From Bacteroidia bacterium (lineage in GTDB: Bacteria > Bacteroidota > Bacteroidia > B-17B0 > Aurantibacillaceae), in NCBI GenBank assembly GCA_014378485.1, contig JACMNO010000110.1:1-64000 (forward strand): DNA of 64,000 bases. The letters run 5' to 3'. Below are positions 1 through 64,000 of the stretch, piece by piece. A program made the position numbers and the translations under genes. The stretch's first letter is position 1. Each line of letters starts with the position of its first letter. The notes beneath the pieces are model-generated. The model was not told where the DNA came from. It was given only the letters and a program-made list of their open reading frames with translations, and did no database searches.

Positions 1-34
1 GGTAAGCCTTGGAAAATGAAAATATTTTATATAA

Positions 35-112
35 TTATAAAACAGCATCAAAACCTCCACTTACCTGTGCAGTAATAGAATGATGATGATGTATTTGATT
101 AAATTTTAGCAT
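35..112 (-). CDS. Candidate His-rich leader peptide (25 aa) of an amino-acid operon off the left edge
   Basis: Short open frame on the minus strand: ATG at 112-110, stop TAA at 37-35. The peptide begins MLKFNQIHHHHSIT, with four consecutive His codons at residues 8-11, and ends GGFDAVL. It lies just downstream of a good Bacteroidota promoter. Consecutive codons for one amino acid in a promoter-proximal mini-gene are the hallmark of ribosome-mediated attenuation, here pointing to histidine biosynthesis. The regulated gene (expected hisG or similar) would lie beyond position 1, so the attenuator and target cannot be seen. A chance ORF is the alternative. Confidence 0.5.
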   Translation of the reverse strand: MLKFNQIHHHHSITAQVSGGFDAVL

Positions 113-122
113 ATTGTTGCTA

Positions 123-155
123 CAAATATAAATTAAAATTTATTAACTAAACAAA
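123..155 (-). promoter_or_regulatory. Bacteroidota-type promoter before the His-rich leader peptide
   Basis: On the minus strand a -7 box TATATTTG (130-123) lies 21 nt downstream of a TTTG -33 element (155-152). The ATG of the leader peptide follows the -7 box by only 10 nt, so the transcript would be almost leaderless. Confidence 0.5.
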
Positions 156-204
156 TTATTTTGTTATATTTTTTTTACGCCCTATTTTATTGATTTTTCA
201 ACAC

Positions 205-1470
205 CTATAAAAGTGAACGTAAAATTTCACCAAATCTAAAAACATCTTCAAACGAATTGTATAAAGGAACGGGCGCACAACGTATCACATTTGGTTCTCT
301 CCAATCGGGAATCACGCCGTTTTCAATTAGTTTGTTGTATAAGGTTTTTCCTTGCCCGTGAGCTACAATGCTAATTTGGCAGCCTCTGTTTTGTTTTGGA
401 GTTATGATCTCCAAACAATTATTTTTTTGCTTATTAATTTCTCCAACAACAAATTCTAAGTATTCAGTTAATGCTTTACTTTTTTCGTTTAGCTTATCCA
501 TACCTACTTCATCAAAAACATCAAGCGAGGCTTTGTAAGCAGCCATTGATAAAATTGGGGCATTACTTAATTGCCAGCGCTCTGCAGTTTCAATAGGTTT
601 GAACTCTTTTTCCATTTTAAAACGAGTTGCTTTATCATGTCCCCACCAGCCTGCAAACAAAGGCATGTCTGTATTTTTGTGATGCTTTTCATGAACAAAT
701 GCTCCGGCAACACTTCCAGGCCCTGCGTTTAAATATTTATAAGAACACCAGGCGGCAAAATCAACATTCCAATCGTGTAATGCTAATTTTAAATTACCTG
801 CACCGTGCGCTAAATCAAAACCAACGATGGCGCCTGCTTTATGTCCGGCTTCAACAATGGCTTTCATATCAAATACTTGTCCGCTAAAATAATTAACACC
901 GCCAATCATTATCAATGCTAATGAATCTTTATTATCTTCAATGGCTTTGTATATATCTTCATGCCTTACTTCATATTCTCCTTCACGCGGAGCAATTTCA
1001 ATTAAAGCATCATTTGGATTGTAACCGTGAAATTTTATTTGTGATTGCAATGCATATTGATCGCTTGGAAAAGCTTTGGCTTCACATAAAATTTTATAAC
1101 GTTGTTTTGTTGGGCGATAAAACGATACCATTAGCAAATGCAAATTTACGGTCAATTGATTCATCATTACAACTTCAGATGGTAATGCACCAACAATTCT
1201 TGCAGTTTTATCCGTTAAAATTTCGTGGTAACTTAACCATGGATTTTTAGCCAAAAAATGACCTTCAACACCAAATTTTGCCCAATCATTTAATTCTTGT
1301 TGAATATAATCTTTAGTAGTTTTTGGTTGTAAACCTAAGGAGTTGCCTGTAAAATAAACCATATCAGTTTCATTGTGTTGTGGGATATAAAATTTATTTC
1401 TGTAAGAATTTAACGGGTCTTTTGAGTCAAGATCTTTTGCAAACTCAAGTGTATTTAAAAAATTATTCAT
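205..1470 (-). CDS. kynU: Kynureninase
   Basis: PLP-dependent hydrolase that cleaves kynurenine or 3-hydroxykynurenine to (3-hydroxy)anthranilate and alanine; cytoplasmic step of tryptophan catabolism. Family signatures are clear: YFTGNSLGLQPK near the N-terminus, the central GVNYFSGQVFDM region, GFDLAHGAGN, and the PLP-lysine segment WCSYKYLNAGPGS. I place the start at the internal ATG at 1470 (MNNFLNTLEF, 421 aa) because the 31 codons upstream are not family-like. It is transcribed divergently from the radical SAM gene at 1540. No other kynurenine-pathway gene is visible nearby. Confidence 0.93.
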   Translation of the reverse strand: MNNFLNTLEFAKDLDSKDPLNSYRNKFYIPQHNETDMVYFTGNSLGLQPKTTKDYIQQELNDWAKFGVEGHFLAKNPWLSYHEILTDKTARIVGALPSEVVMMNQLTVNLHLLMVSFYRPTKQRYKILCEAKAFPSDQYALQSQIKFHGYNPNDALIEIAPREGEYEVRHEDIYKAIEDNKDSLALIMIGGVNYFSGQVFDMKAIVEAGHKAGAIVGFDLAHGAGNLKLALHDWNVDFAAWCSYKYLNAGPGSVAGAFVHEKHHKNTDMPLFAGWWGHDKATRFKMEKEFKPIETAERWQLSNAPILSMAAYKASLDVFDEVGMDKLNEKSKALTEYLEFVVGEINKQKNNCLEIITPKQNRGCQISIVAHGQGKTLYNKLIENGVIPDWREPNVIRCAPVPLYNSFEDVFRFGEILRSLL

Positions 1471-1527
1471 AATAATAGATGTATAAAAACTGTCTAAAAT
1501 TAACAAAAAACCTCTATCTAAATTAGT

Positions 1528-1535
1528 TATCTTTG
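1528..1535 (+). promoter_or_regulatory. Bacteroidota -7 box (TATCTTTG) before the radical SAM/SPASM gene
   Basis: TATCTTTG matches TAnnTTTG exactly and ends 4 nt before the GTG at 1540, implying a leaderless transcript or use of a later start. No convincing -33 TTTG is seen upstream. Confidence 0.35.
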
Positions 1536-1539
1536 AATA

Positions 1540-2556
1540 GTGTCTTTTTCCAATAATATACAATTAGTAAAAAAACTCTCTTTCCAAAAGTTGAGCAATG
1601 CTTTTAAAATATGGATGAGTTATCATGTTTCTAAAACACGAAAGACCTCTTCCAGTATGGGATTTCCTATTAGTATGGCCATTGAACCAACTACGAGTTG
1701 TAATTTGCGTTGCCCTGAATGCCCTAGTGGTTTACGCCAATTTACAAGGCCAATTGGAATGTTAGAACCTGAATTTTTTAAAACAACCATTGATTCGGTT
1801 TATAAAGAATTAATTTATTTGACATTTTATTTTCAAGGCGAACCTTATTTAAATCCCAACTTTTTAGATATGGTAAGGTATGCTTCTGATAAAGGAATTT
1901 ACACATCCACTTCTACAAATGCTCATTATTTAAATGAGGATCAAGCCAAAAAAACGGTAGAAAGTAAATTAGATCGTTTAATTATTTCAATTGATGGTAC
2001 AACTCAGGAAACCTACCAGCAGTATCGTATTGGAGGAACATTAAGTAAGGTTATTGAAGGAACTAAAAATATAATACAGGCTAAAAAGAAATTGAAAAGT
2101 AATACACCGCACCTTGTTTTTCAGTTTTTAGTAGTAAAACCAAATGAACATCAATTAGAGGATGTTAAAAAACTGGCAAAAGAATTAGGTGTTAATGAAG
2201 TCGTTTTTAAAACAGCCCAGGTATATGATTTTGAAAATGGAAATCCACTGATCCCTGACAATATTAAATACAGCCGCTACAAAAAAAATGCGGATGGTAC
2301 TTATTCAATCAAAAACAAATTATTGAACCAATGCTGGAGAATGTGGAGCAGTTGCGTGATAACCTGGGATGGAGTTGTAGTTCCCTGTTGTTTTGATAAG
2401 GACGCTAAACATCCGTTGGGCGACCTGAAAATTCAATCTTTTAAAGAGTTGTGGGGATCGCTTAAATACCACGGATTCAGACAATCTATTTTAAAGTCAC
2501 GTGAGGAAATAGACATCTGTAAAAACTGTAGTGAAGGAACAAAGGTATGGGCCTAA
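1540..2556 (+). CDS. Radical SAM / SPASM domain protein
   Basis: Radical SAM enzyme of 338 aa. The N-terminal region IEPTTSCNLRCPECPSG carries the CxxxCxxC cluster that binds the SAM-cleaving 4Fe-4S centre. The C-terminal part has the SPASM cysteines, in CWRMWSSCVITWDGVVVPCC and CKNCSEG, for auxiliary Fe-S clusters. SPASM proteins modify peptides or sugars; no precursor peptide gene is apparent here, so the substrate is unknown. The GTG start at 1540 is tentative: ATG codons at 1615 and 1657 are alternatives. It ends 3 bp before the convergent folC stop. Confidence 0.85.
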   Translation: MSFSNNIQLVKKLSFQKLSNAFKIWMSYHVSKTRKTSSSMGFPISMAIEPTTSCNLRCPECPSGLRQFTRPIGMLEPEFFKTTIDSVYKELIYLTFYFQGEPYLNPNFLDMVRYASDKGIYTSTSTNAHYLNEDQAKKTVESKLDRLIISIDGTTQETYQQYRIGGTLSKVIEGTKNIIQAKKKLKSNTPHLVFQFLVVKPNEHQLEDVKKLAKELGVNEVVFKTAQVYDFENGNPLIPDNIKYSRYKKNADGTYSIKNKLLNQCWRMWSSCVITWDGVVVPCCFDKDAKHPLGDLKIQSFKELWGSLKYHGFRQSILKSREEIDICKNCSEGTKVWA

Positions 2557-2559
2557 CTA

Positions 2560-3846
2560 TTAGAGAATATCAGCCACAGTAAATGTACTTCCACCCACAA
2601 ATACCAGGTCGTTTACTTGTGCTTGTTTTTTTGCTTTTTCAAAGGCTTCCGCTACTGTTTTAAAAGTCTTCCCTTCCAGACCCGTTTTTTTTGCCTGCAC
2701 ACTCAGTTCTTTTTCATCTAGTGCTCGTGGAATGCTTGCTTTACAAAAATAATAAAGAGCATCTTTTGGGAGAAGTTTAAGAATACCCGAAAGATCTTTA
2801 TCGTTTACAACTCCCAGGACGAAGTGTAATTTTTTATAAGTATAACGTTTTAAATTTTTAAGTACTTCTCTGATCCCATCTTCATTATGCCCGGTGTCTG
2901 CAATAACCAATGGATTAGTTTGTATAATTTGCCAACGTCCCTGTAGCCCGGTTATTTTTTGAACCTGTTTCAATGCATTAGTAATATCTTTTTCTTCAAT
3001 GATAAACCCTTTTTTGGTCAGTATATCTATTGTTGTTAAAACACCCATGAGATTTTTTACCTGGTAACTCCCTTGAAGATCTAGATCATACTGATGTTTT
3101 GTGTTGGTCTTCTTATGCAGTAATTCAACCGACATAAGTTGATTGGCATGGACTGTTGAAATAACTTTGTAGTTTTTATCGGCAAATTCTATATTACTCT
3201 TTAATAGTTTTGCCTTATCATTGAATACAGAAATAACTTCCAGTTGTGTTTCACTTATAACAACAGGAGCTCTTGATTTGATGATGCCTGCTTTTTCAGT
3301 AGCGATTTTTGACAAAGTATCTCCTAACAAATTAACATGGTCCATTCCAATATTTGTAATGAGGGAACATACTGGATTGATGACATTAGTTGAATCCAAT
3401 CTTCCACCTAGACCTACTTCAACGATTACCACATCAATTTCGTGTTGGGAAAAATAATGAAAGGCCAATCCAACGGTCCATTCAAAAAAAGAAGGTTCAA
3501 TTTTTTCAAAAAGATCTTTATAATCTTCCACAAATTTCACCACTTCAACTTTTGGAATCATTTTTCCGTTGATCTTGATTCGTTCCCTAAAATCAACTAA
3601 ATGGGGGGAAGTATACAGTCCTGTTTTATATCCGGCCTGCTGTAGAATAGCAGCCAGCATGTGTGAAGAAGATCCCTTTCCGTTTGTACCGGCTACATGA
3701 ATACATTTAATTTTTTTCTCCGGATTGCCAAGTGCATTACAAATCGCAATAGTGTTATCAAGATTTGCTTTATAAGCGGCCGCGCCATCACGCTGATACA
3801 TGGGTAATTTGGCGAATAAATAATCGAGGGTTTGCTGGTAATTCAT
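2560..3846 (-). CDS. folC: Bifunctional folylpolyglutamate synthase / dihydrofolate synthase
   Basis: Mur-ligase-family ATP-dependent enzyme that adds glutamate to dihydropteroate or folates. Hallmarks include the P-loop HVAGTNGKGSSSHMLA, the TSPHLVDFRERI motif, VEVGLGGRLDSTNVI, and the C-terminal VIADTGHNEDGI. Full length at 428 aa. It lies 45 nt downstream of the tonB-like gene on the same strand, so it is probably the last gene of the exbB-exbD-tonB-folC run. It converges with the radical SAM gene. Confidence 0.95.
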   Translation of the reverse strand: MNYQQTLDYLFAKLPMYQRDGAAAYKANLDNTIAICNALGNPEKKIKCIHVAGTNGKGSSSHMLAAILQQAGYKTGLYTSPHLVDFRERIKINGKMIPKVEVVKFVEDYKDLFEKIEPSFFEWTVGLAFHYFSQHEIDVVIVEVGLGGRLDSTNVINPVCSLITNIGMDHVNLLGDTLSKIATEKAGIIKSRAPVVISETQLEVISVFNDKAKLLKSNIEFADKNYKVISTVHANQLMSVELLHKKTNTKHQYDLDLQGSYQVKNLMGVLTTIDILTKKGFIIEEKDITNALKQVQKITGLQGRWQIIQTNPLVIADTGHNEDGIREVLKNLKRYTYKKLHFVLGVVNDKDLSGILKLLPKDALYYFCKASIPRALDEKELSVQAKKTGLEGKTFKTVAEAFEKAKKQAQVNDLVFVGGSTFTVADIL

Positions 3847-3891
3847 AAATCGTTTTGATTAAATGATTTATGTTTTACAAACCACATAAGA

Positions 3892-4746
3892 TTAAAAACT
3901 AAAGATGATAGTGATCGTTCCTTTTTGTTCTGTGAATTCACCACTCACATTAAAAGTAGTTGCTAGGGCAGCTTGTCTTGCTTTTGCTTTTAACATGGGA
4001 CTGCTTGTTGTTGTTCCCCTGCCATTCGGATCTGCTTTAATTACTTTACCCGTTTTATCTACGGTGATTTCAACTACTACTTTACCTTCTTCTTTAGTAT
4101 CTTTAGATAAAACAGGAGGAGTCATAATGCTCCTGCCTGATAAACTGAATCCGTAACCACCATTACCCGGTCCTTTTCCTGGCCCATTGCCGGGTCCGTC
4201 ACCACCACCATCTCCGCCACCTGTTCCGCCATTTCCATGAGTGTTTGGGTTTCCGTCAGGACGCCCATCATTTCCTTCATGTCCGCTGTTTCCATCACCT
4301 CCGCCGCCATTATTTCCTTTATTCTTTTCAAATTTTTCTTTCAAAAGTTCAGCTGCGGTTTTAACTTTTGGTTTTACCGGAATCACTACAGTTTGATTCG
4401 TTGTGGTATTCTTCGTTTCTGTCTTTGTCATGTTAATATCTTCTCCGTTTTCAGAGGTGACTATCTCCTCTGCGCTATTTTCTTTTGGAGAAGGTGTTAC
4501 TTCTGTGCTTTCAACAACTTTAACGGCATCACCAATACCATTATTCTCTACATTCCCTGTGCCTTCAATTAAATTACCGATATTAAATTCAATACCGCCA
4601 CCGCCTCCCGGAGCTTCAGGAAATGGAGGATTAGGGGTAATGATTGTGTAAAATATTAAAAACAATAAAAGCAGGAGAAATATCAGTAAGGAAACTCCTA
4701 GTGATATTAACCTGTTCTTATTTTCTTCGGCTTGTGATAGAACCAT
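3892..4746 (-). CDS. TonB/TolA-like energy transducer
   Basis: Inner-membrane-anchored periplasmic protein expected to couple the ExbB/ExbD motor to the outer membrane. After a short cytoplasmic N-terminus there is one TM helix (SLLIFLLLLLFLIFYTI), then a Pro/Gly-rich and acidic periplasmic stretch with a striking Gly-Asn-Asp repeat region, and a C-terminal TonB-type domain (VVVEITVDKTGKVIKA ... GTITIIFSF). I use the ATG at 4746 (MVLSQAEENK), 2 nt after the exbD stop, rather than an ORF start inside exbD. Confidence 0.85.
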   Translation of the reverse strand: MVLSQAEENKNRLISLGVSLLIFLLLLLFLIFYTIITPNPPFPEAPGGGGGIEFNIGNLIEGTGNVENNGIGDAVKVVESTEVTPSPKENSAEEIVTSENGEDINMTKTETKNTTTNQTVVIPVKPKVKTAAELLKEKFEKNKGNNGGGGDGNSGHEGNDGRPDGNPNTHGNGGTGGGDGGGDGPGNGPGKGPGNGGYGFSLSGRSIMTPPVLSKDTKEEGKVVVEITVDKTGKVIKADPNGRGTTTSSPMLKAKARQAALATTFNVSGEFTEQKGTITIIFSF

Positions 4747-4748
4747 GA

Positions 4749-5159
4749 TTATTTTCCGTTGGATGGTTTGGTTGCCCATACCATTTTGCATTTTAATTTA
4801 TCTACAATGATCATCACATCCACCGCATCCTGTATGCTCAAATCCTTGTCCATTTGCAAAACAACAGTTGGTTCCGGATTACCATTGATCTCCGTCACCA
4901 ACACTGATTCTAATACTGAATAATCTACTTCTTTACCTTCTACAAAATAATGCCTTGAACTTGATACATCTAAATGAATCGGTTTTTTATTATTTTCAAC
5001 TGGCCTGGTGGGTTTAGAGCTAGGCAGGTTTACTTTAATGGCATTAGGGCTTACCATGGTTGACAGGATAAGAAAGAACAAGAGCAGAAAAAACATAATG
5101 TCATTTAATGCCTCTGTGCTTACTTCCGCTTCTTTATGTGCTTTTTTACGTAATCCCAT
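4749..5159 (-). CDS. exbD: ExbD/TolR-family biopolymer transport protein
   Basis: 136-aa single-pass inner-membrane protein. An N-terminal basic and charged segment is followed by a TM helix containing the proton-path aspartate (ALNDIMFFLLLFFLIL) and a small periplasmic ExbD domain ending in MVWATKPS. It pairs with ExbB (upstream) and the TonB-like protein (downstream, 2-nt spacing). Together they convert proton-motive force into outer-membrane transport work. Confidence 0.93.
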   Translation of the reverse strand: MGLRKKAHKEAEVSTEALNDIMFFLLLFFLILSTMVSPNAIKVNLPSSKPTRPVENNKKPIHLDVSSSRHYFVEGKEVDYSVLESVLVTEINGNPEPTVVLQMDKDLSIQDAVDVMIIVDKLKCKMVWATKPSNGK

Positions 5160-5220
5160 TATTCTTTATGAGTTAAGATTTATGATTTAGAATTCTAACT
5201 TTTAAAATCCGATTTCTAAA

Positions 5221-5949
5221 TTATTTCGAAGGTTCGTTTAAGATATCTAAAAACGCAATTTGTGTTTCTTCCATGCGATGTGCCAATCTATCGATACGTG
5301 CATTTAACCAATGATAACCAACAAAGGCAATTACACCAACAATTAAACCACCACATGAACTAACCATTTTTACATATAAACCTGAAGAGATTACCTCGAT
5401 CTCTACTGTTTTAGCAATTGATATTTTATAGAAAATTTCAATAACGCCAATAATGGTTCCAATAAAACCAAACATCGGTGCTATACGTCCTGTAATATTC
5501 AATATACCCATGTTTTTTTCAAGACTTGATAATTCATTAGAAGCAGCTTTGTCCATCGCTTCACGGATTTCTGTCATGCTTTGGCCGATCCGGGAAATTC
5601 CCTGTTCAAGCATAATAGACTCCGGTGTATTTACGCTTCTGCAAAGATTGCGTGCATTAGCAAGGTTTCCGCTATTGATCATATCTTTAAGACTATGCAA
5701 TAATGTTGGGTTTTTCTTTGAAGCCTTAGAAATGGTTAAGAGTCGTTCAACCATTACATATATTGACATTAACAATAATATGGATAATGGGATCATAATA
5801 ACCCAGGCCTGGGCTATGATATCAAAAACATGCATTTCATTTGGAGGCAGTTCGGTAGCTGTTTGTATACCTGTTACTGCGTTCTGTGCTGCGGTATCTA
5901 CAACGGCAGAAGCAACGGTATTGGTTATCTGAAGAATGAATGACATCAT
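5221..5949 (-). CDS. exbB: ExbB/TolQ/MotA-family proton channel protein
   Basis: 242 aa with three predicted TM segments: about 45-67 (IPLSILLLMSIYVM), about 150-172 (APMFGFIGTIIGVIEIF) and about 188-210 (GGLIVGVIAFVGYHWL). GFIGTIIGVIEIF and the following helix are classic MotA/TolQ/ExbB signatures. First gene of the exbB-exbD-tonB-folC run; a 61-nt gap separates it from exbD. A hydrophobic N-terminal stretch precedes the usual first TM. Confidence 0.93.
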   Translation of the reverse strand: MMSFILQITNTVASAVVDTAAQNAVTGIQTATELPPNEMHVFDIIAQAWVIMIPLSILLLMSIYVMVERLLTISKASKKNPTLLHSLKDMINSGNLANARNLCRSVNTPESIMLEQGISRIGQSMTEIREAMDKAASNELSSLEKNMGILNITGRIAPMFGFIGTIIGVIEIFYKISIAKTVEIEVISSGLYVKMVSSCGGLIVGVIAFVGYHWLNARIDRLAHRMEETQIAFLDILNEPSK

Positions 5950-6077
5950 AGAGCTTAAGTTTTAATTACACGAAGTTACTTTAGAAAGAAGAGGGTAAAT
6001 TAAATCATAAGTGATGTTTTAAACAGATTTGTGTTAGTATAACTTTTTTTGCTTAAAAAGATACTGTTTAACAAAAG

Positions 6078-6106
6078 AAAAAATCTTCCGGTATGAAAGA
6101 TTTTTT
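6078..6106 (-). terminator. Rho-independent terminator downstream of the stand-alone receiver gene
   Basis: Perfect 10-bp inverted repeat AAAAAATCTT / AAGATTTTTT around a 9-nt loop. On the minus strand it ends in a T-run. It lies 26 nt after the 6132 stop. Confidence 0.6.
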
Positions 6107-6131
6107 GAAATTAAGCGGGAAATTATAGATC

Positions 6132-6575
6132 TTAATTCAAATGCAACCGACCGCTTTTTTTGTGCAGTGATTGACCAATTATATCTTCAATCATATGACC
6201 GCTTTTTTCAAGTGCAGATCTGTTTTTAGGAATAAATTCATAAGCACCCTCAAGCAGTGTACAAATAGAAGTGGTAATATTCTGAATTTGAGATAACACA
6301 ATAACTTTACAATCTACCCCTCTTTTTTTCACAAGTTCCAAAATACTCAGAGCAGAATAACCATCATTTAAAAAATAATCGGTAAGAATAATATTCACGT
6401 CGTTTTGAAAATTTCTTGCGCAATCAGAATAGGTAGTGAATGAAGCCAATTCAAACGTAAATCTTTTTAGTAAGGCGCACCGCGCGATATGAGTTTTTAT
6501 GTATCTGCTCATTAGCTTATTGTAAAAATCATTATCTTCTAGTATAACAATTTTAAAATGGGGATAATTTTTCAT
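6132..6575 (-). CDS. Stand-alone response-regulator receiver domain
   Basis: 147-aa CheY-like receiver with no output domain. The acidic pocket (ILEDND, residues 11-16), phosphoacceptor D66 (IILTDYFLND), switch Ser (VIVLS) and conserved Lys (FIPK) are all present, so it should be phosphorylatable. It is the last gene of the locus kinase-NtrC-lipoprotein-receiver. It may receive phosphate from the hybrid kinase at 9150-11651 or compete with the NtrC-type regulator; this is inference from context. Its sequence resembles the receiver of the 7771 regulator (both have LEDx(D/E)xYNKL). Confidence 0.82.
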   Translation of the reverse strand: MKNYPHFKIVILEDNDFYNKLMSRYIKTHIARCALLKRFTFELASFTTYSDCARNFQNDVNIILTDYFLNDGYSALSILELVKKRGVDCKVIVLSQIQNITTSICTLLEGAYEFIPKNRSALEKSGHMIEDIIGQSLHKKSGRLHLN

Positions 6576-6606
6576 GACCTAAAATTTTATAATTTGTATA
6601 TTAAAT

Positions 6607-6656
6607 AAACTGAAGGCTATTAATTGTTCACTTTATATATTAACAGCCCTCAGTTT
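6607..6656 (-). terminator. Long inverted repeat, probable terminator of the lipoprotein gene
   Basis: Imperfect stem AAACTGA..GGCT..TTAAT pairing with ATTAA..AGCC..CAGTTT, located between the lipoprotein gene end (6692) and the receiver gene start. No strong T-run follows, so it could be an mRNA-stabilising hairpin instead. Confidence 0.4.
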
Positions 6657-6691
6657 CACTTTTTTAAATCCCCCTTTTATATCAAGGGTTG

Positions 6692-7570
6692 TTATTTTAC
6701 CTCTACTACCAGGTATTTTGAATAACTCCAAAAACTTTCCGGGTCATTAATTGTCAATTGAGCCATTTCATTTTCTGTTGCATTTACAGTATACGAATTA
6801 ACAGGATGTCGGGTAATCAGCTTTGCTCTTTTTCCGCTTAAGACGATTGAAGTCGTTTCTTTTTGACTTAACTCTTTGAATTTGGATTTGTCAAGGTTTT
6901 GTTGGAGTGTTTCAACTCTTCCGATTCCTAATACTCCACCTTCTTTTCGAATAATATTATTTCCTTTTAATTCTTTATAGGTTCCTTCTTTGAAGTAAAC
7001 TCTGTTAAGGTTTTTATCCAAAGTTGTATTCTTTTCAGATAATGAAGCCAACTGACTGTTTTTTTCATCTAATTGTTTATTAAGATCATTGATCTTAAAT
7101 TCATTCTGAGCTAACACTGTTTTTAATTCTTCAATTTCGTCTTCCTGCAATTGCATTCTTTCTTTTGTCTGATTAATTGAGTGAACCAATTGCTTCTTCC
7201 CTTTTTTATAGGCAGCGAGGCTTTTTTCCAATTGAGCTAGTTTATTTTTATTTTCTTCCAGCAATGTATTGATGATACTGATGTTGTTGACGATTTCTTC
7301 TTTTTTAGAGAGTTTTAAATCTGAATTAATTTTAGGACCCATAATAATCATCCCTTCTTTATCTTTGATCTTATCTAAATTATTATCGATCTCATCCAGC
7401 GTTGCTATGTATAAGCCTTCTAAAGAGTCTCTTGTTTTTTCATCTGAACGTATCAGATTCGAAATCTGTGCATCGTGTTCATCTTTTAGAACCGTTTCCT
7501 TACAACTATTCAATAATACTAGAGAGGATAGGCCTAAAAAGACACTGGTTATTTTATTACTAGCTATCAT
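6692..7570 (-). CDS. Coiled-coil lipoprotein in the two-component locus
   Basis: 292-aa predicted lipoprotein: a hydrophobic signal peptide ends in lipobox LLNSC with acylated Cys about residue 23. Residues about 70-190 are Lys/Glu/Leu-rich with heptad character (KKQLVHSINQTKERMQLQEDE), so a long coiled coil is likely. The C-terminal about 90 residues form a compact domain with no family I recognise. A candidate sigma-54 promoter lies 79 nt upstream, and the adjacent regulator is sigma-54 dependent, so this gene is the likely target. Role unknown; envelope sensing or spacing is possible. Confidence 0.7.
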   Translation of the reverse strand: MIASNKITSVFLGLSSLVLLNSCKETVLKDEHDAQISNLIRSDEKTRDSLEGLYIATLDEIDNNLDKIKDKEGMIIMGPKINSDLKLSKKEEIVNNISIINTLLEENKNKLAQLEKSLAAYKKGKKQLVHSINQTKERMQLQEDEIEELKTVLAQNEFKINDLNKQLDEKNSQLASLSEKNTTLDKNLNRVYFKEGTYKELKGNNIIRKEGGVLGIGRVETLQQNLDKSKFKELSQKETTSIVLSGKRAKLITRHPVNSYTVNATENEMAQLTINDPESFWSYSKYLVVEVK

Positions 7571-7648
7571 GGTTTTTCTGTTTTAAATGATTAATTATTC
7601 TTTTAATTTGATGAGCATATTTAACATCTAATGTTTTGGCCAATCATA

Positions 7649-7665
7649 GACAATAGAAATGCCAA
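7649..7665 (-). promoter_or_regulatory. Candidate sigma-54 (-24/-12) promoter of the lipoprotein gene
   Basis: Minus-strand TTGGCATTTCTATTGTC keeps the -24 TTGGCA and the -12 TTG with correct spacing relative to the consensus TTGGCACG-N4-TTGCA; the -12 GC is GT. It lies 79 nt before the ATG at 7570, directly downstream of the gene for a sigma-54 activator. Confidence 0.4.
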
Positions 7666-7770
7666 TTCGTAAAACACTAATAATCAAATGATTATGCAAA
7701 ATAGAATTCTAGGGTTTTTCTTTTTTTGAAAAACTATTCTTAAAACGAGAATTTAATAAGAATTAGAACA

Positions 7771-9126
7771 TTAGTGATTTTCGCTATCTTCTTTTAAGAT
7801 GCGATATAAGGTAGATAATCCAATATCTAATTTTTGTGCTACCAACTTCATATTATCATCATATTTTTTGAGGTAATTTTTGATGATCCTTAATTCATAT
7901 TCTTTTAAAGTCATGTCTTCAGAAAAATTCTCAGAAATAACGTCAGATGATGATAAGTTGATATTTTCGGCAAGGATGGTATCGGCATTACACATCACAA
8001 TAGCAAGTTCAAGAGTTGATTTTAATTCCCGTACATTCCCGGGAAAATGATAGCTCATTAATTTACGCTGAGCTTCATCGCTCAATGTTTTTGGTGTCAA
8101 TTGATTTTCTTTACAAAAAACATCCATAAAATATTTGGCAAGAATCAATACATCTTTTCCTCTTTCTCTTAAAGGTGGTAGTTCTATTATTAAACCGTAT
8201 AACCGGAAATAAAGATCTTCTCTGAATCTGCCGCTTTTTACTTCTTCCTTTAAATTACGATGGGTAGCCACAATGATTCTGCAGTCTGTTTTTACACACA
8301 CATTGCTTCCAATTCTCGTGATTTCTTTTTCCTGTAGAACCCTTAATAATTTAGCTTGTACTGTCAGTTCCATCTCACCAATTTCATCAAGAAATAATGT
8401 GCCACCGTTCGCTTCTTCAAATTTCCCTATTCTTCTGGCCAATGCACCTGTAAACGCCCCTTTTTCATGACCAAACAATTCGCTTTCAATTAAATCGGCA
8501 GGAATAGCAGCCACGTTAACTGCCACAAAAGGTTTGTGTTTACGGTTTGAATTGTAATGAATAGTTTTCGCTACTACTTCTTTACCAGTTCCGGTTTCAC
8601 CTGTAATGGTGACCGTAATATTAATTCCAAGTGCTTTTTCTATGAGTGCGGAAACATTTTGCATGGCAGTGCTTGAGCCAATAATGCTTTGGGAAAAATC
8701 ATGCTTTTTCTGAAGCTCTTTTTCCAGAACTATGATTCGTGATTTAAGTTTTATGTTTTTTTGAACGTTATTAATGATTGCCAATAAGCGGTCTTTTATA
8801 TTTTTTTCCTTGACGATGTAATCATAGGCGCCATTCTTAAGAAGGTTGAGGGCAGTTTCAATATTATCCTGTTCAGATATAATGATGACTTCGGTATCCG
8901 GACTTTGTTGTTTTATTTTTTCCAGAACATCTTCTCCGGTATTATCCGGTAAACGATAATCAAGAGTTACCACATCAGGTTTTTCATGGATATTTTTAAA
9001 AAACTCAGTGGCTGAAAAAAAACTTTTTACCTGATAATCAGGATTTAACGATATGGTATGAGATAAGAGTTTGTTATACCACTCATCGTCTTCTAAAACA
9101 AAAATTGTAAAAGCCTTCACCGCCAT
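7771..9126 (-). CDS. NtrC-family sigma-54-dependent response regulator
   Basis: 451 aa in three parts. Receiver domain, residues 1-120, with D56 (VVTLDYRLPD) and Lys in YIVKEK. AAA+ domain, about 145-380, with Walker A GETGTGKE (176-183), the sigma-54 contact loop GAFTGA (223-228) and Walker B GGTLFLDEIGE (241-251). Fis-type HTH at the C-terminus (LVAQKLDIGLSTLYRIL). It activates RNA polymerase-sigma54 by ATP hydrolysis once phosphorylated. The kinase gene lies 23 nt upstream on the same strand, making them a cognate pair. Confidence 0.95.
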   Translation of the reverse strand: MAVKAFTIFVLEDDEWYNKLLSHTISLNPDYQVKSFFSATEFFKNIHEKPDVVTLDYRLPDNTGEDVLEKIKQQSPDTEVIIISEQDNIETALNLLKNGAYDYIVKEKNIKDRLLAIINNVQKNIKLKSRIIVLEKELQKKHDFSQSIIGSSTAMQNVSALIEKALGINITVTITGETGTGKEVVAKTIHYNSNRKHKPFVAVNVAAIPADLIESELFGHEKGAFTGALARRIGKFEEANGGTLFLDEIGEMELTVQAKLLRVLQEKEITRIGSNVCVKTDCRIIVATHRNLKEEVKSGRFREDLYFRLYGLIIELPPLRERGKDVLILAKYFMDVFCKENQLTPKTLSDEAQRKLMSYHFPGNVRELKSTLELAIVMCNADTILAENINLSSSDVISENFSEDMTLKEYELRIIKNYLKKYDDNMKLVAQKLDIGLSTLYRILKEDSENH

Positions 9127-9149
9127 AAGTTTATTTTAAAATACTTTTA

Positions 9150-11651
9150 TTACAAATATACCTGTAATTCGAGATTAACTTCTGCAACATCCCGTTTAAG
9201 TTGTTGCAATTTTATACTTAACTGGTTTTCAACAGGCGCTTGTTCCCTTAAGTTCTCAAAATATTTTAGTGTTGTATATAAACTGTTTGCCTGAAAGTGT
9301 TTGCAGGATGGCAGTATTTTATGAGCTATTTCCGAAATTTTCAGCCATTCCTTGTCTATCAATAAGGACTCTAGTTGTTGTAATCCTTCGTTAATGGATT
9401 TATGAAAAATAACAATCATTTCTTTTTTAAAATGTTCATCGCCGTTGGCTATCGAAAATAATTCATCAAAACTCAGTTTGTTAGATGTTGATGTTTTTAA
9501 AATAGGTTCATCTTCTATAAGCATTTGCCCGGTTAAATAGGCGTATAGTGTTTCCAATAAATGTTTTTCATTAAAGGGCTTAAAAATAAAGCCGTTAAAA
9601 CCTGCCTGCAAACATTGATTCGTTTTCTCATTATTAATAACAGCAGTGGATGCTAACATAATGAGGTCTTTCTCAAAAAGACGAATCTCTTCACAAGCCA
9701 CGATGCCATCTTTTTCAGGCATCCTCACATCCATTAATACAAGATCAAAATGATTATTTTTAACCTGGGTAACAGCCTCATTTCCATTAATTGCTTCAGT
9801 AATATTTGTATCAAATTTTGCAAGTATTGTTTTTAATAACAGCCGGTTAAATTGTTCATCATCTACAATTAAAATATGTTTGTTTTTCAGAACAGCACTT
9901 ATTAGTTGTTCTGATATTCCGGGAGTTTCTTCCTTGTATTTTAAAATATCACAGTGTGAATAAGGAAAATGGATTGTAACATCTGTTCCTTTATGTTCCA
10001 GGCTTTTCATCTGTATACTACCCCCAAGGTGTTCCAATATTTTTTTTGTAATTACCAATCCCAACCCGGTTCCGCTGTATTTATTAGGCATATCGGTGTG
10101 GAGTTGCTCATATTCATTGAATAGTTTTTTAATTTTTCCTTCCGGAATACCGATCCCTGTATCATTAATCCTTATTTCAAAATATTGTGTATGTTGATGT
10201 ACCTCTTTCTTCACTTTAACTGAAACCGAGCCTTTATCGGTAAATTTAATCGCGTTGCCGATTACATTATACATGATCTGCTTTAGTTTGGTAAGATCAG
10301 CATTAATGTAATCAGGAACATCAATATCAATCATAAAATTTAGCTGAAGGTTCTTGTTAATGCATTGTTGTGTGAAAAGTATTTTTATATTTTCAAGCTC
10401 GTTTTTAATATCAAAATCTATTAGTTCTATTTGTATTTTACCGGCCTGTATTTTTGAATAATCAAGGATATCACTGATTAATTGAATGAGGTGATTGGTG
10501 GAGTCTTTTACAATAGTGAGATATTGATACTGTTTTGAAGTGAGATCACTTTTCAAAACCTGTTCTGTAAAACCATAAATCGCACTTAGCGGTGTTTTTA
10601 TTTCATGACTCATATTTGCCAGGAAGGCTTCTTTTGTTTTGGCCAGGTCTTCGGCATTTTGTTTTGCTGAGATTAATGCCACTTCATATTGCCTTTTTTT
10701 ACTAATATAATTCACGATTAATAAACTAACAAGAAGTAACAGCAGCGAAATGATAGCGGAAATAATGATCGCTAAAGTTTTGATGGTATTGACATCGTTA
10801 TTAGCTGAGTTGATTTTTTGAATGGTGGATTCTTTTTCTACTTCTTCCATTTCATTAGAGAAAGAACGTATTTTATCAACGATATTTTTTCCCTCATTGG
10901 CAAGTTTTAATTCCAGCTTTTTTCTCTCAGTTAATTTTGCGCGTTGAGCCTTTTTTACTTTCTTAACTTCTTTTTTTAATTCTACTCCAATTTGCTTTGT
11001 CTGTTTTCCATAGACACTATCTCTAACTACAATCGGTGCATTTTGAATAGTGTCAGTTTTTTTTTGTTTTTTACCAAATAATCTTTTAAAAAAACTTTCT
11101 TTTCTTTTAACTGTATCTTTAAAATTATACGGCGCGGGGTTTCCCGTTATTTGCTCTTTCGCATTTTCTTTATAAGTTTCATCGATTTTAGCAGATATGG
11201 CATTTAATTCATCTATGATTTTTGATTCATCATCTGCATACAATTGTGTTTTTAACAATTCAAATCTTTCTTCTGATAAAATAATCACACTATCAACGAT
11301 AGTTCTTTCCCTATAAGAAATTATTTTTGTGTCCTCAAGTTCCTCCAATTTTAAATCAAAAGCAGATACAGATGTATAAAACGAAACCAGATACTCTCTA
11401 TCAGAAGTTAAATTATATGATTTTACATTATTTTCAGCCTCCCTGATCTCAATAAGAATTTGGCGCAAGAGAATTGAAGTTCTTGTATTGTTTTCTGTGG
11501 AGTTGGTAACGTTTTCTGCAATTGCAGATAAATTCTTGTAAAGCAATGAACCAGTTAGGCAGACCATCATCACAACCACCAGTAAAGTGATGATAACCTT
11601 TAATTCAGATAGTTTTTTCTTCAGCCACATATGATTTGTTATGAAAGACAA
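9150..11651 (-). CDS. Hybrid sensor histidine kinase (CHASE3-like sensor, HisKA, HATPase, receiver, HPt)
   Basis: 833-aa membrane kinase. TM1 is about residues 18-37 and TM2 about 293-314; between them lies a roughly 255-residue extracytoplasmic helical region whose start looks CHASE3-like, with a basic, low-complexity insert about 180-250 (FFKRLFGKKQKK). The H-box MSHEIKTPLSAIYGF places the phospho-His at H349. Then come HATPase N/G boxes (NAIKFTDKG, DTGIGIP, GTGLGL), a receiver with VLMDVRMPEKDG, and a C-terminal HPt-like helix with IAHKILPSCKHF. This gives an internal His-Asp-His relay that probably phosphorylates the NtrC-type regulator encoded next to it. Confidence 0.92.
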   Translation of the reverse strand: MSFITNHMWLKKKLSELKVIITLLVVVMMVCLTGSLLYKNLSAIAENVTNSTENNTRTSILLRQILIEIREAENNVKSYNLTSDREYLVSFYTSVSAFDLKLEELEDTKIISYRERTIVDSVIILSEERFELLKTQLYADDESKIIDELNAISAKIDETYKENAKEQITGNPAPYNFKDTVKRKESFFKRLFGKKQKKTDTIQNAPIVVRDSVYGKQTKQIGVELKKEVKKVKKAQRAKLTERKKLELKLANEGKNIVDKIRSFSNEMEEVEKESTIQKINSANNDVNTIKTLAIIISAIISLLLLLVSLLIVNYISKKRQYEVALISAKQNAEDLAKTKEAFLANMSHEIKTPLSAIYGFTEQVLKSDLTSKQYQYLTIVKDSTNHLIQLISDILDYSKIQAGKIQIELIDFDIKNELENIKILFTQQCINKNLQLNFMIDIDVPDYINADLTKLKQIMYNVIGNAIKFTDKGSVSVKVKKEVHQHTQYFEIRINDTGIGIPEGKIKKLFNEYEQLHTDMPNKYSGTGLGLVITKKILEHLGGSIQMKSLEHKGTDVTIHFPYSHCDILKYKEETPGISEQLISAVLKNKHILIVDDEQFNRLLLKTILAKFDTNITEAINGNEAVTQVKNNHFDLVLMDVRMPEKDGIVACEEIRLFEKDLIMLASTAVINNEKTNQCLQAGFNGFIFKPFNEKHLLETLYAYLTGQMLIEDEPILKTSTSNKLSFDELFSIANGDEHFKKEMIVIFHKSINEGLQQLESLLIDKEWLKISEIAHKILPSCKHFQANSLYTTLKYFENLREQAPVENQLSIKLQQLKRDVAEVNLELQVYL

Positions 11652-11784
11652 TGGAGGCTTTAAATTGAAAATAATTCAATAAATAGGCTTAATAAATTTA
11701 AGAATTTTTTATAAAAAAAAGGAGATTAATTCTTTGCAATAAAAAAGCTATCTTTTTAATTGAAGCCGGCTTAGTAATCCTTCC

Positions 11785-11865
11785 AGGCCAAACATGAACG
11801 ACATCCTTGAACATATAAGAGATCTTGCATGGATTTGGGACTTGTATAGTCATCTGATTATTTAA
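11785..11865 (+). repeat. Diverged direct repeat, copy 1 (protein-like remnant)
   Basis: Open frame reading RPNMNDILEHIRDLAWIWDL, then YSHLII and a stop. It is about 73% identical over 75 nt to copy 2 at 12243-12317, in the same frame and without indels, with a shared CTTCCAGGCC lead-in. No start codon or product can be assigned. Confidence 0.5.
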
Positions 11866-12171
11866 AAAAAATATCTATATAATTCTTTTTCTAGTTACTC
11901 AATATCCCGTGTCCTGCAGGGTTAGGCTATTAATCCGTCCAAATAGAGAGTGGAAAGTATAGCCGCAACCATTGTGGTGGTGCTGTGATACAGACATCGG
12001 TAAACCTCTTTCAAGTTATGTTGTATAATGGTTGCAACGATGAGAAGTTTTTGAGAGGGCGCATTCATAAATTAGGCGTTGGTGTCTAGATTCATTTCTA
12101 AATACTACAATTATAAGTGAAGGATACTATTGTTTTAATCCCACTTTATTATTAATGTAAAAGATATTTTG

Positions 12172-12216
12172 TACTTGTAGGTGGCCTAATACAAGTAAAA
12201 GATATTAATATCTTTT
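12172..12216. repeat. Hairpin followed by a 20-bp perfect palindrome
   Basis: TACTTGTA (12172-12179) pairs with TACAAGTA (12190-12197) across a 10-nt loop. This is followed immediately by the perfect palindrome AAAAGATATTAATATCTTTT (12197-12216). Confidence 0.55.
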
Positions 12217-12218
12217 AA

Positions 12219-12329
12219 CTTTTTCAAAACGGACCTCTTTCCAGGCCAAATATTAACAAGATTCTTGAAGATACAAGGTATATTGCTCACATTTGGGCCT
12301 TGTGCGGTCACCTGATAAAAGACGCCTAG
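12219..12329 (+). repeat. Diverged direct repeat, copy 2 (protein-like remnant)
   Basis: Open frame LFQNGPLSRPNINKILEDTR, then YIAHIWALCGHLIKDA and a stop. It aligns without gaps to copy 1. Identical positions include RPN, N, ILE, R, IW, L and HLI. Confidence 0.5.
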
Positions 12330-12445
12330 TAAGAGTAAAACTTACACACTAAAGTAAATAAGAGTCGCCCTTTGTAAAGATGAATGGCTAATATTAAAAT
12401 CTTTATATCAAAGAATTTAGCGTTTAGTAAATCCAAATTCTTATT

Positions 12446-12765
12446 TAGGGTTCACTCAAAACACTGAAATAGTAATAGATTCAAATCTTTTAAAGAGTTT
12501 ACTTTCTTTTTTATGCAAGGCTTTTGCAGAAAATATTTGAAAAGGTTTGCATCATTTAGCTGCCCATTTATCATACGTTAGTCACGCCATGGCCTGAGTG
12601 CGGCTGTTTTGGCTAAAGAGAGGGAACTACGATTTTTTAGGCGGCACTGCGGAGACATTTTGTGAGATAAAAAATGGGAGTTGGTCTTTCGCCTTGGGTT
12701 TTTGTTTCTTTTTTGCCAAGCAAAAAGAAAGTAAAAAGTAAAATTGACTTATTGAGTGAACCCTA
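12446..12765. repeat. MITE-like 320-bp module with 14-bp terminal inverted repeats
   Basis: TAGGGTTCACTCAA (12446-12459) is repeated in perfect inverted orientation at 12752-12765. The interior carries a stretch which on the minus strand would read CLAKKKQKPKAKDQ, a string I associate with dispersed intergenic repeats in Bacteroidota genomes. No transposase is present and no clear target-site duplication is visible, so mobility is inferred, not shown. Confidence 0.4.
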
Positions 12766-12829
12766 TTTAATAAAGACACAGTAAAATAATTTATTTTTCC
12801 TAGTTGCATCTTCTTTCCTGATAATTCAT

Positions 12830-13462
12830 TTACTTATATTCTCGCTTTAGCAACTTGCCTATCAAATAATCTATAAAATCTGCTCCTTTTTGTGTTAAAT
12901 TAAAAAGAATCAACAATGTAAATACTACCATTGAGATATTTGTACTTATAAAAGACAGGCAAATAGAAATTATGGAACAAAATACTGGAACTAGAAGTCG
13001 AATATTACTATGGCGAACACTTTTGGCTGTCATTTTTATATCTTCATAAAGGTTATATTTAAGAATAAATGTTTTCATATTAAATAAGGAAATTCCAATC
13101 AGAATAATATTTAATCCGTAGAGAAAAATTGCCAGTTTTGTATAGTTATATCTTCCGATCAAATGAGTTGTGAATGGAATAAGCCCTATAAAAAATAAAA
13201 ACAAGGCATTATAATTAGTCAATTTTGTATTAAAAGATTTCGCATTTAAAATCACATAACAATGTGCTCTCCAATAAGTAAAAAGTAATGAAAAGCTTAA
13301 TATATAACTCAGAAATAAGGGGGTAAGTTTTGTCAATGAATACCACAGCTCTCGGTTGTTAGTAGGTTTATCGAATTCAGGCACTCTAATTTCGATAATC
13401 AATAATGTCATAACGATGGCAAATATTCCATCAACTAATCCATCAAGTCTTGATGTTTTCAT
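12830..13462 (-). CDS. TMEM175-type (DUF1211) potassium channel-like membrane protein
   Basis: 210 aa with about six TM helices. The first helix RLDGLVDGIFAIVMTLLIIE matches the TMEM175/DUF1211 signature (R-x-x-x-x-DGIFAI-x-x-TLL); bacterial members are potassium-permeable channels. The usual FSDG is LVDG here, so the gate-lining Phe/Ser differ. It stands alone between the repeat desert and a pair of small paralogues, with no partner that suggests a specific role. Confidence 0.8.
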   Translation of the reverse strand: MKTSRLDGLVDGIFAIVMTLLIIEIRVPEFDKPTNNRELWYSLTKLTPLFLSYILSFSLLFTYWRAHCYVILNAKSFNTKLTNYNALFLFFIGLIPFTTHLIGRYNYTKLAIFLYGLNIILIGISLFNMKTFILKYNLYEDIKMTAKSVRHSNIRLLVPVFCSIISICLSFISTNISMVVFTLLILFNLTQKGADFIDYLIGKLLKREYK

Positions 13463-13530
13463 AATTTAAAAAATATAAAATATAGATGATTATTCTTCTT
13501 TTCAATGGCAACTAACGTTCGCCGTTTAAA

Positions 13531-13573
13531 AAATAAAAGGAATGAATGAATTGTTCATCCAGTCCTTTTATTT
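13531..13573 (-). terminator. Strong hairpin terminator after the 13637 gene
   Basis: AAATAAAAGGA (13531-13541) pairs perfectly with TCCTTTTATTT (13563-13573), with an inner ATGAA/TTCAT stem. On the minus strand the right arm runs into TTTTATTTTTT. Confidence 0.6.
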
Positions 13574-13636
13574 CTTGGCTTATTTTTCTTTAATGTAAGA
13601 ATTCGAAGCCTATTTTACCTTTGTATAAGCGTTACG

Positions 13637-13987
13637 TTACTCTGCCTCATCGTAAAGTTTTACATCAAGCTTTGACATATCACCGTCTTTTTGTTTTGAT
13701 TTCAATATTGATATAAAGCCATTAGCTGCTTTAGCGTTTTCTGCTTCTTCAATTACCAGAACATGGTTTTCATTATCTACCGAGCTGCAGATGTTTAAAA
13801 CTTTAATACCAGCTTTCTCGCGAAGAGCTGCTCCCGCATCAAACATTTTTTTCCATTCGGTAAAGTTTTTTACCTCTAAAGAAACGATCATAATTACTTT
13901 TCCGTTTTTAGATATAGTAAAAGCAGAAACGATGGTCATAGTTATAAATAAAACTGCGACTGCGAATATATTTTTGATATTTTTCAT
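13637..13987 (-). CDS. Small exported protein, paralogue of the next gene
   Basis: 116 aa with an N-terminal signal peptide or anchor (IFAVAVLFITMTIVSAF) followed by an about 90-residue domain (IMIVSLEVKNFTEWKKMFDA ... ENHVLVIEEAENAKAA). The same domain without a signal is encoded 10 nt upstream by the 13998-14273 gene: VKNFTEWKKMFDAGAALREKAGI aligns with VENFTKWKEGFEAGANMRKELGI. The fold is probably a dimeric alpha/beta barrel of antibiotic-monooxygenase type, by inference. Function unknown. The two genes form a short operon ending in the hairpin at 13531. Confidence 0.7.
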   Translation of the reverse strand: MKNIKNIFAVAVLFITMTIVSAFTISKNGKVIMIVSLEVKNFTEWKKMFDAGAALREKAGIKVLNICSSVDNENHVLVIEEAENAKAANGFISILKSKQKDGDMSKLDVKLYDEAE

Positions 13988-13997
13988 ATGTTATTTT

Positions 13998-14273
13998 TTA
14001 AATGATTTGGTTTAATATTTTAATTTCCGGTGTTGATATCACTCCCGATTGTTTCTCTGCCACTTGTAGTTCAGGGCTTGATAATATTGCTTTTGCAATT
14101 TCAGCGCTTGGCATTTCAGAAATTATTGTAACATGATTTTCATCTTCCACTGATTGAAATACTCCTTTTATAATAATGCCTAATTCTTTGCGCATGTTTG
14201 CTCCGGCTTCAAAGCCCTCTTTCCATTTTGTAAAATTCTCGACTTTGTGTGAGTTAATAATTGTAGTTGCCAT
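13998..14273 (-). CDS. Small cytoplasmic alpha/beta-barrel-like protein, paralogue of 13637
   Basis: 91 aa, no signal peptide. The pattern IINSHKVENFTKWKEGFEAG ... VEDENHVTIISEMPSAEIAK matches its secreted neighbour, so the two arose by tandem duplication with gain or loss of an export signal. Proteins of this type are short ligand-binding or oxygenase-like dimers, but no catalytic residue can be named. A Crp-type regulator lies 85 nt upstream on the same strand and may belong to the same unit. Confidence 0.7.
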   Translation of the reverse strand: MATTIINSHKVENFTKWKEGFEAGANMRKELGIIIKGVFQSVEDENHVTIISEMPSAEIAKAILSSPELQVAEKQSGVISTPEIKILNQII

Positions 14274-14358
14274 CTTTTTCGTTTTTGTGATTAATAATTT
14301 ATTACATCACAAAAGTATAGGGCAGGGCAGTTGAATAACGTTGACTAAAGTCAAGAAA

Positions 14359-14967
14359 TTAACTGTTGAATATTTTTTTTCGGATCCGGCTTAATGTTTC
14401 TGGGCTTATTCCTAAGTACGATGCTATATAATGCTGTGGCACTCGTTGAAATAGTTTGGGTTTTGCCTTAAGTAAGTTTAAGTATCTTACCTCCCCCGTT
14501 AGTGTATGATGTTCGACCATTTGTTGCTGTAATGATGCAGCCCATTTTTGGTAACCTGTTAAATGTGCTTTGGTCCACCACGAAAATTCAATAAAGGCTT
14601 GTTCCCAGTTCTCTGCGCTTATAGTTAATAATTCGCATTCTTCAATGGCCTGAAAATTATAGATGGAAATAGTTTTGTTTCTGATAGATTGTAAATCTCC
14701 AATAAAGTGTCTTTCTTCCGCAAAATATACGATAGACTCTTCGCCTTTTTCATTCATGATATATTGCCGTAAACAACCTTTTAAAACAAAGATTGAAAAT
14801 TTGGGAACTTCACCTGATTGCAGAATAAATTCGTTGCGATTAAATTTCCTGAACTCCCATAAAGTCAAAAATTTTTCAAACTCTCCTTCAGGTATTGCAA
14901 CTCTTTTCTGAATTTCTTCTAAAAAAAGAGCTGTGTCATATTTTCTAACTTCTTTCTTTTCAGACAT
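14359..14967 (-). CDS. Crp/Fnr-family transcriptional regulator
   Basis: 202 aa. N-terminal cyclic-nucleotide-binding fold (about 20-130; EFILQSGEVPKFSIFVLKGCLRQY) and C-terminal winged helix with recognition helix HYIASYLGISPETLSRIRKK. No Fnr-type cysteine cluster. The cNMP phosphate-binding arginine motif is not clear, as is common for Bacteroidota Crp-like proteins. It is upstream of and co-directional with the two small paralogues and may control them. Confidence 0.88.
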   Translation of the reverse strand: MSEKKEVRKYDTALFLEEIQKRVAIPEGEFEKFLTLWEFRKFNRNEFILQSGEVPKFSIFVLKGCLRQYIMNEKGEESIVYFAEERHFIGDLQSIRNKTISIYNFQAIEECELLTISAENWEQAFIEFSWWTKAHLTGYQKWAASLQQQMVEHHTLTGEVRYLNLLKAKPKLFQRVPQHYIASYLGISPETLSRIRKKIFNS

Positions 14968-15333
14968 ACTTTTTATCGAATATTATTAGTTAAAGGGAAA
15001 ATAAGATGTTGTTATTGTAAAATAAATCAAAATCACTTAAAATCCCTAGTAGAATTCGAACAATTAACCAGCAAATGATAAATGATTTTGTGTTGCGATG
15101 TTGATTTTATCAACAAAATCCCTTGATAAATAAGACTTTATTAGTGGTTTTCCGTTTTACTAACCAAAAGGAGACTTTTTAAGTTTAATACTGTCAGTGC
15201 TAATCAGTTTCATTTAGTTGGTTTTAGCCTTATATCTCTTATTAAGATTAGTTTTTTAAAATACTTAGTTCGTTTCAGCTTTGTGTAGTTTGCTTTGCTA
15301 CTAGTATTAGCACCGTATCGTTACCCACAACAA
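14968..15333. other. Intergenic stretch between the Crp-type regulator and tRNA-Leu
   Basis: No ORF of note. A TTTATCAA/TTGATAAA hairpin lies at 15106-15130. A T-arm-like string TTCGAATTC on the minus strand near 15057 is too short to call a tRNA remnant. Confidence 0.5.
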
Positions 15334-15371
15334 ATAAAAAAAGCCCCCAGAATCATTGATTTCAGGGGCTT
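15334..15371 (-). terminator. Terminator downstream of tRNA-Leu
   Basis: AAGCCCC (15341-15347) pairs with GGGGCTT (15365-15371). On the minus strand the hairpin is followed by a run of seven T residues, 18 nt after the end of the tRNA. Confidence 0.7.
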
Positions 15372-15388
15372 ATAGCACTTTAAAAAAG

Positions 15389-15469
15389 TACCCAGAAGGA
15401 GATTCGAACTCCCACGTCTTGCGACACATGCACCTCAAGCATGCTTGTATACCATTCCAACACCTGGGC
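15389..15469 (-). tRNA. tRNA-Leu(GAG)
   Basis: 81-nt minus-strand tRNA. Acceptor GCCCAGG pairs with TCTGGGT (two G-T wobbles), followed by discriminator A. The anticodon stem is CATGC/GCATG with loop TTGAGGT, giving anticodon GAG (plus strand CTC at 15434-15436). A class II variable arm GTC-GCAA-GAC and T-arm GGGAG-TTCGAAT-CTCCT support leucine. The 3' CCA is not encoded. Confidence 0.93.
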
Positions 15470-15566
15470 AATTAACCACAATTGTTTTTGTACACTTTCC
15501 GATAACAACCGAAACAAACGCAAGAGAAATAGAATGCAAAAATGACAATTATTTTTGATTTATATA

Positions 15567-16145
15567 TTATAATCCAATATTAAATCCAATTTGAATAATA
15601 GGATTTGGATAAGGAGATAGTGGTGTTTGATTGATGTTATAAAAAATGGCCGCAACAAAACTCCCTCTTTGTGAAAATGGTTGCCTGTAACCGCCCCCCA
15701 CTAAAATATTATCAACCCAAACTCTACTTCCCGGAATGATAGATCTGTAATCCAAAACACTTAATCTTTCTAAGCCTGCCTGAGCGAAAAAGTTTTCGAA
15801 AAATAGATATCTTCCAAAAGCACCGCCTCCATAAACTGTAGAAACAAATTTTTGGTTACCATACGTCTGGCTATAATAATTATAGGTGCCTGTAACACCT
15901 AAAGAAAACTCTTTGGTGATCTTACATCCAACCAATGGCGATATATTGATGAATGTACTTGAGCCAAACCAAGCGCCAACATTTCCGCCCACGTACAATC
16001 TTTCTTTAAAGGTTCTGAAGTCTTTTGGCGGCATCGGATTTTGATTGACGGGGTGCGATGGTGATGGAGGCAAATTATTTTCCTGCGATAAAACAGTGTG
16101 CTTTATAACGACAATAAGTAATGTGTACAGGAACAGTTTATTCAT
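15567..16145 (-). CDS. Outer-membrane beta-barrel-like protein
   Basis: 192 aa with a signal peptide (LFLYTLLIVVIKHTVLSQ), a short Pro-rich segment (NNLPPSPSHPVNQNPMPPKD) and alternating hydrophobic/aromatic strands (YVGGNVGAWFGSSTFINISP ... GGAFGRYLFFENFFAQAG) typical of a small eight-strand porin-like barrel. It ends in a hydrophobic strand, IIQIGFNIGL. The start codon overlaps the stop of the small membrane protein gene at 16142 by 4 nt, so the two are co-translated. Function unknown. Confidence 0.7.
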   Translation of the reverse strand: MNKLFLYTLLIVVIKHTVLSQENNLPPSPSHPVNQNPMPPKDFRTFKERLYVGGNVGAWFGSSTFINISPLVGCKITKEFSLGVTGTYNYYSQTYGNQKFVSTVYGGGAFGRYLFFENFFAQAGLERLSVLDYRSIIPGSRVWVDNILVGGGYRQPFSQRGSFVAAIFYNINQTPLSPYPNPIIQIGFNIGL

Positions 16146-16348
16146 TTCACTTCTTCGTAATCCACATATTCACCGTCATTTGAACTGAAATGCGATTTTT
16201 GTTTTACATTTTTATCAATTTTCACTTCACCTTCTTTGCCCAAATAGTTGTCAGAATTCAAATACTTTTTTTTTGCTTTCGGCACAAAGGCATTATAAAT
16301 TTTATAAACTAACCACATGACAATAACTGCCCAAACTATATTACGCAA
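16142..16348 (-). CDS. DUF4834-like small membrane protein
   Basis: 68 aa: one N-terminal TM helix (IVWAVIVMWLVYKIYNAF), a basic juxtamembrane patch (PKAKKKY), then a polar tail ending GEYVDYEEVK. The tail pattern GEVKIDKN...GEYVDYEEV matches the Bacteroidota-specific DUF4834 family as I recall it. Overlaps the beta-barrel gene by 4 nt. No function is known to me. Confidence 0.65.
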   Translation of the reverse strand: MRNIVWAVIVMWLVYKIYNAFVPKAKKKYLNSDNYLGKEGEVKIDKNVKQKSHFSSNDGEYVDYEEVK

Positions 16349-16395
16349 GACCTGTATTTTTAGTAATGTAAAATTACATTATTTACCAATAGTAT

Positions 16396-16419
16396 TTTGC
16401 AATTAACAAAAATTGCAAA
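16396..16419. promoter_or_regulatory. Perfect 9-bp dyad upstream of the DUF4834/beta-barrel pair
   Basis: TTTGCAATT - 6 nt - AATTGCAAA lies 48 nt upstream of the 16348 start. On the minus strand a TTTG within it sits 21 nt before TACTATTG (one mismatch to TAnnTTTG), so it overlaps a possible promoter and could be an operator. Confidence 0.3.
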
Positions 16420-16431
16420 GATTCATATAAC

Positions 16432-16466
16432 AAAAAACCCTTTCAAATTTAATCGAAAGGGTTTTT
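16432..16466 (-). terminator. Terminator of the PorE-like gene
   Basis: AAAACCCTTTC (16434-16444) pairs perfectly with GAAAGGGTTTT (16455-16465), with T-runs on both strands. It lies 20 nt after the stop of the 16486 gene. Confidence 0.75.
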
Positions 16467-16485
16467 AAATCTATTATATAATTTC

Positions 16486-18591
16486 TTATTCTACATCTTC
16501 AGAATTTTCATCTCCTTTAACCTGAGGCTTATAAATAGGCTTGTCAGATTTAGGTGCATTAGGATCTACATAATCCCAGTTTACAATACGGAATACAGTA
16601 CGACGGTTTTTCTGGTGTAAAGCATTTTTTTCTTCTTTAGTTTTTGCTTTATTAATCACTACGTCTTTGATTAATAATTTTTTCTCACCCCAACCTTTTG
16701 ACATTAAACGAGCAATAGGAATTTTTTTCTCATTAACTAAGTAGTCAACACAGGATTTAGCACGTTCTTCAGATAAGATCTGATTTTTCGCATCATTACC
16801 ACGGCTATCCGTATGTGCTTGCAATTCAATTACAATACCAGGATTATCAATTAAAGTTTGATATAGGAAATTTAATGAATCTTTAGAATTTAATGGCACG
16901 TGAGTATCATTAGATGGATCTTTTCCTGTAGGGTCTACTAACAACTCCGCTTTACCTAGAGCATATAACACTTGAGGGAAACGGATTTCAGCTTTAACTG
17001 GAGTTAATGCAAAATCTTTGACAAAATCTTTAGATTCATTCTCATCCACTGTAGTTAATTTACCCATGTCTTTATTAGCCAAGAAGCCTAACTTGAAAGA
17101 TTGAGAAGTTGTGGCTTTATCTGTAGCAACAGTTACTTCATATGAAGTATTTTCTTTTAACTTATAATTATATTTTCCATCAGGACCAGTTTTAAATTCA
17201 TACATATCGCCACTTGATCCTTTTAAATGAATAAGTGCATTAGCAATTGGCTCGTTGTTTTCTTCACTTACAACTGTACCGGTTAAGTTAAAGTTCAATG
17301 GTGGTAACACGAATGAATAGATATCATCGCTTCCTTTACCGCCTTCACGGGTAGAAGTAAAATAACCTTTCATTTTTTTACCTTCGAAAATAATACCGAA
17401 ATCATCACCTGCAGAGTTCATTGGTGATTTTAAATTCTCAGGAGCTTTTGAAAATTTCCCACTTGCATCTCTTTCAGCTTTAAATAAATCTAAACCACCC
17501 ATTCCTAAGTGTGTATCTGAGGAGAAGTATAAAGTTTTGTTGTCATCAGCAATGTAAGGGTAGCCTTCATTTCCGGAAGTATTAATTTGTGAGCCAAGGT
17601 TAACCGGCTGTCCCCATTCTTTTGCTTTTGAATCCATGGTACTCATCCAGATATCATTACCACCTGAACCACCTTGTAATCTAGAATCAAAATACAAAGT
17701 GTTTCCATCATTAGAAATAACTGCGTGACGGAAAGAAACTGTATCAATATTGAATGGCAATAAAACCGGGTCACCCCATGAAGGACCTTGTTTTTTACAA
17801 ACATAGATCTGACATTTTAATTGTTTATTCTTTGCTTCCGGACAACGAGTCATGAACATTAAGTCTCCTTTTTTAGAAACGTAAGCCCCACCTTCATTCA
17901 TCTTAGAAACTGCAGTTGTTACTAATGCAACCGGTGTACTCCATTTTCCGTTTTTATCTAATTTAGTTTCATATAAGTCAGAGTGATTTTGCCCTGTTGT
18001 TACATCAATAGTACCCTGGGCACCTTGTCTTGTAGATGTAAAGTAAAGAGCGTTGTATTTTTTATCAGAGTAGGCGGGAGCAAAATCAGATTCTTTTGAA
18101 TTGATTAATGCCATGTTTTCAACCTTTAAGCGAGTTTCAGGAGTGTTTTTAGCATCTTTCCATTGCTGAGCCAATTCACAAGACTTTACGCCATTTTCTC
18201 CGCGGGGATCAGAAGGCATTTCTTTTTTATAGTTATTGTATTCAACAATAGCCTCAGGATATCTCTGTTGAGCTTTTAATACGTCAGCCAGGTTTAAAAT
18301 TGCTACCGGATCAGGGTATTTGGCTTTAATTGCCTTAGTATAATAGGTTTCAGCACCTTTTAAATCATTTATCTGCTGATATGAATTAGCAGTTCTGAAT
18401 AATATTTTTGCTTTCGCATCAGCTTTCTTCACTTTGGTATAAGCCTGTTTGTAAAGCTCAATCGCATTGAAATACTGATGGTTTTCGTATGCTACATCCG
18501 CATCTTTTAAATAGTTTTTCTGAGCGCTTACAGAAAACACAAACGCAAGGATAGCTGTAGTGGTGAGAGCTAGTTTTTTTAAGTTTTTCAT
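16486..18591 (-). CDS. PorE-like OmpA-family protein (TPR, PD40 propeller, CRD, OmpA_C)
   Basis: 701-aa envelope protein. Signal peptide 1-23 (LTTTAILAFVFSVSAQ); TPR-type helices about 24-150 (DADVAYENHQYFNAIELYKQ); PD40/WD40-like propeller about 165-420 with repeated TLYF(S/D)S blades; a carboxypeptidase-regulatory-like domain about 435-520 (FNLTGTVVSEENNEPIANAL); and an OmpA peptidoglycan-binding domain about 560-680 (LQAHTDSRGN ... LSEERAKSCVDYL). This order is that of PorE, a type IX secretion component, but Bacteroidota carry several paralogues, so the exact identity is uncertain. A possible promoter (TATATTAG) lies just upstream. Confidence 0.85.
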   Translation of the reverse strand: MKNLKKLALTTTAILAFVFSVSAQKNYLKDADVAYENHQYFNAIELYKQAYTKVKKADAKAKILFRTANSYQQINDLKGAETYYTKAIKAKYPDPVAILNLADVLKAQQRYPEAIVEYNNYKKEMPSDPRGENGVKSCELAQQWKDAKNTPETRLKVENMALINSKESDFAPAYSDKKYNALYFTSTRQGAQGTIDVTTGQNHSDLYETKLDKNGKWSTPVALVTTAVSKMNEGGAYVSKKGDLMFMTRCPEAKNKQLKCQIYVCKKQGPSWGDPVLLPFNIDTVSFRHAVISNDGNTLYFDSRLQGGSGGNDIWMSTMDSKAKEWGQPVNLGSQINTSGNEGYPYIADDNKTLYFSSDTHLGMGGLDLFKAERDASGKFSKAPENLKSPMNSAGDDFGIIFEGKKMKGYFTSTREGGKGSDDIYSFVLPPLNFNLTGTVVSEENNEPIANALIHLKGSSGDMYEFKTGPDGKYNYKLKENTSYEVTVATDKATTSQSFKLGFLANKDMGKLTTVDENESKDFVKDFALTPVKAEIRFPQVLYALGKAELLVDPTGKDPSNDTHVPLNSKDSLNFLYQTLIDNPGIVIELQAHTDSRGNDAKNQILSEERAKSCVDYLVNEKKIPIARLMSKGWGEKKLLIKDVVINKAKTKEEKNALHQKNRRTVFRIVNWDYVDPNAPKSDKPIYKPQVKGDENSEDVE

Positions 18592-18656
18592 AGGTTAATT
18601 AAACTTTATAAGGTGCTAATATATATATTATTTTAAAACTGCAAAAATTTATTAAC

Positions 18657-18684
18657 AAAAAACCCCAAATCATCGGGGTTTTTT
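18657..18684 (-). terminator. Terminator of the glutamine synthetase gene
   Basis: AAAAAACCCC pairs with GGGGTTTTTT around an 8-nt loop, 7 nt after the stop. The minus-strand arm ends in a T-run. Confidence 0.75.
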
Positions 18685-18690
18685 GTGGGT

Positions 18691-20880
18691 TTATCTTAAA
18701 TAAAGCATTTCGCGGTATTTTGGCAATGGCCATGTGGCATCGTCAACAATCCCTTCCAATTTGTCAACATTATAACGCATTGATTCAAAATAAGGCTTTA
18801 CTTTTTCACAATAAGCATGCGCTTGTTTTTTAGCTGTATCCAGGTTATTTGCTTTTTTTCTTTCCTCAGTCATTAGATCGGCCTCTGTTTTAATGATTGT
18901 TACTTTTTCAGAGATCTCCTTGATCAGTTCCAGCTGACTTTTTGCTACTACCTTAAATTCAGCAGGCGATAAAATCTCTTTCATCCCTCTCACTGATTCT
19001 ACCAGAATTTTTTGATAGTTCAAGGCTGCAGGAATAATTTGGTTTGTTACCATATCAGCAATAATACGGGATTCAATCTGGATCTTTTTTGTGTAGGTTT
19101 CCAAACTGATTTCATAACGGGCTTCCTGCTCACGGTGACTTAAAATGCCTTGTGATTCATACATGGCCAACGTTTTTTTGGAAATCATTGCCTCCAGTGC
19201 ACCCGGTGTTGTTGGAATATTATTGAGACCGCGTTTTTTTGCCTCAGCTTTCCACGCCTCACCATATCCATTTCCTTCGAAGCGGATCTTTTTACTTTCA
19301 ATGATGTATTTTTTCAGAATCTGGAAAATAGCTTCATCTTTCTCCACTTTTTTATTCATCAATGCATCCACATCTTTTTTGAAGGTCACCAGTTGCTCTG
19401 CCATAATCGCATTTAATACAGTCATTGGTCCACCACAATTAGCGCTTGATCCAACTGCTCTGAACTCAAATTTATTTCCGGTGAAAGCAAACGGAGATGT
19501 TCTATTACGGTCAGTATTATCCAATAAAATATCCGGGATACGGCCAATATTCATTTTCAGCGCAGTCTTTTCTTCAGGACTCATTTTACCATTATGAATG
19601 GCTTTTTCTAATTCATCCAATACTTTTGATAACTGTTGTCCGAGGAAAACGGACATGATAGCAGGAGGCGCTTCGTTAGCACCTAATCGATGATCGTTGT
19701 TTGCAGAAGCAATAGAAGCGCGCAATAAATCGCCATGTTCATATACAGCTTTTACTGTATTGATAAAGAAGGTTAGGAACTGCAAATTTGTTTTAGGTGT
19801 TTTTCCCGGAGATAATAAGTTCTTACCGGTGTTTGTTGCCAGGCTCCAGTTATTATGCTTACCGCTTCCGTTAACGCCAGCGTATGGTTTTTCATGCATT
19901 AGCACGCGAAAATTATGACGGATAGCTACTTTTTCCATCACGTCCATCAACAATAAATTGTGATCAACCGCTAAATTGGTTTCTTCAAAAACAGGGGCAC
20001 ATTCAAATTGGGCAGGAGCTACTTCGTTATGACGTGTTCGCACCGGAATGCCTAATAAATGTGCTTCATATTCAAAGTCACGCATGTAAGCAGAAACTCT
20101 TTCCGGTATAGAGCCCCAGTAATGATCTTCTAATTGCTGGCCTTTAGCAGGAGAATGTCCGAATAAGGTACGTCCTGTTTGTTGTAAATCGTAACGGATG
20201 TTATACAAAGCAGAATCGACTAAAAAATATTCCTGTTCCCAGCCTAACGTAGCTATTACTTTAGTAACGCTTTTATCAAAATACTGGCAAACATCGGTTG
20301 CTGCCTTATCAATGGCATGCAAAGATTTTAATAAAGGAGTTTTAAAATCCAAAGACTCGCCTGTATAGGAGATAAAGATCGTTGGTATGCATAATGTTTC
20401 TCCCCAGATAAACGCAGGAGATGTTGGATCCCATGCTGTGTAACCGCGCGCTTCAAATGTGTTGCGGATTCCTCCGTTGGGAAAAGAAGAAGCATCCGGT
20501 TCCTGCTGCACTAAAGCATTTCCGCTGAAACGTTCAATAGCTCGGCCACCTTCAATGGGTTCAAAAAAACCATCATGTTTTTCGGCTGTAGCTCCCGATA
20601 AAGGCTGAAACCAATGTGTGAAATGAGTTACCCCTTTGCTTTGTGCCCAGGCTTTCATACAGGCTGCAACCTGATCGGCCATTTTTCGTTCTACAATTGT
20701 TCCCTGGTGCATTGAGTTTTGAATGCTGTTAAACGCTTCCTCCGAAAGGAATTCACGCATGGCATCCAAACCAAACACATTGGATCCATAATACTGGGAA
20801 ACCTGCTTGTTATTGTTGTTAAACTCTACCGGAGTTCTTTTTACCACGTCCTGCATGGCTAAAATTCGTCTTGTGCTCAT
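18691..20880 (-). CDS. glnN: Glutamine synthetase type III
   Basis: ATP-dependent ammonium assimilation (glutamate + NH3 to glutamine). At 729 aa it has the size of GSIII, not GSI or GSII. Recognisable blocks: THWFQPLSGATAEKHDGFFE, the GWEQEYFLVD catalytic segment, RTRHNEVAPAQFECAPVFEE, NGSGKHNNWSLATNTG (nucleotide/glutamate site), GANEAPPAIMSVFLG and NRTSPFAFTGNKFEFRAVGS. It is monocistronic, with its own promoter at 20930-20960 and a terminator. Confidence 0.97.
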   Translation of the reverse strand: MSTRRILAMQDVVKRTPVEFNNNNKQVSQYYGSNVFGLDAMREFLSEEAFNSIQNSMHQGTIVERKMADQVAACMKAWAQSKGVTHFTHWFQPLSGATAEKHDGFFEPIEGGRAIERFSGNALVQQEPDASSFPNGGIRNTFEARGYTAWDPTSPAFIWGETLCIPTIFISYTGESLDFKTPLLKSLHAIDKAATDVCQYFDKSVTKVIATLGWEQEYFLVDSALYNIRYDLQQTGRTLFGHSPAKGQQLEDHYWGSIPERVSAYMRDFEYEAHLLGIPVRTRHNEVAPAQFECAPVFEETNLAVDHNLLLMDVMEKVAIRHNFRVLMHEKPYAGVNGSGKHNNWSLATNTGKNLLSPGKTPKTNLQFLTFFINTVKAVYEHGDLLRASIASANNDHRLGANEAPPAIMSVFLGQQLSKVLDELEKAIHNGKMSPEEKTALKMNIGRIPDILLDNTDRNRTSPFAFTGNKFEFRAVGSSANCGGPMTVLNAIMAEQLVTFKKDVDALMNKKVEKDEAIFQILKKYIIESKKIRFEGNGYGEAWKAEAKKRGLNNIPTTPGALEAMISKKTLAMYESQGILSHREQEARYEISLETYTKKIQIESRIIADMVTNQIIPAALNYQKILVESVRGMKEILSPAEFKVVAKSQLELIKEISEKVTIIKTEADLMTEERKKANNLDTAKKQAHAYCEKVKPYFESMRYNVDKLEGIVDDATWPLPKYREMLYLR

Positions 20881-20929
20881 GATTTTATGTTTTTATAGGG
20901 GGGTGTAACAGAAATAGTCAATTTTTTGA

Positions 20930-20960
20930 CAAAAATATATCAAAAAAAGGGGGGGTGCAA
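20930..20960 (-). promoter_or_regulatory. Promoter of glnN
   Basis: Minus-strand -7 box TATTTTTG (20937-20930) lies 19 nt downstream of TTGC (20960-20957), about 50 nt before the ATG. Matches the Bacteroidota promoter pattern. Confidence 0.45.
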
Positions 20961-21123
20961 GAAAAAAATTGATGGTTTTTGAAAATTTATCATTAAAAAG
21001 TGGGTGATGCTCGAAGATGTCACTTTAACGAAACTCGAACTAATCACATAACGTGATAGAGCCTAACAAGTATCCAAAAAATTGTGAAGGAGTAAAGTCC
21101 AATATATTTTCATAAAATTTAGA

Positions 21124-21152
21124 AATCCTGATTATTATAAATAGTCAGGATT
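21124..21152. terminator. Hairpin AATCCTGA/TCAGGATT with plus-strand T-run
   Basis: Perfect 8-bp stem with T5 on the plus strand, 17 nt past the end of the 21169 gene. It probably ends that minus-strand transcript, although the T-run is better on the plus strand. Confidence 0.45.
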
Positions 21153-21168
21153 TTTCTTATTTTTAATT

Positions 21169-22038
21169 TCAAAGCCCATTTATTTTATCTATTAAAATGA
21201 ACAACCTTTTGTCTGAAATTTCATATTCATTATTCATTACCATAATCTTTTCATGAAATACTTCTAGTCCTGTTGCGGAGTTGACTATGCTAATTTGATT
21301 ATGAAAGTTTTCTTCTGGTAAAGAAAAATGCATGTAGTAGAATGATTTGCCTGAAGTTAAAATTTTTTTCTCATGCGCTTCATTAGAAATAAAAGCATAT
21401 TTATAAGGATAATTTTTTGAGAACAGATTAATTGTCGCGGTGTCTTTTACATCATCTAACACTACCAAAAGCGTATCATGTTTTAAAGCAGACAAGGCAT
21501 TGCTGTTAGAAAAATCTTGGTTATACTTTAGGTCTTTATCTAAATCCAGCGACTTCGAAAGTTGTTGAAAATTGTTTCTTAGAACCCCAAAATTCGGCCT
21601 GAATCCATTCCCGATTTTTTTTAATTCTATTGGGAAAAAAGCATACTCGTCTACTGCCTGCAGCTTAATAAAATGATAATACTTAAACTCTTCAACAGAC
21701 TTTTGTCCAGGTGAAAAGATCATAAGGTAATTCATTAATCTGTAATTTCCATTTGTTCCATATATTGAAAAAAAGCGCATGGAGCTTAAGTAACAATTAT
21801 TTGGTTGGATGTTAGACTCAAAACGCTTTTCACTTATAAAAAATACGGAGTCGAATATAGTTATACCTTCAAGTGCTTTTTTATAAAGCTTTTTTAATGA
21901 TGTATCTGAAATAACAACATATAAATGTTGGTTTCGCAATTTAGTTTCCAGTTTTTTTGCATTTTTTACTGTTATTTGAGCTGAAATCCAATTAAATGAC
22001 AAAACAAACAAGATTGAAAACAGCAATAATTTATTCAT
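21169..22038 (-). CDS. Hypothetical exported protein
   Basis: 289 aa with a clear signal peptide (LLLFSILFVLSFNWISAQ). The mature part is about 270 residues, with no recognisable motif, lipobox or extra TM segment. It contains ordinary soluble-protein composition (EKRFESNIQPNNCYLSSMRF, LLVVLDDVKDTATINLF). Divergent from the BatA-like gene, so the 55-bp spacer must hold both promoters. Restricted to relatives of this organism, perhaps; function not assigned. Confidence 0.65.
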   Translation of the reverse strand: MNKLLLFSILFVLSFNWISAQITVKNAKKLETKLRNQHLYVVISDTSLKKLYKKALEGITIFDSVFFISEKRFESNIQPNNCYLSSMRFFSIYGTNGNYRLMNYLMIFSPGQKSVEEFKYYHFIKLQAVDEYAFFPIELKKIGNGFRPNFGVLRNNFQQLSKSLDLDKDLKYNQDFSNSNALSALKHDTLLVVLDDVKDTATINLFSKNYPYKYAFISNEAHEKKILTSGKSFYYMHFSLPEENFHNQISIVNSATGLEVFHEKIMVMNNEYEISDKRLFILIDKINGL

Positions 22039-22093
22039 AAGTGATTATTTAGCTAAAATACTAATTCCAAAATTAATGTTATTTTTACCCTTG

Positions 22094-24178
22094 ATGAATT
22101 TTTTGTTTCCTACATTTTTAATTGGATTAGCAGCCATAGCCATTCCGATTATTATTCATCTTTTCAATTTCAGAAAATACAAAAAAGTATATTTCACCAA
22201 TGTTCAATTTCTTAAAGAATTAAAACAGGAGAGCGACAGTAAATCCAAATTAAAAGAATGGTTGATTTTAGCCATGCGGATTTTAGCAATTACTTGCTTG
22301 GTATTTGCTTTTGCCCAGCCGTTTATGCCAGGCAAATCAAAAACAGTTCTTGGTGAGAAAGCGATCAGTATCTATATTGACAATTCTTTTAGTATGGAAA
22401 ATACTAATAAGAAAGGAACCTTATTGGAAAATGCGAAAGAACATGCTTCCGAAATTGTTAATGCCTTTAATGCCGGCGATAAATTTCAATTACTCACTAA
22501 TGATTTTGAAGGCAAACATCAGCGTTTTGTTTCAAAGGAAGAATTTTTGGAACAACTCAATGAAGTGAAAATTTCTTCTGCTACCAGGCCATTAACTGAT
22601 GTTATAAAACGACAGCAGGATTTTTTACAAAATAGTTTTTCAAAAAATAAACGCATTTTTTTATTAAGTGATTTTCAAAAGAATTCGTCCCTTATCAGTA
22701 AGACTGATATTGATACTTCCATCTCGGTAAGCTTAATTCCGATTATTTCATCCGAGGTGAGTAATGTATACATTGACAGTATCTGGTTTGAAACACCCGT
22801 TCAACAATTTGGAACCCAACAGATCATCCATGCAGTTGTTATTAATAAAAGCACAAAGGATATTGAAAACGGCACCCTGAAATTATTTATCAATAATGCT
22901 CAGGTATCCTTGAATTCATTTAATATAAGTGCAGGAAATAAAAGTGACGTAGCCATTGCGTTTACAGTAAAAGTAAAAGGCATCAATAAAGGAGTTTTGA
23001 AAATTGAAGATTATCCGATTACTTATGATGATGATTTTTATTTTAGTTTCAATGCTCAGAATACTATTCATGCTTTAGTTATTAATGGAAAAGAAACAAA
23101 TACTGCAGGTAATTTTAGGTCATTGATGAAAAATGACAGCTTGTTTGTGTATCATGAAAATAATGAATCCTCTATTGATTATAGCGTGTTTTCAAAAACA
23201 CAGATCATTATTTTAAATGAATTAAATAGCCTGACTTCAGGTTTAACGTCAGAATTAGGAAAATTTATATCAATGGGCGGAAGCCTTGTTATCTTTCCGA
23301 ATAAAAAACCGGAAATGGCATCCTACCAAACAGCGTTTCAAAATCTCCAATTACCGCAGATCGTGAAAACGGACACTATAAATTCCAAAACACAAAGCAT
23401 CAATTTTGAGCAGGGCTTGTATGAAGGAGTATTTGATAAAATAGATCAAAATATGGATCTACCGAAAGTGTTTGAGCATTTTGAATTTACAAAAACCACC
23501 CGGAGTAATTCACAAAGCCTTTTGCAGTTGCAGAACGGAGAATTTTTACTTTCATTAAATCCTTTAGGTAGTGGAAAAATTTACCTGTTCTCAATTCCCT
23601 CAGACGAAACTTGCTCTAATTTATTGAAGCATGCCTTGTTTGTGCCAACTATTATTAAGATGTCAATCCTGAGTTTAAAGCCTTCCCCGGTTTATTACAG
23701 AACTGCCATGAATGAAACGATAGAGCTAAATACGGTTTCTAATTTTTCTGACAAGCCTTTGCATATAATAAAAGATGATGATTCAGCAGTTTCAACAAGC
23801 TCAGTTAATGCAGAAACAAAAAAGGTGGATGTGATCCCTGAACACCGTTTAATAAATAATGCAACTACCTTGTTTACTCAGAATCAAATTTCCGAAGCTG
23901 GCCAATACGAGGTAATTGAAAATGGTGAAACCATCAAAGACCTGGCTTTTAATTTTAACAGGAAGGAGTCAGATATGAATTTTTTGAGTATTGATGATTT
24001 ACAAAAACATATTGACGAAAAGAATTTGAAAAATGTTGTGATTATTGATCCGGCTGAAAAAACTCTGACAAATTCCCTTCAAGAAGTGAATGATGGCAAA
24101 AAACTATGGAAATTGTTTTTAATTTTAGCATTGGTATTTTTAGCAGCAGAGATTTTAATTATACGAGCTTTTAAATAG
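22094..24178 (+). CDS. BatA-domain / VWA-like membrane protein
   Basis: The N-terminus MNFLFPTFLIGLAAIAIPII followed by HLFNFRKYKKVYFTNVQFL is the aerotolerance-regulator BatA N-terminal signature, with two N-terminal TM helices, a VWA-type fold with MIDAS-like DNSFSMENT about residues 100-108, and a C-terminal TM helix (LWKLFLILALVFLAAEILII). About 694 aa from the ATG at 22094; the ORF opens 6 codons earlier, but this start fits the family. In Bacteroidota such genes often precede a dihydroorotase, as here. Proposed to act in envelope stress or protein quality control; not proven. Confidence 0.82.
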   Translation: MNFLFPTFLIGLAAIAIPIIIHLFNFRKYKKVYFTNVQFLKELKQESDSKSKLKEWLILAMRILAITCLVFAFAQPFMPGKSKTVLGEKAISIYIDNSFSMENTNKKGTLLENAKEHASEIVNAFNAGDKFQLLTNDFEGKHQRFVSKEEFLEQLNEVKISSATRPLTDVIKRQQDFLQNSFSKNKRIFLLSDFQKNSSLISKTDIDTSISVSLIPIISSEVSNVYIDSIWFETPVQQFGTQQIIHAVVINKSTKDIENGTLKLFINNAQVSLNSFNISAGNKSDVAIAFTVKVKGINKGVLKIEDYPITYDDDFYFSFNAQNTIHALVINGKETNTAGNFRSLMKNDSLFVYHENNESSIDYSVFSKTQIIILNELNSLTSGLTSELGKFISMGGSLVIFPNKKPEMASYQTAFQNLQLPQIVKTDTINSKTQSINFEQGLYEGVFDKIDQNMDLPKVFEHFEFTKTTRSNSQSLLQLQNGEFLLSLNPLGSGKIYLFSIPSDETCSNLLKHALFVPTIIKMSILSLKPSPVYYRTAMNETIELNTVSNFSDKPLHIIKDDDSAVSTSSVNAETKKVDVIPEHRLINNATTLFTQNQISEAGQYEVIENGETIKDLAFNFNRKESDMNFLSIDDLQKHIDEKNLKNVVIIDPAEKTLTNSLQEVNDGKKLWKLFLILALVFLAAEILIIRAFK

Positions 24179-24183
24179 TAGTG

Positions 24184-24302
24184 TCCCGCAGATATCGCAG
24201 ATTTGCGCGGAAACAGTTAGACTGAGTAGGTATGTATGAAACTATTAAACTGAGATATATAAACCATTTAAAAATCTGTGTAGATCTGCGAAATCTGCGG
24301 GA
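24184..24302. repeat. Dispersed repeat pair: TCCCGCAGATATCGCAGAT and its inverse
   Basis: The left arm (24184-24202) and right arm ATCTGCGAAATCTGCGGGA (24284-24302) form an imperfect inverted repeat filling the spacer between the BatA-like and dihydroorotase genes. The right arm recurs before the gene at 34453. I recognise CTGCGAAATCTGCGGGAAA as a repeat found widely in Bacteroidota intergenic DNA. Confidence 0.65.
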
Positions 24303-24311
24303 AAACAAAAT

Positions 24312-25577
24312 ATGAATTTATTAATAAAGCAAGCAACTATTGTGGATTCAACCAGCCCGCACAATGGCAAGGTGATGGATATTTTAATTGAAAAAGGAAT
24401 TATTACTCAGATCAAGAAATCTATCACACCCGAAAAAGGAATTAAAACAATAGAAGCTGATGGATTGCATGTATCTGCCGGTTGGTTGGATATGCAGGTT
24501 AATTTTTGTGATCCCGGTTATGAACATAAAGAAACCCTTGATAACGGTTTGAAGACTGCTGCTAAAGGTGGTTTTACAAGTGTATGTTTATTGAGTGGAA
24601 CAAATCCACCACTTCACAATAAAGCACAGATTGAATACGTGCTGAACCGGTCTAAAAATAATTTAGTGGATGTGTTGCCAATTGGCACCTTAAGTTACAA
24701 TCAGGAAGGAAAAGATCTGTCGGAAATGTACGATATGAAATTATCTGGAGCTGTTGCCTTTAGTGATTATAAAAAAACAACAGAGGATGCAGGATTGATC
24801 TTAAGAGCCCTTCAATATTCAGATAATATCAATAGTTTTATCATAACACATTGCGATGATAAAACTATTTCTCATGATGGCTTGATAAACGAAGGGGTAA
24901 CTTCTACAAAACTAGGTTTGAAAGGTATTCCCGTTTTAGCAGAAGAGATTATGTTGCAGCGTAATATCCAGATCCTCGAATATACAGGAGGCAAAATGCA
25001 CATCCCAACTATCAGTACAAAAGGAAGTGTAGAGTTGATCAAAAAAGCAAAAGTAAAAAAATTAAATATTACCTGCGGAGTAGCCGCTTATAATTTGTTG
25101 TTGGATGAAACAGAACTGGAAGGTTTTGATACAAACTTTAAAGTTAATCCTCCATTAAGAACCAGGGAAGATATAGATGCCTTGAAAAAAGGAATCGCTG
25201 AGGGAACGATTGATGTGATCGTAAGTGATCACAATCCACAGGATATTGAAAGCAAGGACCTGGAATTTGATTTGGCAGATAATGGCATGATTGGTTTGGA
25301 AAGCTGCTTTGGTGTTTTGAACGCAGCCCTGAGTTCTAAAATATCAATTGAAAACATAGTAGATACTTTAACAAAGAATCCGCGTAATATTTTGGGGTTA
25401 CCTACTGTGAACATCAAAGAGGGCGTGCAAGCCAACCTGACATTGTTCAATCCTTCAAAAAAGTATGTGTTCGAACGATCACATATAGTTTCTTCAAATA
25501 GAAATTCAGGTTTTATTGGTAAAGAATTGAAAGGTACAGTTGTTGGCGTGATTAACAAAAATGAATTCCAATCATAG
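24312..25577 (+). CDS. pyrC: Dihydroorotase homologue lacking metal ligands (pseudo-dihydroorotase)
   Basis: 421-aa amidohydrolase-fold protein of the class I dihydroorotase family (IEADGLHVSAGWLD, GGFTSVCLLSGTNPP, STKGSVELI, VNPPLRTREDIDAL, DVIVSDHNPQD). The canonical metal motif DxHxHxRxPG reads DMQVNFCDPG, so both His are Q62 and N64. The CHVST histidine is T233 (HIPTIST), and the EVxPHH motif reads GVAAYN. H180 and the Asp of SDHNP remain. It is therefore probably non-catalytic, perhaps an aspartate-transcarbamoylase partner, or has another role; a separate active PyrC should exist elsewhere. It heads a tight run with the 25583 gene (5-nt gap). Confidence 0.85.
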   Translation: MNLLIKQATIVDSTSPHNGKVMDILIEKGIITQIKKSITPEKGIKTIEADGLHVSAGWLDMQVNFCDPGYEHKETLDNGLKTAAKGGFTSVCLLSGTNPPLHNKAQIEYVLNRSKNNLVDVLPIGTLSYNQEGKDLSEMYDMKLSGAVAFSDYKKTTEDAGLILRALQYSDNINSFIITHCDDKTISHDGLINEGVTSTKLGLKGIPVLAEEIMLQRNIQILEYTGGKMHIPTISTKGSVELIKKAKVKKLNITCGVAAYNLLLDETELEGFDTNFKVNPPLRTREDIDALKKGIAEGTIDVIVSDHNPQDIESKDLEFDLADNGMIGLESCFGVLNAALSSKISIENIVDTLTKNPRNILGLPTVNIKEGVQANLTLFNPSKKYVFERSHIVSSNRNSGFIGKELKGTVVGVINKNEFQS

Positions 25578-25582
25578 ATGCG

Positions 25583-26749
25583 TTGGCGAATAAGATAAGA
25601 TATTCTGATTCAAAATACATTAAACTATTATTAGTTGCCATCTATATTGGAATTGCGCTTATAATTTGCCGTTACGCTAAAAAAAACGCCTACTATGATC
25701 TGGATATTGTAATGTACACTGCTTGTGCATTAGAGAACGAATCCATGTCTCATAAGCAATTACATGATGCAGCCTATGATCTTGCAAAAGATGAGTTGGG
25801 AGAAGGGAGATTTAGAAATATGATTGATAGTACAAAATACTATCGCCATTCTATTTACAGATCAGCAGAGAATTTTTATAGCCAGTTACCTTTTTACAGA
25901 ATAAAACCTTTATATGTATGTATTTTAAAAACAGCGAATTCTTTTGGGGTATCTCCTATTCTGTTTTCAACCTATGTTAATTTGTTGGCCTATCTTTCTA
26001 TCAGTATCGTTTTGTTGTACTACCTGATCCGTTTTATCGGATTCTACAAAGGCTGGTTGATCTCTTTCTGTACGATGCTATTGCCAATAGTTTTGGACAC
26101 TATTAAAAACAACACACCGGATATGTTGTCGTCGTTTTTTATATTGGTAGCTGTTATGTTATTAATGTCAGATTCAGAGTTCCGAAGAAACATAGCTTTT
26201 ATTTTATTTTGTTTGGCTGTATTTGTAAGACCCGAAAGCATTATTTTTGTGACTGCTTTTTGCGGCATTGCGTTTTTTTATAAGTTACCTGAATATTCCA
26301 ATAAATATTTAGTGGTATTATTTAGCACTTCGGCACTTTGTTATTTGTTTGTGTCCTTTTATTACCATGCATATCCCTGGACCTTATTATACAAGCATTC
26401 TTTCCTTGGCTATATACCTGATCTCAATAATGCAGATACCTCGCTCACCATTAATGGCTACATTCATGGACTGCGCTTCATTCCCAATACCGTTTTTTAT
26501 TCCGATTTTTTCCTGATCCTGCTATTTTTGGTTTTGCCATTTTTATTATATGCTAAAGCTTATTGGAAAACTAAATTATTTGTGGCAGCGCAGGTATTAT
26601 TAGTTTCAGTTATCATAAGAGTTATTTTATTTCCTGACCTATCCATTCGTTTTTATACAGGTGTCTTTCTTATTTCTGTTGTTTTGTTTTTCAGAATTTT
26701 ATTGGGAAATCAAAAACCGAAAGTTTCGAATAACTTCAATTCAAATTAA
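25583..26749 (+). CDS. Polytopic membrane protein, possible GT-C-type glycosyltransferase
   Basis: 388 aa with about ten TM helices (KLLLVAIYIGIALIICRY, ISIVLLYYLIRFIGFYKGWL, IAFILFCLAVFVRPESIIFV, LVLPFLLYA). The RPES motif in a TM-rich context, the large first loop and the mixed aromatic TM segments recall GT39/GT87-type lipid-linked glycosyltransferases, but no acidic DxD-like motif is decisive. TTG start, 5 nt after the dihydroorotase stop; the GT4 gene follows after 3 nt, so it is translationally linked to both. Probable role in glycan or glycolipid assembly, by context. Confidence 0.6.
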   Translation: MANKIRYSDSKYIKLLLVAIYIGIALIICRYAKKNAYYDLDIVMYTACALENESMSHKQLHDAAYDLAKDELGEGRFRNMIDSTKYYRHSIYRSAENFYSQLPFYRIKPLYVCILKTANSFGVSPILFSTYVNLLAYLSISIVLLYYLIRFIGFYKGWLISFCTMLLPIVLDTIKNNTPDMLSSFFILVAVMLLMSDSEFRRNIAFILFCLAVFVRPESIIFVTAFCGIAFFYKLPEYSNKYLVVLFSTSALCYLFVSFYYHAYPWTLLYKHSFLGYIPDLNNADTSLTINGYIHGLRFIPNTVFYSDFFLILLFLVLPFLLYAKAYWKTKLFVAAQVLLVSVIIRVILFPDLSIRFYTGVFLISVVLFFRILLGNQKPKVSNNFNSN

Positions 26750-26752
26750 AAA

Positions 26753-27814
26753 TTGCCATCTTCCAAACCAAATACTGTTATTATTGTTACTCCCGGTTTT
26801 CCTAAGGATGAGCAGGATACAACGTGTTTGCCGGCATTCCAGCAATTTGCTTTGGCGCTCAAACAAAATTTTTCAGAACTTACCTTTGTTTTAATTTCTC
26901 TTCAGTATCCATTTAAAAAAGGATGGTATATGTGGAATGGAATTGCTGTACATGCCATAGGCGGAAAAAACAAGAAACACATTTTTGGTCTAAATACAAA
27001 ACGGCTTGCAATGCAGAAACTGAATGAGCTGAAGGAAATTTATACCATTAAAGGATTGATTAGTTTGTGGTGTATTGATACTGCTTTGGTGGCGAATAAA
27101 TTTGCGTTGAGAAATAATTTCAAACATTTAATTTGGATAATTGGACAAGATGCAAAACCAACGAATGGTTTCGTGAAAAAAATAAAACCAAAGCCAGAGC
27201 AATTGATAGCGATGAGTGATTTTTTGCAGGAAGAATTTAAAAAGAATCATCAAATAGAACCACAGCATGTTATTACAAATGGCATTAATCCAAAAATGTT
27301 TGAGCCTTTAAATGTGAGAGAAAGATCAATAGATATTTTAGGGGCAGGCTCTTTAATTCCTCTCAAAAATTACAACTTGTTTATTGAAGTCATTGCTGAG
27401 GTTGTAAAACAGTATCCTTCGTTGACCGTTAATATTGCAGGGGACGGCCCCGAAAAAAATTCACTAATTGATTTGATAATCCAATATAAACTTCAAAATA
27501 ATATTGAGTTGATTGGAGTAAAAACTCATTTAGAGACTTTGAGTTTAATGAATCAATCAAAACTGTTTTTACATACTTCCCATTACGAAGGCAATTCTAC
27601 AGTTTTAATGGAGGCCTTGTATAGTGGCTGCCGGGTTATTTCTACACAGAAACTGAGTAATGATTCGGTTAAAAATTTACACGTTAAATCAATAAAGACG
27701 GATTTGGTGAATTGTATTCTAGAATTGTTATCTAAAAAAAACGAACCTGAAAGGGTAACGTTTAACACGATGGACGATTCAGCAAAAAAAATTATGCAGC
27801 TGTTATTGAGTTAG
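26753..27814 (+). CDS. GT4-family glycosyltransferase
   Basis: 353-aa GT-B-fold enzyme. N-terminal VIIVTPGFPKDEQD; the C-terminal nucleotide-sugar domain has LGAGSLIPLKNYNLFIEVIA, VNIAGDGPEKNSLIDLI, and the EX7E-type HTSHYEGNSTVLMEALYSGC. TTG start, directly after the membrane protein. Its end overlaps the convergent 27803 gene by 12 bp. Acceptor and donor unknown. Confidence 0.87.
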   Translation: MPSSKPNTVIIVTPGFPKDEQDTTCLPAFQQFALALKQNFSELTFVLISLQYPFKKGWYMWNGIAVHAIGGKNKKHIFGLNTKRLAMQKLNELKEIYTIKGLISLWCIDTALVANKFALRNNFKHLIWIIGQDAKPTNGFVKKIKPKPEQLIAMSDFLQEEFKKNHQIEPQHVITNGINPKMFEPLNVRERSIDILGAGSLIPLKNYNLFIEVIAEVVKQYPSLTVNIAGDGPEKNSLIDLIIQYKLQNNIELIGVKTHLETLSLMNQSKLFLHTSHYEGNSTVLMEALYSGCRVISTQKLSNDSVKNLHVKSIKTDLVNCILELLSKKNEPERVTFNTMDDSAKKIMQLLLS

Positions 27815-28882
27815 TTCTTGTAAAGCATTTTCTATTTGCAAAGCAATTGCTTTATCGCTGCATTTATTCTCAAAGTGGTTTCTGATCGTTTCTTTTTGAG
27901 CATTGGTAAATTCGCGATCTAATGCTTTATTTAATTTTGCTGCCAATTCTAGTTCATTTCTCGGCCTGAACTGTTCTTTTTCATCCAACCCATTTAGTAA
28001 AAAATCAAATGCCGCAATGTTTGATACAATGGGAAACGTGCCGCAAGCCAATGCCTCTATCAATGAGTAACCACTTCCCTCGTATAAACTACAGGAAATA
28101 AAAACATCAGCACTGTTTAAAAGAGCTTCTATTTGTGTTTTCGGAATAGCGCCCTTAAATACAATATAATCATTCAATTTATTCGTATTGCAATAGGCTT
28201 TCAAGTCATCTTCTGAGTCGTTACTTGTATAATAAATAGAAACACAAAAGTCTGAACGCTTTAATTTCAAAATGCCAACAGCTTTTAATAAGGTAATAAA
28301 ATTTTTGTTTTCGTTTAACCTTCCAATGCACACTATTTGTTTGATAGCATTTGTGTGTTTTTGCCCTGATACATTAAAGTCAGAACTTCCTTCAACTACT
28401 TCGTAAATTTTGTTGACAGATGAAATACATTTCTTTTGTAGAAAAGGTAACGCCATTTCTTTTCCGTTAAATAAATAGGCATCTATCCATTTATCAGCCC
28501 ATGGCATGAGAACAGCTTTTTTTCTCAAGTACGTTTTTTCGGCGTGATGTTGCAAAATAACTTTTGATCCTGAAAACAATTTTATAATTGCGGCTTCTAA
28601 AAAATAATCTAATCCATGAATAATAACGTATTTACATTTGTTTTTTTTGATGTAATTAATGGCAGTTTTTAAAAACGACCATCTGTTTAGTTTTTCAGAC
28701 TTTAAATAAATAGAATGATACTTTTCATTTAACTCCAAATTATTATTTAATAAATAATGGACGATATGCATCTTTCCAAGTTCAATTTTATAGGATAAAG
28801 AAGAATATTGCTCTTTTAACAAAGCTTCTTTATCTTTATATTGAGAGGAAAAGAGATTAATATATACTATTTTTTTTTTCAA
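27803..28882 (-). CDS. GT4-family glycosyltransferase (opposite strand)
   Basis: 359 aa. Signatures: VCIGRLNENKNFITLLKAVG, the ADVFISCSLYEGSGYSLIEA donor-site EX7E region, and VIFKGAIPK-like central strands. TTG start at 28882 (poly-A coding stretch KKKIVYINLF). It is the only minus-strand gene within the 22-38 kb block and lies tail-to-tail with the preceding glycosyltransferase. The 96-bp spacer to the radical SAM gene at 28979 holds divergent promoters. Confidence 0.85.
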   Translation of the reverse strand: MKKKIVYINLFSSQYKDKEALLKEQYSSLSYKIELGKMHIVHYLLNNNLELNEKYHSIYLKSEKLNRWSFLKTAINYIKKNKCKYVIIHGLDYFLEAAIIKLFSGSKVILQHHAEKTYLRKKAVLMPWADKWIDAYLFNGKEMALPFLQKKCISSVNKIYEVVEGSSDFNVSGQKHTNAIKQIVCIGRLNENKNFITLLKAVGILKLKRSDFCVSIYYTSNDSEDDLKAYCNTNKLNDYIVFKGAIPKTQIEALLNSADVFISCSLYEGSGYSLIEALACGTFPIVSNIAAFDFLLNGLDEKEQFRPRNELELAAKLNKALDREFTNAQKETIRNHFENKCSDKAIALQIENALQELTQ

Positions 28883-28978
28883 GTATTTTTTGCACTAAAA
28901 TTAAGAGAATTAATCAGCCAACGTATATGTTTTGTAAAGATTTTAATTAACTTTATTACACTTTTTTTACTTTGATCA

Positions 28979-30394
28979 TTGAAACACACTGTTGTACTAT
29001 ATAATCCCGAAGCTGTTTTTTATACGATGCCATTAGCTTTACTGGCTATCGGTTCGGTTTTGGATGCCGATAAGTATAACGTGGTAATTATAGATGGCAG
29101 GTTGGAATCTGATCCGATGATCAAAATTAATGCGGCTCTTCAGAATAATGGTGTTTGTTTTGCAACTACGGTCTTAACAGGAAGCCCTATAAAAGACGCT
29201 GTTAAAATCTCGAGAGCTGTTAAAGAAAAATTTCCTAATATGCCTGTTGTTTGGGGTGGCTGGCATCCTTCCTTGTTTCCAAAGCAAACACTTGATGAAT
29301 CTAGTGTGGACGTTGTGATTAAGGGCCAGGGCGAAAATACATTTAAAGAATTACTTGATCGATATGTTGCCAATGTCACATTAGAAGGCTTAAAAGGTAT
29401 TTATTATAAAGCAAATGGCGTTTATACAGAGAATGCCGAAAGGATAATGGAGGACATTAATAATTTTGCACCTTTTAATTACGACTTGATTGATGTAAAA
29501 GGTTACATGAATTTAAGTGGCAGAAAACAACTGGATTATATTTCATCACAGGGATGTCGTTTTCGTTGTTCCTTTTGTGCCGACCCATTTATGTATAAGC
29601 GAGGGTGGTATGGTTATAGTCCAGAAAGGATGGGAGTTGAAATAGAATTGTTGTGGAACAAATATAAATTCGAACATATCCATTTACAAGACGAAACATT
29701 TTTCACAAACAGCAAACGCGTAAAAGCAGTGGCGGAGGAATTCATCAAACGTAAATTACCTGTTAGTTGGTTTGGAACCATGCGTGCGGATCAGGGAGTT
29801 CGTTTGGATGATGAGGTTTGGAAATTATGTAAAGAGTCGGGACTTGAACGCGTGATGATAGGCATGGAAGCAGGGACACAGGAAATGCTCGACTGGATGC
29901 AAAAAGATATTAAGCTGGAACACATTTATGAAGCCGCAAAGCAATGTATTAAATATGACATTGCGATTAATTTTAGTATCATCGTTGGATTTCCGGGAGA
30001 AACGGATGAAAGTATTTCTGAAACTTTGCGTATGGTAAAGGAATTACGAAAAATGAGTAGCAAATTTAATATGAGCATTTTTTATTATAAACCTTATCCG
30101 GGAAATAAAATTGCGGATGAATTATTGACTAACGGTTACCGGTTTAATTCAACACTGGAAGAGTGGAGCAATTTTGATTACGTGGGAACTAAAAAAAGCG
30201 AATGGATCAGTGAAGAAAAGATACGTGAGATCGAAAACTTTAAATTCTACCAAAATATGGCCTATAATGATCGTACGCCTGCAAAATTTCTTTTCCAGGA
30301 ATTCGCCAAATGGCGTATTGAAAACAAGATTTATCATTTCCCGATCGAACGAAAGTTAAAAGAGTGGTTAAAGCCCGTTCAAAAAATGTCGTAG
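28979..30394 (+). CDS. Cobalamin-binding-type radical SAM protein, copy 1
   Basis: 471 aa. Residues 1-130 form a Rossmann-like cobalamin-binding-type domain (TVVLYNPEAVFYTMPLALLAIGS ... VVWGGWHPSL ... VIKGQGENTFKELL) without the DxHxxG motif. The radical SAM core begins with C193/C197/C200 (CRFRCSFC) and shows MIGMEAGTQEMLDWMQK and FSIIVGFPGETDES. Such enzymes methylate or rearrange unactivated carbons. TTG start. Strongly paralogous to the 31224 product: shared VDG/IDG-x-LE-x-DP, GG-W/Y and GQGENTF/GPGDNTF. First member of the radical SAM array; a methyltransferase gene follows 2 nt later. Confidence 0.88.
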   Translation: MKHTVVLYNPEAVFYTMPLALLAIGSVLDADKYNVVIIDGRLESDPMIKINAALQNNGVCFATTVLTGSPIKDAVKISRAVKEKFPNMPVVWGGWHPSLFPKQTLDESSVDVVIKGQGENTFKELLDRYVANVTLEGLKGIYYKANGVYTENAERIMEDINNFAPFNYDLIDVKGYMNLSGRKQLDYISSQGCRFRCSFCADPFMYKRGWYGYSPERMGVEIELLWNKYKFEHIHLQDETFFTNSKRVKAVAEEFIKRKLPVSWFGTMRADQGVRLDDEVWKLCKESGLERVMIGMEAGTQEMLDWMQKDIKLEHIYEAAKQCIKYDIAINFSIIVGFPGETDESISETLRMVKELRKMSSKFNMSIFYYKPYPGNKIADELLTNGYRFNSTLEEWSNFDYVGTKKSEWISEEKIREIENFKFYQNMAYNDRTPAKFLFQEFAKWRIENKIYHFPIERKLKEWLKPVQKMS

Positions 30395-30396
30395 TA

Positions 30397-31224
30397 ATGG
30401 AAGATCTTCAAAGTTTTATAAAAGTACCGGTAGATCATAAACTATCTGTTGATGGAATTTATAATATTGCTCCGGATTCTTTTAATGAGCGACTTTTTTC
30501 ATTTCTTGATCGTTTTACTGAAATACAAACTAAAGAAAAAAACTATCGCTTACCATTTCATTTATATGAGCAATTCCCTAATTTAACTATTCAAGAATTG
30601 GCTTCAGAGACCTTTACACGTAAACAGGATCTGAAAATTTTAGACAAGCATTTTCAAAAATATTTAAGCTCAACTAATCGTGTGCTTGAAATTGGGGGAT
30701 GGAATGGCTGGTTAACAAATCGCCTTTCGGATAGAGGTTTAAAGGTTATTACTGTTGATATTTTTGAAGATGAAGAAAATGGTTTAAGATCTAAAAAGCA
30801 TTATAAAAACAGTAATTGGTTATCTGTTCAAACAGATTTATTAGATACAAGTATTTATAATTCTCAATTTGATATGATCGTTTTTAATCATTGCTCGCAG
30901 TTTTTGACCGATCCATTAATATTGGTTGAGAAATATAAATTGTTATTAAACAGAAATGGAGTTTTGCTGATCCTTGGAAATACGTTTTATAAAAACACAG
31001 ATGCAAAAGCGTCAGAAGTTTTGAAAACTGATATGTACTTTAAGAAAAACTATGATTTCAATATCAGGTTCTATCCTTCCAAAGGTTATTTTAGTTATGA
31101 AGACTTCGATCATTTTTCGAAAAATAACTTTAAATTTATATCCTATAAATTCTCTGTACCCGGAATAATTAAAAAATTTCTGAAAAAAGAAAAAAGTGGA
31201 ATTTTATATTTTATCAATCCATAA
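30397..31224 (+). CDS. SAM-dependent methyltransferase, copy 1
   Basis: 275 aa from the ATG at 30397, 2 nt after the radical SAM stop (an ORF start at 30364 overlaps that gene). Class I Rossmann core with motif I VLEIGGWNGWLTNRL, the acidic GLKVITVDIF and motif IV FDMIVFNHCSQFL. N-terminal about 90 residues are unrelated. Its stop overlaps the next radical SAM start (TAATG), so the pair is co-translated. Substrate unknown. Confidence 0.8.
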   Translation: MEDLQSFIKVPVDHKLSVDGIYNIAPDSFNERLFSFLDRFTEIQTKEKNYRLPFHLYEQFPNLTIQELASETFTRKQDLKILDKHFQKYLSSTNRVLEIGGWNGWLTNRLSDRGLKVITVDIFEDEENGLRSKKHYKNSNWLSVQTDLLDTSIYNSQFDMIVFNHCSQFLTDPLILVEKYKLLLNRNGVLLILGNTFYKNTDAKASEVLKTDMYFKKNYDFNIRFYPSKGYFSYEDFDHFSKNNFKFISYKFSVPGIIKKFLKKEKSGILYFINP

Positions 31225-32720
31225 TGTCGATTCTTTTATTTAATCCACGGGCTACTCATCACAATCCACGCATTCCAAACAGTGTGTTGCAAATTGCGGC
31301 CAGTATTGATGGTACTTATGAATGGGTTATTGTAGATGGGAATTTAGAAACAGATCCGTGGGCTGTGATCGAAAATTATTTATCCTCAGGAAAAGTCAAT
31401 TATTTTGCATGCACAGTTATGCCAGGCCCACAATTAAAACAGGCTATTCCTTTCACAAAAAAGATCAGGGCAAACTATCCGCATATTAAAATAATTTTTG
31501 GAGGTTATTTTGCATCCAATCAATATGCGGTTAATTTAAATTCGGGTTATGTAGATTATATTGTTAGTGGCCCTGGTGATAACACCTTTCCAAAATTAAT
31601 TAATGCTATCGAAAATAATTTGCCGGTTGATGGGATCAAGAACCTTATCTATAAAAAAGATGGACAAATTATAAAAACCGCCAAAGAAGAATTATTAGAT
31701 CTGGATAAGTTACCGCCTTTACCTTACAATAAATTAAACAACTTTTACCCTCTTCAAAAAATATTACCAAAAACGTATTTGGGAAAAAAAACCATTGCGT
31801 ACCACAGTAGTTTTGGTTGCCCTTTTACCTGCTCGTTTTGTGCAGTTGTTCCTATTTACAATGCCCGATGGAAAGGCAAGTCAGCTCAGGGAATTTACAA
31901 TGATGTAAAATTATTGAAAGACACTTATCAGGCAGATTCCATAGAGTTTCATGATAATAACTTTTTTGTGTCTGAAAAACGTACAATTGAATTTTCTAAA
32001 CTCATTGAAAAAGAAAACATGGTTTGGTGGGGTGAGGCGCGCATTGATACCATGGATAAATATAAAGATGAATCTTTAGCGGCTATAAGAAAATCTGGCT
32101 GCAAGATGATATTTTTTGGAGCAGAGACAGGCAATGATGAAGTTTTGAAAAAAATGGACAAAGGTGGTACTCAAACGGGAGAACAGATTTTAAGGTTTGC
32201 CGAACGTCTAAAAAAATTCGACATTATTCCTGAATATTCTTTTGTATTAGGAATTCCGGGAGATACAGAGGAGCAGGTAAACAAACAAATTGATGAGGAC
32301 ATTGCTTTCATTAAAAAAGTAAAAGCTATTAATCCTAAAACAGAAATTATTATTTATACATATAGTCCCGTACCGACAGAAGGATCTGATATGTATAAAC
32401 AGGTTTTGGATAGCGGATTTAAGTTTCCTGAAACATTAGAAGACTGGATCAGCCCGGCGTGGGAAAACTTTGATCTTCGAAAAAACCCTTTAACTCCGTG
32501 GTTAAAGCCATTTATGATAGATAAGATCAAACAGTTTGAAACAGTACTGAATGGTTACTATCCTTCGAATTCGGATATACGTTTGACAACTTCAAAAAAG
32601 TTCATTTTAAAAACATTAAGTAGCTGGCGGTATAAAAGCAGTGTGTATTCGTTCCCAAAGGAAATCAGTTTTTTACAAAGGGTTTGGAAATACCGTCAAC
32701 CTGAAACAGAAGGATTTTAG
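31224..32720 (+). CDS. Cobalamin-binding-type radical SAM protein, copy 2
   Basis: 498 aa. N-terminal cobalamin-type domain (SILLFNPRATHHNPRIPNSV ... IIFGGYFAS ... IVSGPGDNTFPKLI), then the 4Fe-4S ligands C199/C203/C206 (CPFTCSFC), FFGAETGNDEVLKKMDKGG and EYSFVLGIPGDTEEQV. A clear paralogue of the 28979 product, with an HHN-rich N-terminus of its own. Start ATG overlaps the upstream stop; the 32722 methyltransferase starts 1 nt after its stop. Confidence 0.88.
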   Translation: MSILLFNPRATHHNPRIPNSVLQIAASIDGTYEWVIVDGNLETDPWAVIENYLSSGKVNYFACTVMPGPQLKQAIPFTKKIRANYPHIKIIFGGYFASNQYAVNLNSGYVDYIVSGPGDNTFPKLINAIENNLPVDGIKNLIYKKDGQIIKTAKEELLDLDKLPPLPYNKLNNFYPLQKILPKTYLGKKTIAYHSSFGCPFTCSFCAVVPIYNARWKGKSAQGIYNDVKLLKDTYQADSIEFHDNNFFVSEKRTIEFSKLIEKENMVWWGEARIDTMDKYKDESLAAIRKSGCKMIFFGAETGNDEVLKKMDKGGTQTGEQILRFAERLKKFDIIPEYSFVLGIPGDTEEQVNKQIDEDIAFIKKVKAINPKTEIIIYTYSPVPTEGSDMYKQVLDSGFKFPETLEDWISPAWENFDLRKNPLTPWLKPFMIDKIKQFETVLNGYYPSNSDIRLTTSKKFILKTLSSWRYKSSVYSFPKEISFLQRVWKYRQPETEGF

Positions 32721-32721
32721 A

Positions 32722-33399
32722 ATGCTGGATCGTTTTCAAAAAATATATATGCAAACCTTTGCCAAGCCCTATGTGCTTTGGTATTTAAAAAAAGAAAGAA
32801 CAGATACAGTTCGTGATTTTAAGTTAATTATCAAACCAACTGTTTTCCATCCCAAATTCTTTTTCAGCAGTATTTTTTTATTTGATTTTATTTCTACTTT
32901 AAACTTGGCAGGAAAACATTTTTTAGAAATAGGTTGCGGATCAGGCTTAATCAGTTTATTGGCACATCAAAAAAAAGCAATAGTAACAGCTTGCGATATA
33001 AATGATGCCGCTGTTGATTGTGCAAAACTGAATTTTGAAAAAAACTTCGCAATGGAAATAACAAATGTTTCTGTATTAAAAAGCGACTTGTTCGATGCTA
33101 TTCCTGATTCTAAATTTGATATTATAGTCATTAATCCCCCTTATTTTTTTGAGGATGTTAAAACCGATGATCAGCTGGCGTGGAATTGTGGAAAAAATGG
33201 CGAATATTTCATTAAATTGTTTTCAGGATTACAGCATTTTATTCATGCCAAAAGTAAGGTGTATATGATTTTGGCCGACAACTGCGAGATCGACAAAATT
33301 AAGCAAATTGCAAAAAGCAATCTATTAGAATTTCATTTAATTGTTCAAAAAAAGATCAAATGGGAGAATAATTTTATTTTTAAAATTGATCCTATTTAA
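32722..33399 (+). CDS. SAM-dependent methyltransferase, copy 2 (NPPY type)
   Basis: 226 aa from the ATG at 32722 (the ORF extends upstream into the radical SAM gene). Motif I FLEIGCGSGLISLLAHQKKA and the motif IV INPPYF are those of N-methyltransferases such as the HemK/PrmC and RlmG/RsmC group. In this context the target is more likely the pathway product than rRNA or release factors, but that is inference. Confidence 0.82.
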   Translation: MLDRFQKIYMQTFAKPYVLWYLKKERTDTVRDFKLIIKPTVFHPKFFFSSIFLFDFISTLNLAGKHFLEIGCGSGLISLLAHQKKAIVTACDINDAAVDCAKLNFEKNFAMEITNVSVLKSDLFDAIPDSKFDIIVINPPYFFEDVKTDDQLAWNCGKNGEYFIKLFSGLQHFIHAKSKVYMILADNCEIDKIKQIAKSNLLEFHLIVQKKIKWENNFIFKIDPI

Positions 33400-33431
33400 T
33401 GTATCTTAGTTGGTATTAAAACTATGACAAT

Positions 33432-34370
33432 TTGATTCAAACGTTTACTTTAACCTTAATTCAAAAAGATGTATTAAAGACTTTATTATATTTTGACGTA
33501 TTTAATTATCCGTTAAAATTTAATGAGGTGTTTTACAATATGCCCGTGCGTATTAGTAAAGAAGATCTCAGTGACAATCTGCAATGTTTGATTGAGGAAG
33601 GATTTATTAAGGAAGAAAAGAGCTTTTATCTTCTTTCATCGTCGTCCGTTGATATTATAGACCGCCGTTTAAAAGGAAATGCAGAGGCTTCAGAAACCAT
33701 GCATAAAGCCTATTATTTTAGTAAAAAAATCGCTTCATTTCCTTTTATTTCAGGAGTTTGTATTTCAGGAAGTTTATCTAAAAATTATTATGATGAGCAT
33801 AGCGACATTGATTATTTTGTGATCACAAAAGCAAACCGTTTGTGGATCTGTCGTATGGTCTTCATTCTGTATTATAAAACACTATCTAAAAAAGAAAAAA
33901 ATAATTACTGCCTGAATTATTTTATTTCGGAAGCTGATTTACTTATCCCTGACAAAAATGATTTTGTAGCAACTGAGCTGGCGTATTTACTACCTACGGT
34001 TAATTATTCTATGTACAAACGTGTATTAAAAGAAAATAGCTGGTACAAGAAGAAATTTTTAAATAAGGGAGAATTGCCCGATTTGAATTGTATTGAACCA
34101 CCAAACCCTTGGTATAAAAAAGCCATAGAATTTATGTTTTATGGTAAATTTGGCGATCGGGTTGATGATCAATTATTGTATATCACATTAAAGCACTGGC
34201 AAAGAAAATATCCGGAATTAAGTCAGGAAGATTTTGAACTTCAATTTCGTTCCAGGAAAAATGTATGTAAATATCATTCAAAAGGTCATCAGAATAAGGT
34301 GTTGCTTTTATGGGAAGAAAAAATAAAATTGTTTGAGAAAAAGTTTGATGTTAGTTTAGATTGCCAGTAA
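33432..34370 (+). CDS. Nucleotidyltransferase-domain protein with N-terminal winged-helix-like region
   Basis: 312 aa, TTG start. Residues 10-80 resemble a winged helix (KDVLKTLLYFDVFNYPLKFN ... LSDNLQCLIEEGFIK). Residues 105-135 carry a pol-beta-type nucleotidyltransferase motif GSLSKNYYDEHSDIDYFVIT with D125/D127. The remainder is helical. It could activate a small molecule or sugar by NMP transfer, or be an MNT-type modifier; no HEPN partner is present. It sits between the second and third radical SAM modules. Confidence 0.7.
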   Translation: MIQTFTLTLIQKDVLKTLLYFDVFNYPLKFNEVFYNMPVRISKEDLSDNLQCLIEEGFIKEEKSFYLLSSSSVDIIDRRLKGNAEASETMHKAYYFSKKIASFPFISGVCISGSLSKNYYDEHSDIDYFVITKANRLWICRMVFILYYKTLSKKEKNNYCLNYFISEADLLIPDKNDFVATELAYLLPTVNYSMYKRVLKENSWYKKKFLNKGELPDLNCIEPPNPWYKKAIEFMFYGKFGDRVDDQLLYITLKHWQRKYPELSQEDFELQFRSRKNVCKYHSKGHQNKVLLLWEEKIKLFEKKFDVSLDCQ

Positions 34371-34426
34371 GATTCTAAGTATCAAATGAAGTTGACATAT
34401 ATATACTTATTAAAACGTCTGCTATG

Positions 34427-34446
34427 ATTTGCGAGATCTGCGGGAA
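34427..34446 (+). repeat. Dispersed repeat copy (GATTTGCGAGATCTGCGGGA)
   Basis: Same family as the arm at 24284-24302 and likewise ends just before a start codon (ATG at 34453). A reading frame that starts at 34429 is repeat sequence, not gene. Confidence 0.65.
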
Positions 34447-34452
34447 ACGAAA

Positions 34453-35928
34453 ATGAAAATCCTTTTTACTCATAGTTATTTTTTAAGATTTGATTCCAAG
34501 CAATTTAAAACTGCGATGCCTTATCCGCCTTTGGGCACATTGTATGCGATGTCTTATTTAAGGGAACATGGTTATGAAGTGAAACTATTTGATTCCATGT
34601 TTTGTTATTCTGCTAAGGATATCAGATCTACCATTGATGAATTTAAACCGGATATTTTTATCAGTTACGATGATGGTTTTAATTATCTTACCAAAATGTG
34701 TCTTACGAATATGCGGGAGGCTTGTTTTGATATGCTGGCTTATGCAAAATCCAAAGGATGTGAGGTGATTGTTTCCAGTTCGGACGCTACGGATCATTCA
34801 ACTGAATATTTAAAGCAAGGTTCAGATGTTGTGGTTATTGGTGAGGCGGAGCAAACAGTATTGGAGTTATGCAATGCTTTTAAAGAAGGTAAGTCTATTG
34901 ATTCCATTCAGGGAATTTCGTTTGCAAAGAATGATGAACTTATCAAAACAAAACCAAGATTAGTAATAAAAGACCTCGATATATTACCACCACCGGCCTG
35001 GGATTTGATTGATATTTCGGAGTACAAAAATATGTGGATGCAAAACCACGGATACTTTTCGTTAAATTTTGTGACAACCCGTGGATGTCCTTATAAATGT
35101 AACTGGTGTGCAAAACCAATTTATGGTAACCGCTATAATTCGCATAGTCCTGAAAATATAGTTTTAGAAATAAAAAAATGGCAGCAAAAATTTGGTTTTA
35201 CACATATTTGGTTTGCAGATGATATTTTTGGGTTAAAACCTAACTGGCTAAAGGATTTTGAATATCACATCATAAAACAAAACGTTAAGATCAATTACAA
35301 AATACAAAGCCGCGCTGATCTGTTATTAGAGGAAGATAATATTAAACACTTAGCAAATAGTGGCTGTACAATGGTTTGGATGGGAGCAGAGAGCGGTTCT
35401 CAAAAGATACTCGACGCCATGGATAAAGGTATAAAGGTAGAACAGATTTATGATGCTACGCGCTTACTAAAAAAACATAAGATCACTGTTTCTTTATTCC
35501 TGCAATTAGGTTATTTAGAAGAAACAATAGATGATATAAAGATGACTATAAAGATGGTAGAAGATCTGTTGCCGGATGACATTGGTATTTCTGTTTCTTA
35601 TCCTCTACCCGGGACTTTATTTTATGATAAAGTAAAATTACTCCCGATATCCACTGGCATACAAGGTAAAAGTAACTGGATAGATAGCGATGATTTGGAT
35701 ATGTTATTTAAAAACACCTATCACAAGGATTTCTATAAGCAATTGCAACGTTATATTCATCGCCGATATAGAAAGCAAATGGGTTTGTACTCAGCCAAAA
35801 AAATATTTTCTCAACCATCCAAACAGCATTTTAAAAATATAGTATCGCTACTCAAAATAGTACCACAGGAATATTTTGAAAAACGAAAACTTAAACAAAT
35901 TGAACCCAATGCAACCGCAGACTTTTGA
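34453..35928 (+). CDS. Cobalamin-binding-type radical SAM protein, copy 3
   Basis: 491 aa from the ATG at 34453 (MKILFTHSYF). The N-terminal domain has the BchE/P-methylase-like layout (AMPYPPLGTLYAMSYLREHG ... VVVIGEAEQTVLELC), then C212/C216/C219 (CPYKCNWC), MVWMGAESGSQKILDAMDKG and LFLQLGYLEETIDDI. Paralogous to the 36711 product (both begin MKILFTH-YFL). It overlaps the 35909 methyltransferase gene by 20 nt. Confidence 0.88.
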   Translation: MKILFTHSYFLRFDSKQFKTAMPYPPLGTLYAMSYLREHGYEVKLFDSMFCYSAKDIRSTIDEFKPDIFISYDDGFNYLTKMCLTNMREACFDMLAYAKSKGCEVIVSSSDATDHSTEYLKQGSDVVVIGEAEQTVLELCNAFKEGKSIDSIQGISFAKNDELIKTKPRLVIKDLDILPPPAWDLIDISEYKNMWMQNHGYFSLNFVTTRGCPYKCNWCAKPIYGNRYNSHSPENIVLEIKKWQQKFGFTHIWFADDIFGLKPNWLKDFEYHIIKQNVKINYKIQSRADLLLEEDNIKHLANSGCTMVWMGAESGSQKILDAMDKGIKVEQIYDATRLLKKHKITVSLFLQLGYLEETIDDIKMTIKMVEDLLPDDIGISVSYPLPGTLFYDKVKLLPISTGIQGKSNWIDSDDLDMLFKNTYHKDFYKQLQRYIHRRYRKQMGLYSAKKIFSQPSKQHFKNIVSLLKIVPQEYFEKRKLKQIEPNATADF

Positions 35929-36691
35929 TGGCTATGCACAAACCTATGATGAACACTTTACTCATTCTTTAATTGGTATTGCTCAGCGAACGCAGGTTTA
36001 TAATCAATTATTAAAGAGTATTTCTTTTAATCAAAAATCAGTTCTTGAAATTAATTGTGGAACAGGTGAGGATGCTTCCTGGTTGGTGAAGCAAGGTGCA
36101 AATGTTTTGGCAACTGATATTTCAGAAGGAATGATTGATGTGGCTAGAAATAAACCTACAAACAATTCAATTAATTTTAAGGCTCTCGCCGCACAGGATA
36201 TTTCATCTTTAGCCCCAAACACTTACAATATCATTTTCTCAAATTTTGGCGGATTAAATTGTTTGAATTTAAATGAAATCCAAAAATTTAGAAATGATTG
36301 TACCCAACTTCAGTATAAATCTGATCAACTGGCTTTTGTAATTATGAGCACTAAATGTTGGTGGGAGCGTGTATATTTTAGTTTAAAAAATGAGAAGCCA
36401 AAATCTATTCGCCGTCAAAATAATGATGGTGTTGAAACAAATATCAATGATATTCATTTTAAAACTTATTATTATAGTCCATCTAACTTGAAAGAATTGT
36501 TTAAGGAAAATTATAATTGCATCAATGTTAAGCCGATTGGTCTCTTCATACCGCCATCTTATTTAGAGCCTTATATTGAAAAACGGAATAGATTATTTGG
36601 TGTTTTGAAATTACTGGATAAATTATGTGCGCGTTTTTCCGTTTTTTCAAATTACGCGGATCATTACTTAATTGTTTTTGAGAAGAAATAA
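35909..36691 (+). CDS. SAM-dependent methyltransferase, copy 3
   Basis: 260 aa from the ATG at 35909 (MQPQTFDGYAQTYDEHFTH), which lies within the last codons of the radical SAM gene. Motif I VLEINCGTGEDASWLVKQGA, motif II VLATDISEGMIDVARNK and IIFSNFGGLNC place it with UbiE/BioC-like small-molecule methyltransferases. Next to a radical SAM gene, as in modules 1 and 2. Confidence 0.83.
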   Translation: MQPQTFDGYAQTYDEHFTHSLIGIAQRTQVYNQLLKSISFNQKSVLEINCGTGEDASWLVKQGANVLATDISEGMIDVARNKPTNNSINFKALAAQDISSLAPNTYNIIFSNFGGLNCLNLNEIQKFRNDCTQLQYKSDQLAFVIMSTKCWWERVYFSLKNEKPKSIRRQNNDGVETNINDIHFKTYYYSPSNLKELFKENYNCINVKPIGLFIPPSYLEPYIEKRNRLFGVLKLLDKLCARFSVFSNYADHYLIVFEKK

Positions 36692-36710
36692 TGATGTACT
36701 TTTATAAGAG

Positions 36711-38096
36711 ATGAAGATCCTTTTTACACACGGTTATTTTTTGAGCGAAGATCCAAAAGAACTTCAGATCATGCGACCATACGTGCCTTTGGGAATTTTG
36801 TACATTTCTGCTTTTTTAGAAAAAAATGGTTTTGAAAACGAGGTGTTTGATTCTACTTTTTCAACCTTAGATAAATTGAAAGAAAAAATTCTAGACACAA
36901 AGCCGGATGCGATTGCGATCTATACTAATTTGATGACGAAACTCAATGTGTTGAAGATCATTAAATTCATCCGATCCGAATCGACTTTACAAAATACGAA
37001 AATAATTCTAGGCGGACCCGAAGTACGGAATTACGCAGAAAATTTTTTAAACTATGGCGCTGACTTTATCATAATTGGCGAAGGTGAAGAAACTACTTTG
37101 GAATTAATAACTGCTTTAAACTCTTCGACTCCGCTCAGAGTGACATTACATTCCATAAAAGGCCTCGCCTATTTAGAAAACGGAAAAGTGATCACAACAC
37201 CCGAACGCGTTTTAATTAAAGACATAAACACATTACCATTTCCTAACCGAAAAAAAATTGATTTCGTTCCATATTTAAACGGATGGAAAACTCATCATGG
37301 ATATAGCATGATGAGCGTGAATACTATGCGCGGTTGTCCATACACTTGTAAATGGTGCAGCCGGGCGGTATATGGCGGCACCTACAGAAGGCGCTCACCT
37401 CAATTGGTAGCACAGGAAATGAAGCATATTAAAGACACTTACAATCCTGATATGATCTGGTTTGTTGACGATGTATTTACAATCCACCACAAATGGTTGA
37501 CAGAATTTGCCGAGGAAGTGAAAAAACAGGATGCCGTAATTCCCTATGAAATTATTTCCCGCGCAGATCGTTTAAACGAAGAGGTGATTAAAACATTAAA
37601 AGCCAGTGGCTGTTTTAGAGTTTGGGTGGGAGCTGAAAGTGGGTCTCAAAAAATTATTGACGCTATGGACAGACGCGTGGATGTGATGCAAACCCGTCAC
37701 ATGATCAATCTTGCAAAGCAGCATGGACTCGAAGCAGGTACATTTATAATGCTCGGTTATCCCGGAGAAACTAAAGAAGATATTAAAGAAACGATTGAAC
37801 ATTTGGTGCAGTCAAATCCTTCGCAATACACAATCACAATCGCTTATCCTATAAAAGGAACGGAGCTTTACAATGAAGTTAAAAATGAATTCCTGGATCA
37901 GCGCTTGGAATGGGAAACATCAACAGATAGAGATATTGATTTTAAACGTACCCATCCCAAACAGTATTATCAGTATGCTATTCAGTGGGTGATGAATGAA
38001 GTATATTTAAAAACAAAAAATAAAAATCTTTTGAAGGTTCCATACTTAAAATTAAAATCTCTGAAGTACCAATTGCAAATGGAGTTGAACAAGTAG
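36711..38096 (+). CDS. Cobalamin-binding-type radical SAM protein, copy 4
   Basis: 461 aa. N-terminal cobalamin-type domain (MRPYVPLGILYISAFLEKNG ... IILGGPEVRNYAENFLNYGA), C209/C213/C216 (CPYTCKWC), VWVGAESGSQKIIDAMDRR and GTFIMLGYPGETKEDI. Last gene of the array. Residues about 138-146 are encoded by a copy of a dispersed repeat (37122-37145), giving SSTPLRVTL where the paralogue at 34453 has a segment shorter by about four residues. Confidence 0.88.
   Translation: MKILFTHGYFLSEDPKELQIMRPYVPLGILYISAFLEKNGFENEVFDSTFSTLDKLKEKILDTKPDAIAIYTNLMTKLNVLKIIKFIRSESTLQNTKIILGGPEVRNYAENFLNYGADFIIIGEGEETTLELITALNSSTPLRVTLHSIKGLAYLENGKVITTPERVLIKDINTLPFPNRKKIDFVPYLNGWKTHHGYSMMSVNTMRGCPYTCKWCSRAVYGGTYRRRSPQLVAQEMKHIKDTYNPDMIWFVDDVFTIHHKWLTEFAEEVKKQDAVIPYEIISRADRLNEEVIKTLKASGCFRVWVGAESGSQKIIDAMDRRVDVMQTRHMINLAKQHGLEAGTFIMLGYPGETKEDIKETIEHLVQSNPSQYTITIAYPIKGTELYNEVKNEFLDQRLEWETSTDRDIDFKRTHPKQYYQYAIQWVMNEVYLKTKNKNLLKVPYLKLKSLKYQLQMELNK
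37122..37145 (+). repeat. Dispersed repeat embedded in a coding region
   Basis: TCTTCGACTCCGCTCAGAGT followed by GACA. Its reverse complement matches the pattern TGTCAnnCnGAGCnnAGTCGAnGG seen at 38107-38131. It is in frame inside the fourth radical SAM gene. Confidence 0.55.
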
Positions 38097-38106
38097 TTAG
38101 TTTTAC

Positions 38107-38131
38107 TGTCATCCCGAGCTTAGTCGAGGGG
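38107..38131 (+). repeat. Dispersed repeat copy between the radical SAM array and 38150
   Basis: TGTCATCCCGAGCTTAGTCG followed by AGGGG, a sequence familiar from intergenic repeats of many Bacteroidota; related to the copy in 37122-37145 on the other strand. Confidence 0.55.
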
Positions 38132-38149
38132 CTACCAATTCGTTTTCTT

Positions 38150-38704
38150 TTAAAAGCTCATTCCCACACTTACTCCCGCCCAAAACTGGAAATAATTTGG
38201 ATGAAAACCTAAAGCATCATTACTCATCACAGCTGGTGTTAATCCGGCTCTGATAAAAAAACCATCATCCCGCCTCTGGTATCGATACCCACAACGCCAG
38301 ACACTGAACAAAATATTTTCCCAAAAATAGGAATCAATTTGATCAGGCCTTTCATTATAACGCCTTTGTAATGTTATTCCCAAGCCCATTTCTAAATGGT
38401 GGGGATTCTGAAAGAGAATGAAGTTATTTTCTAAAACGCAGATTGGCTCAATATAAATTCCATTAAAGTGCGGGGCAAAACCAAGTCTGGCACTTACTTT
38501 TAATTTTTCTCTGTAATAATAGATTCGGTCAACATTTAATGAATAAAGCCCGGCATTACCACCTAACTCAATGAACCCTGCTGTTTTAGCCGGATCTTTA
38601 TTGTAATCCCTTGGAGCAGGTAACGCATAATCATCCTGGGCAATGGATCTAAACCCTAAAAAGGAGATAAAAGAGAGAATTAGTATGTGTTTAAAAGGAA
38701 CCAA
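38150..38704 (-). CDS. Hypothetical outer-membrane beta-barrel-like protein
   Basis: 184 aa with a signal peptide (ILILSFISFLGFRSIAQ) and beta-rich mature sequence (GFIELGGNAGLYSLNVDRIY, FFIRAGLTPAVM) ending in FWAGVSVGMSF, a typical C-terminal outer-membrane strand with terminal Phe. Tail-to-tail with the radical SAM array. Function unknown. Confidence 0.65.
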   Translation of the reverse strand: MVPFKHILILSFISFLGFRSIAQDDYALPAPRDYNKDPAKTAGFIELGGNAGLYSLNVDRIYYYREKLKVSARLGFAPHFNGIYIEPICVLENNFILFQNPHHLEMGLGITLQRRYNERPDQIDSYFWENILFSVWRCGYRYQRRDDGFFIRAGLTPAVMSNDALGFHPNYFQFWAGVSVGMSF

Positions 38705-38858
38705 TAGTCAAACTTACTAATTAAAAATAAAACCTTCTTTATTAATTAATTGTTAAAATCTTACTGAGACAAAAGCCAATCAAAGCACTATCTTTACCAA
38801 GTTTGTTTTTTTGTAACATATTGTTGTGATATAATAATCAAACACCCTTTATTACTAT

Positions 38859-41669
38859 ATGAAAGATACATCCTTAAAATCCGTTTTAATTATTGGTTCA
38901 GGTCCTATTGTTATTGGCCAGGCCTGTGAGTTTGATTATTCAGGTTCTCAATCGGCCAAAAGTCTTCGCGAAGAAGGTATTGAGGTGACTCTGATCAACT
39001 CTAACCCGGCAACGATCATGACCGATAAAGTGACAGCAGATCATATTTACTTGTTGCCCTTAGAAGTCAAATCTATTGTTAAGATATTGGAAGAGCGTCA
39101 GATTGATGCCGTGCTACCAACCATGGGCGGACAAACTGCGTTGAACTTAGCGTTGAAATGCGAGGACTTAGGTATCTGGAAAAAATACGGGGTGAAAATG
39201 ATTGGTGTTGACATTGATGCTATCAAAGTTTGCGAAGACAGAGATTTATTTCGTATTCGCATGAATGAAATTGGAGTAGCGATGGCTCCATCAAAAATTG
39301 CTAAATCATTTTTAGAAGGGAAATCTGTAGCTCAAGAATTTGGTTTTCCTTTAGTTATACGTCCTTCTTTTACCCTTGGCGGAAGCGGAGGCTCTGTAGT
39401 TTACAAAAAAGAAGATTATGATGCCTTATTGAATAGAGGGCTACAAACTTCTCCAATACATGAAGTATTAATTGATAAAGCGGTATTGGGTTGGAAAGAA
39501 TATGAACTGGAATTATTACGCGATCAAAATGATAATGTAGCTATTATTTGTTCCATTGAAAATTTTGATCCAATGGGCGTGCATACTGGAGACAGTATTA
39601 CAGTAGCTCCTGCTCAAACTTTAAGCGATAGTACCTATCAGAAAATGCGTACCATGGCCATTAAGATGATGCGCAGCATTGGCAATTTCTCAGGAGGTTG
39701 TAATGTGCAATTTGCGGTGAGTGATGATGAAGAAGAAAAAATTATTGCGATTGAAATTAATCCGCGTGTATCACGTTCATCGGCCTTAGCAAGTAAAGCT
39801 ACCGGTTACCCGATTGCCCGTATTGCCAGTAAATTAGCCATTGGATACACATTAGATGAATTGCAAAATCAAATCACTAAACAAACATCGGCTTATTTTG
39901 AACCAACCCTAGATTATGTAATTGTAAAGATACCACGTTGGAATTTTGATAAATTCAAAGGGTGTAACCGCGAATTGGGTTTCCAGATGAAATCGGTTGG
40001 AGAAGTTATGGCAATAGGCCGTTCTTTTCAGGAAGCTTTGCAAAAAGCCTGTCAGAGTTTAGAAATTAAACGTAACGGTTTAGGGGCTGATGGAAGAGAA
40101 AATACGAACCAGGCTGAATTACTCGCAGGTTTAGAGCGCCCAAGCTGGAATCGTTTGTTCATGATCTATGATGCAATGAAATTGGGCATCTCCATCAAAA
40201 CCATCCAAAAATTAACACGCATTGATATGTGGTTCCTGGAGCAGATCGAACAAATGATCGCATTGGAAAATGAAGTTTCCAAATACAGATTAGCCGATAT
40301 TCCACGAGACCTATTATATGAGGTAAAACAAATGGGCTATGCAGATAGACAAGTAGCGCATTTATTAAGATGTTTGGAAAGTGAAGTATATAATAAGCGG
40401 AAGGATCTAAATATTAACCGCGTATTTAAAATGGTAGATACCTGTGCGGCTGAGTTCGAAGCAAAAACGCCTTATTATTATTCAACTTTTGAAGATGAGA
40501 ATGAAAGTATTCGTTCTGATAAAAAGAAGGTGATTATTTTAGGAAGCGGGCCAAACCGTATCGGGCAGGGAATTGAGTTTGATTACAGTTGTGTGCATGG
40601 AGTTTTAGCCGCCAAAGAAATGGGTTATGAAACCATCATGATAAATTGTAACCCAGAGACTGTTAGTACGGATTTTAGCACGGCTGATAAATTATATTTT
40701 GAACCGGTTTTCTGGGAACATATTTACGATATCATTTTACATGAAAAGCCTGAAGGCGTTATTGTTCAGTTAGGTGGACAAACTGCACTAAAGCTTGCGG
40801 AAAAATTAGAACGTTACGGCATTAAAATTATCGGAACAGATTTTAAATCATTGGATCTGGCGGAAGACAGAGGAAGATTCTCTAACTTGTTAAAAGAAAA
40901 CAATATTCCTTACCCAAAATTTGGAGTTATTACAGATGCAGAAGAAGCCATTACTTTATCTAAAGAATTAGGTTTTCCATTATTGGTTCGCCCCAGTTAT
41001 GTATTAGGCGGACAAAGCATGAAGATTGTTATTAATGATGAAGAGTTAGAGCAACATGTTGTTAAATTATTACATGATTTGCCGGGCAATCAAGTGTTAT
41101 TGGATCACTTTTTACAAAACGCTATCGAAGCAGAATCTGATTCTATCTGCGATGGAAAAGATGTTTACATTATTGGTATGATGGAACATATTGAGCCTGC
41201 AGGAATTCATAGTGGAGATAGTTATGCAGTATTGCCCCCTTTTGATTTAAGTGAAAATGTTCTAAGACAAATGGAAGTACACACGAAAACAATTGCATTA
41301 GCGCTTAAAACAGTTGGATTATTAAATATCCAATTTGCTATTAAAGATGAGATCGTTTATATAATTGAAGCGAATCCAAGGGCATCCCGCACGGTTCCTT
41401 TTATTGCGAAAGCGTATGACGAACCTTATGTAAATTATGCCACTAAAGTTATGTTGGGAGCAAAGGTTAAAGATTTTAATTTCAAGCCAACAAAAAAAGG
41501 ATACGCGATTAAAATCCCTGTATTTAGTTATGAGAAATTCCCTGAAATACAAAAAGAGCTTGGACCAGAAATGAAATCAACAGGAGAAGCTATCTATTTT
41601 ATTGATAGCTTACAGGATGAATACTTTCAAAATATTTATAGCGAGAGGAATTTGTATTTGAGTAAGTAA
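38859..41669 (+). CDS. carB: Carbamoyl-phosphate synthase large subunit, without allosteric domain
   Basis: Makes carbamoyl phosphate for pyrimidines and arginine. 936 aa with two ATP-grasp halves: first about 1-400 (LIIGSGPIVIGQACEFDYSG, RPSFTLGGSGG), second about 550-936 (VIILGSGPNRIGQGIEFDYS, RPSYVLGGQSMKIV). Escherichia coli CarB is about 1,073 aa; the missing C-terminal part is the MGS-like domain that binds UMP, ornithine and IMP. Shortened CarB of this size is, to my knowledge, normal in parts of the Bacteroidota, so feedback control must act differently. No carA is next to it. The 3' end has a diverged duplicate at 41867-41923. Confidence 0.97.
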   Translation: MKDTSLKSVLIIGSGPIVIGQACEFDYSGSQSAKSLREEGIEVTLINSNPATIMTDKVTADHIYLLPLEVKSIVKILEERQIDAVLPTMGGQTALNLALKCEDLGIWKKYGVKMIGVDIDAIKVCEDRDLFRIRMNEIGVAMAPSKIAKSFLEGKSVAQEFGFPLVIRPSFTLGGSGGSVVYKKEDYDALLNRGLQTSPIHEVLIDKAVLGWKEYELELLRDQNDNVAIICSIENFDPMGVHTGDSITVAPAQTLSDSTYQKMRTMAIKMMRSIGNFSGGCNVQFAVSDDEEEKIIAIEINPRVSRSSALASKATGYPIARIASKLAIGYTLDELQNQITKQTSAYFEPTLDYVIVKIPRWNFDKFKGCNRELGFQMKSVGEVMAIGRSFQEALQKACQSLEIKRNGLGADGRENTNQAELLAGLERPSWNRLFMIYDAMKLGISIKTIQKLTRIDMWFLEQIEQMIALENEVSKYRLADIPRDLLYEVKQMGYADRQVAHLLRCLESEVYNKRKDLNINRVFKMVDTCAAEFEAKTPYYYSTFEDENESIRSDKKKVIILGSGPNRIGQGIEFDYSCVHGVLAAKEMGYETIMINCNPETVSTDFSTADKLYFEPVFWEHIYDIILHEKPEGVIVQLGGQTALKLAEKLERYGIKIIGTDFKSLDLAEDRGRFSNLLKENNIPYPKFGVITDAEEAITLSKELGFPLLVRPSYVLGGQSMKIVINDEELEQHVVKLLHDLPGNQVLLDHFLQNAIEAESDSICDGKDVYIIGMMEHIEPAGIHSGDSYAVLPPFDLSENVLRQMEVHTKTIALALKTVGLLNIQFAIKDEIVYIIEANPRASRTVPFIAKAYDEPYVNYATKVMLGAKVKDFNFKPTKKGYAIKIPVFSYEKFPEIQKELGPEMKSTGEAIYFIDSLQDEYFQNIYSERNLYLSK

Positions 41670-41727
41670 TTATTTTAATTTCAAATTGTACCTCAGTTTA
41701 TTTGAACGATTAAATTTTAGGTCTTAT

Positions 41728-41808
41728 GGCGTGTCTGGCGGAAGCCAGACCGAGCTATCATTTCAATCTTTTTTGTAAAAAAAGGATTTGCGTTTGCATC
41801 CCTCACAC
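41728..41808 (+). repeat. GGGCGTGCC-family dispersed repeat, copy A (degenerate)
   Basis: Layout: GGCGTGTCTGGCGGAAGCCA (stem-loop), GAGCTATCATTTCAATCTTT, poly-A/T region, then GGATTTGCG..CATCCCTCACAC. Same order of blocks as the copies at 41944, 42123 (reverse) and 54804. Confidence 0.6.
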
Positions 41809-41866
41809 AAAAAAAGTTAAATCAACTGCCTTTAATTGTACAAAAGTTTTTTAAGGAATTAGTTCG

Positions 41867-41923
41867 CAGGATGGGTATTTCCAAAATATTTATAGTGAAC
41901 GTAATTTATATCTGAGTAAGTAA
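41867..41923 (+). pseudogene. Diverged duplicate of the carB 3' end (18 codons plus stop)
   Basis: Reads QDGYFQNIYSERNLYLSK and a stop. The true carB end (41613-41669) reads QDEYFQNIYSERNLYLSK. The 57-nt copies differ at 10 positions, but only one codon changes the amino acid. It is separated from carB by repeat copy A. This looks like the tail of a second carB allele rather than a recent copy of the present one. Confidence 0.75.
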
Positions 41924-41943
41924 TTTTTGTTATTTATTATTTT

Positions 41944-42031
41944 GGGCGTGCCGCGAAAAGCGGCCAGGCTTTCCGTTTCAATCTTTTTGTAAAGGAGGCA
42001 CAAAAAGGATTTTCACTTCAATCCTTCACGC
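41944..42031 (+). repeat. GGGCGTGCC-family dispersed repeat, copy B
   Basis: GGGCGTGCCGCGAAAAGCGG, then CAGGCTTTCCGTTTCAATCT, spacer AAAGGAGGCACAAAAAGGAT, then TTCACTTCAATCCTTCACGC. Forms an inverted pair with copy C around the dyad at 42039-42121. Confidence 0.65.
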
Positions 42032-42038
42032 AGGTATG

Positions 42039-42121
42039 TCGTCATCTCGAGGTATGATGCGATCTTAAACACAGTTATACTGTAGTGAGATTGCTTCATA
42101 AAGGAACATTCATAATGACGA
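42039..42121. repeat. GTCATnnCGAGG-type palindromic repeat between copies B and C
   Basis: TCGTCATCTCGAGGTATGAT..GCGATCTT on the left is matched in reverse by TGAGATTGCTTCATAAAGGA..ATGACGA on the right. It resembles the widespread CGTCATTGCGAGG...AAGCAATCT hairpin repeat. Confidence 0.55.
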
Positions 42122-42122
42122 T

Positions 42123-42215
42123 GCATGAGCAATTGTAGTGGAAATCCTTTTGCCTGCCTCCTGCAAAAAATTGAAACAAAAAGTGCGACCCGCTGCCTTT
42201 TTGCGGGGCATGCCC
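42123..42215 (-). repeat. GGGCGTGCC-family dispersed repeat, copy C (reverse)
   Basis: On the minus strand: GGGCATGCCCCGCAAAAAGG, CAGCGGGTCGCACTTTTTGT, TTCAATTTTTTGCAGGAGGC, then AAAAGGATTTCCACTACAAT. Same block order as copies A, B and D. Minus-strand ORFs across 42013-42301 are products of this repeat. Confidence 0.6.
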
Positions 42216-42402
42216 AAATATTTCTTATGAAATGTAAAATAATTACCAGAAAAAAAGGCACAAAAAAAGGGTAAGCTACTTTCATCGCACCGCTCAACCA
42301 TCTACCCTTGCTATGTTCCCATCCTGGGGGATTTGACAGGAGCTGGTCGTGAAAGACTTACCCGCCGCAAAAGTATCAAATTTATTTCATTAATTGAGTA
42401 AT

Positions 42403-42433
42403 TTTGATAAAAATTATATCTTAGTTATATTTA
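42403..42433 (+). promoter_or_regulatory. Promoter of the GT2 gene
   Basis: TTTG (42403-42406), 19 nt, TATATTTA (42426-42433; one mismatch to TAnnTTTG), 21 nt before the ATG at 42455. Confidence 0.45.
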
Positions 42434-42454
42434 GGCTTTCATTAATCATACCAT

Positions 42455-43414
42455 ATGAATATTTCAGTTGTCATTCCTTTATTTAACGAAGAAGAATCTT
42501 TGCCGGAACTTCACGACTGGATCAAACGTGTGATGGATGAAAACAAGTATTCTTATGAGATTTTATTTATAGATGATGGGAGCAAAGATGGATCGTGGAA
42601 GGTTATTGAAGCGATTGCTGCAACTAACAATAATGTAAGGGCTATTAAATTCAGGCGCAATTATGGGAAATCGCCTGGTTTGCATGTTGGATTTGAAGCA
42701 GCACAAGGAGATGTAGTTATTACCATGGATGCCGATTTACAGGATTCACCTGACGAAATACCTGAATTGTACAATATGGTTATTTCCGGTAATTTTGATT
42801 TAGTAAGCGGTTGGAAACAAAAACGCTTTGATAATAAATTCACAAAAAACATACCTTCTAAATTATATAATTGGACCAACCGGAAAATTTCAGGCATTAA
42901 ATTGCATGATATGAATTGCGGTTTAAAAGCTTACCGTAAAGAAGTTGTAAAAGGAATTGAAGTGTATGGCGAAATGCATCGCTTTATCCCTGTTCTCGCT
43001 AAAAACGCTGGTTTCTCTAAAATAGGCGAAAAAGTGGTTCAGCATCAGGCTCGTAAATATGGCGTTAGTAAATTTGGCTGGGAACGTTTCATCAATGGTT
43101 TTTTAGACCTTCTAACTATTACTTTTCTTTCAAAATTTGGAAAACGCCCCATGCATTTTTTTGGGTTGATAGGAACGATGATGTTTGTAGTTGGGTTTAT
43201 TTCTGTAATGTATTTAGGAGCAGATAAATTTTACCATGCCTTTATTATTCATAAAGCTGCTCGTTTATTAACACAACGTCCTTCGTTTTATATCGCATTA
43301 ACATCGATGATGTTAGGAACAATGTTGTTTTTAGCAGGTTTTATCGGCGAACTGATTCTTAGAAATTCCCCGGATAGAAATAATTATTTACTAGAGAAAA
43401 AAATAAACCTATAA
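42455..43414 (+). CDS. GT2-family polyprenyl-phosphate glycosyltransferase (DPM1/GtrB-like)
   Basis: 319 aa. N-terminal GT-A domain: VVIPLFNEEESLPEL, IDDGSKDGSW, RRNYGKSPGLHVGFEAA, TMDADLQDSPDEIPEL (DxD), and MNCGLKAYRKEVVKGIEVYG. Two C-terminal TM helices about 235-257 and 278-300 (SFYIALTSMMLGTMLFLAGF). Enzymes of this kind move a sugar from a nucleotide to undecaprenyl or dolichyl phosphate at the inner membrane. The next gene, 15 nt downstream, encodes a membrane protein. Confidence 0.92.
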   Translation: MNISVVIPLFNEEESLPELHDWIKRVMDENKYSYEILFIDDGSKDGSWKVIEAIAATNNNVRAIKFRRNYGKSPGLHVGFEAAQGDVVITMDADLQDSPDEIPELYNMVISGNFDLVSGWKQKRFDNKFTKNIPSKLYNWTNRKISGIKLHDMNCGLKAYRKEVVKGIEVYGEMHRFIPVLAKNAGFSKIGEKVVQHQARKYGVSKFGWERFINGFLDLLTITFLSKFGKRPMHFFGLIGTMMFVVGFISVMYLGADKFYHAFIIHKAARLLTQRPSFYIALTSMMLGTMLFLAGFIGELILRNSPDRNNYLLEKKINL

Positions 43415-43429
43415 GTTTTGTAAAAAGTA

Positions 43430-44026
43430 ATGCAAGAAGAAAAACCCGGACGCAAATCTCGAATTCCTTTGTCACCGGAAGAATTGTATTACTTTAAAAA
43501 AATCAAGCAATTAAATGAGATCAAAAAAATTGAGGACTTTAAGGCAACTTTGTTTTACAAGATCATCAATCCCATCAACATAGCCCTTGCCGGTCTTTTA
43601 TCTTATTGTTTCCTTAGTATCCTTATGTTTTGCCAGTGGCAAACAACTTATATAACAAAGGCCGAATGTTCTTATGGTGCATATGATGAAGTTCGTCAAC
43701 AACGCACCATTTCTGAAATAAAAATTAACAGTACATCCGGAGAATATATTCCTGTAAAAACCCGAAACTTATTCAGAGAACCAAAGGCAAATGAAGTGCT
43801 TAATATCGGCAGAGATTTTATTTTCCATAAAATACTAAAAGTCCGCTTAAAATATGATGACAGAACTTTCTGGCATATTTTTACTTATCCGATATTCACT
43901 ATTTGCAGTTTTGCGCTTGGTCTAGGCCTTTTTATTTACAAGGTCAACAAGCATTTAAGTGTTGACGGACTATTAACTGTTTTCGCGTTATTTTTGCTGG
44001 CAGCGGCGTATTTTATCCTAATATAG
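43430..44026 (+). CDS. Hypothetical membrane protein after GT2
   Basis: 198 aa: a basic N-terminal cytoplasmic part (PGRKSRIPLSPEELYYFKKI), TM1 about 50-70 (NIALAGLLSYCFLSILMFCQ), a loop of about 80 residues, and two C-terminal TM helices (FTICSFALGLGLFIYK, LLTVFALFLLAAAYFILI). No family recognised. Its 3' end overlaps the convergent MATE gene by 14 bp. Likely co-transcribed with the GT2 gene. Confidence 0.65.
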   Translation: MQEEKPGRKSRIPLSPEELYYFKKIKQLNEIKKIEDFKATLFYKIINPINIALAGLLSYCFLSILMFCQWQTTYITKAECSYGAYDEVRQQRTISEIKINSTSGEYIPVKTRNLFREPKANEVLNIGRDFIFHKILKVRLKYDDRTFWHIFTYPIFTICSFALGLGLFIYKVNKHLSVDGLLTVFALFLLAAAYFILI

Positions 44027-45368
44027 TTTTTAATCGTATCAAATTTCTGATTCTTATCGTTAAAGCAACAGCTACGAAAGCAAGTCCAACACTGAGGGCC
44101 AGCCATACACCGTATACGCCATAGCCCATAGGAAAAGCAAATAGGTAACACAGTGGTAAAGAAATAACCCAGTAACCGATAAAAGCAATGTAGGTTGGAT
44201 ATTTGTAGTCTTCCAGGCCTCTTAATGCTCCAATTGCTACAACCTGGGTGCCATCAAATAGCTGGAATAAGGCGGCAAACAATAAAAGCCTTGAAGCAAT
44301 CAATATAATTTCACTGTCATTACTGAAAATATGGGGCAATATAGTATTCAGGCAAACAAATAATAAAGCCATCACGCCCATTGTTACAATAACGGATTTG
44401 AAAGAAGTTTTAATAGCAACTTTTAAATTTGAAAGATCATTCATTGCGTAATAATTACCCACGCGAATAGTGGTGGCGCTTCCAATGCCGCTGGCAAACA
44501 TATAGGTAAATGCCGCCATGCTTAATGCAATTCCGTGGGCGTCAATTTCTTCCTTTCCAAATACACCGGCCACTAAACCTGCGATTGCAAATGCAGCAAC
44601 TTCAAAGGTAAATTGGAGTGCCGATGCCAGTCCGGATTTTAATAAGGTCCAAAAGTGCAGAGCATTTAATTTTACTTCACCATAATACTTGGCAAACGAA
44701 TTCACGGATCGGTGATTAAAAATAAAAATTACAAAACCAACACCCATAAAAACTCGGGAGATAAAGGTAGCCCAGCAAGCACCCATGTAACCCATTTCGG
44801 GCAAACCGGCCTTTCCGTAAATCAGCATATAATTTAAAATAATATTCATAATGTTTCCTAAAACACTAAAATACATGGCTGCTTTGGTATTGCTTAAGCC
44901 TTCGGTGTATTGTTTACACACAAAAAATAAGGCAACGGGGATAATAGAAAAAATAAGTACATCAAAAAACGGAATGGCTAATTGTACCACGTCCTTTGGT
45001 TGCCGCATGTAGCCTAATAAAGGGGATGAAAAAAACAAAATAATGAATAGTAAAACAGCCACGATCATATTGATAAAAAAAGCATTTTTTAATAGTGCCG
45101 CTTTTTCTTTTTCATTCCTGTTAACATGTGCGTCAGTGATAGCAGGAGTTAACACATAACTCATCCCGATGCTAAATACTAATAAAATAATAAATAAGTT
45201 ATTGGAAAGAATTCCTGCCGCCTGTTCTGTCTTACCTAATTTTCCTAAAAAAATATTATCCACCATACCGGTAATAATATGCCCAATCTGTGTCATGATG
45301 AGCGGAGCCGATAGGGCAATAGTTTCTTTAAGATGGGTATTTTGAACCGGGTTTTTCACAGTTGGCAA
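44013..45368 (-). CDS. MATE-family multidrug/cation exporter
   Basis: 451-aa, 12-TM antiporter. N-terminal ETIALSAPLIMTQIGHIITG and MVDNIFLGKLG, plus the mid-protein APLIYGK-like repeat AGLPEMGYMGACWATFISRV, are MATE signatures (two homologous six-TM bundles). It exports drugs or organic cations using Na+ or H+ gradients. Divergent from hpt. Confidence 0.93.
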   Translation of the reverse strand: MPTVKNPVQNTHLKETIALSAPLIMTQIGHIITGMVDNIFLGKLGKTEQAAGILSNNLFIILLVFSIGMSYVLTPAITDAHVNRNEKEKAALLKNAFFINMIVAVLLFIILFFSSPLLGYMRQPKDVVQLAIPFFDVLIFSIIPVALFFVCKQYTEGLSNTKAAMYFSVLGNIMNIILNYMLIYGKAGLPEMGYMGACWATFISRVFMGVGFVIFIFNHRSVNSFAKYYGEVKLNALHFWTLLKSGLASALQFTFEVAAFAIAGLVAGVFGKEEIDAHGIALSMAAFTYMFASGIGSATTIRVGNYYAMNDLSNLKVAIKTSFKSVIVTMGVMALLFVCLNTILPHIFSNDSEIILIASRLLLFAALFQLFDGTQVVAIGALRGLEDYKYPTYIAFIGYWVISLPLCYLFAFPMGYGVYGVWLALSVGLAFVAVALTIRIRNLIRLKTILG

Positions 45369-45461
45369 ATGTAATAGATTTTTACTTCTGATGTCTTATA
45401 AGAATGAGCCTTTTTGCCCTAAAAACAAAGAGGTAAAGACACTTTTCAATCAAATTGTTAT

Positions 45462-45469
45462 TATATTTG
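45462..45469 (+). promoter_or_regulatory. Bacteroidota -7 box (TATATTTG) of hpt
   Basis: Exact TAnnTTTG, 21 nt before the ATG at 45491. The ORF start at 45455 lies upstream of this box, which supports the later start. Confidence 0.45.
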
Positions 45470-45490
45470 TGTTTTTACAAAACTTTTCTG

Positions 45491-46030
45491 ATGCAACGTG
45501 TTACTTTAAAAGATAAAACATTTGTTCCCTACATTACTGCTGATAAAATTGCAGAGAGCGTAAGGCTAATGGCTCAAAAGATAAATACTGATCTGGCTAG
45601 TGATATGCCATTATTTTTGGTGGTACTCAATGGTTCCTTTATGTTTGCAGCAGATTTGTTGAAGGAAGTGACCATTCCCTGTGAAATCTCATTTATTAAA
45701 TTAGCATCTTATCACGGAACAAGCAGTACAGGAACCGTTACAGAAATGATAGGGTTAACCGAGGAGATTAAAGGAAGAACCATTGTTGTTGTAGAGGATA
45801 TTGTTGATACCGGAGTTACATTGGAAAAATTAATGACCTTGTTGATTAAGAAGGAAGTGAAACAGGTTAAGGTAGCTTCTTTTTTATTAAAGCCGGAAGC
45901 TTATACAAAAGCGATGGTGGTGGATTATGTGGGAATGGAAATACCGAATGAGTTTGTGGTTGGTTATGGTTTAGATTATGACGGGCTCGGAAGAAACATG
46001 AAAGAGATCTATGTTCTGGAGAAAAAATAG
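45491..46030 (+). CDS. hpt: Hypoxanthine phosphoribosyltransferase
   Basis: Purine salvage: hypoxanthine or guanine + PRPP to IMP or GMP. 179 aa from the ATG at 45491. The PRPP loop VVVEDIVDTGVTLEKL, the flexible loop YHGTSSTG and VGYGLDYDGLGRNM are diagnostic. First of a probable hpt-adk-obg-udk run on one strand. Confidence 0.95.
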   Translation: MQRVTLKDKTFVPYITADKIAESVRLMAQKINTDLASDMPLFLVVLNGSFMFAADLLKEVTIPCEISFIKLASYHGTSSTGTVTEMIGLTEEIKGRTIVVVEDIVDTGVTLEKLMTLLIKKEVKQVKVASFLLKPEAYTKAMVVDYVGMEIPNEFVVGYGLDYDGLGRNMKEIYVLEKK

Positions 46031-46079
46031 TTTGAATAATTAAAAGCAGAAAGTAATAACACAATAAAAAACATCTATT

Positions 46080-47384
46080 ATGAGCAACATGTTAAACATC
46101 GTTTTATTTGGGCCTCCGGGTGCCGGCAAAGGCACTCAATCTGAAAAACTGATAGACAAATATGGCTTGGTGCATTTATCAACTGGCGATATCCTGAGAA
46201 ACGAAATTGCAAGAGGTACTACTCTTGGTTTGGAAGCAAAACAAATCATGGACCGTGGTGAATTAGTAAGTGATGATATTGTAATCGGAATGATTGAATC
46301 CCGATTGGATTTGAACCCTAACGCCAATGGTTTTATTTTTGATGGCTTTCCCCGAACCCAAACACAGGCGGTGGCATTGGATGATTTGTTGCAAAAGAAA
46401 GGCACTGCCATTAGTGCCATGTTAGCTTTAGAAGTTGATAATGATGAATTAGCGAAGCGTTTATTATTGCGCGGAAAAGAATCAGGCAGAGCTGACGACC
46501 AAAATGAAGAGATTATCCGTAACCGAGTGAATGAATACAATAATAAAACATTACCACTAAAAAATTATTATTCAGAGCAATCTAAGTTTCATTCTATTAA
46601 TGGCATTGGCACTATTGAATCAATCTTCCATCAATTAACAGAGCGCATTATTTTTGTGCTGGCTGAAATTGAATTGACTATGCTGGAGAATGATATTGAG
46701 CATTTAGATCTGACGATTAATGACTTTGAAGTTGCTACAGAAATTTCTGAAGAGCTGAAACAGGATATTGAAGAAGTTCGAAAAAGTAATAAAACAGAAA
46801 AGAAACCTGAAAAAGGAATCATTGCCAAGATCAAAGAAACAGTAAGTCATTTTTTTCATTTAGATAAAAACGAAAAAGCACCCGCTAAAAAAACTGTAAA
46901 AAAAGCTGAACCGAAGAAAGCAATTAAAAAGACTCTTACAAAAGTAGCTAAGAAATTTGTGCCTGCTAAAAAGGCTGTAGTGAAAAAATCAGCGCCAAAA
47001 AAAGCGGTTAAGAAAGCTCTGGTTAAAAAGACAATTAAAAAAGCTGTACCAAAAAAAGCAATAGTTAAAAAGACAGTTAAGAAAGCGGCACCTAAAAAAG
47101 CAGCAAAAAAAATTATTAAGAAAATTGCTCCAAAGAAAATAGTGAAGGCTGTATTGAAAAAGACAGCCCCTAAAAAAGCGGCTAAAAAGAGTGTAAAGAA
47201 GGCGACTCCGAAAAAAGTGGCAAAGAAAATAACTGCAAAAAAGGTAGTGAAAAAAATTGCACCTAAAAAAGTAATAAAAAAAGTGGTTACGAAGAAAAAA
47301 TCACAGGCAAGCGTGACTAAAAAAGTTGTAAAGAAGGCTGCTCCAAAAAAGTCAGCGAAAAAAGTGATTAAAAAGAAAAAATAA
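46080..47384 (+). CDS. adk: Adenylate kinase with long lysine-rich histone-H1-like C-terminal extension
   Basis: 434 aa; ordinary Adk is 190-215 aa. Residues 1-190 are a complete short-LID kinase: P-loop GPPGAGKGT (11-19), HLSTGDILR, the NMP-bind region, DGFPRTQTQA (88-97), LLLRGKESGRADDQ (LID). Residues 191-260 form an acidic helical linker. Residues about 266-434 are a nearly half-lysine tail of repeated KKAxPKKAxKK units, like the C-tail of histone H1 or bacterial HU/H1-like proteins. The reading frame is continuous with no internal stop. The tail may bind nucleic acid or nucleoid; function untested. The extension encodes A-rich DNA, with many AAAAAA runs. Confidence 0.9.
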   Translation: MSNMLNIVLFGPPGAGKGTQSEKLIDKYGLVHLSTGDILRNEIARGTTLGLEAKQIMDRGELVSDDIVIGMIESRLDLNPNANGFIFDGFPRTQTQAVALDDLLQKKGTAISAMLALEVDNDELAKRLLLRGKESGRADDQNEEIIRNRVNEYNNKTLPLKNYYSEQSKFHSINGIGTIESIFHQLTERIIFVLAEIELTMLENDIEHLDLTINDFEVATEISEELKQDIEEVRKSNKTEKKPEKGIIAKIKETVSHFFHLDKNEKAPAKKTVKKAEPKKAIKKTLTKVAKKFVPAKKAVVKKSAPKKAVKKALVKKTIKKAVPKKAIVKKTVKKAAPKKAAKKIIKKIAPKKIVKAVLKKTAPKKAAKKSVKKATPKKVAKKITAKKVVKKIAPKKVIKKVVTKKKSQASVTKKVVKKAAPKKSAKKVIKKKK

Positions 47385-47410
47385 TTTAATTAGATTTTAA
47401 ATAAAAGATT

Positions 47411-47438
47411 TATCACGCCTTGGCGTGATAAGTCTTTT
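47411..47438 (+). terminator. Terminator after adk
   Basis: Perfect stem TATCACGCC/GGCGTGATA (47411-47430) followed by AGTCTTTTGT. It could attenuate read-through into obg, which begins 28 nt later. Confidence 0.5.
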
Positions 47439-47465
47439 GTCTTTTGTCTTTAATCTAAAATAATA

Positions 47466-48470
47466 GTGGATACTAATTTTGTTGATTACGTAAGGATTTG
47501 TTGCCGAAGCGGAAAAGGTGGTAAAGGCTCTACGCATTTACACAGAGATAAGCTTACTGCATTTGGAGGGCCCGATGGTGGAGATGGAGGCAGAGGTGGG
47601 CATATTATTTTACGTGGCAATAAACAATTCTGGACGCTCATCCATTTGAAATACCGTAAGCATATTATTGCAAAAAGTGGCGGTGATGGTGGATCTTCAC
47701 ATAAATCCGGAAAAGAAGGAGAAGATGAAATTTTAGATGTGCCATTAGGTACTATTGCCCGTGATTTGGAAACAGGTGAATTTTTATTTGAAATAACAGA
47801 AGAAGGACAAGAAGTTATTTTATTACCGGGTGGAATGGGCGGAAGAGGCAATGCTCATTTTAAATCACCAACCAATCAAACACCACGTTACTCACAACCA
47901 GGTGTAGATGGCATGGAAGAATGGAAAGTTTTGGAATTAAAAGTTTTGGCTGATGTTGGTTTGGTAGGATTCCCTAATGCCGGAAAATCAACTTTGCTAT
48001 CTGTTGTATCTGCCGCTAAACCGGAGATTGCTAACTACCCTTTTACCACCTTAACTCCTAATTTAGGAATTGTACCTTACCGTGATTACAAAAGTTTTGT
48101 GATGGCAGATATTCCGGGTATCATTGAAGGAGCCAGTGAAGGAAAAGGATTAGGTGTTCGCTTCTTAAGACACATCGAACGTAATTCAAGCTTATTATTT
48201 ATGATTAGCTGCCAGAGTGATAATATTTATGAGGAATACAAAATTCTATTAAACGAATTAAAACAATACAATCCTGAATTGTTGGATAAGCAGCGAATTT
48301 TAGCCATTACAAAATGTGACACCATTGATGAGGAACTGATTGAAGAATTGGAAAAGGATTTGAAAAAGCGCATGAAGGGCAAATTCAAAATTCCTTACAT
48401 TTTTATTTCAGCACAATCCGGTTTCAATATCCAGGAATTAAAGGATATGTTATGGGAACAGTTGAATTAA
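47466..48470 (+). CDS. obgE: Obg-family GTPase (CgtA)
   Basis: 334-aa ribosome-associated GTPase. N-terminal glycine-rich Obg fold ([31 protein letters not shown]), then the G domain with [11 protein letters not shown] (G1), TTLTPNLG (switch), DIPGIIEGA (G3) and TKCD (G4). GTG start at 47466 ([10 protein letters not shown]). Needed for 50S maturation and stress response in other bacteria. Confidence 0.96.
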
Positions 48471-48494
48471 GTTAAAATAATTTGTAAATCTACT

Positions 48495-49139
48495 ATGTTA
48501 ATCATTGGTATATGCGGAGGAACAGGTTCAGGGAAGACAACCGTTGTTAATAAAATACTGGAAATACTTCCTTCCGATCATGTGGTGATTCTTTCGCAAG
48601 ATTCATATTATAAAGATAATTCTCATATCTCGCCTGAGGAACGCAAATCAATTAATTTTGATCATCCGAATTCTATTGAATTTGATTTACTTTTTAATCA
48701 TATCAATGAATTGAAACAAGGTAACAGTATCCGAAAACCAATTTATTCCTACATCACCTGTACCAGGGATTCAGGTACTATTTCTGTTCAAAGCAAAGAA
48801 GTCATCCTGATAGAAGGAATTCTTTTATTTTCAGATGAAAGGATCCGGAATATTTGCAATGTTAAAGTTTTTGTAGATGCTCCTGCTGATGAGCGTCTGT
48901 TGCGTGTAATAAGACGTGACCACATCGAACGCGGACGAACAGTAGAACAGACACTGGCAAGATACATAGAAACTGTAAAGCCGATGCACGAGCAGTTTAT
49001 TGAGCCTACCAAACGATTTGCGGACCTAATTGTTCCTTTAGGCGGACAAAACACCGTAGCTATTAATATACTGGCATCAACTATCCGGCAGAAACTGGGT
49101 TTAAAGAAAGAACAGGATATTAATTCGATTTTTCACTAA
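48495..49139 (+). CDS. udk: Uridine kinase
   Basis: 214 aa. P-loop GGTGSGKTTVVNKI at the N-terminus, SQDSYYKDNS, FDHPNSIEFDLL, and RRDHIERGRTVEQTLARY are uridine/cytidine kinase signatures. It phosphorylates uridine and cytidine in pyrimidine salvage. Follows obg by 24 nt. Confidence 0.94.
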   Translation: MLIIGICGGTGSGKTTVVNKILEILPSDHVVILSQDSYYKDNSHISPEERKSINFDHPNSIEFDLLFNHINELKQGNSIRKPIYSYITCTRDSGTISVQSKEVILIEGILLFSDERIRNICNVKVFVDAPADERLLRVIRRDHIERGRTVEQTLARYIETVKPMHEQFIEPTKRFADLIVPLGGQNTVAINILASTIRQKLGLKKEQDINSIFH

Positions 49140-49210
49140 TGTTTTGATGGCCAATACAACCCGGTGGATGTTATGAGCTGGATTGATTTTCTGCCAGCGA
49201 TAAAGTATCG

Positions 49211-49846
49211 TTACTCTAACACAATTTTTTTAGCACGAATAGTTTGTCCATCATAAACATTTATAAAATAAATGCCACTTGATTGATCACTTATATCAAT
49301 GTCGGACAGTGTATTTGGAATTGAGGATTGATAAATTCTTTCTCCTTGAACATTATAAATTTCAATTTTAGAATTTTTAGTAATATTTGAATTGTCAATT
49401 GAGAATTGAAACTGACCGTTTGAAGGATTTGGATAAACAGAAATATTTGTCTGCGATTGATTTTCCATAATACCTGTTGAAGATTGAACGACAATACTGC
49501 CATTCATATTAAATGCAGCATGAGGAGTACATTCAAAATTGTAAACACCTAATACCTGCGGAATATATTGGAAGAAAGTATCAGCAGGGGCATTCCAAAT
49601 TTGATCAAAGGCCATTGCGCCTGCCGGAATTAGCGTAGATGTAATGGTATGCGCCATCATTGGCATGTCTAACGGACGCCACTGTACAGTATCGCCTAGT
49701 TGAATTATTAAAGGAGTTGTATTCAGGTTCTGAAAGGTATTGTCTACGAATTGATAATACCCGCTCCAAACTCTAATTACATGAATGGTTGCATTGCTTG
49801 GATTAAAACATAAAATCCAAAGAAGAGTAAAGATTAATTTTTTCAT
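49211..49846 (-). CDS. Secreted cupredoxin with T9SS type A sorting domain
   Basis: 211 aa. Signal peptide (LIFTLLWILCFNPSNA); plastocyanin-like domain about 20-125 with copper-ligand-like residues: His in MMAHTITS and Cys-His-Met in FECTPHAAFNM. Then a T9SS C-terminal sorting domain about 135-211 (ISVYPNPSNGQFQFSIDNS, ERIYQSSIPN, SSGIYFINVYDGQTIRAKKI). Exported by Sec, then the type IX system, and attached to or released from the cell surface. Might serve electron transfer or copper handling outside the cell. Confidence 0.87.
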   Translation of the reverse strand: MKKLIFTLLWILCFNPSNATIHVIRVWSGYYQFVDNTFQNLNTTPLIIQLGDTVQWRPLDMPMMAHTITSTLIPAGAMAFDQIWNAPADTFFQYIPQVLGVYNFECTPHAAFNMNGSIVVQSSTGIMENQSQTNISVYPNPSNGQFQFSIDNSNITKNSKIEIYNVQGERIYQSSIPNTLSDIDISDQSSGIYFINVYDGQTIRAKKIVLE

Positions 49847-50177
49847 TGTCGATTTTTTTTATTTTTCACTCGTATGGCTTTTCAGAACACGCCCCGTTTT
49901 TGATGGTCTCTGGTCTCCATATAATTTTGGTCATTTTAATAAAACTTACTTATAACTTTTCCAACAGCCATTAGCGCGGTTTCAAACGTTTTCTCCAAAT
50001 AGCTGCTGTCAAAGCTAAATGTTTAACGGACATTTGCAAAGTAAAATAATGGTCTTTCGCAAAACGAGTGCTTTTGTAAAACGCTTATTTTTCTGCTCGC
50101 ATCTTTGTTAGCAGATGATATGTCATGTGCTTATTTATTTTTGTCGTGCTCTCTACCGAGTGAGTAACTGTAACATA
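49847..50177. other. Intergenic stretch, no gene seen
   Basis: 331 bp between the cupredoxin gene start and the end of the phosphatase gene. It has no ORF of note and no clear terminator hairpin; the AAAACG(AG)TGC-type imperfect repeat near 50062-50085 is weak. Confidence 0.4.
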
Positions 50178-51728
50178 CTACAAGCGTATGCCAATAACTA
50201 AAATGTCGTCAACTTGTTCCGTATTTTCTTTCCAATTTTCTATAAAATTGTCTAAGTGTTGTTCTTGTTCTTGCATTGTCTTGTGTTGGATTTCAAGTAA
50301 AATCTCCTTGAATTTTTTTGTCATAAGCTTTTTTCCACTCTTTCCACTGAATGAGTCTGCATAGCCGTCTGTTGCTAAATAAAAAGTGTCCCCTTTCTGT
50401 AATTTTATTTCGTGCTTGGCAAAGACTTTGTTTTCAGTTGTGAAACCTCCAATTCCTTGTTTAGTTGCTTTAATTTCTTCAACTGTGGTCTGTCCATTTC
50501 TAATAATCCATAAAGGTCTATTCGCACCTGCAAATTTAACGATGTGGTTCATCGTGTCTATATGACAAAGTGCTATATCCATCCCATCTCTCGTCGATTC
50601 GGCACTATCAGATTGTTTTAGTGAGGTTTTTATTCCTTTATTAACTTGTTTTAAAATTTCAGAGACATCCGTACTGTGCGCTAAAGCGTCATCTAACTTT
50701 TCAAGACCAATCATGCTCATAAGAGCTCCTGATACGCCATGCCCTGTGCAATCAGCAGCGGCAATGAAAATGCCTTTATCAGTTGAAGCGAAGTAATAAA
50801 AATCACCGCTTACTATATCTTTTGGTTTGAATAAAACAAAGCAATTAGGCAGTGCTGCATAAATTTCTTTTTTCTGAGGAAGTTTAGCTTGTTGAATTCT
50901 CTTAGCATAATTAATACTGTCAGTTATGTCTTTATTTTTATTTCTAATAATTTCTTCTGAAAGTTTTCGCTCGGTAACATCCGAATCAATTATAATAATA
51001 TTTGTAACAAATTCATTTTCATCTAAAATCGGAGAAATCGTAGAAAACTCCCAAACTTCATCAAGAACGTTTTTATTCTTGGATTCGTAGGTTAATGAGA
51101 CTTTTTTTGTAATTACTTCATTAAAAATAGTTGCAATATTAGGATTATTACTTATTGATAAAATATTGGCTGTGCCTTTTTTTAGTATGAGCTCCTGCAA
51201 ACTCATTTTATTTAGCCGCTCAAAACTTGGACTCACCCATTCAATATTTCCTTTTGGGTCAAGAATTAAGACCACATTGTTTGTTTTTTCTGCAACGAGA
51301 GAAAGTAAATTTAGTTGTTTTCGTTGCTGTTCTATTATTATCTGAGCATTATAGTTTTCAGTTATATTTTGGCCCACACCTATCAAAGTATTATCAGGAC
51401 CTAAAGTATCTTGCCATTGAATCCAATACTTATTATCCTCCTTACTTAAGATGCTTTTAATATATGGAACTTTATCAACGGGTATAGTACCGGCTATAAT
51501 TTTTTTTATTGTTTGAATTTCCTCAATTTGTGCTGTCTTTCCGGTTCTTGTCAATTCCCACCAACCCTTTCCTAAAACCTCCGATTTATCTACTTTCAGT
51601 AATCGAAGTATTGATTGTGAGCAATACTGAATGCATCCTTTATTATCAGCCACAAGTACTAAAACGTCCAGGTTTTCTAAAATGGAATTTGCTAATTCGT
51701 TAGATTCTACTTTTTTAAAGTTTTCCAT
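50178..51728 (-). CDS. PAS-PAS-PP2C (SpoIIE-type) serine phosphatase
   Basis: 516 aa from the ATG at 51728. PAS 1 about 15-125 (LVLVADNKGCIQYCSQSILR), PAS 2 about 140-255 (VVLILDPKGNIEWVSPSFER), a short coiled linker (DITDSINYAKRIQQAKLP), and a PPM/SpoIIE phosphatase domain about 285-516 (SGDFYYFASTDKGIFIAAAD, CTGHGVSGALMSMIG, GDTFYLATDGYADSFSGKSG). The metal-binding aspartates are present. Probably a sensor-controlled phosphatase in partner-switching regulation; no anti-sigma or STAS partner is adjacent. Confidence 0.9.
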   Translation of the reverse strand: MENFKKVESNELANSILENLDVLVLVADNKGCIQYCSQSILRLLKVDKSEVLGKGWWELTRTGKTAQIEEIQTIKKIIAGTIPVDKVPYIKSILSKEDNKYWIQWQDTLGPDNTLIGVGQNITENYNAQIIIEQQRKQLNLLSLVAEKTNNVVLILDPKGNIEWVSPSFERLNKMSLQELILKKGTANILSISNNPNIATIFNEVITKKVSLTYESKNKNVLDEVWEFSTISPILDENEFVTNIIIIDSDVTERKLSEEIIRNKNKDITDSINYAKRIQQAKLPQKKEIYAALPNCFVLFKPKDIVSGDFYYFASTDKGIFIAAADCTGHGVSGALMSMIGLEKLDDALAHSTDVSEILKQVNKGIKTSLKQSDSAESTRDGMDIALCHIDTMNHIVKFAGANRPLWIIRNGQTTVEEIKATKQGIGGFTTENKVFAKHEIKLQKGDTFYLATDGYADSFSGKSGKKLMTKKFKEILLEIQHKTMQEQEQHLDNFIENWKENTEQVDDILVIGIRL

Positions 51729-51900
51729 TATCAAGCGAATTTTATATCTAAAATCATCAAAATTTTTACTTAAAATATATTATATATCAATTTATAGCAT
51801 CGTGCATAAATAAAATACAAGAAGATGTTTCCTATTCAACAAAGCTTTAGTATCAATGTTTAGCGAGTTTTTGCCTTCCTAAGGAAAATTTTAATAAAAC

Positions 51901-52386
51901 CTACTTTACTTTTTCAACCGTCATTCCAAAATCAAGAATGAGCGGCAAAGGATTACTGCGCATACCTTGCTCAAAGCTAAAAGTATATTTTCCGGTTTGT
52001 GGAAAGCGCAGGTTTTGTTTTAGGGGAATTTTGTTGTCCCATAAATCACCGGCACCATCACCCTTCCATTTGCCTTTTTTGTCTGAAAAAATACACTCCA
52101 AAGTATCAATTGATGTTTTTCCATCGGGGTAAGTGGTGGTTAAGAATACAAATAAATTGCTGTATGGATAAGAGTCGGCATGTCGTACATTTAAAAACAC
52201 ATTATGAAGGGCATTATTATCTTTTATATCCACTTCAAATTTTAATTTGTTGTCAGTTCTCCATCCGTCCTCGGGAATTTTGGTATAATCGCTGAACACC
52301 ACGTTTTTATTGCACGCGGTAAAACCTGTCAATAATAAAATAAAAACAACGCATTGAAAAAAATTACGTTTGATCTGTACCATCAT
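51901..52386 (-). CDS. gldH: Gliding-motility lipoprotein GldH
   Basis: 161 aa with lipoprotein signal (FQCVVFILLLTGFTAC). The mature domain (FSDYTKIPEDGWRTDNKLKF ... LFVFLTTTYPDGKTSIDTLE ... GKWKGDGAGDLWDNKIPLKQ) is the GldH family, needed for gliding in Flavobacterium. Two adjacent ATG codons (52386, 52383) are possible starts. It overlaps the 3' end of the ricT-like gene by about 20 nt, so the two are coupled; this order is, as I recall, conserved in the Bacteroidota. Confidence 0.92.
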   Translation of the reverse strand: MMVQIKRNFFQCVVFILLLTGFTACNKNVVFSDYTKIPEDGWRTDNKLKFEVDIKDNNALHNVFLNVRHADSYPYSNLFVFLTTTYPDGKTSIDTLECIFSDKKGKWKGDGAGDLWDNKIPLKQNLRFPQTGKYTFSFEQGMRSNPLPLILDFGMTVEKVK

Positions 52387-53860
52387 TTTTAGGTTTTGGT
52401 TTATGATTATGAACTGGTTTTTTATGATTAGGGTTCTGTGGTTTGTTCTGGTTTGGAAGCTGCGCTTTGTTTGTATTGGCTTCCTTGTTTTGATTAGGAT
52501 TTGGGCCTTTATTTTGATTAGGGTTTGGTTTATTCTGGCTTGCTTGCTGAGGATTTGCCGTTTTATTTTGGTTGGGGTTAGGTTTGTTCTGATTAGGATT
52601 CGCAGGCCTGTTTTGGTTCGGGTTTTTTTGTTGAGGAGCAGCCGTTTTTTCAGTCAAAGGCACCTCGCTATTGGCACCTGCTCTTTGATTCGTATGCTGA
52701 GGTTTACGATTCTGATTATTTTTATTCCGGTTGTTATTGCTTTTCTTGCGGTCATCAAAACGGGTCAGAGAATCCTGTCCTACCACGTTTTCATAATCAG
52801 GTTGTTTTACAATTTCTAAATCTTTAAACTGTTTTGGTTCTAAAAGATCAGCAGGTTTAATATTGTCTGCGTTTAGTTTAAAGATCTCTTTGGTGCGGGC
52901 AATAGTTAGTGGAACAAATACATCCGGCTCGCTGGTATAGCTCCACCAAATGATGCGTTTAAAAATATCGGTTTTTTGATGAAATGCAAAGCCTTTATCT
53001 GTGGCTAATCTTCTGTTATCAATTTCCGGAAATTCTTTCAGTGCATCTAAATAACTATCTAACTCATAGTTCAGGCAGCATTTTAATTTTCCGCATTGTC
53101 CGGCTAATTTTAATGGGTTCAGCGATAATTGCTGGTAGCGTGCTGCCGAAGTTGATACTGTTCTAAAATCATTTAACCAGGTTGAGCAGCATAATTCCCG
53201 TCCACATGAACCAATGGCGCCTAATCGCGCCGCTTCTTGTCTTGCGCCAATCTGTCGCATTTCAATCCGCACTTTAAATTCATCCGCCATTACTTTAATC
53301 AATTCCCTAAAGTCAACACGGCCATCCGCTGTATAATAAAAAACAGCCTTACTTTTATCTCCCTGAAATTCCACATCACTGATCTTCATTTGTAAACTAA
53401 GTTTTAAAGCTAGCGTGCGAGCTTTAAACATAGTTTCTACTTCAAGGGCTTGCGCTTCGCGCCATTTATCAATGTCTTGTTGTTTAGCCTTTCTATATAT
53501 TTTTTTTATTTCTTCGCTGTTATAGCTAACGTTTTTCTTTTTCAATTGAAGGCGAACTAATTCACCCGTTACAGAAACTACTCCAATATCATGACCGGGT
53601 GAAGATTCTGTGGCAACAATATCACCTACATTGAGGGTTAAATTATTCACATTGCGGTAAAATTCCTTTCTCGAATTTTTGAAACGAATTTCCATCACAT
53701 CGCAGGCAACTTGTCCTTCAGGTAAACTCATATTACCTAGCCAGTCAAACACATTTAATTTATTACAACCGCCACCTGTCCCACAAGATCCGTTATTATT
53801 GCAACCTGCGGGGATTCCGCCATTTTTATCCTGCCCTGTTGAGCAACTTCCACATGCCAT
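52364..53860 (-). CDS. ricT: RicT-like PSP1-domain protein with Asn/Gln/Pro-rich tail
   Basis: 498 aa. Cys-rich N-terminus (ACGSCSTG ... GCNNNGSCGTGGGC) suggests Fe-S or Zn binding. The PSP1 domain, about 80-290, has MRQIGARQEAARLGAIGSCG and CGRELCCSTWLNDF plus AGQCGKLKCCLNYE, typical of the RicT/YaaT group. The C-terminal about 120 residues are low complexity, with repeats of NPNQNKP(N/A). RicT in Bacillus joins an RNase Y-modulating complex; the role in Bacteroidota is unknown. First gene of ricT-gldH. Confidence 0.9.
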   Translation of the reverse strand: MACGSCSTGQDKNGGIPAGCNNNGSCGTGGGCNKLNVFDWLGNMSLPEGQVACDVMEIRFKNSRKEFYRNVNNLTLNVGDIVATESSPGHDIGVVSVTGELVRLQLKKKNVSYNSEEIKKIYRKAKQQDIDKWREAQALEVETMFKARTLALKLSLQMKISDVEFQGDKSKAVFYYTADGRVDFRELIKVMADEFKVRIEMRQIGARQEAARLGAIGSCGRELCCSTWLNDFRTVSTSAARYQQLSLNPLKLAGQCGKLKCCLNYELDSYLDALKEFPEIDNRRLATDKGFAFHQKTDIFKRIIWWSYTSEPDVFVPLTIARTKEIFKLNADNIKPADLLEPKQFKDLEIVKQPDYENVVGQDSLTRFDDRKKSNNNRNKNNQNRKPQHTNQRAGANSEVPLTEKTAAPQQKNPNQNRPANPNQNKPNPNQNKTANPQQASQNKPNPNQNKGPNPNQNKEANTNKAQLPNQNKPQNPNHKKPVHNHKPKPKNDGTDQT

Positions 53861-54041
53861 AGTATATATATTTTAAAACCTGCTTCCCCGATTTTAATCA
53901 GTTCATAACAGGTTGAGATCGTTATTAATTACTTTAAAAAATTGCCATAAATATACTCATTTATTTATAAGTTTTTTTCATGATTTTATAGTTTTACTAA
54001 TCGCCTAATTTTTTATATTTAACCAATTTACATTCAGAATT

Positions 54042-54791
54042 ATGGTAGTATTAATAACAGGGGCAACATCAGGTATAGGAAAATCCACGGCAATAGAATT
54101 TGCTAAAAACGGCTATGATGTTATCATTACCGGTCGCAGGCAAGAACGTTTACTAGAATTAAAAACCCTTTTAACTAATGATTATTTGGTAAAGGTATTG
54201 GATTTGTGTTTTGATGTAATGGACGAAAAGCTGGTGGAGAAAGCAATACATTCAATTCCGGGAGATTTTAAAAGAATTGACGTTCTGGTAAATAATGCAG
54301 GATTGGCAGCGGGCTTGTCAGGATTGCAAGACGGGAAATTGGATCATTGGGAGCAAATGATTGATACAAATATTAAAGGATTATTATACGTTACCAAACA
54401 CATTTCAAAAATATTCATTGAAAACAAAAAAGGCCACATCATTAATGTAGGGTCTATTGCCGGAAAGGAAGTGTACCCGAACGGCAATGTATACTGTGCA
54501 ACTAAACACGCGGTTGATGCTTTGAACAAAGGTATGCGCATTGATTTGCTACCCTATGGCATCAGGGTTTCTGCCGTTAACCCCGGAATGGTAGAAACAG
54601 AATTTAGCGTAGTGCGTTTTGATGGTGATGAAGAGCGCGCTAGAAAAGTGTATGCCGACATTGTTCCTTTAAAACCCGAAGATATTGCTGAAACTATTTA
54701 TTGGATGGCTTCACGCCCCGGCCATGTAAATATTAATGATGTGATTATTATGCCAACAATTCAGGCAAATGCTACTACGTTATTGAGATAG
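54042..54791 (+). CDS. SDR-family NAD(P)-dependent oxidoreductase (YdfG-like)
   Basis: 249 aa classical short-chain dehydrogenase: TGATSGIGKSTAIEFA (cofactor), TGRRQERL (NADP preference), NNAGLAAG, catalytic Ser in VGSIAGKEVYPN and YCATK (YxxxK), then PGMVETEFSVVRF. The last motif fits the 3-hydroxy-acid dehydrogenase YdfG group (serine/allothreonine or malonic semialdehyde). Monocistronic, with a possible -7 box TATATTTA upstream. Confidence 0.9.
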   Translation: MVVLITGATSGIGKSTAIEFAKNGYDVIITGRRQERLLELKTLLTNDYLVKVLDLCFDVMDEKLVEKAIHSIPGDFKRIDVLVNNAGLAAGLSGLQDGKLDHWEQMIDTNIKGLLYVTKHISKIFIENKKGHIINVGSIAGKEVYPNGNVYCATKHAVDALNKGMRIDLLPYGIRVSAVNPGMVETEFSVVRFDGDEERARKVYADIVPLKPEDIAETIYWMASRPGHVNINDVIIMPTIQANATTLLR

Positions 54792-54803
54792 TTTTTTAAT
54801 TTG

Positions 54804-54905
54804 GGCGTGCCCCCGTAAAAAAGAAAGCGGGGTCAGGCTTTCCGCTTCAAGTCCTCGCACTCGTAACCTCGTTGCTGTGGGCTTTTCGCTGCAATCCTTC
54901 ACGCG
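54804..54905 (+). repeat. GGGCGTGCC-family dispersed repeat, copy D
   Basis: GGGCGTGCCCCCGTAAAAAA, GAAAGCGGGGTCAGGCTTTC, CGCTTCAAGTCCTCGCACTC, then GGGCTTTTCGCTGCAATCCT and TCACGCGG. Same block order as copies A-C. Fills the spacer after the SDR gene. Confidence 0.65.
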
Positions 54906-54926
54906 GACAAAAATACTTCATAAAAA

Positions 54927-55490
54927 TTATTTCCCTTCAATCCAGTTAATGATCTTACTACAATCAGGACTCTTAAAAGAATTAACATGCCCCACCAGAT
55001 AACCATTTTCGTCGATCATGTATTTTTGAAAATTCCATTTTACTGAGCTGCTTTCAACTCCGTTTTGTGATTTGTTGGTTAACCATGCATAAATTGGAGA
55101 AATACTGTCACCCTTCACATTTACCTTATCCATCATCAAAAAGGTTACCCCATAATTCCGTGTACAAAATTCTTTTATGTCCGCACTAGTTCCTGGTTCC
55201 TGTTTCCCGAACTGGTTACATGGGAATCCAACAATTACAAAATTTTTATCCTCATACTTTTTATAAAGTTCTTCAAGTTCCTTGTATTGTGGGGTAAAGC
55301 CGCATTTACTGGCAGTGTTTACAATGAGGACTTTTTTTCCTTTAAGTGATGAAAAATCAAAAATTTCTACTTCCAGTGTGAGCGCTTTAAACTGGTGAAT
55401 AGATGAGGAAGGCTTTCCTTTTTTCCTTATAAACGCAAAGCAAAGAAGGGAAAGGAGAACAAGAAAACTGATGAGAAGGGGTTTATTCAT
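54927..55490 (-). CDS. Glutathione peroxidase family protein (Cys type)
   Basis: 187 aa with an N-terminal signal/anchor (LLISFLVLLSLLCFAFI), so envelope-located. Thioredoxin-fold GPx motifs: VNTASKCGFTPQY (active-site C63, not Sec), VGFPCNQFGKQEPGT, WNFQKYMIDENG. Reduces peroxides, probably with a thioredoxin-like donor since Bacteroidota often lack glutathione. Convergent with the SDR gene. Confidence 0.93.
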   Translation of the reverse strand: MNKPLLISFLVLLSLLCFAFIRKKGKPSSSIHQFKALTLEVEIFDFSSLKGKKVLIVNTASKCGFTPQYKELEELYKKYEDKNFVIVGFPCNQFGKQEPGTSADIKEFCTRNYGVTFLMMDKVNVKGDSISPIYAWLTNKSQNGVESSSVKWNFQKYMIDENGYLVGHVNSFKSPDCSKIINWIEGK

Positions 55491-55513
55491 GGAGTTGGTT
55501 ATTGAAAAGAGGG

Positions 55514-55544
55514 TTTGATATGTAATTATTTAACACTATGTTTG
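55514..55544 (+). promoter_or_regulatory. Canonical Bacteroidota promoter of the 55568 gene
   Basis: TTTG (55514-55517), 19 nt, TATGTTTG (55537-55544). Exact match to both elements, 23 nt before the ATG. Confidence 0.6.
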
Positions 55545-55567
55545 AATCTTGATTTAAAAGAAGAGCT

Positions 55568-58500
55568 ATGAAAAAAAACGCACTATTAATTATTTTGTTG
55601 GCGACGATTATAGTTGCGAAAGCACAAACTATATTATTAAACAATCAAAGTTACCAAAATTTAAAAGCAACCGGAAAGTTAATCCATGGTGCTAATTATA
55701 AAATAATAAACAGTCCCGGTAATGCAAGCCATTCAAACGCACCGGATCTCACTCTGGGTTTATCTTCAGCAAAAACAAACAGTACAGGCGCTTGTCAATG
55801 TATGGTTCCCGTTGACCCTACCTTTACACTTGTGCCAATGGCAGGCCTCATCTCACCTTATAGAAACGATGATGGTTCTTCAAATTCAATCCCATTAGGC
55901 TTTAGTTTTTGTTTTTATGGTACAACTTATAACAGCTGTTTCATCAATAACAATGGCAATATTTCTTTTGGAAGTTCTTATAGTTCATTTAGCTCGAATC
56001 CTTTCCCTGACCCGAGTTTTGTGATGGTCGCTCCTTTCTGGGGAGATGTAGACACACGTGATCCGGCCAGTGGTTTGGTATATTTTAAGAAAACGGCAAC
56101 AGCTCTGATTGTGAAATGGAGTAACGTTGGTTATTATAGTATGATGTCTGATAAACTAAATGATTTTCAGTTGATCATTACGGATGGTTCGAATCCTATT
56201 TTGCCAAACGGAAACAACATTGCTTTTTGTTATGGTGATATGCAATGGACAACTGGTTCTGCATCTTCTGGAGTTGGTGGATTTGGCGGAGTTCCTTCAA
56301 CAGTGGGTGTCAATAAAGGAGATGGAATTAATTTTGTCCAGATCGGGCGTTTTGATCAGCCGGGTGGCTCCTATGACGGGCCTTATGGTTTAAACGATGG
56401 CGTTTCCTTCCTTGACTATAAATCTTATTTTTTTAATTCATGCGGTACCAATAATAATTTACCTCCTATTATTCAGGATGCAACCGGCGGCGGTTCTGCC
56501 TGTGGAGATACAATAAGAATCTGTTCTTTAGGTGATACATTAGTGTATACTACTACATTCCTGGCACCTGAAGGAACACAATCCATTACTGTGAATGGAA
56601 GTGCGCCCACACTTGGTACAAATTTTCAGCCCTTGAGTGTCACTACTTCTTCTGCAGGAACCACCACTTATGCATGGATGGTGGTAGCCAGTCCTACCTT
56701 AACCGGTGTTCATACAGTGGTAATTACCGGAACGGATAATGGAACTCCGCCACTTTCTTCTTCTGCTACTTATTTTATTAAAATTCAAAACCTGGTTGTG
56801 CCTCAGCCAACACTTACTTCATCACCAGGAGGAACCGTATGTGCAACACCCGGGGCCACTTTAACATTAACAAACTGCTCCTCATACGACAATGTCTATT
56901 GGAGCAATGGTGGAAGTGGCTGTTCAACTTTAGTTAATTCAACCGGTGTTTATTTTGTGACAGTTAAGAAAACAGGTTGTTTCAAATCTTCTTCCGATAC
57001 TATTGTGGTTTTCCCTAACCCTGTTCCTGTAGTATTTGGCCCATTAAATTACTGCTTTCCTACAACCAGCACAACCCTATCTATAAATGCGCCTTCAAGC
57101 GGCATGCCGGCTTATAATTCTTATACCTGGTCTCCCGGCCCAATTAATACTCCAACAGCGGCTTTAACCAGTGGCGTGAATACAGTAACGGTGACTGATG
57201 TCAATGGTTGTAAAGGATCAGCTACTTTTACTATTTCCTCTGCTTCTCCTACAGTTGGTATCGCTGCAAACCCTGCTTCAATCTGCGGAACAGGAACATC
57301 AACACTCACAGCTTCTATTTCAGGTGCAACCAGTTATAGTTGGTCAAATGGCGCTACTGCACAAACCATGACTGTTAATGTAGGAGGAGTATATTCATTA
57401 ACCGTAGAGGCTAATAACTGTATTGCCACCAAAACAATTAACGTCAATATAAGCCCAACGCCAACAGTAACTATTCCTGTGTCTTTAGGAATGTGTTCCG
57501 GGGCTAATGCCACTGTATCCGTTACTTCATTTTCTCCGGCAGGGGCATATACTTATACATGGAGCAATGGCTCAAATGCAAGTTCTTTAATTATTGCCAC
57601 AAATACGGTAGTATCAGTCCAGGTAACCAATACTGTTTCCGGTTGTGTAAGTTTGGCTTCTAATTCCTGTACAATTGCAGCGGCAACTAACCCAACAGTT
57701 AATATGTCGGCTGTGCCGGTTAATTTCTGTAACGGCTTTAACGCAACACTTACAACAACTGTAACAGGCGGAAGCCCACTTTACACATATTCCTGGTCAC
57801 CTGCTTCTTTAGGCACTGATTCATCAGCCGTGACAGCTAATGCCGGAACATATTCAGTGATGGTTACCGATCAGAATTTATGTGTAGGTTCCGCAACTGT
57901 TATTGCCGTTAAATCTACACCAACCGTTACCTTATCTTCACCTGATCTTAATATTTGTCCTGGTGAATGTGCTGAGATCACAGCTGTAGGAACATCATCT
58001 TTCATTCCTTTTACTTATTCCTGGTCAAACAGCGCAGCCTTTATTTCTGATTCAACTATTATATGTAACGGTGGACCTGTTTCTATTGTATTTACAGATG
58101 GCCTTGGATGTATTGCGACATCAACAATAATAGTTATTGCCAATGTTACTCCGACTGTTACCATTCCGGTTACGGTTAGTATGTGTGCGGGCTTCAGTTC
58201 AACTGTAGCGGCAACTTCTTTTTCGCCAGCAGGTGCTTATAGTTATACCTGGAGCAATGGTGCCAACACAAATTCATTAACGGTATCCACACCAATAGTG
58301 TTAACATTACAGGTTACAAATACGGTGACGGGCTGCCAAAGCGCTGTTTCTAATTCTTGTTCTGTAATAACAGTTTCTAATCCTACGGTTAACATGTCTG
58401 CTTTGCCGGTTGTATTCTGTAGTGGCTTCAACGCCGCATTAACCCCAACAATCACAGGTGGTACGCCTCTGTATTCCTATTCATGGACACCTTCCACATT

Positions 58501-59344
58501 AGGATCAGCATCTACAGCAACCACTTCAAATACAGGCATCTATTCTCTTTTAGTTATTGATCAGAATTTATGTAGGGGTTCATCCACTGTGGCTGTTGTC
58601 AAATCAACTCCTTCGGTTCTATTAAGTTCTCCGGATCTGGTAATTTGTCCGGGAGATTGCGCTGAAATAACTGCAACCGGAACTTCATCGTTCAGTCCGT
58701 TTAGTTATTCATGGTCAAGCAGCCCATCTATTGGAGATTCTTCTTTAGCCTGCAGCGCCGGCCCGGTTCAGGTAACCTTTACGGATGCTAAAGGTTGTAT
58801 TGCTACAGCTACGATCACCGTGTTTGATGATGTGATTCCGGTAGCTAGCTTCACAGCTAATCCTTCTTCACCGGTGAATCCGGGTCAGGTTATTGATTTT
58901 ACAAGCACTTCAACAATTGCTTCAGGTTCTATTACAAGTACAACATGGTCTTTTGGTGATGGCAACGGTGCAAATGGCACGCAAGTGAGCTATGCCTATA
59001 GTAACGCAGGTACATTCCTGGTAACTATTACAGTGAGTGGCTCCAGTGGCTGCACAAACTCATTTATTTTAAATTATACAGTGGATGCAATTATTGAGAT
59101 ACCAAATGTATTTACGCCAAACGGTGATAATATCAATGATTATCTGAAATTTAAATACCTTGATGTGTTTGGAAGCAATAACCTGAGCATTTTTAACCGT
59201 TGGGGTAACAAAGTTTTTGAGAAGGACAATTATAATAATGATTGGAATGGCGGTGGTCATACCGATGGAACCTATTTCTTCATTTTAAGCGTTCCTGATG
59301 CCAAACCAAATATTTATAAAGGATACTTTCAATTAATGCGATAA
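55568..59344 (+). CDS. Large secreted adhesin-like protein with gliding-associated (T9SS type B) C-terminal domain
   Basis: 1,258 aa. Signal peptide (LLIILLATIIVAKAQ); a lectin/nidogen-like N-terminal globular domain about 75-290 (IPLGFSFCFYGTTYNSCFIN, GNISFGSSYSSF, FVMVAPFWGDVDTRDPASG); several Ig/SprB-like modules; a 230-aa tandem duplication at about residues 632-1090; a PKD domain about 1097-1170 (TSTTWSFGDGNGANGTQVSY); and the CHU_C/type B sorting domain about 1175-1258 (IEIPNVFTPNGDNINDYLKF, IFNRWGNKVFEKDNYNNDWN, GTYFFIL). Probably surface-displayed and adhesive. Has its own promoter. Confidence 0.88.
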   Translation: MKKNALLIILLATIIVAKAQTILLNNQSYQNLKATGKLIHGANYKIINSPGNASHSNAPDLTLGLSSAKTNSTGACQCMVPVDPTFTLVPMAGLISPYRNDDGSSNSIPLGFSFCFYGTTYNSCFINNNGNISFGSSYSSFSSNPFPDPSFVMVAPFWGDVDTRDPASGLVYFKKTATALIVKWSNVGYYSMMSDKLNDFQLIITDGSNPILPNGNNIAFCYGDMQWTTGSASSGVGGFGGVPSTVGVNKGDGINFVQIGRFDQPGGSYDGPYGLNDGVSFLDYKSYFFNSCGTNNNLPPIIQDATGGGSACGDTIRICSLGDTLVYTTTFLAPEGTQSITVNGSAPTLGTNFQPLSVTTSSAGTTTYAWMVVASPTLTGVHTVVITGTDNGTPPLSSSATYFIKIQNLVVPQPTLTSSPGGTVCATPGATLTLTNCSSYDNVYWSNGGSGCSTLVNSTGVYFVTVKKTGCFKSSSDTIVVFPNPVPVVFGPLNYCFPTTSTTLSINAPSSGMPAYNSYTWSPGPINTPTAALTSGVNTVTVTDVNGCKGSATFTISSASPTVGIAANPASICGTGTSTLTASISGATSYSWSNGATAQTMTVNVGGVYSLTVEANNCIATKTINVNISPTPTVTIPVSLGMCSGANATVSVTSFSPAGAYTYTWSNGSNASSLIIATNTVVSVQVTNTVSGCVSLASNSCTIAAATNPTVNMSAVPVNFCNGFNATLTTTVTGGSPLYTYSWSPASLGTDSSAVTANAGTYSVMVTDQNLCVGSATVIAVKSTPTVTLSSPDLNICPGECAEITAVGTSSFIPFTYSWSNSAAFISDSTIICNGGPVSIVFTDGLGCIATSTIIVIANVTPTVTIPVTVSMCAGFSSTVAATSFSPAGAYSYTWSNGANTNSLTVSTPIVLTLQVTNTVTGCQSAVSNSCSVITVSNPTVNMSALPVVFCSGFNAALTPTITGGTPLYSYSWTPSTLGSASTATTSNTGIYSLLVIDQNLCRGSSTVAVVKSTPSVLLSSPDLVICPGDCAEITATGTSSFSPFSYSWSSSPSIGDSSLACSAGPVQVTFTDAKGCIATATITVFDDVIPVASFTANPSSPVNPGQVIDFTSTSTIASGSITSTTWSFGDGNGANGTQVSYAYSNAGTFLVTITVSGSSGCTNSFILNYTVDAIIEIPNVFTPNGDNINDYLKFKYLDVFGSNNLSIFNRWGNKVFEKDNYNNDWNGGGHTDGTYFFILSVPDAKPNIYKGYFQLMR
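57461..58840 (+). repeat. 690-bp tandem repeat, two copies, inside the 55568 gene
   Basis: Copy 1 begins at 57461 (PTVTIPVSLGMCSG) and copy 2 at 58151 (PTVTIPVTVSMCAG); landmarks such as GCIAT at 58107 and 58797 keep exactly 690-bp spacing. The unit is 230 aa, with conserved SWSP, NLC and SSPDLxICPGxCAEIT motifs. Confidence 0.85.
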
Positions 59345-59345
59345 T

Positions 59346-59377
59346 ATTGTGTTTTTCACATATTGAGCGTAAATTTG
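59346..59377 (+). promoter_or_regulatory. Promoter of the ccm operon
   Basis: TTG (within ATTG 59346-59349), 20 nt, TAAATTTG (59370-59377; exact). The ATG of ccmB follows 7 nt later, so the mRNA would be almost leaderless. Confidence 0.5.
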
Positions 59378-59384
59378 TGCCTCA

Positions 59385-60044
59385 ATGACAACACAATTAT
59401 TATCTGCCCTTATCAAAAAAGAATTTCAACTAGAATTCCGGCAAAAATCAACCCTTGCCGGAATTCTAGTTTATATAGTGGCCACAGTTTTCATTTCCTC
59501 TTTATGCTTTAATGGAAAGGTGGATAAAATCACATGGAATGCTTTATTCTGGGTGATTTTTGCATTTATCGCTGTTAATGTTTCCGGTAAAAGTTTTATG
59601 CAGGAAACAAAGGGTAAAGGCTTATATAATTACTTGTATTATAGCCCAAGAAATTTTATCCTAAGCAAAATCATTTATAATATGTTACTGATGGTTGTTT
59701 TAAGCTTTCTGACATTCTTTTTTTATTCCTGGTTTGTTTATAATAAGGTGGATGATATGGGAATGTTTTTGCTTTCTCTGTTTTTTAGTTCTACTGCTTT
59801 TTCCGGTGTTTTAAGTTTAATGAGCGCCATTGCTTCAAAAGCCAATAACAATATCAGTTTGATGGCGATTTTAAGTTTTCCGGTGTTGATGCCTTTATTA
59901 TTGGTTTCTGTTAAATTAAGTAAACACGCCATTGACGGATTAGCTTGGAGCGTGAGCTACAAATACCTTCTTATTTTGATTATGCTAAATTTTGTTGTTG
60001 TGGCTCTAGCTACACTATTATTTAATTACCTTTGGAAGGATTAA
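59385..60044 (+). CDS. ccmB: Heme exporter subunit CcmB
   Basis: 219 aa with six TM helices (AGILVYIVATVFISSLCFNG, MLLMVVLSFLTFFFYSWFVY, LILIMLNFVVVALATLLFNY). The N-terminal KKEFQLEFRQKSTLAGILVY and the central AFSGVLSLMSAIASKANNN are CcmB features. Acts with an ABC ATPase (CcmA), not encoded here, in heme handling for cytochrome c maturation. First gene of the ccm operon. Confidence 0.93.
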   Translation: MTTQLLSALIKKEFQLEFRQKSTLAGILVYIVATVFISSLCFNGKVDKITWNALFWVIFAFIAVNVSGKSFMQETKGKGLYNYLYYSPRNFILSKIIYNMLLMVVLSFLTFFFYSWFVYNKVDDMGMFLLSLFFSSTAFSGVLSLMSAIASKANNNISLMAILSFPVLMPLLLVSVKLSKHAIDGLAWSVSYKYLLILIMLNFVVVALATLLFNYLWKD

Positions 60045-60052
60045 AAAAACAG

Positions 60053-60715
60053 ATGATCAGGTGGTGGAAAATAGCGTCAGTATTAATTATTCTATACACA
60101 TTAGTATGGGGTATGTTAGCACCTGTGCCACGATTGAATATTTTATATGAAACCATTCGTAATTTATTTTACCATGTGCCCATTTGGTTTGCCATGCTTT
60201 TTATGATGGGCTATTCAGTTGTTTTTGCGATTAAACATTTATCAAAAAACGATTTGCAATCAGATATCATTAGTGATCAGGCAGCACAAACAGGATTGTT
60301 CTTTGCTTTGCCTGGTTTACTAACAGGTTGCATGTGGGCTAAATTTACATGGGGTACATGGTGGACTTTCCAGGATCCGAAATTAAACGGAGTAGCGATT
60401 GCCGTTTTAATTTACCTGGCCTATTTTATTTTAAGAAGTTCTATTGATGATGAACAAAAGCGCGCGCGAATTGCAGCCGTTTACAATATTTTTGCCTTTG
60501 TTATGATGGTTGTATTTATCATGATTCTGCCACGCTTAACTGATTCATTGCATCCGGGTAACGGAGGAAATCCAGCTTTTGGCAAATACGATCTGAACAG
60601 TAATATGCGCATGGTATTTTATCCCGCAGTAGTTGGATGGATCTTATTAAGTCTTTGGATACTGGATGTAAAAAAACGGTTAGCTATTTTAACTTATAAA
60701 AAAAATGAAGCATAA
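60053..60715 (+). CDS. ccmC: Heme-handling protein CcmC
   Basis: 220 aa from the ATG at 60053, 8 nt after the ccmB stop; a TTG at 60032 overlapping ccmB is less likely. Six TM helices, tryptophan-rich WWD-type segment WAKFTWGTWWTFQDPK, and histidines in IRNLFYHVPIWFAM that serve as heme ligands. Loads heme onto CcmE. Confidence 0.93.
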   Translation: MIRWWKIASVLIILYTLVWGMLAPVPRLNILYETIRNLFYHVPIWFAMLFMMGYSVVFAIKHLSKNDLQSDIISDQAAQTGLFFALPGLLTGCMWAKFTWGTWWTFQDPKLNGVAIAVLIYLAYFILRSSIDDEQKRARIAAVYNIFAFVMMVVFIMILPRLTDSLHPGNGGNPAFGKYDLNSNMRMVFYPAVVGWILLSLWILDVKKRLAILTYKKNEA

Positions 60716-60920
60716 AATTTTATTATTACTGGCAGGATTGATTATCCCTTTTTTGGGGATGGCTCAGGAAGTAGAAGCAGAGCCACAAATGGCCGATACG
60801 TTTAGAAGTGAAGGAAAAATCTATGTGGTGATAGCGGTAATTTCAATCATTTTTATGTGCCTGATTAGCTACTTGGTGTACATTGATATTAAATTAAGAA
60901 AGCTTGAGAACAAGAATTAA
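60705..60920 (+). CDS. CcmD-like small membrane protein
   Basis: 71 aa with a signal-like N-terminus (LLLLAGLIIPFLGMAQ) and one TM helix (IYVVIAVISIIFMCLISYLV) followed by a charged tail (YIDIKLRKLENKN), as in CcmD. It overlaps ccmC by 11 nt. CcmD helps release heme-loaded CcmE from CcmABC. An N-terminal cleavable signal is unusual for CcmD. Confidence 0.75.
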   Translation: MKHKILLLLAGLIIPFLGMAQEVEAEPQMADTFRSEGKIYVVIAVISIIFMCLISYLVYIDIKLRKLENKN

Positions 60921-60938
60921 TTACGAAAAAAAACAAAA

Positions 60939-61322
60939 ATGAAAAAGATCCATATTTTAGGAATAGTAGTGATTGCAGTAGCAATTGGTGTTATTTTTAC
61001 TTCTCTCCAAAGCAGTGCTACTTATTCTGATTTTATTGAGGCATCATCAAATCCTGACACAGAGTATCATGTAGTTGGTAAATTAAATAAATCCATTCCT
61101 GTGCAGTATGATCCAAAAATTAATGCGGATGAATGTTCGTTTATGATGCTTGATAATAAAGGTGTTGAAAAAAGAGTGGTACTTCACAAAAGTGTGCCGC
61201 AGGATATTCAAAAATCAGAACAAATTGTACTGATAGGAAAAATGCAGGGAAATGAATTCCATGCAAATGACATTTTAATGAAATGTCCTAGTAAGTATAA
61301 TGATGCCAAACCACAAGCTTAA
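60939..61322 (+). CDS. ccmE: Heme chaperone CcmE, CxxxY variant
   Basis: 127 aa. N-terminal TM anchor (ILGIVVIAVAIGVIFTSL) and OB-fold domain (EYHVVGKLNKSIPVQYD, IVLIGKMQGNEFHANDILMK). The heme-attachment motif, HxxxY in E. coli, reads C116-P-S-K-Y120, i.e. CxxxY. The same replacement is known in archaeal and Desulfovibrio-type Ccm systems, where heme binds covalently through Cys. Confidence 0.9.
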   Translation: MKKIHILGIVVIAVAIGVIFTSLQSSATYSDFIEASSNPDTEYHVVGKLNKSIPVQYDPKINADECSFMMLDNKGVEKRVVLHKSVPQDIQKSEQIVLIGKMQGNEFHANDILMKCPSKYNDAKPQA

Positions 61323-61351
61323 TAATTTTACTACAACATAATTTTACATCA

Positions 61352-63946
61352 TTGAATAATAGCACAGTATACATTGCAGAACGTTTGTGGGTTGGCCAAC
61401 TTGGTAACGGGTTTGTTATTTTATCTTTGTTAGCAGCTTTATTTTCTGCTATTGGATATTATTTTTATTCTAAAGAAGTGTTAACCTCCGAATGGAAAAA
61501 ATTTGCTAATACAGCTTTTATCGTTCACTCTATTTCAATTATTGGGATAGCAGCCACATTGTTTTATATGTTGTTCAATCATTTTTATGAATACTCATAT
61601 GTTTACCAACACAGTAATAATGAAATGCCCTTGCAGTACATTATGTCATGCTTTTGGGAAGGACAAGAAGGAAGTTTTTTATTGTGGGCATTTTGGAATG
61701 TTGTTTTAGGAAATATTTTACGTAAAACCATTGAGGTAAAATGGGAAGCGCCTACGATGGCCATTTTTGCATTAGTGCAGGTTTTTATTGCCAGCATGTT
61801 ATTGGGAATTTATTTTGGAGATTATAAATTAGGTTCTAATCCATTTATTTTGGTGAGAGAAAATCCACAGTTTGCTAATTTGCCCTTTTTACAGATTGAG
61901 AACTATTTGGCTAAGATAGATGGCAGAGGTTTAAATCCATTGTTAATGAATTACTGGATGACGATTCATCCGCCAACATTATTTTTAGGATTTTCATCAA
62001 CACTGGTACCTTTTGTATTTGCTGTAGCTGGTTTATGGAAACGCGATTTTACAACCTGGCAAAAACCAGCTTTAACCTGGACCTTTTTTAGTATTATGAT
62101 TCTTGGTACTGGTATTTTAATGGGAGGCGCGTGGGCTTATGAAGCTTTAAGCTTTGGCGGTTTTTGGGCTTGGGACCCCGTTGAAAATTCTTCTTTGGTG
62201 CCATGGATAGTTATGGTAGGTGCCGGCCATGTCATGATCATTAATAAAAACAGAGGCGGTTCATTGTTCATGACTCACTTGATGGCCATCGCCTCTTTTT
62301 TATTGGTATTGTATTCTACCTTTTTAACCCGGAGCGGAATTTTAGGCAACAGTTCCGTGCATGCCTTTACAGATCTTGGTATGCAGGCACAGTTAGTAAT
62401 CTATGTTCTGACTTTTGTTATGATTTGTGTGGTATTATTAATTCATGATAAATTGATAAGAGTTTCTTATCTCATGGTTTCATTTTTGATTTTGTTTTTT
62501 GGAATTGTGTATGGTCATAAAATTATTCTGTTATTAATTTGGATTGGAATAAGTTTTATTATTACCATTTATTCATATATCAAGTTCTTTCCTAAAGAAG
62601 AGGAGGAAGAGAGTTTGTACTCTAGAGAGTTTTGGATGTTTGTGGGTTCTTTAGTGTTTTTATTATCAGCCTTAATCATAACTTATTTTACTTCCATTCC
62701 GGTAATGAATAAGTTATTTACAATGGAAAAGGCTCCTATAAAAATAGCGGATTATAATTTATGGATGGTTCCTTTTGCAATTATTGCTTTAATATTGGTA
62801 GCAGTTACACAGTTTTTTAAGTACAAAAAAACGGATCCAAAACAATTTTTTAAACAGATAAGTATATCTGCTGTAATAGCACTGATATTAGGTTGTTCTG
62901 CGGTGATTCCTTTATACTTTTTAAAAGATTATTCGTCGGCAAGTTCAATTAATAAATGGAATTTGATTTCGTATGCCATTCTTTTTATTTCTGCATTATT
63001 TGCAGTGTTTTGTAATTTAGATTATTGGATGCGAGTTTTAAAAGGCAAAATACGTCACGCCGGATCTTCTATTGCTCACATTGGGTTCGCCTTGATATTA
63101 TTAGGCGCTCTCATCTCAACGTCTAAAAAACAAACAATCTCAAAAAACTCTTCAAAAAAAAATGTAGCAAGTCTTGGCGAAGATTTTGACGCAAAAAAAA
63201 GCCTTGTCTTAACTATTGGAGACACCTTAGCAATGGGTAATTATTTAGTAACATATAAAGGAAAAGAACGTAAAGGTATTGATGTGTTTTTTAACATGGA
63301 TTATTTTACCAAAGATGCCAATGGCAAACTAATAAAAGCATTTGAACTAAGTCCGATGATACAGGATAATCCACGTATGGGAACGTCTTCCCATCCTGAT
63401 ACAAAACATTTTTTAAGCAATGACATCTACACTCATATTACTTATGGAATTTTAAGTGATACTAAAGCTGTAAAAAAAGATGCTTACAGGGAACCAACAA
63501 ATTTTGTTGGACACATGAATGACACTATTTTTTCGGATAACGCCATTATTAAAATCGATAGCATCACTACTAATTTAAGTGAGAAACAATTCTCTGAAAA
63601 CGATAGTTTATTAGTTGTAACTGCTGTTTTAAAAGCTACTGATATTAACGGAACAACTTACCGTGCAACACCCAAATATATTTTAAAGAATAATAGTGTG
63701 TTGCCGAGTGAATTTGAATTAAAAGAACTGGGATTGAAATTTATCTTTTGGAAAATTAATCCGCAGGAGGGTAGTATTGAAATCCAGGTGAGTGAAAAAG
63801 TCAATAGCACCAAAGAGTTTGTTGTATTGGAAGCATATATGTTTCCGTTCATCAATGTATTATGGCTTGGTTGCGTCATCATGATCATTGGCACTATTGT
63901 GGCTATTATTGAGCGAAGACGATTAAACAAAGTAAAACCTCAATAG
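61352..63946 (+). CDS. ccmF: Cytochrome c heme lyase CcmF
   Basis: 864 aa, TTG start (LNNSTVYIAERLWVG). Around 15 TM helices. The conserved WWD segment GGFWAWDPVENSSLVPWI, about residues 267-283, and the periplasmic WEGQEGSFLLWAFW are diagnostic for CcmF/NrfE/CcsA. The C-terminal about 260 residues form a large periplasmic domain (VTYKGKERKGIDVFFNMDYF ...) ending in a TM helix (FINVLWLGCVIMIIGTIVAI). Ligates heme to apocytochrome CxxCH. No ccmH or ccmG is seen in the window. Confidence 0.95.
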   Translation: MNNSTVYIAERLWVGQLGNGFVILSLLAALFSAIGYYFYSKEVLTSEWKKFANTAFIVHSISIIGIAATLFYMLFNHFYEYSYVYQHSNNEMPLQYIMSCFWEGQEGSFLLWAFWNVVLGNILRKTIEVKWEAPTMAIFALVQVFIASMLLGIYFGDYKLGSNPFILVRENPQFANLPFLQIENYLAKIDGRGLNPLLMNYWMTIHPPTLFLGFSSTLVPFVFAVAGLWKRDFTTWQKPALTWTFFSIMILGTGILMGGAWAYEALSFGGFWAWDPVENSSLVPWIVMVGAGHVMIINKNRGGSLFMTHLMAIASFLLVLYSTFLTRSGILGNSSVHAFTDLGMQAQLVIYVLTFVMICVVLLIHDKLIRVSYLMVSFLILFFGIVYGHKIILLLIWIGISFIITIYSYIKFFPKEEEEESLYSREFWMFVGSLVFLLSALIITYFTSIPVMNKLFTMEKAPIKIADYNLWMVPFAIIALILVAVTQFFKYKKTDPKQFFKQISISAVIALILGCSAVIPLYFLKDYSSASSINKWNLISYAILFISALFAVFCNLDYWMRVLKGKIRHAGSSIAHIGFALILLGALISTSKKQTISKNSSKKNVASLGEDFDAKKSLVLTIGDTLAMGNYLVTYKGKERKGIDVFFNMDYFTKDANGKLIKAFELSPMIQDNPRMGTSSHPDTKHFLSNDIYTHITYGILSDTKAVKKDAYREPTNFVGHMNDTIFSDNAIIKIDSITTNLSEKQFSENDSLLVVTAVLKATDINGTTYRATPKYILKNNSVLPSEFELKELGLKFIFWKINPQEGSIEIQVSEKVNSTKEFVVLEAYMFPFINVLWLGCVIMIIGTIVAIIERRRLNKVKPQ

Positions 63947-63958
63947 CCTTTGAGTAAG

Positions 63959-64000
63959 ATGAACATAGTTATTATTGGCACAGGTAATGTAGCTTATCAT
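63959..64000 (+). CDS. Start of a Rossmann-fold protein (DUF2520-like), cut by window end
   Basis: ATG at 63959 begins MNIVIIGTGNVAYH, a GxGNVA nucleotide-binding signature as in NADP-oxidoreductase-like, DUF2520-containing proteins. A TTG at 63950 is in frame upstream. It follows ccmF by 12 nt. Only 14 codons are visible. Confidence 0.6.
   Translation, partial: MNIVIIGTGNVAYH

Follow-up and report, generated by a model that had tools for sequence, protein, structure and literature searches.

What would a bacterium build with four radical SAM enzymes of the cobalamin-binding type, encoded in one array with three methyltransferases and a nucleotidyltransferase and lying beside glycosyltransferases? 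This question is raised by a 64,000-nucleotide stretch of DNA from a Bacteroidia bacterium (the window). B12-binding radical SAM enzymes (B12-rSAMs) are among the largest poorly explored groups of enzymes, and PMC8992657 states that far more of their members are uncharacterized than characterized. On balance, our analysis leans towards the array being a surface-glycan biosynthetic cassette.

Organization of the array

The array consists of eight co-directional genes on the + strand (28979-38096) which, in the list of open reading frames, follow the order rS1-MT1-rS2-MT2-NT-rS3-MT3-rS4. The first-pass annotation had counted nine same-strand genes, a figure at odds with both the sequence and its own scheme, which yield eight. 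It had also described methyltransferase starts lying 1-2 nt past, or inside, the stop of the preceding rSAM gene, and this description holds. Based on the translations, the B12-binding/radical SAM gene rS1 (28979..30394) is followed after 2 nt by the ATG of MT1 (30397..31224; ORF called from GTG 30364), whose stop overlaps the start of rS2 (31224..32720) by 1 nt. MT2 (32722..33399; ORF called from GTG 32641) begins 1 nt past the rS2 stop, and MT3 (35909..36691; ORF called from TTG 35876) begins inside rS3 (34453..35928; ORF called from TTG 34429). The last gene, rS4 (36711..38096), starts 19 nt past MT3. The remaining gene, NT (33432..34370), precedes rS3, and the earlier spacing of less than 65 bp fits this junction only with TTG 34429 as the start of rS3, since a start at ATG 34453 leaves 82 nt between the two genes.

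On one side the array is flanked by a dihydroorotase gene, pyrC (24312), a hydrophobic membrane protein (25583..26749, + strand) and two glycosyltransferase genes, GT4a (26753..27814, + strand) and GT4b (27803..28882, - strand), and on the other side by carB (38859); the names pyrC and carB come from reading their sequences, without a family search. Both glycosyltransferases were assigned to GT4 by Pfam, as the first-pass annotation had proposed for the two genes next to its transmembrane-rich protein. They do not share a strand, since GT4b is convergent with GT4a.

Domains and family scores of the radical SAM enzymes

All four rSAM proteins score above the Pfam cut-off for Radical_SAM. The B12-binding domain PF02310 (cut-off 32.1 bits) lies above the gathering score in rS1 (51.2 bits) and rS4 (59.2 bits) and under it in rS2 and rS3 (27.3 and 27.2 bits; E about 4e-6). 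The CxxxCxxC motif is kept in 4/4 relatives of rS1, 32/33 of rS2, 73/74 of rS3 and 44/45 of rS4. For rS2, an AlphaFold model (pLDDT 87) matches OxsB, AprD4, MgmA and TsrM across most of its length, and the predicted structure confirms the whole B12-rSAM architecture. The assignment of a B12-type N-terminal domain and CxxxCxxC to all four enzymes is thus supported by Pfam, with PF02310 sub-threshold in rS2 and rS3, and by the fold match of rS2.

Fold alone leaves the use of cobalamin by these enzymes unsettled, because AprD4 has the same fold. Methylation by the array enzymes is likewise only putative: the nearest solved folds of the model include a dehydratase (AprD4) and the ring-contracting enzyme OxsB as well as methylases. 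Sequence searches of the PDB with the rSAMs gave weak matches only (AprD4, 9ccb, CysS, OxsB, TokK, TM_1862 and RimO). In one relative (L169), rS3 is fused with a methyltransferase domain.

None of the four rSAMs reaches an NCBIfam equivalog cut-off. The best score of any model, among the best 25 families where more matched, was 152 bits for rS1, 110 for rS2, 146 for rS3 and 175 for rS4, the cut-offs of those models being at least 481. In the same order, the scores were 152, 105, 146 and 175 bits on BchE (TIGR02026, cut-off 481 bits), 124, 110, 128 and 145 bits on HpnJ (TIGR03471, cut-off 578 bits), and 116, 109, 109 and 172 bits on PhpK (TIGR04479, cut-off 600 bits). An assignment through NCBIfam was therefore ruled out for all four, and no known pathway is assigned.

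Methyltransferases and the nucleotidyltransferase

MT1, MT2 and MT3 are class I methyltransferases according to Pfam (Methyltransf_23/11 for MT1; MTS, 63 bits, for MT2). MT2 is PrmC/HemK-like, with an NPPY motif that is kept as NPPY/F in 29/30 relatives. A cluster related to MT1 occurs in 19 loci, frequently directly 3' of rS4.

NT combines a winged helix with a nucleotidyltransferase fold, whose core carries G[SG]...DxD. Its sole Pfam match is a weak one to PF01909 (23.1 bits vs a cut-off of 21), and its closest solved core is that of an antibiotic nucleotidyltransferase. A sequence search of the PDB with NT found no relative, returning only ribonucleotide reductase rows and 2rff with E above 0.2. 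Of all genes in the system, NT is the most constant. In relatives it is found fused to an initiating phosphoglycosyl transferase (Bac_transf) or to a GT4 enzyme, and where NT occurs without rSAMs it lies in capsule-type loci that also encode Wzy_C proteins and an initiating transferase.

Conservation of gene order and joint presence

NT was found in 16/60 relatives, the host genome counted among them, and the other 15 neighbourhoods contain all or part of rS2-MT2-NT-rS3-MT3-rS4, with pyrC upstream in 5/15 (L017, L022, L023, L024 and L025) and carB downstream in 6/15 (L017, L019, L021, L022, L023 and L024). A scan of a named genome collection using a single NT sequence as query confirmed none, while a profile scan with the NT alignment A1 gave 498 relatives. 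The 80 that were kept include Tenacibaculum, Kordia, Dokdonia, Flavivirga, Flavobacterium sp. CF136, Ohtaekwangia, Ignavibacterium and Kapaibacterium, and the same gene order reappears in lineages ranging from Flavobacteriaceae to Ignavibacterium. Among labelled genes of these 80 loci, direct same-strand succession was seen for rS2-MT2 in 24/33, MT2-NT in 25/30, NT-rS3 in 71/80, rS3-MT3 in 55/74 and MT3-rS4 in 36/63, a recurrence that exceeds chance. The convergent GT4a/GT4b pair is present in 8/80 loci, Ignavibacterium L085 included; in Ignavibacterium (L079, L085) the rS2-MT2 pair lies downstream, behind this pair, just as the GT4 pair precedes the array in the window. Orthologs of rS1 were found at 76% in L028 and 77% in L038. 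Neither outcome that the first-pass annotation had named as refuting its view was seen: none of the rSAMs reaches the equivalog cut-off of a known pathway, and the neighbourhood is conserved in relatives.

Genes of the fetched loci were called by a simple longest-ORF script, by which small genes and starts are unsure and the NT gene of L083 was lost, and L017-L031 and L032-L041 share some contigs. Two NT genes in L042 and two rS3 genes in L057 speak against strict single copy. A plasmid origin was rejected: tblastn of rS4 against plasmids gave 114 records, all below 60% identity, the best among the matches listed being about 26-27%.

Of 247 genomes sampled from the class, 37 carried NT, 33 rS3, 27 rS2 and 23 rS4, with one match each. 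NT was co-present in 33/33 carriers of rS3, 23/23 of rS4 and 26/27 of rS2, and 20 genomes had all four genes; in 10 genomes with NT, parts of the array lie partly on separate contigs. Exceptions at the thresholds used are G110, with rS2 without NT, and G074, G146, G154 and G204, with NT without rS3. The E thresholds separating orthologs from paralogs (1e-100 to 1e-110) were chosen by hand. Fisher tests of joint presence gave p values of 1e-20 to 6e-37, treating genomes as independent and ignoring kinship. With rS4 at an E of 1e-15, a search of 15 relatives gave 18 matches, all of them array members, and 0 in the 8 genomes that lack the array. As far as sequence can tell, these results show that NT, rS2, rS3, rS4 and their methyltransferases are a co-inherited set among glycosyltransferases and exporters.

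Evolutionary history of the array

In a tree of 58 rSAM rows, rS1, rS2, rS3 and rS4 each form one clade (support 100/98 to 100/99), and true BchE rows and other rSAMs of the phylum fall outside the array clades. This tree is a midpoint-rooted subsample of phylum sequences only, with 9 outside rows and several long branches. rS1 was seen in few loci and contributes 4 rows. The two paralogous pairs proposed in the first-pass annotation, rS1/rS2 and rS3/rS4, were borne out, each forming one side of a branch with support of 100/100.

The accompanying proposal that the array grew by module duplication applies to the deep past and fails as recent growth, as the four ortholog families are shared across the phylum. 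The clades are common to the sampled classes, and the duplications are therefore older than the split of those classes. Judged by these sequences, the array is inherited rather than newly grown, and each gene is an old family. Its core is rS2-MT2-NT-rS3-MT3-rS4, with rS1 and MT1 as an accessory unit.

Glycan context

Context was counted in 56 of the 80 named loci (24 under 15 kb were dropped) and in 20 control stretches positioned manually in 17 genomes. A glycosyltransferase or initiating transferase was detected in 44/56 array loci vs 1/20 controls, and a flippase, exporter or ligase in 26/56 vs 0/20; the profiles were built from the array-flanking genes themselves, and both comparisons carry this bias. 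The flanks in relatives encode Wzx-type proteins, a weak Wzz match and GT4, GT2 and GT87 enzymes, together with FkbM methyltransferases, a 2OG oxygenase, a polysaccharide deacetylase and SPASM rSAMs. The GT4a cluster is present in 27 loci, and in marine members an ABC exporter (cluster 11, by Pfam) adjoins the array. A putative AsnB-type amidotransferase beside the array in several loci was rejected, the one scanned (L084) being an acetate-CoA ligase.

In the window, which has GT4a, GT4b and the membrane protein, no flippase was identified. The membrane protein was matched by neither Pfam nor NCBIfam; its composition, together with the GT87 genes that occupy the corresponding position in relatives (adjoining pyrC in L017 and L022), suggests that it may be a GT-C-type glycosyltransferase.

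Proposed function and alternatives

The first-pass annotation had guessed at a methylated glycolipid or secondary metabolite. The context and the NT fusions narrow this to an exported surface glycan assembled on a lipid carrier; the product is likely to be, or to join, such a glycan, which a Wzx-type flippase or an ABC exporter would carry outwards. With the balance about even, the three to four B12-rSAMs may remodel the carbon backbone of a single sugar or polyol unit by C-methylation, deoxygenation or rearrangement, with MT1-MT3 capping its O or N. The role of NT is more tentative: by analogy, it could nucleotidylate a hydroxyl of the building block or lipid-linked sugar as a handle for the rSAMs, or pass a group bearing a nucleotide or phosphate on to the glycan at initiation, a step that fits its fusions to the initiating transferase and to GT4. 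The idea of a nucleotide handle comes from fosfomycin synthesis, in which Fom3 acts on a cytidylylated substrate, as described in PMC8158854.

In the sequence of events that we envisage, a sugar or polyol unit, either free, nucleotide-bound or polyprenyl-bound, would be nucleotidylated by NT and would undergo radical steps by rS2, rS3 and rS4 (and by rS1 in this array). Methyl caps would be added by MT2, MT3 and MT1, and the unit would be extended by GT4a/GT4b and other transferases before export by a flippase or ABC exporter. We infer the steps beyond co-inheritance and context. More speculatively still, and with the odds against it, this may be a pathway found across the phylum: three to four B12-rSAMs would work in series on one glycan unit, held by a nucleotide or polyprenyl handle from a new winged-helix nucleotidyltransferase, and would yield surface sugars of a new class, carbon-branched or rearranged in their skeleton.

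The same genes might instead make a diffusible secondary metabolite or a modified lipid which the glycosyltransferases merely decorate. Natural-product pathways typically pair B12-rSAM enzymes with multiple methyltransferases, the ABC exporters of the marine members would suit such a product, and 12/56 long loci are without a detected glycosyltransferase; moenomycin and gentamicin enzymes are also named in PMC8992657. We nevertheless consider this unlikely, as genes for a carrier protein, synthase or ligase do not recur with the core (among clusters in at least 7 loci) and rSAM-less NT genes sit in the capsule-type loci. Somewhat less probable again is that NT transfers a phospho-group to a glycan, LicD-like in function, and that the rSAM/methyltransferase set builds the transferred head group. 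LicD-type proteins, which are phosphocholine transferases, use the nucleotidyltransferase fold, the fusion partners of NT act on lipid-linked sugars, and several methyltransferases would suit a methylated head group. NT, however, has no LicD match in Pfam, its nearest solved core is the antibiotic type, and neither a cytidylyltransferase nor a kinase recurs with the core among clusters in at least 7 loci.

Modification of a protein or peptide in the manner of a RiPP, or synthesis of a phosphonate as in PhpK/Fom3 pathways, appears very improbable. Hints in these directions come from rS2, with 95 of the 282 bits required by TIGR03975, a RiPP C-methyltransferase model, and from the PhpK score of rS4, but both scores are far under their cut-offs. 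The RiPP route was rejected on its low scores and on intergenic gaps too short for a precursor gene, and the phosphonate route on 0 PEP mutase matches in the host genome (about 89% complete).

Comparison with known systems

No description of this system was found among the literature matches listed, and the earlier remark that no described pathway has this architecture agrees with this result and with the NCBIfam scores. To our knowledge, solved B12-rSAMs work singly or within antibiotic or cofactor pathways that lead to one product, and not as a linked three or four in polysaccharide loci. Those with solved structures (OxsB, AprD4, TsrM, CysS, TokK and MgmA) have 11-16% identity to rS2, and BchE, HpnJ and PhpK, which give the best NCBIfam scores, leave their cut-offs unmet, with BchE outside the array clades. 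According to PMC8158854, fosfomycin synthesis first attaches a nucleotidyl group to a small substrate, which the B12-rSAM Fom3 then methylates. The order of nucleotidylation before the B12-rSAM step in Fom1/Fom3 may serve the array as an analogy only; the phosphonate gene PepM was not found in the host (genome about 89% complete).

The array resembles Wzx/Wzy capsule and O-antigen loci in the glycosyltransferases, Wzx-type flippases, Wzz-type protein, initiating transferase and Wzy_C found near NT or the array in relatives. It differs from them in its core of B12-rSAMs, methyltransferases and NT, which is not described for such loci among the literature matches listed. Compared with these systems, it is apparently an undescribed but widely conserved cassette of glycan loci, built from known enzyme superfamilies, and conserved order and joint presence tie three to four of its B12-rSAMs to one pathway. 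With NT in 37/247 genomes, about one in seven, and culturable genera among the carriers, it could turn an open enzyme family into a testable genetic system, and it predicts a novel surface sugar in many environmental Bacteroidota.

Radical SAM and associated enzymes in the relatives

In several relatives the array contains or adjoins a gene for a SPASM-type radical SAM protein about 350 aa long. Four are identified by Pfam (L024:10530-11576, L080:8166-9209, L079:19841-20884 and L033:2152-3231), and a putative fifth (L029:10128-11180) is assigned by length and place only. These proteins add another radical enzyme to the system, one that the array of the window lacks.

Seven loci (L044, L047, L053, L074, L098, L102 and L104) share, close to the nucleotidyltransferase-fold gene NT, a cluster 17 gene whose amidohydrolase-like product is about 388 aa long; in five of these loci it is adjoined by a methyltransferase gene of cluster 18.

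Fusion proteins also occur. The B12-type radical SAM protein rS3 and a methyltransferase domain form a single 727-aa protein at L169:4741-6921, and a glycosyltransferase GT4-NT fusion adjoins an APH-like kinase gene in L199 (the pair at 507-1229 and 1291-3294).

RNA elements in the window

Shortly past carB, a small SRP RNA gene is directly adjoined by two Flavo-1 RNA matches of opposite orientation (the RNA matches together at 41958-42039 (-), 42121-42194 (+) and 42265-42370 (-)), and a DUF805 cis-regulatory RNA match lies at 49859-49925 (-).
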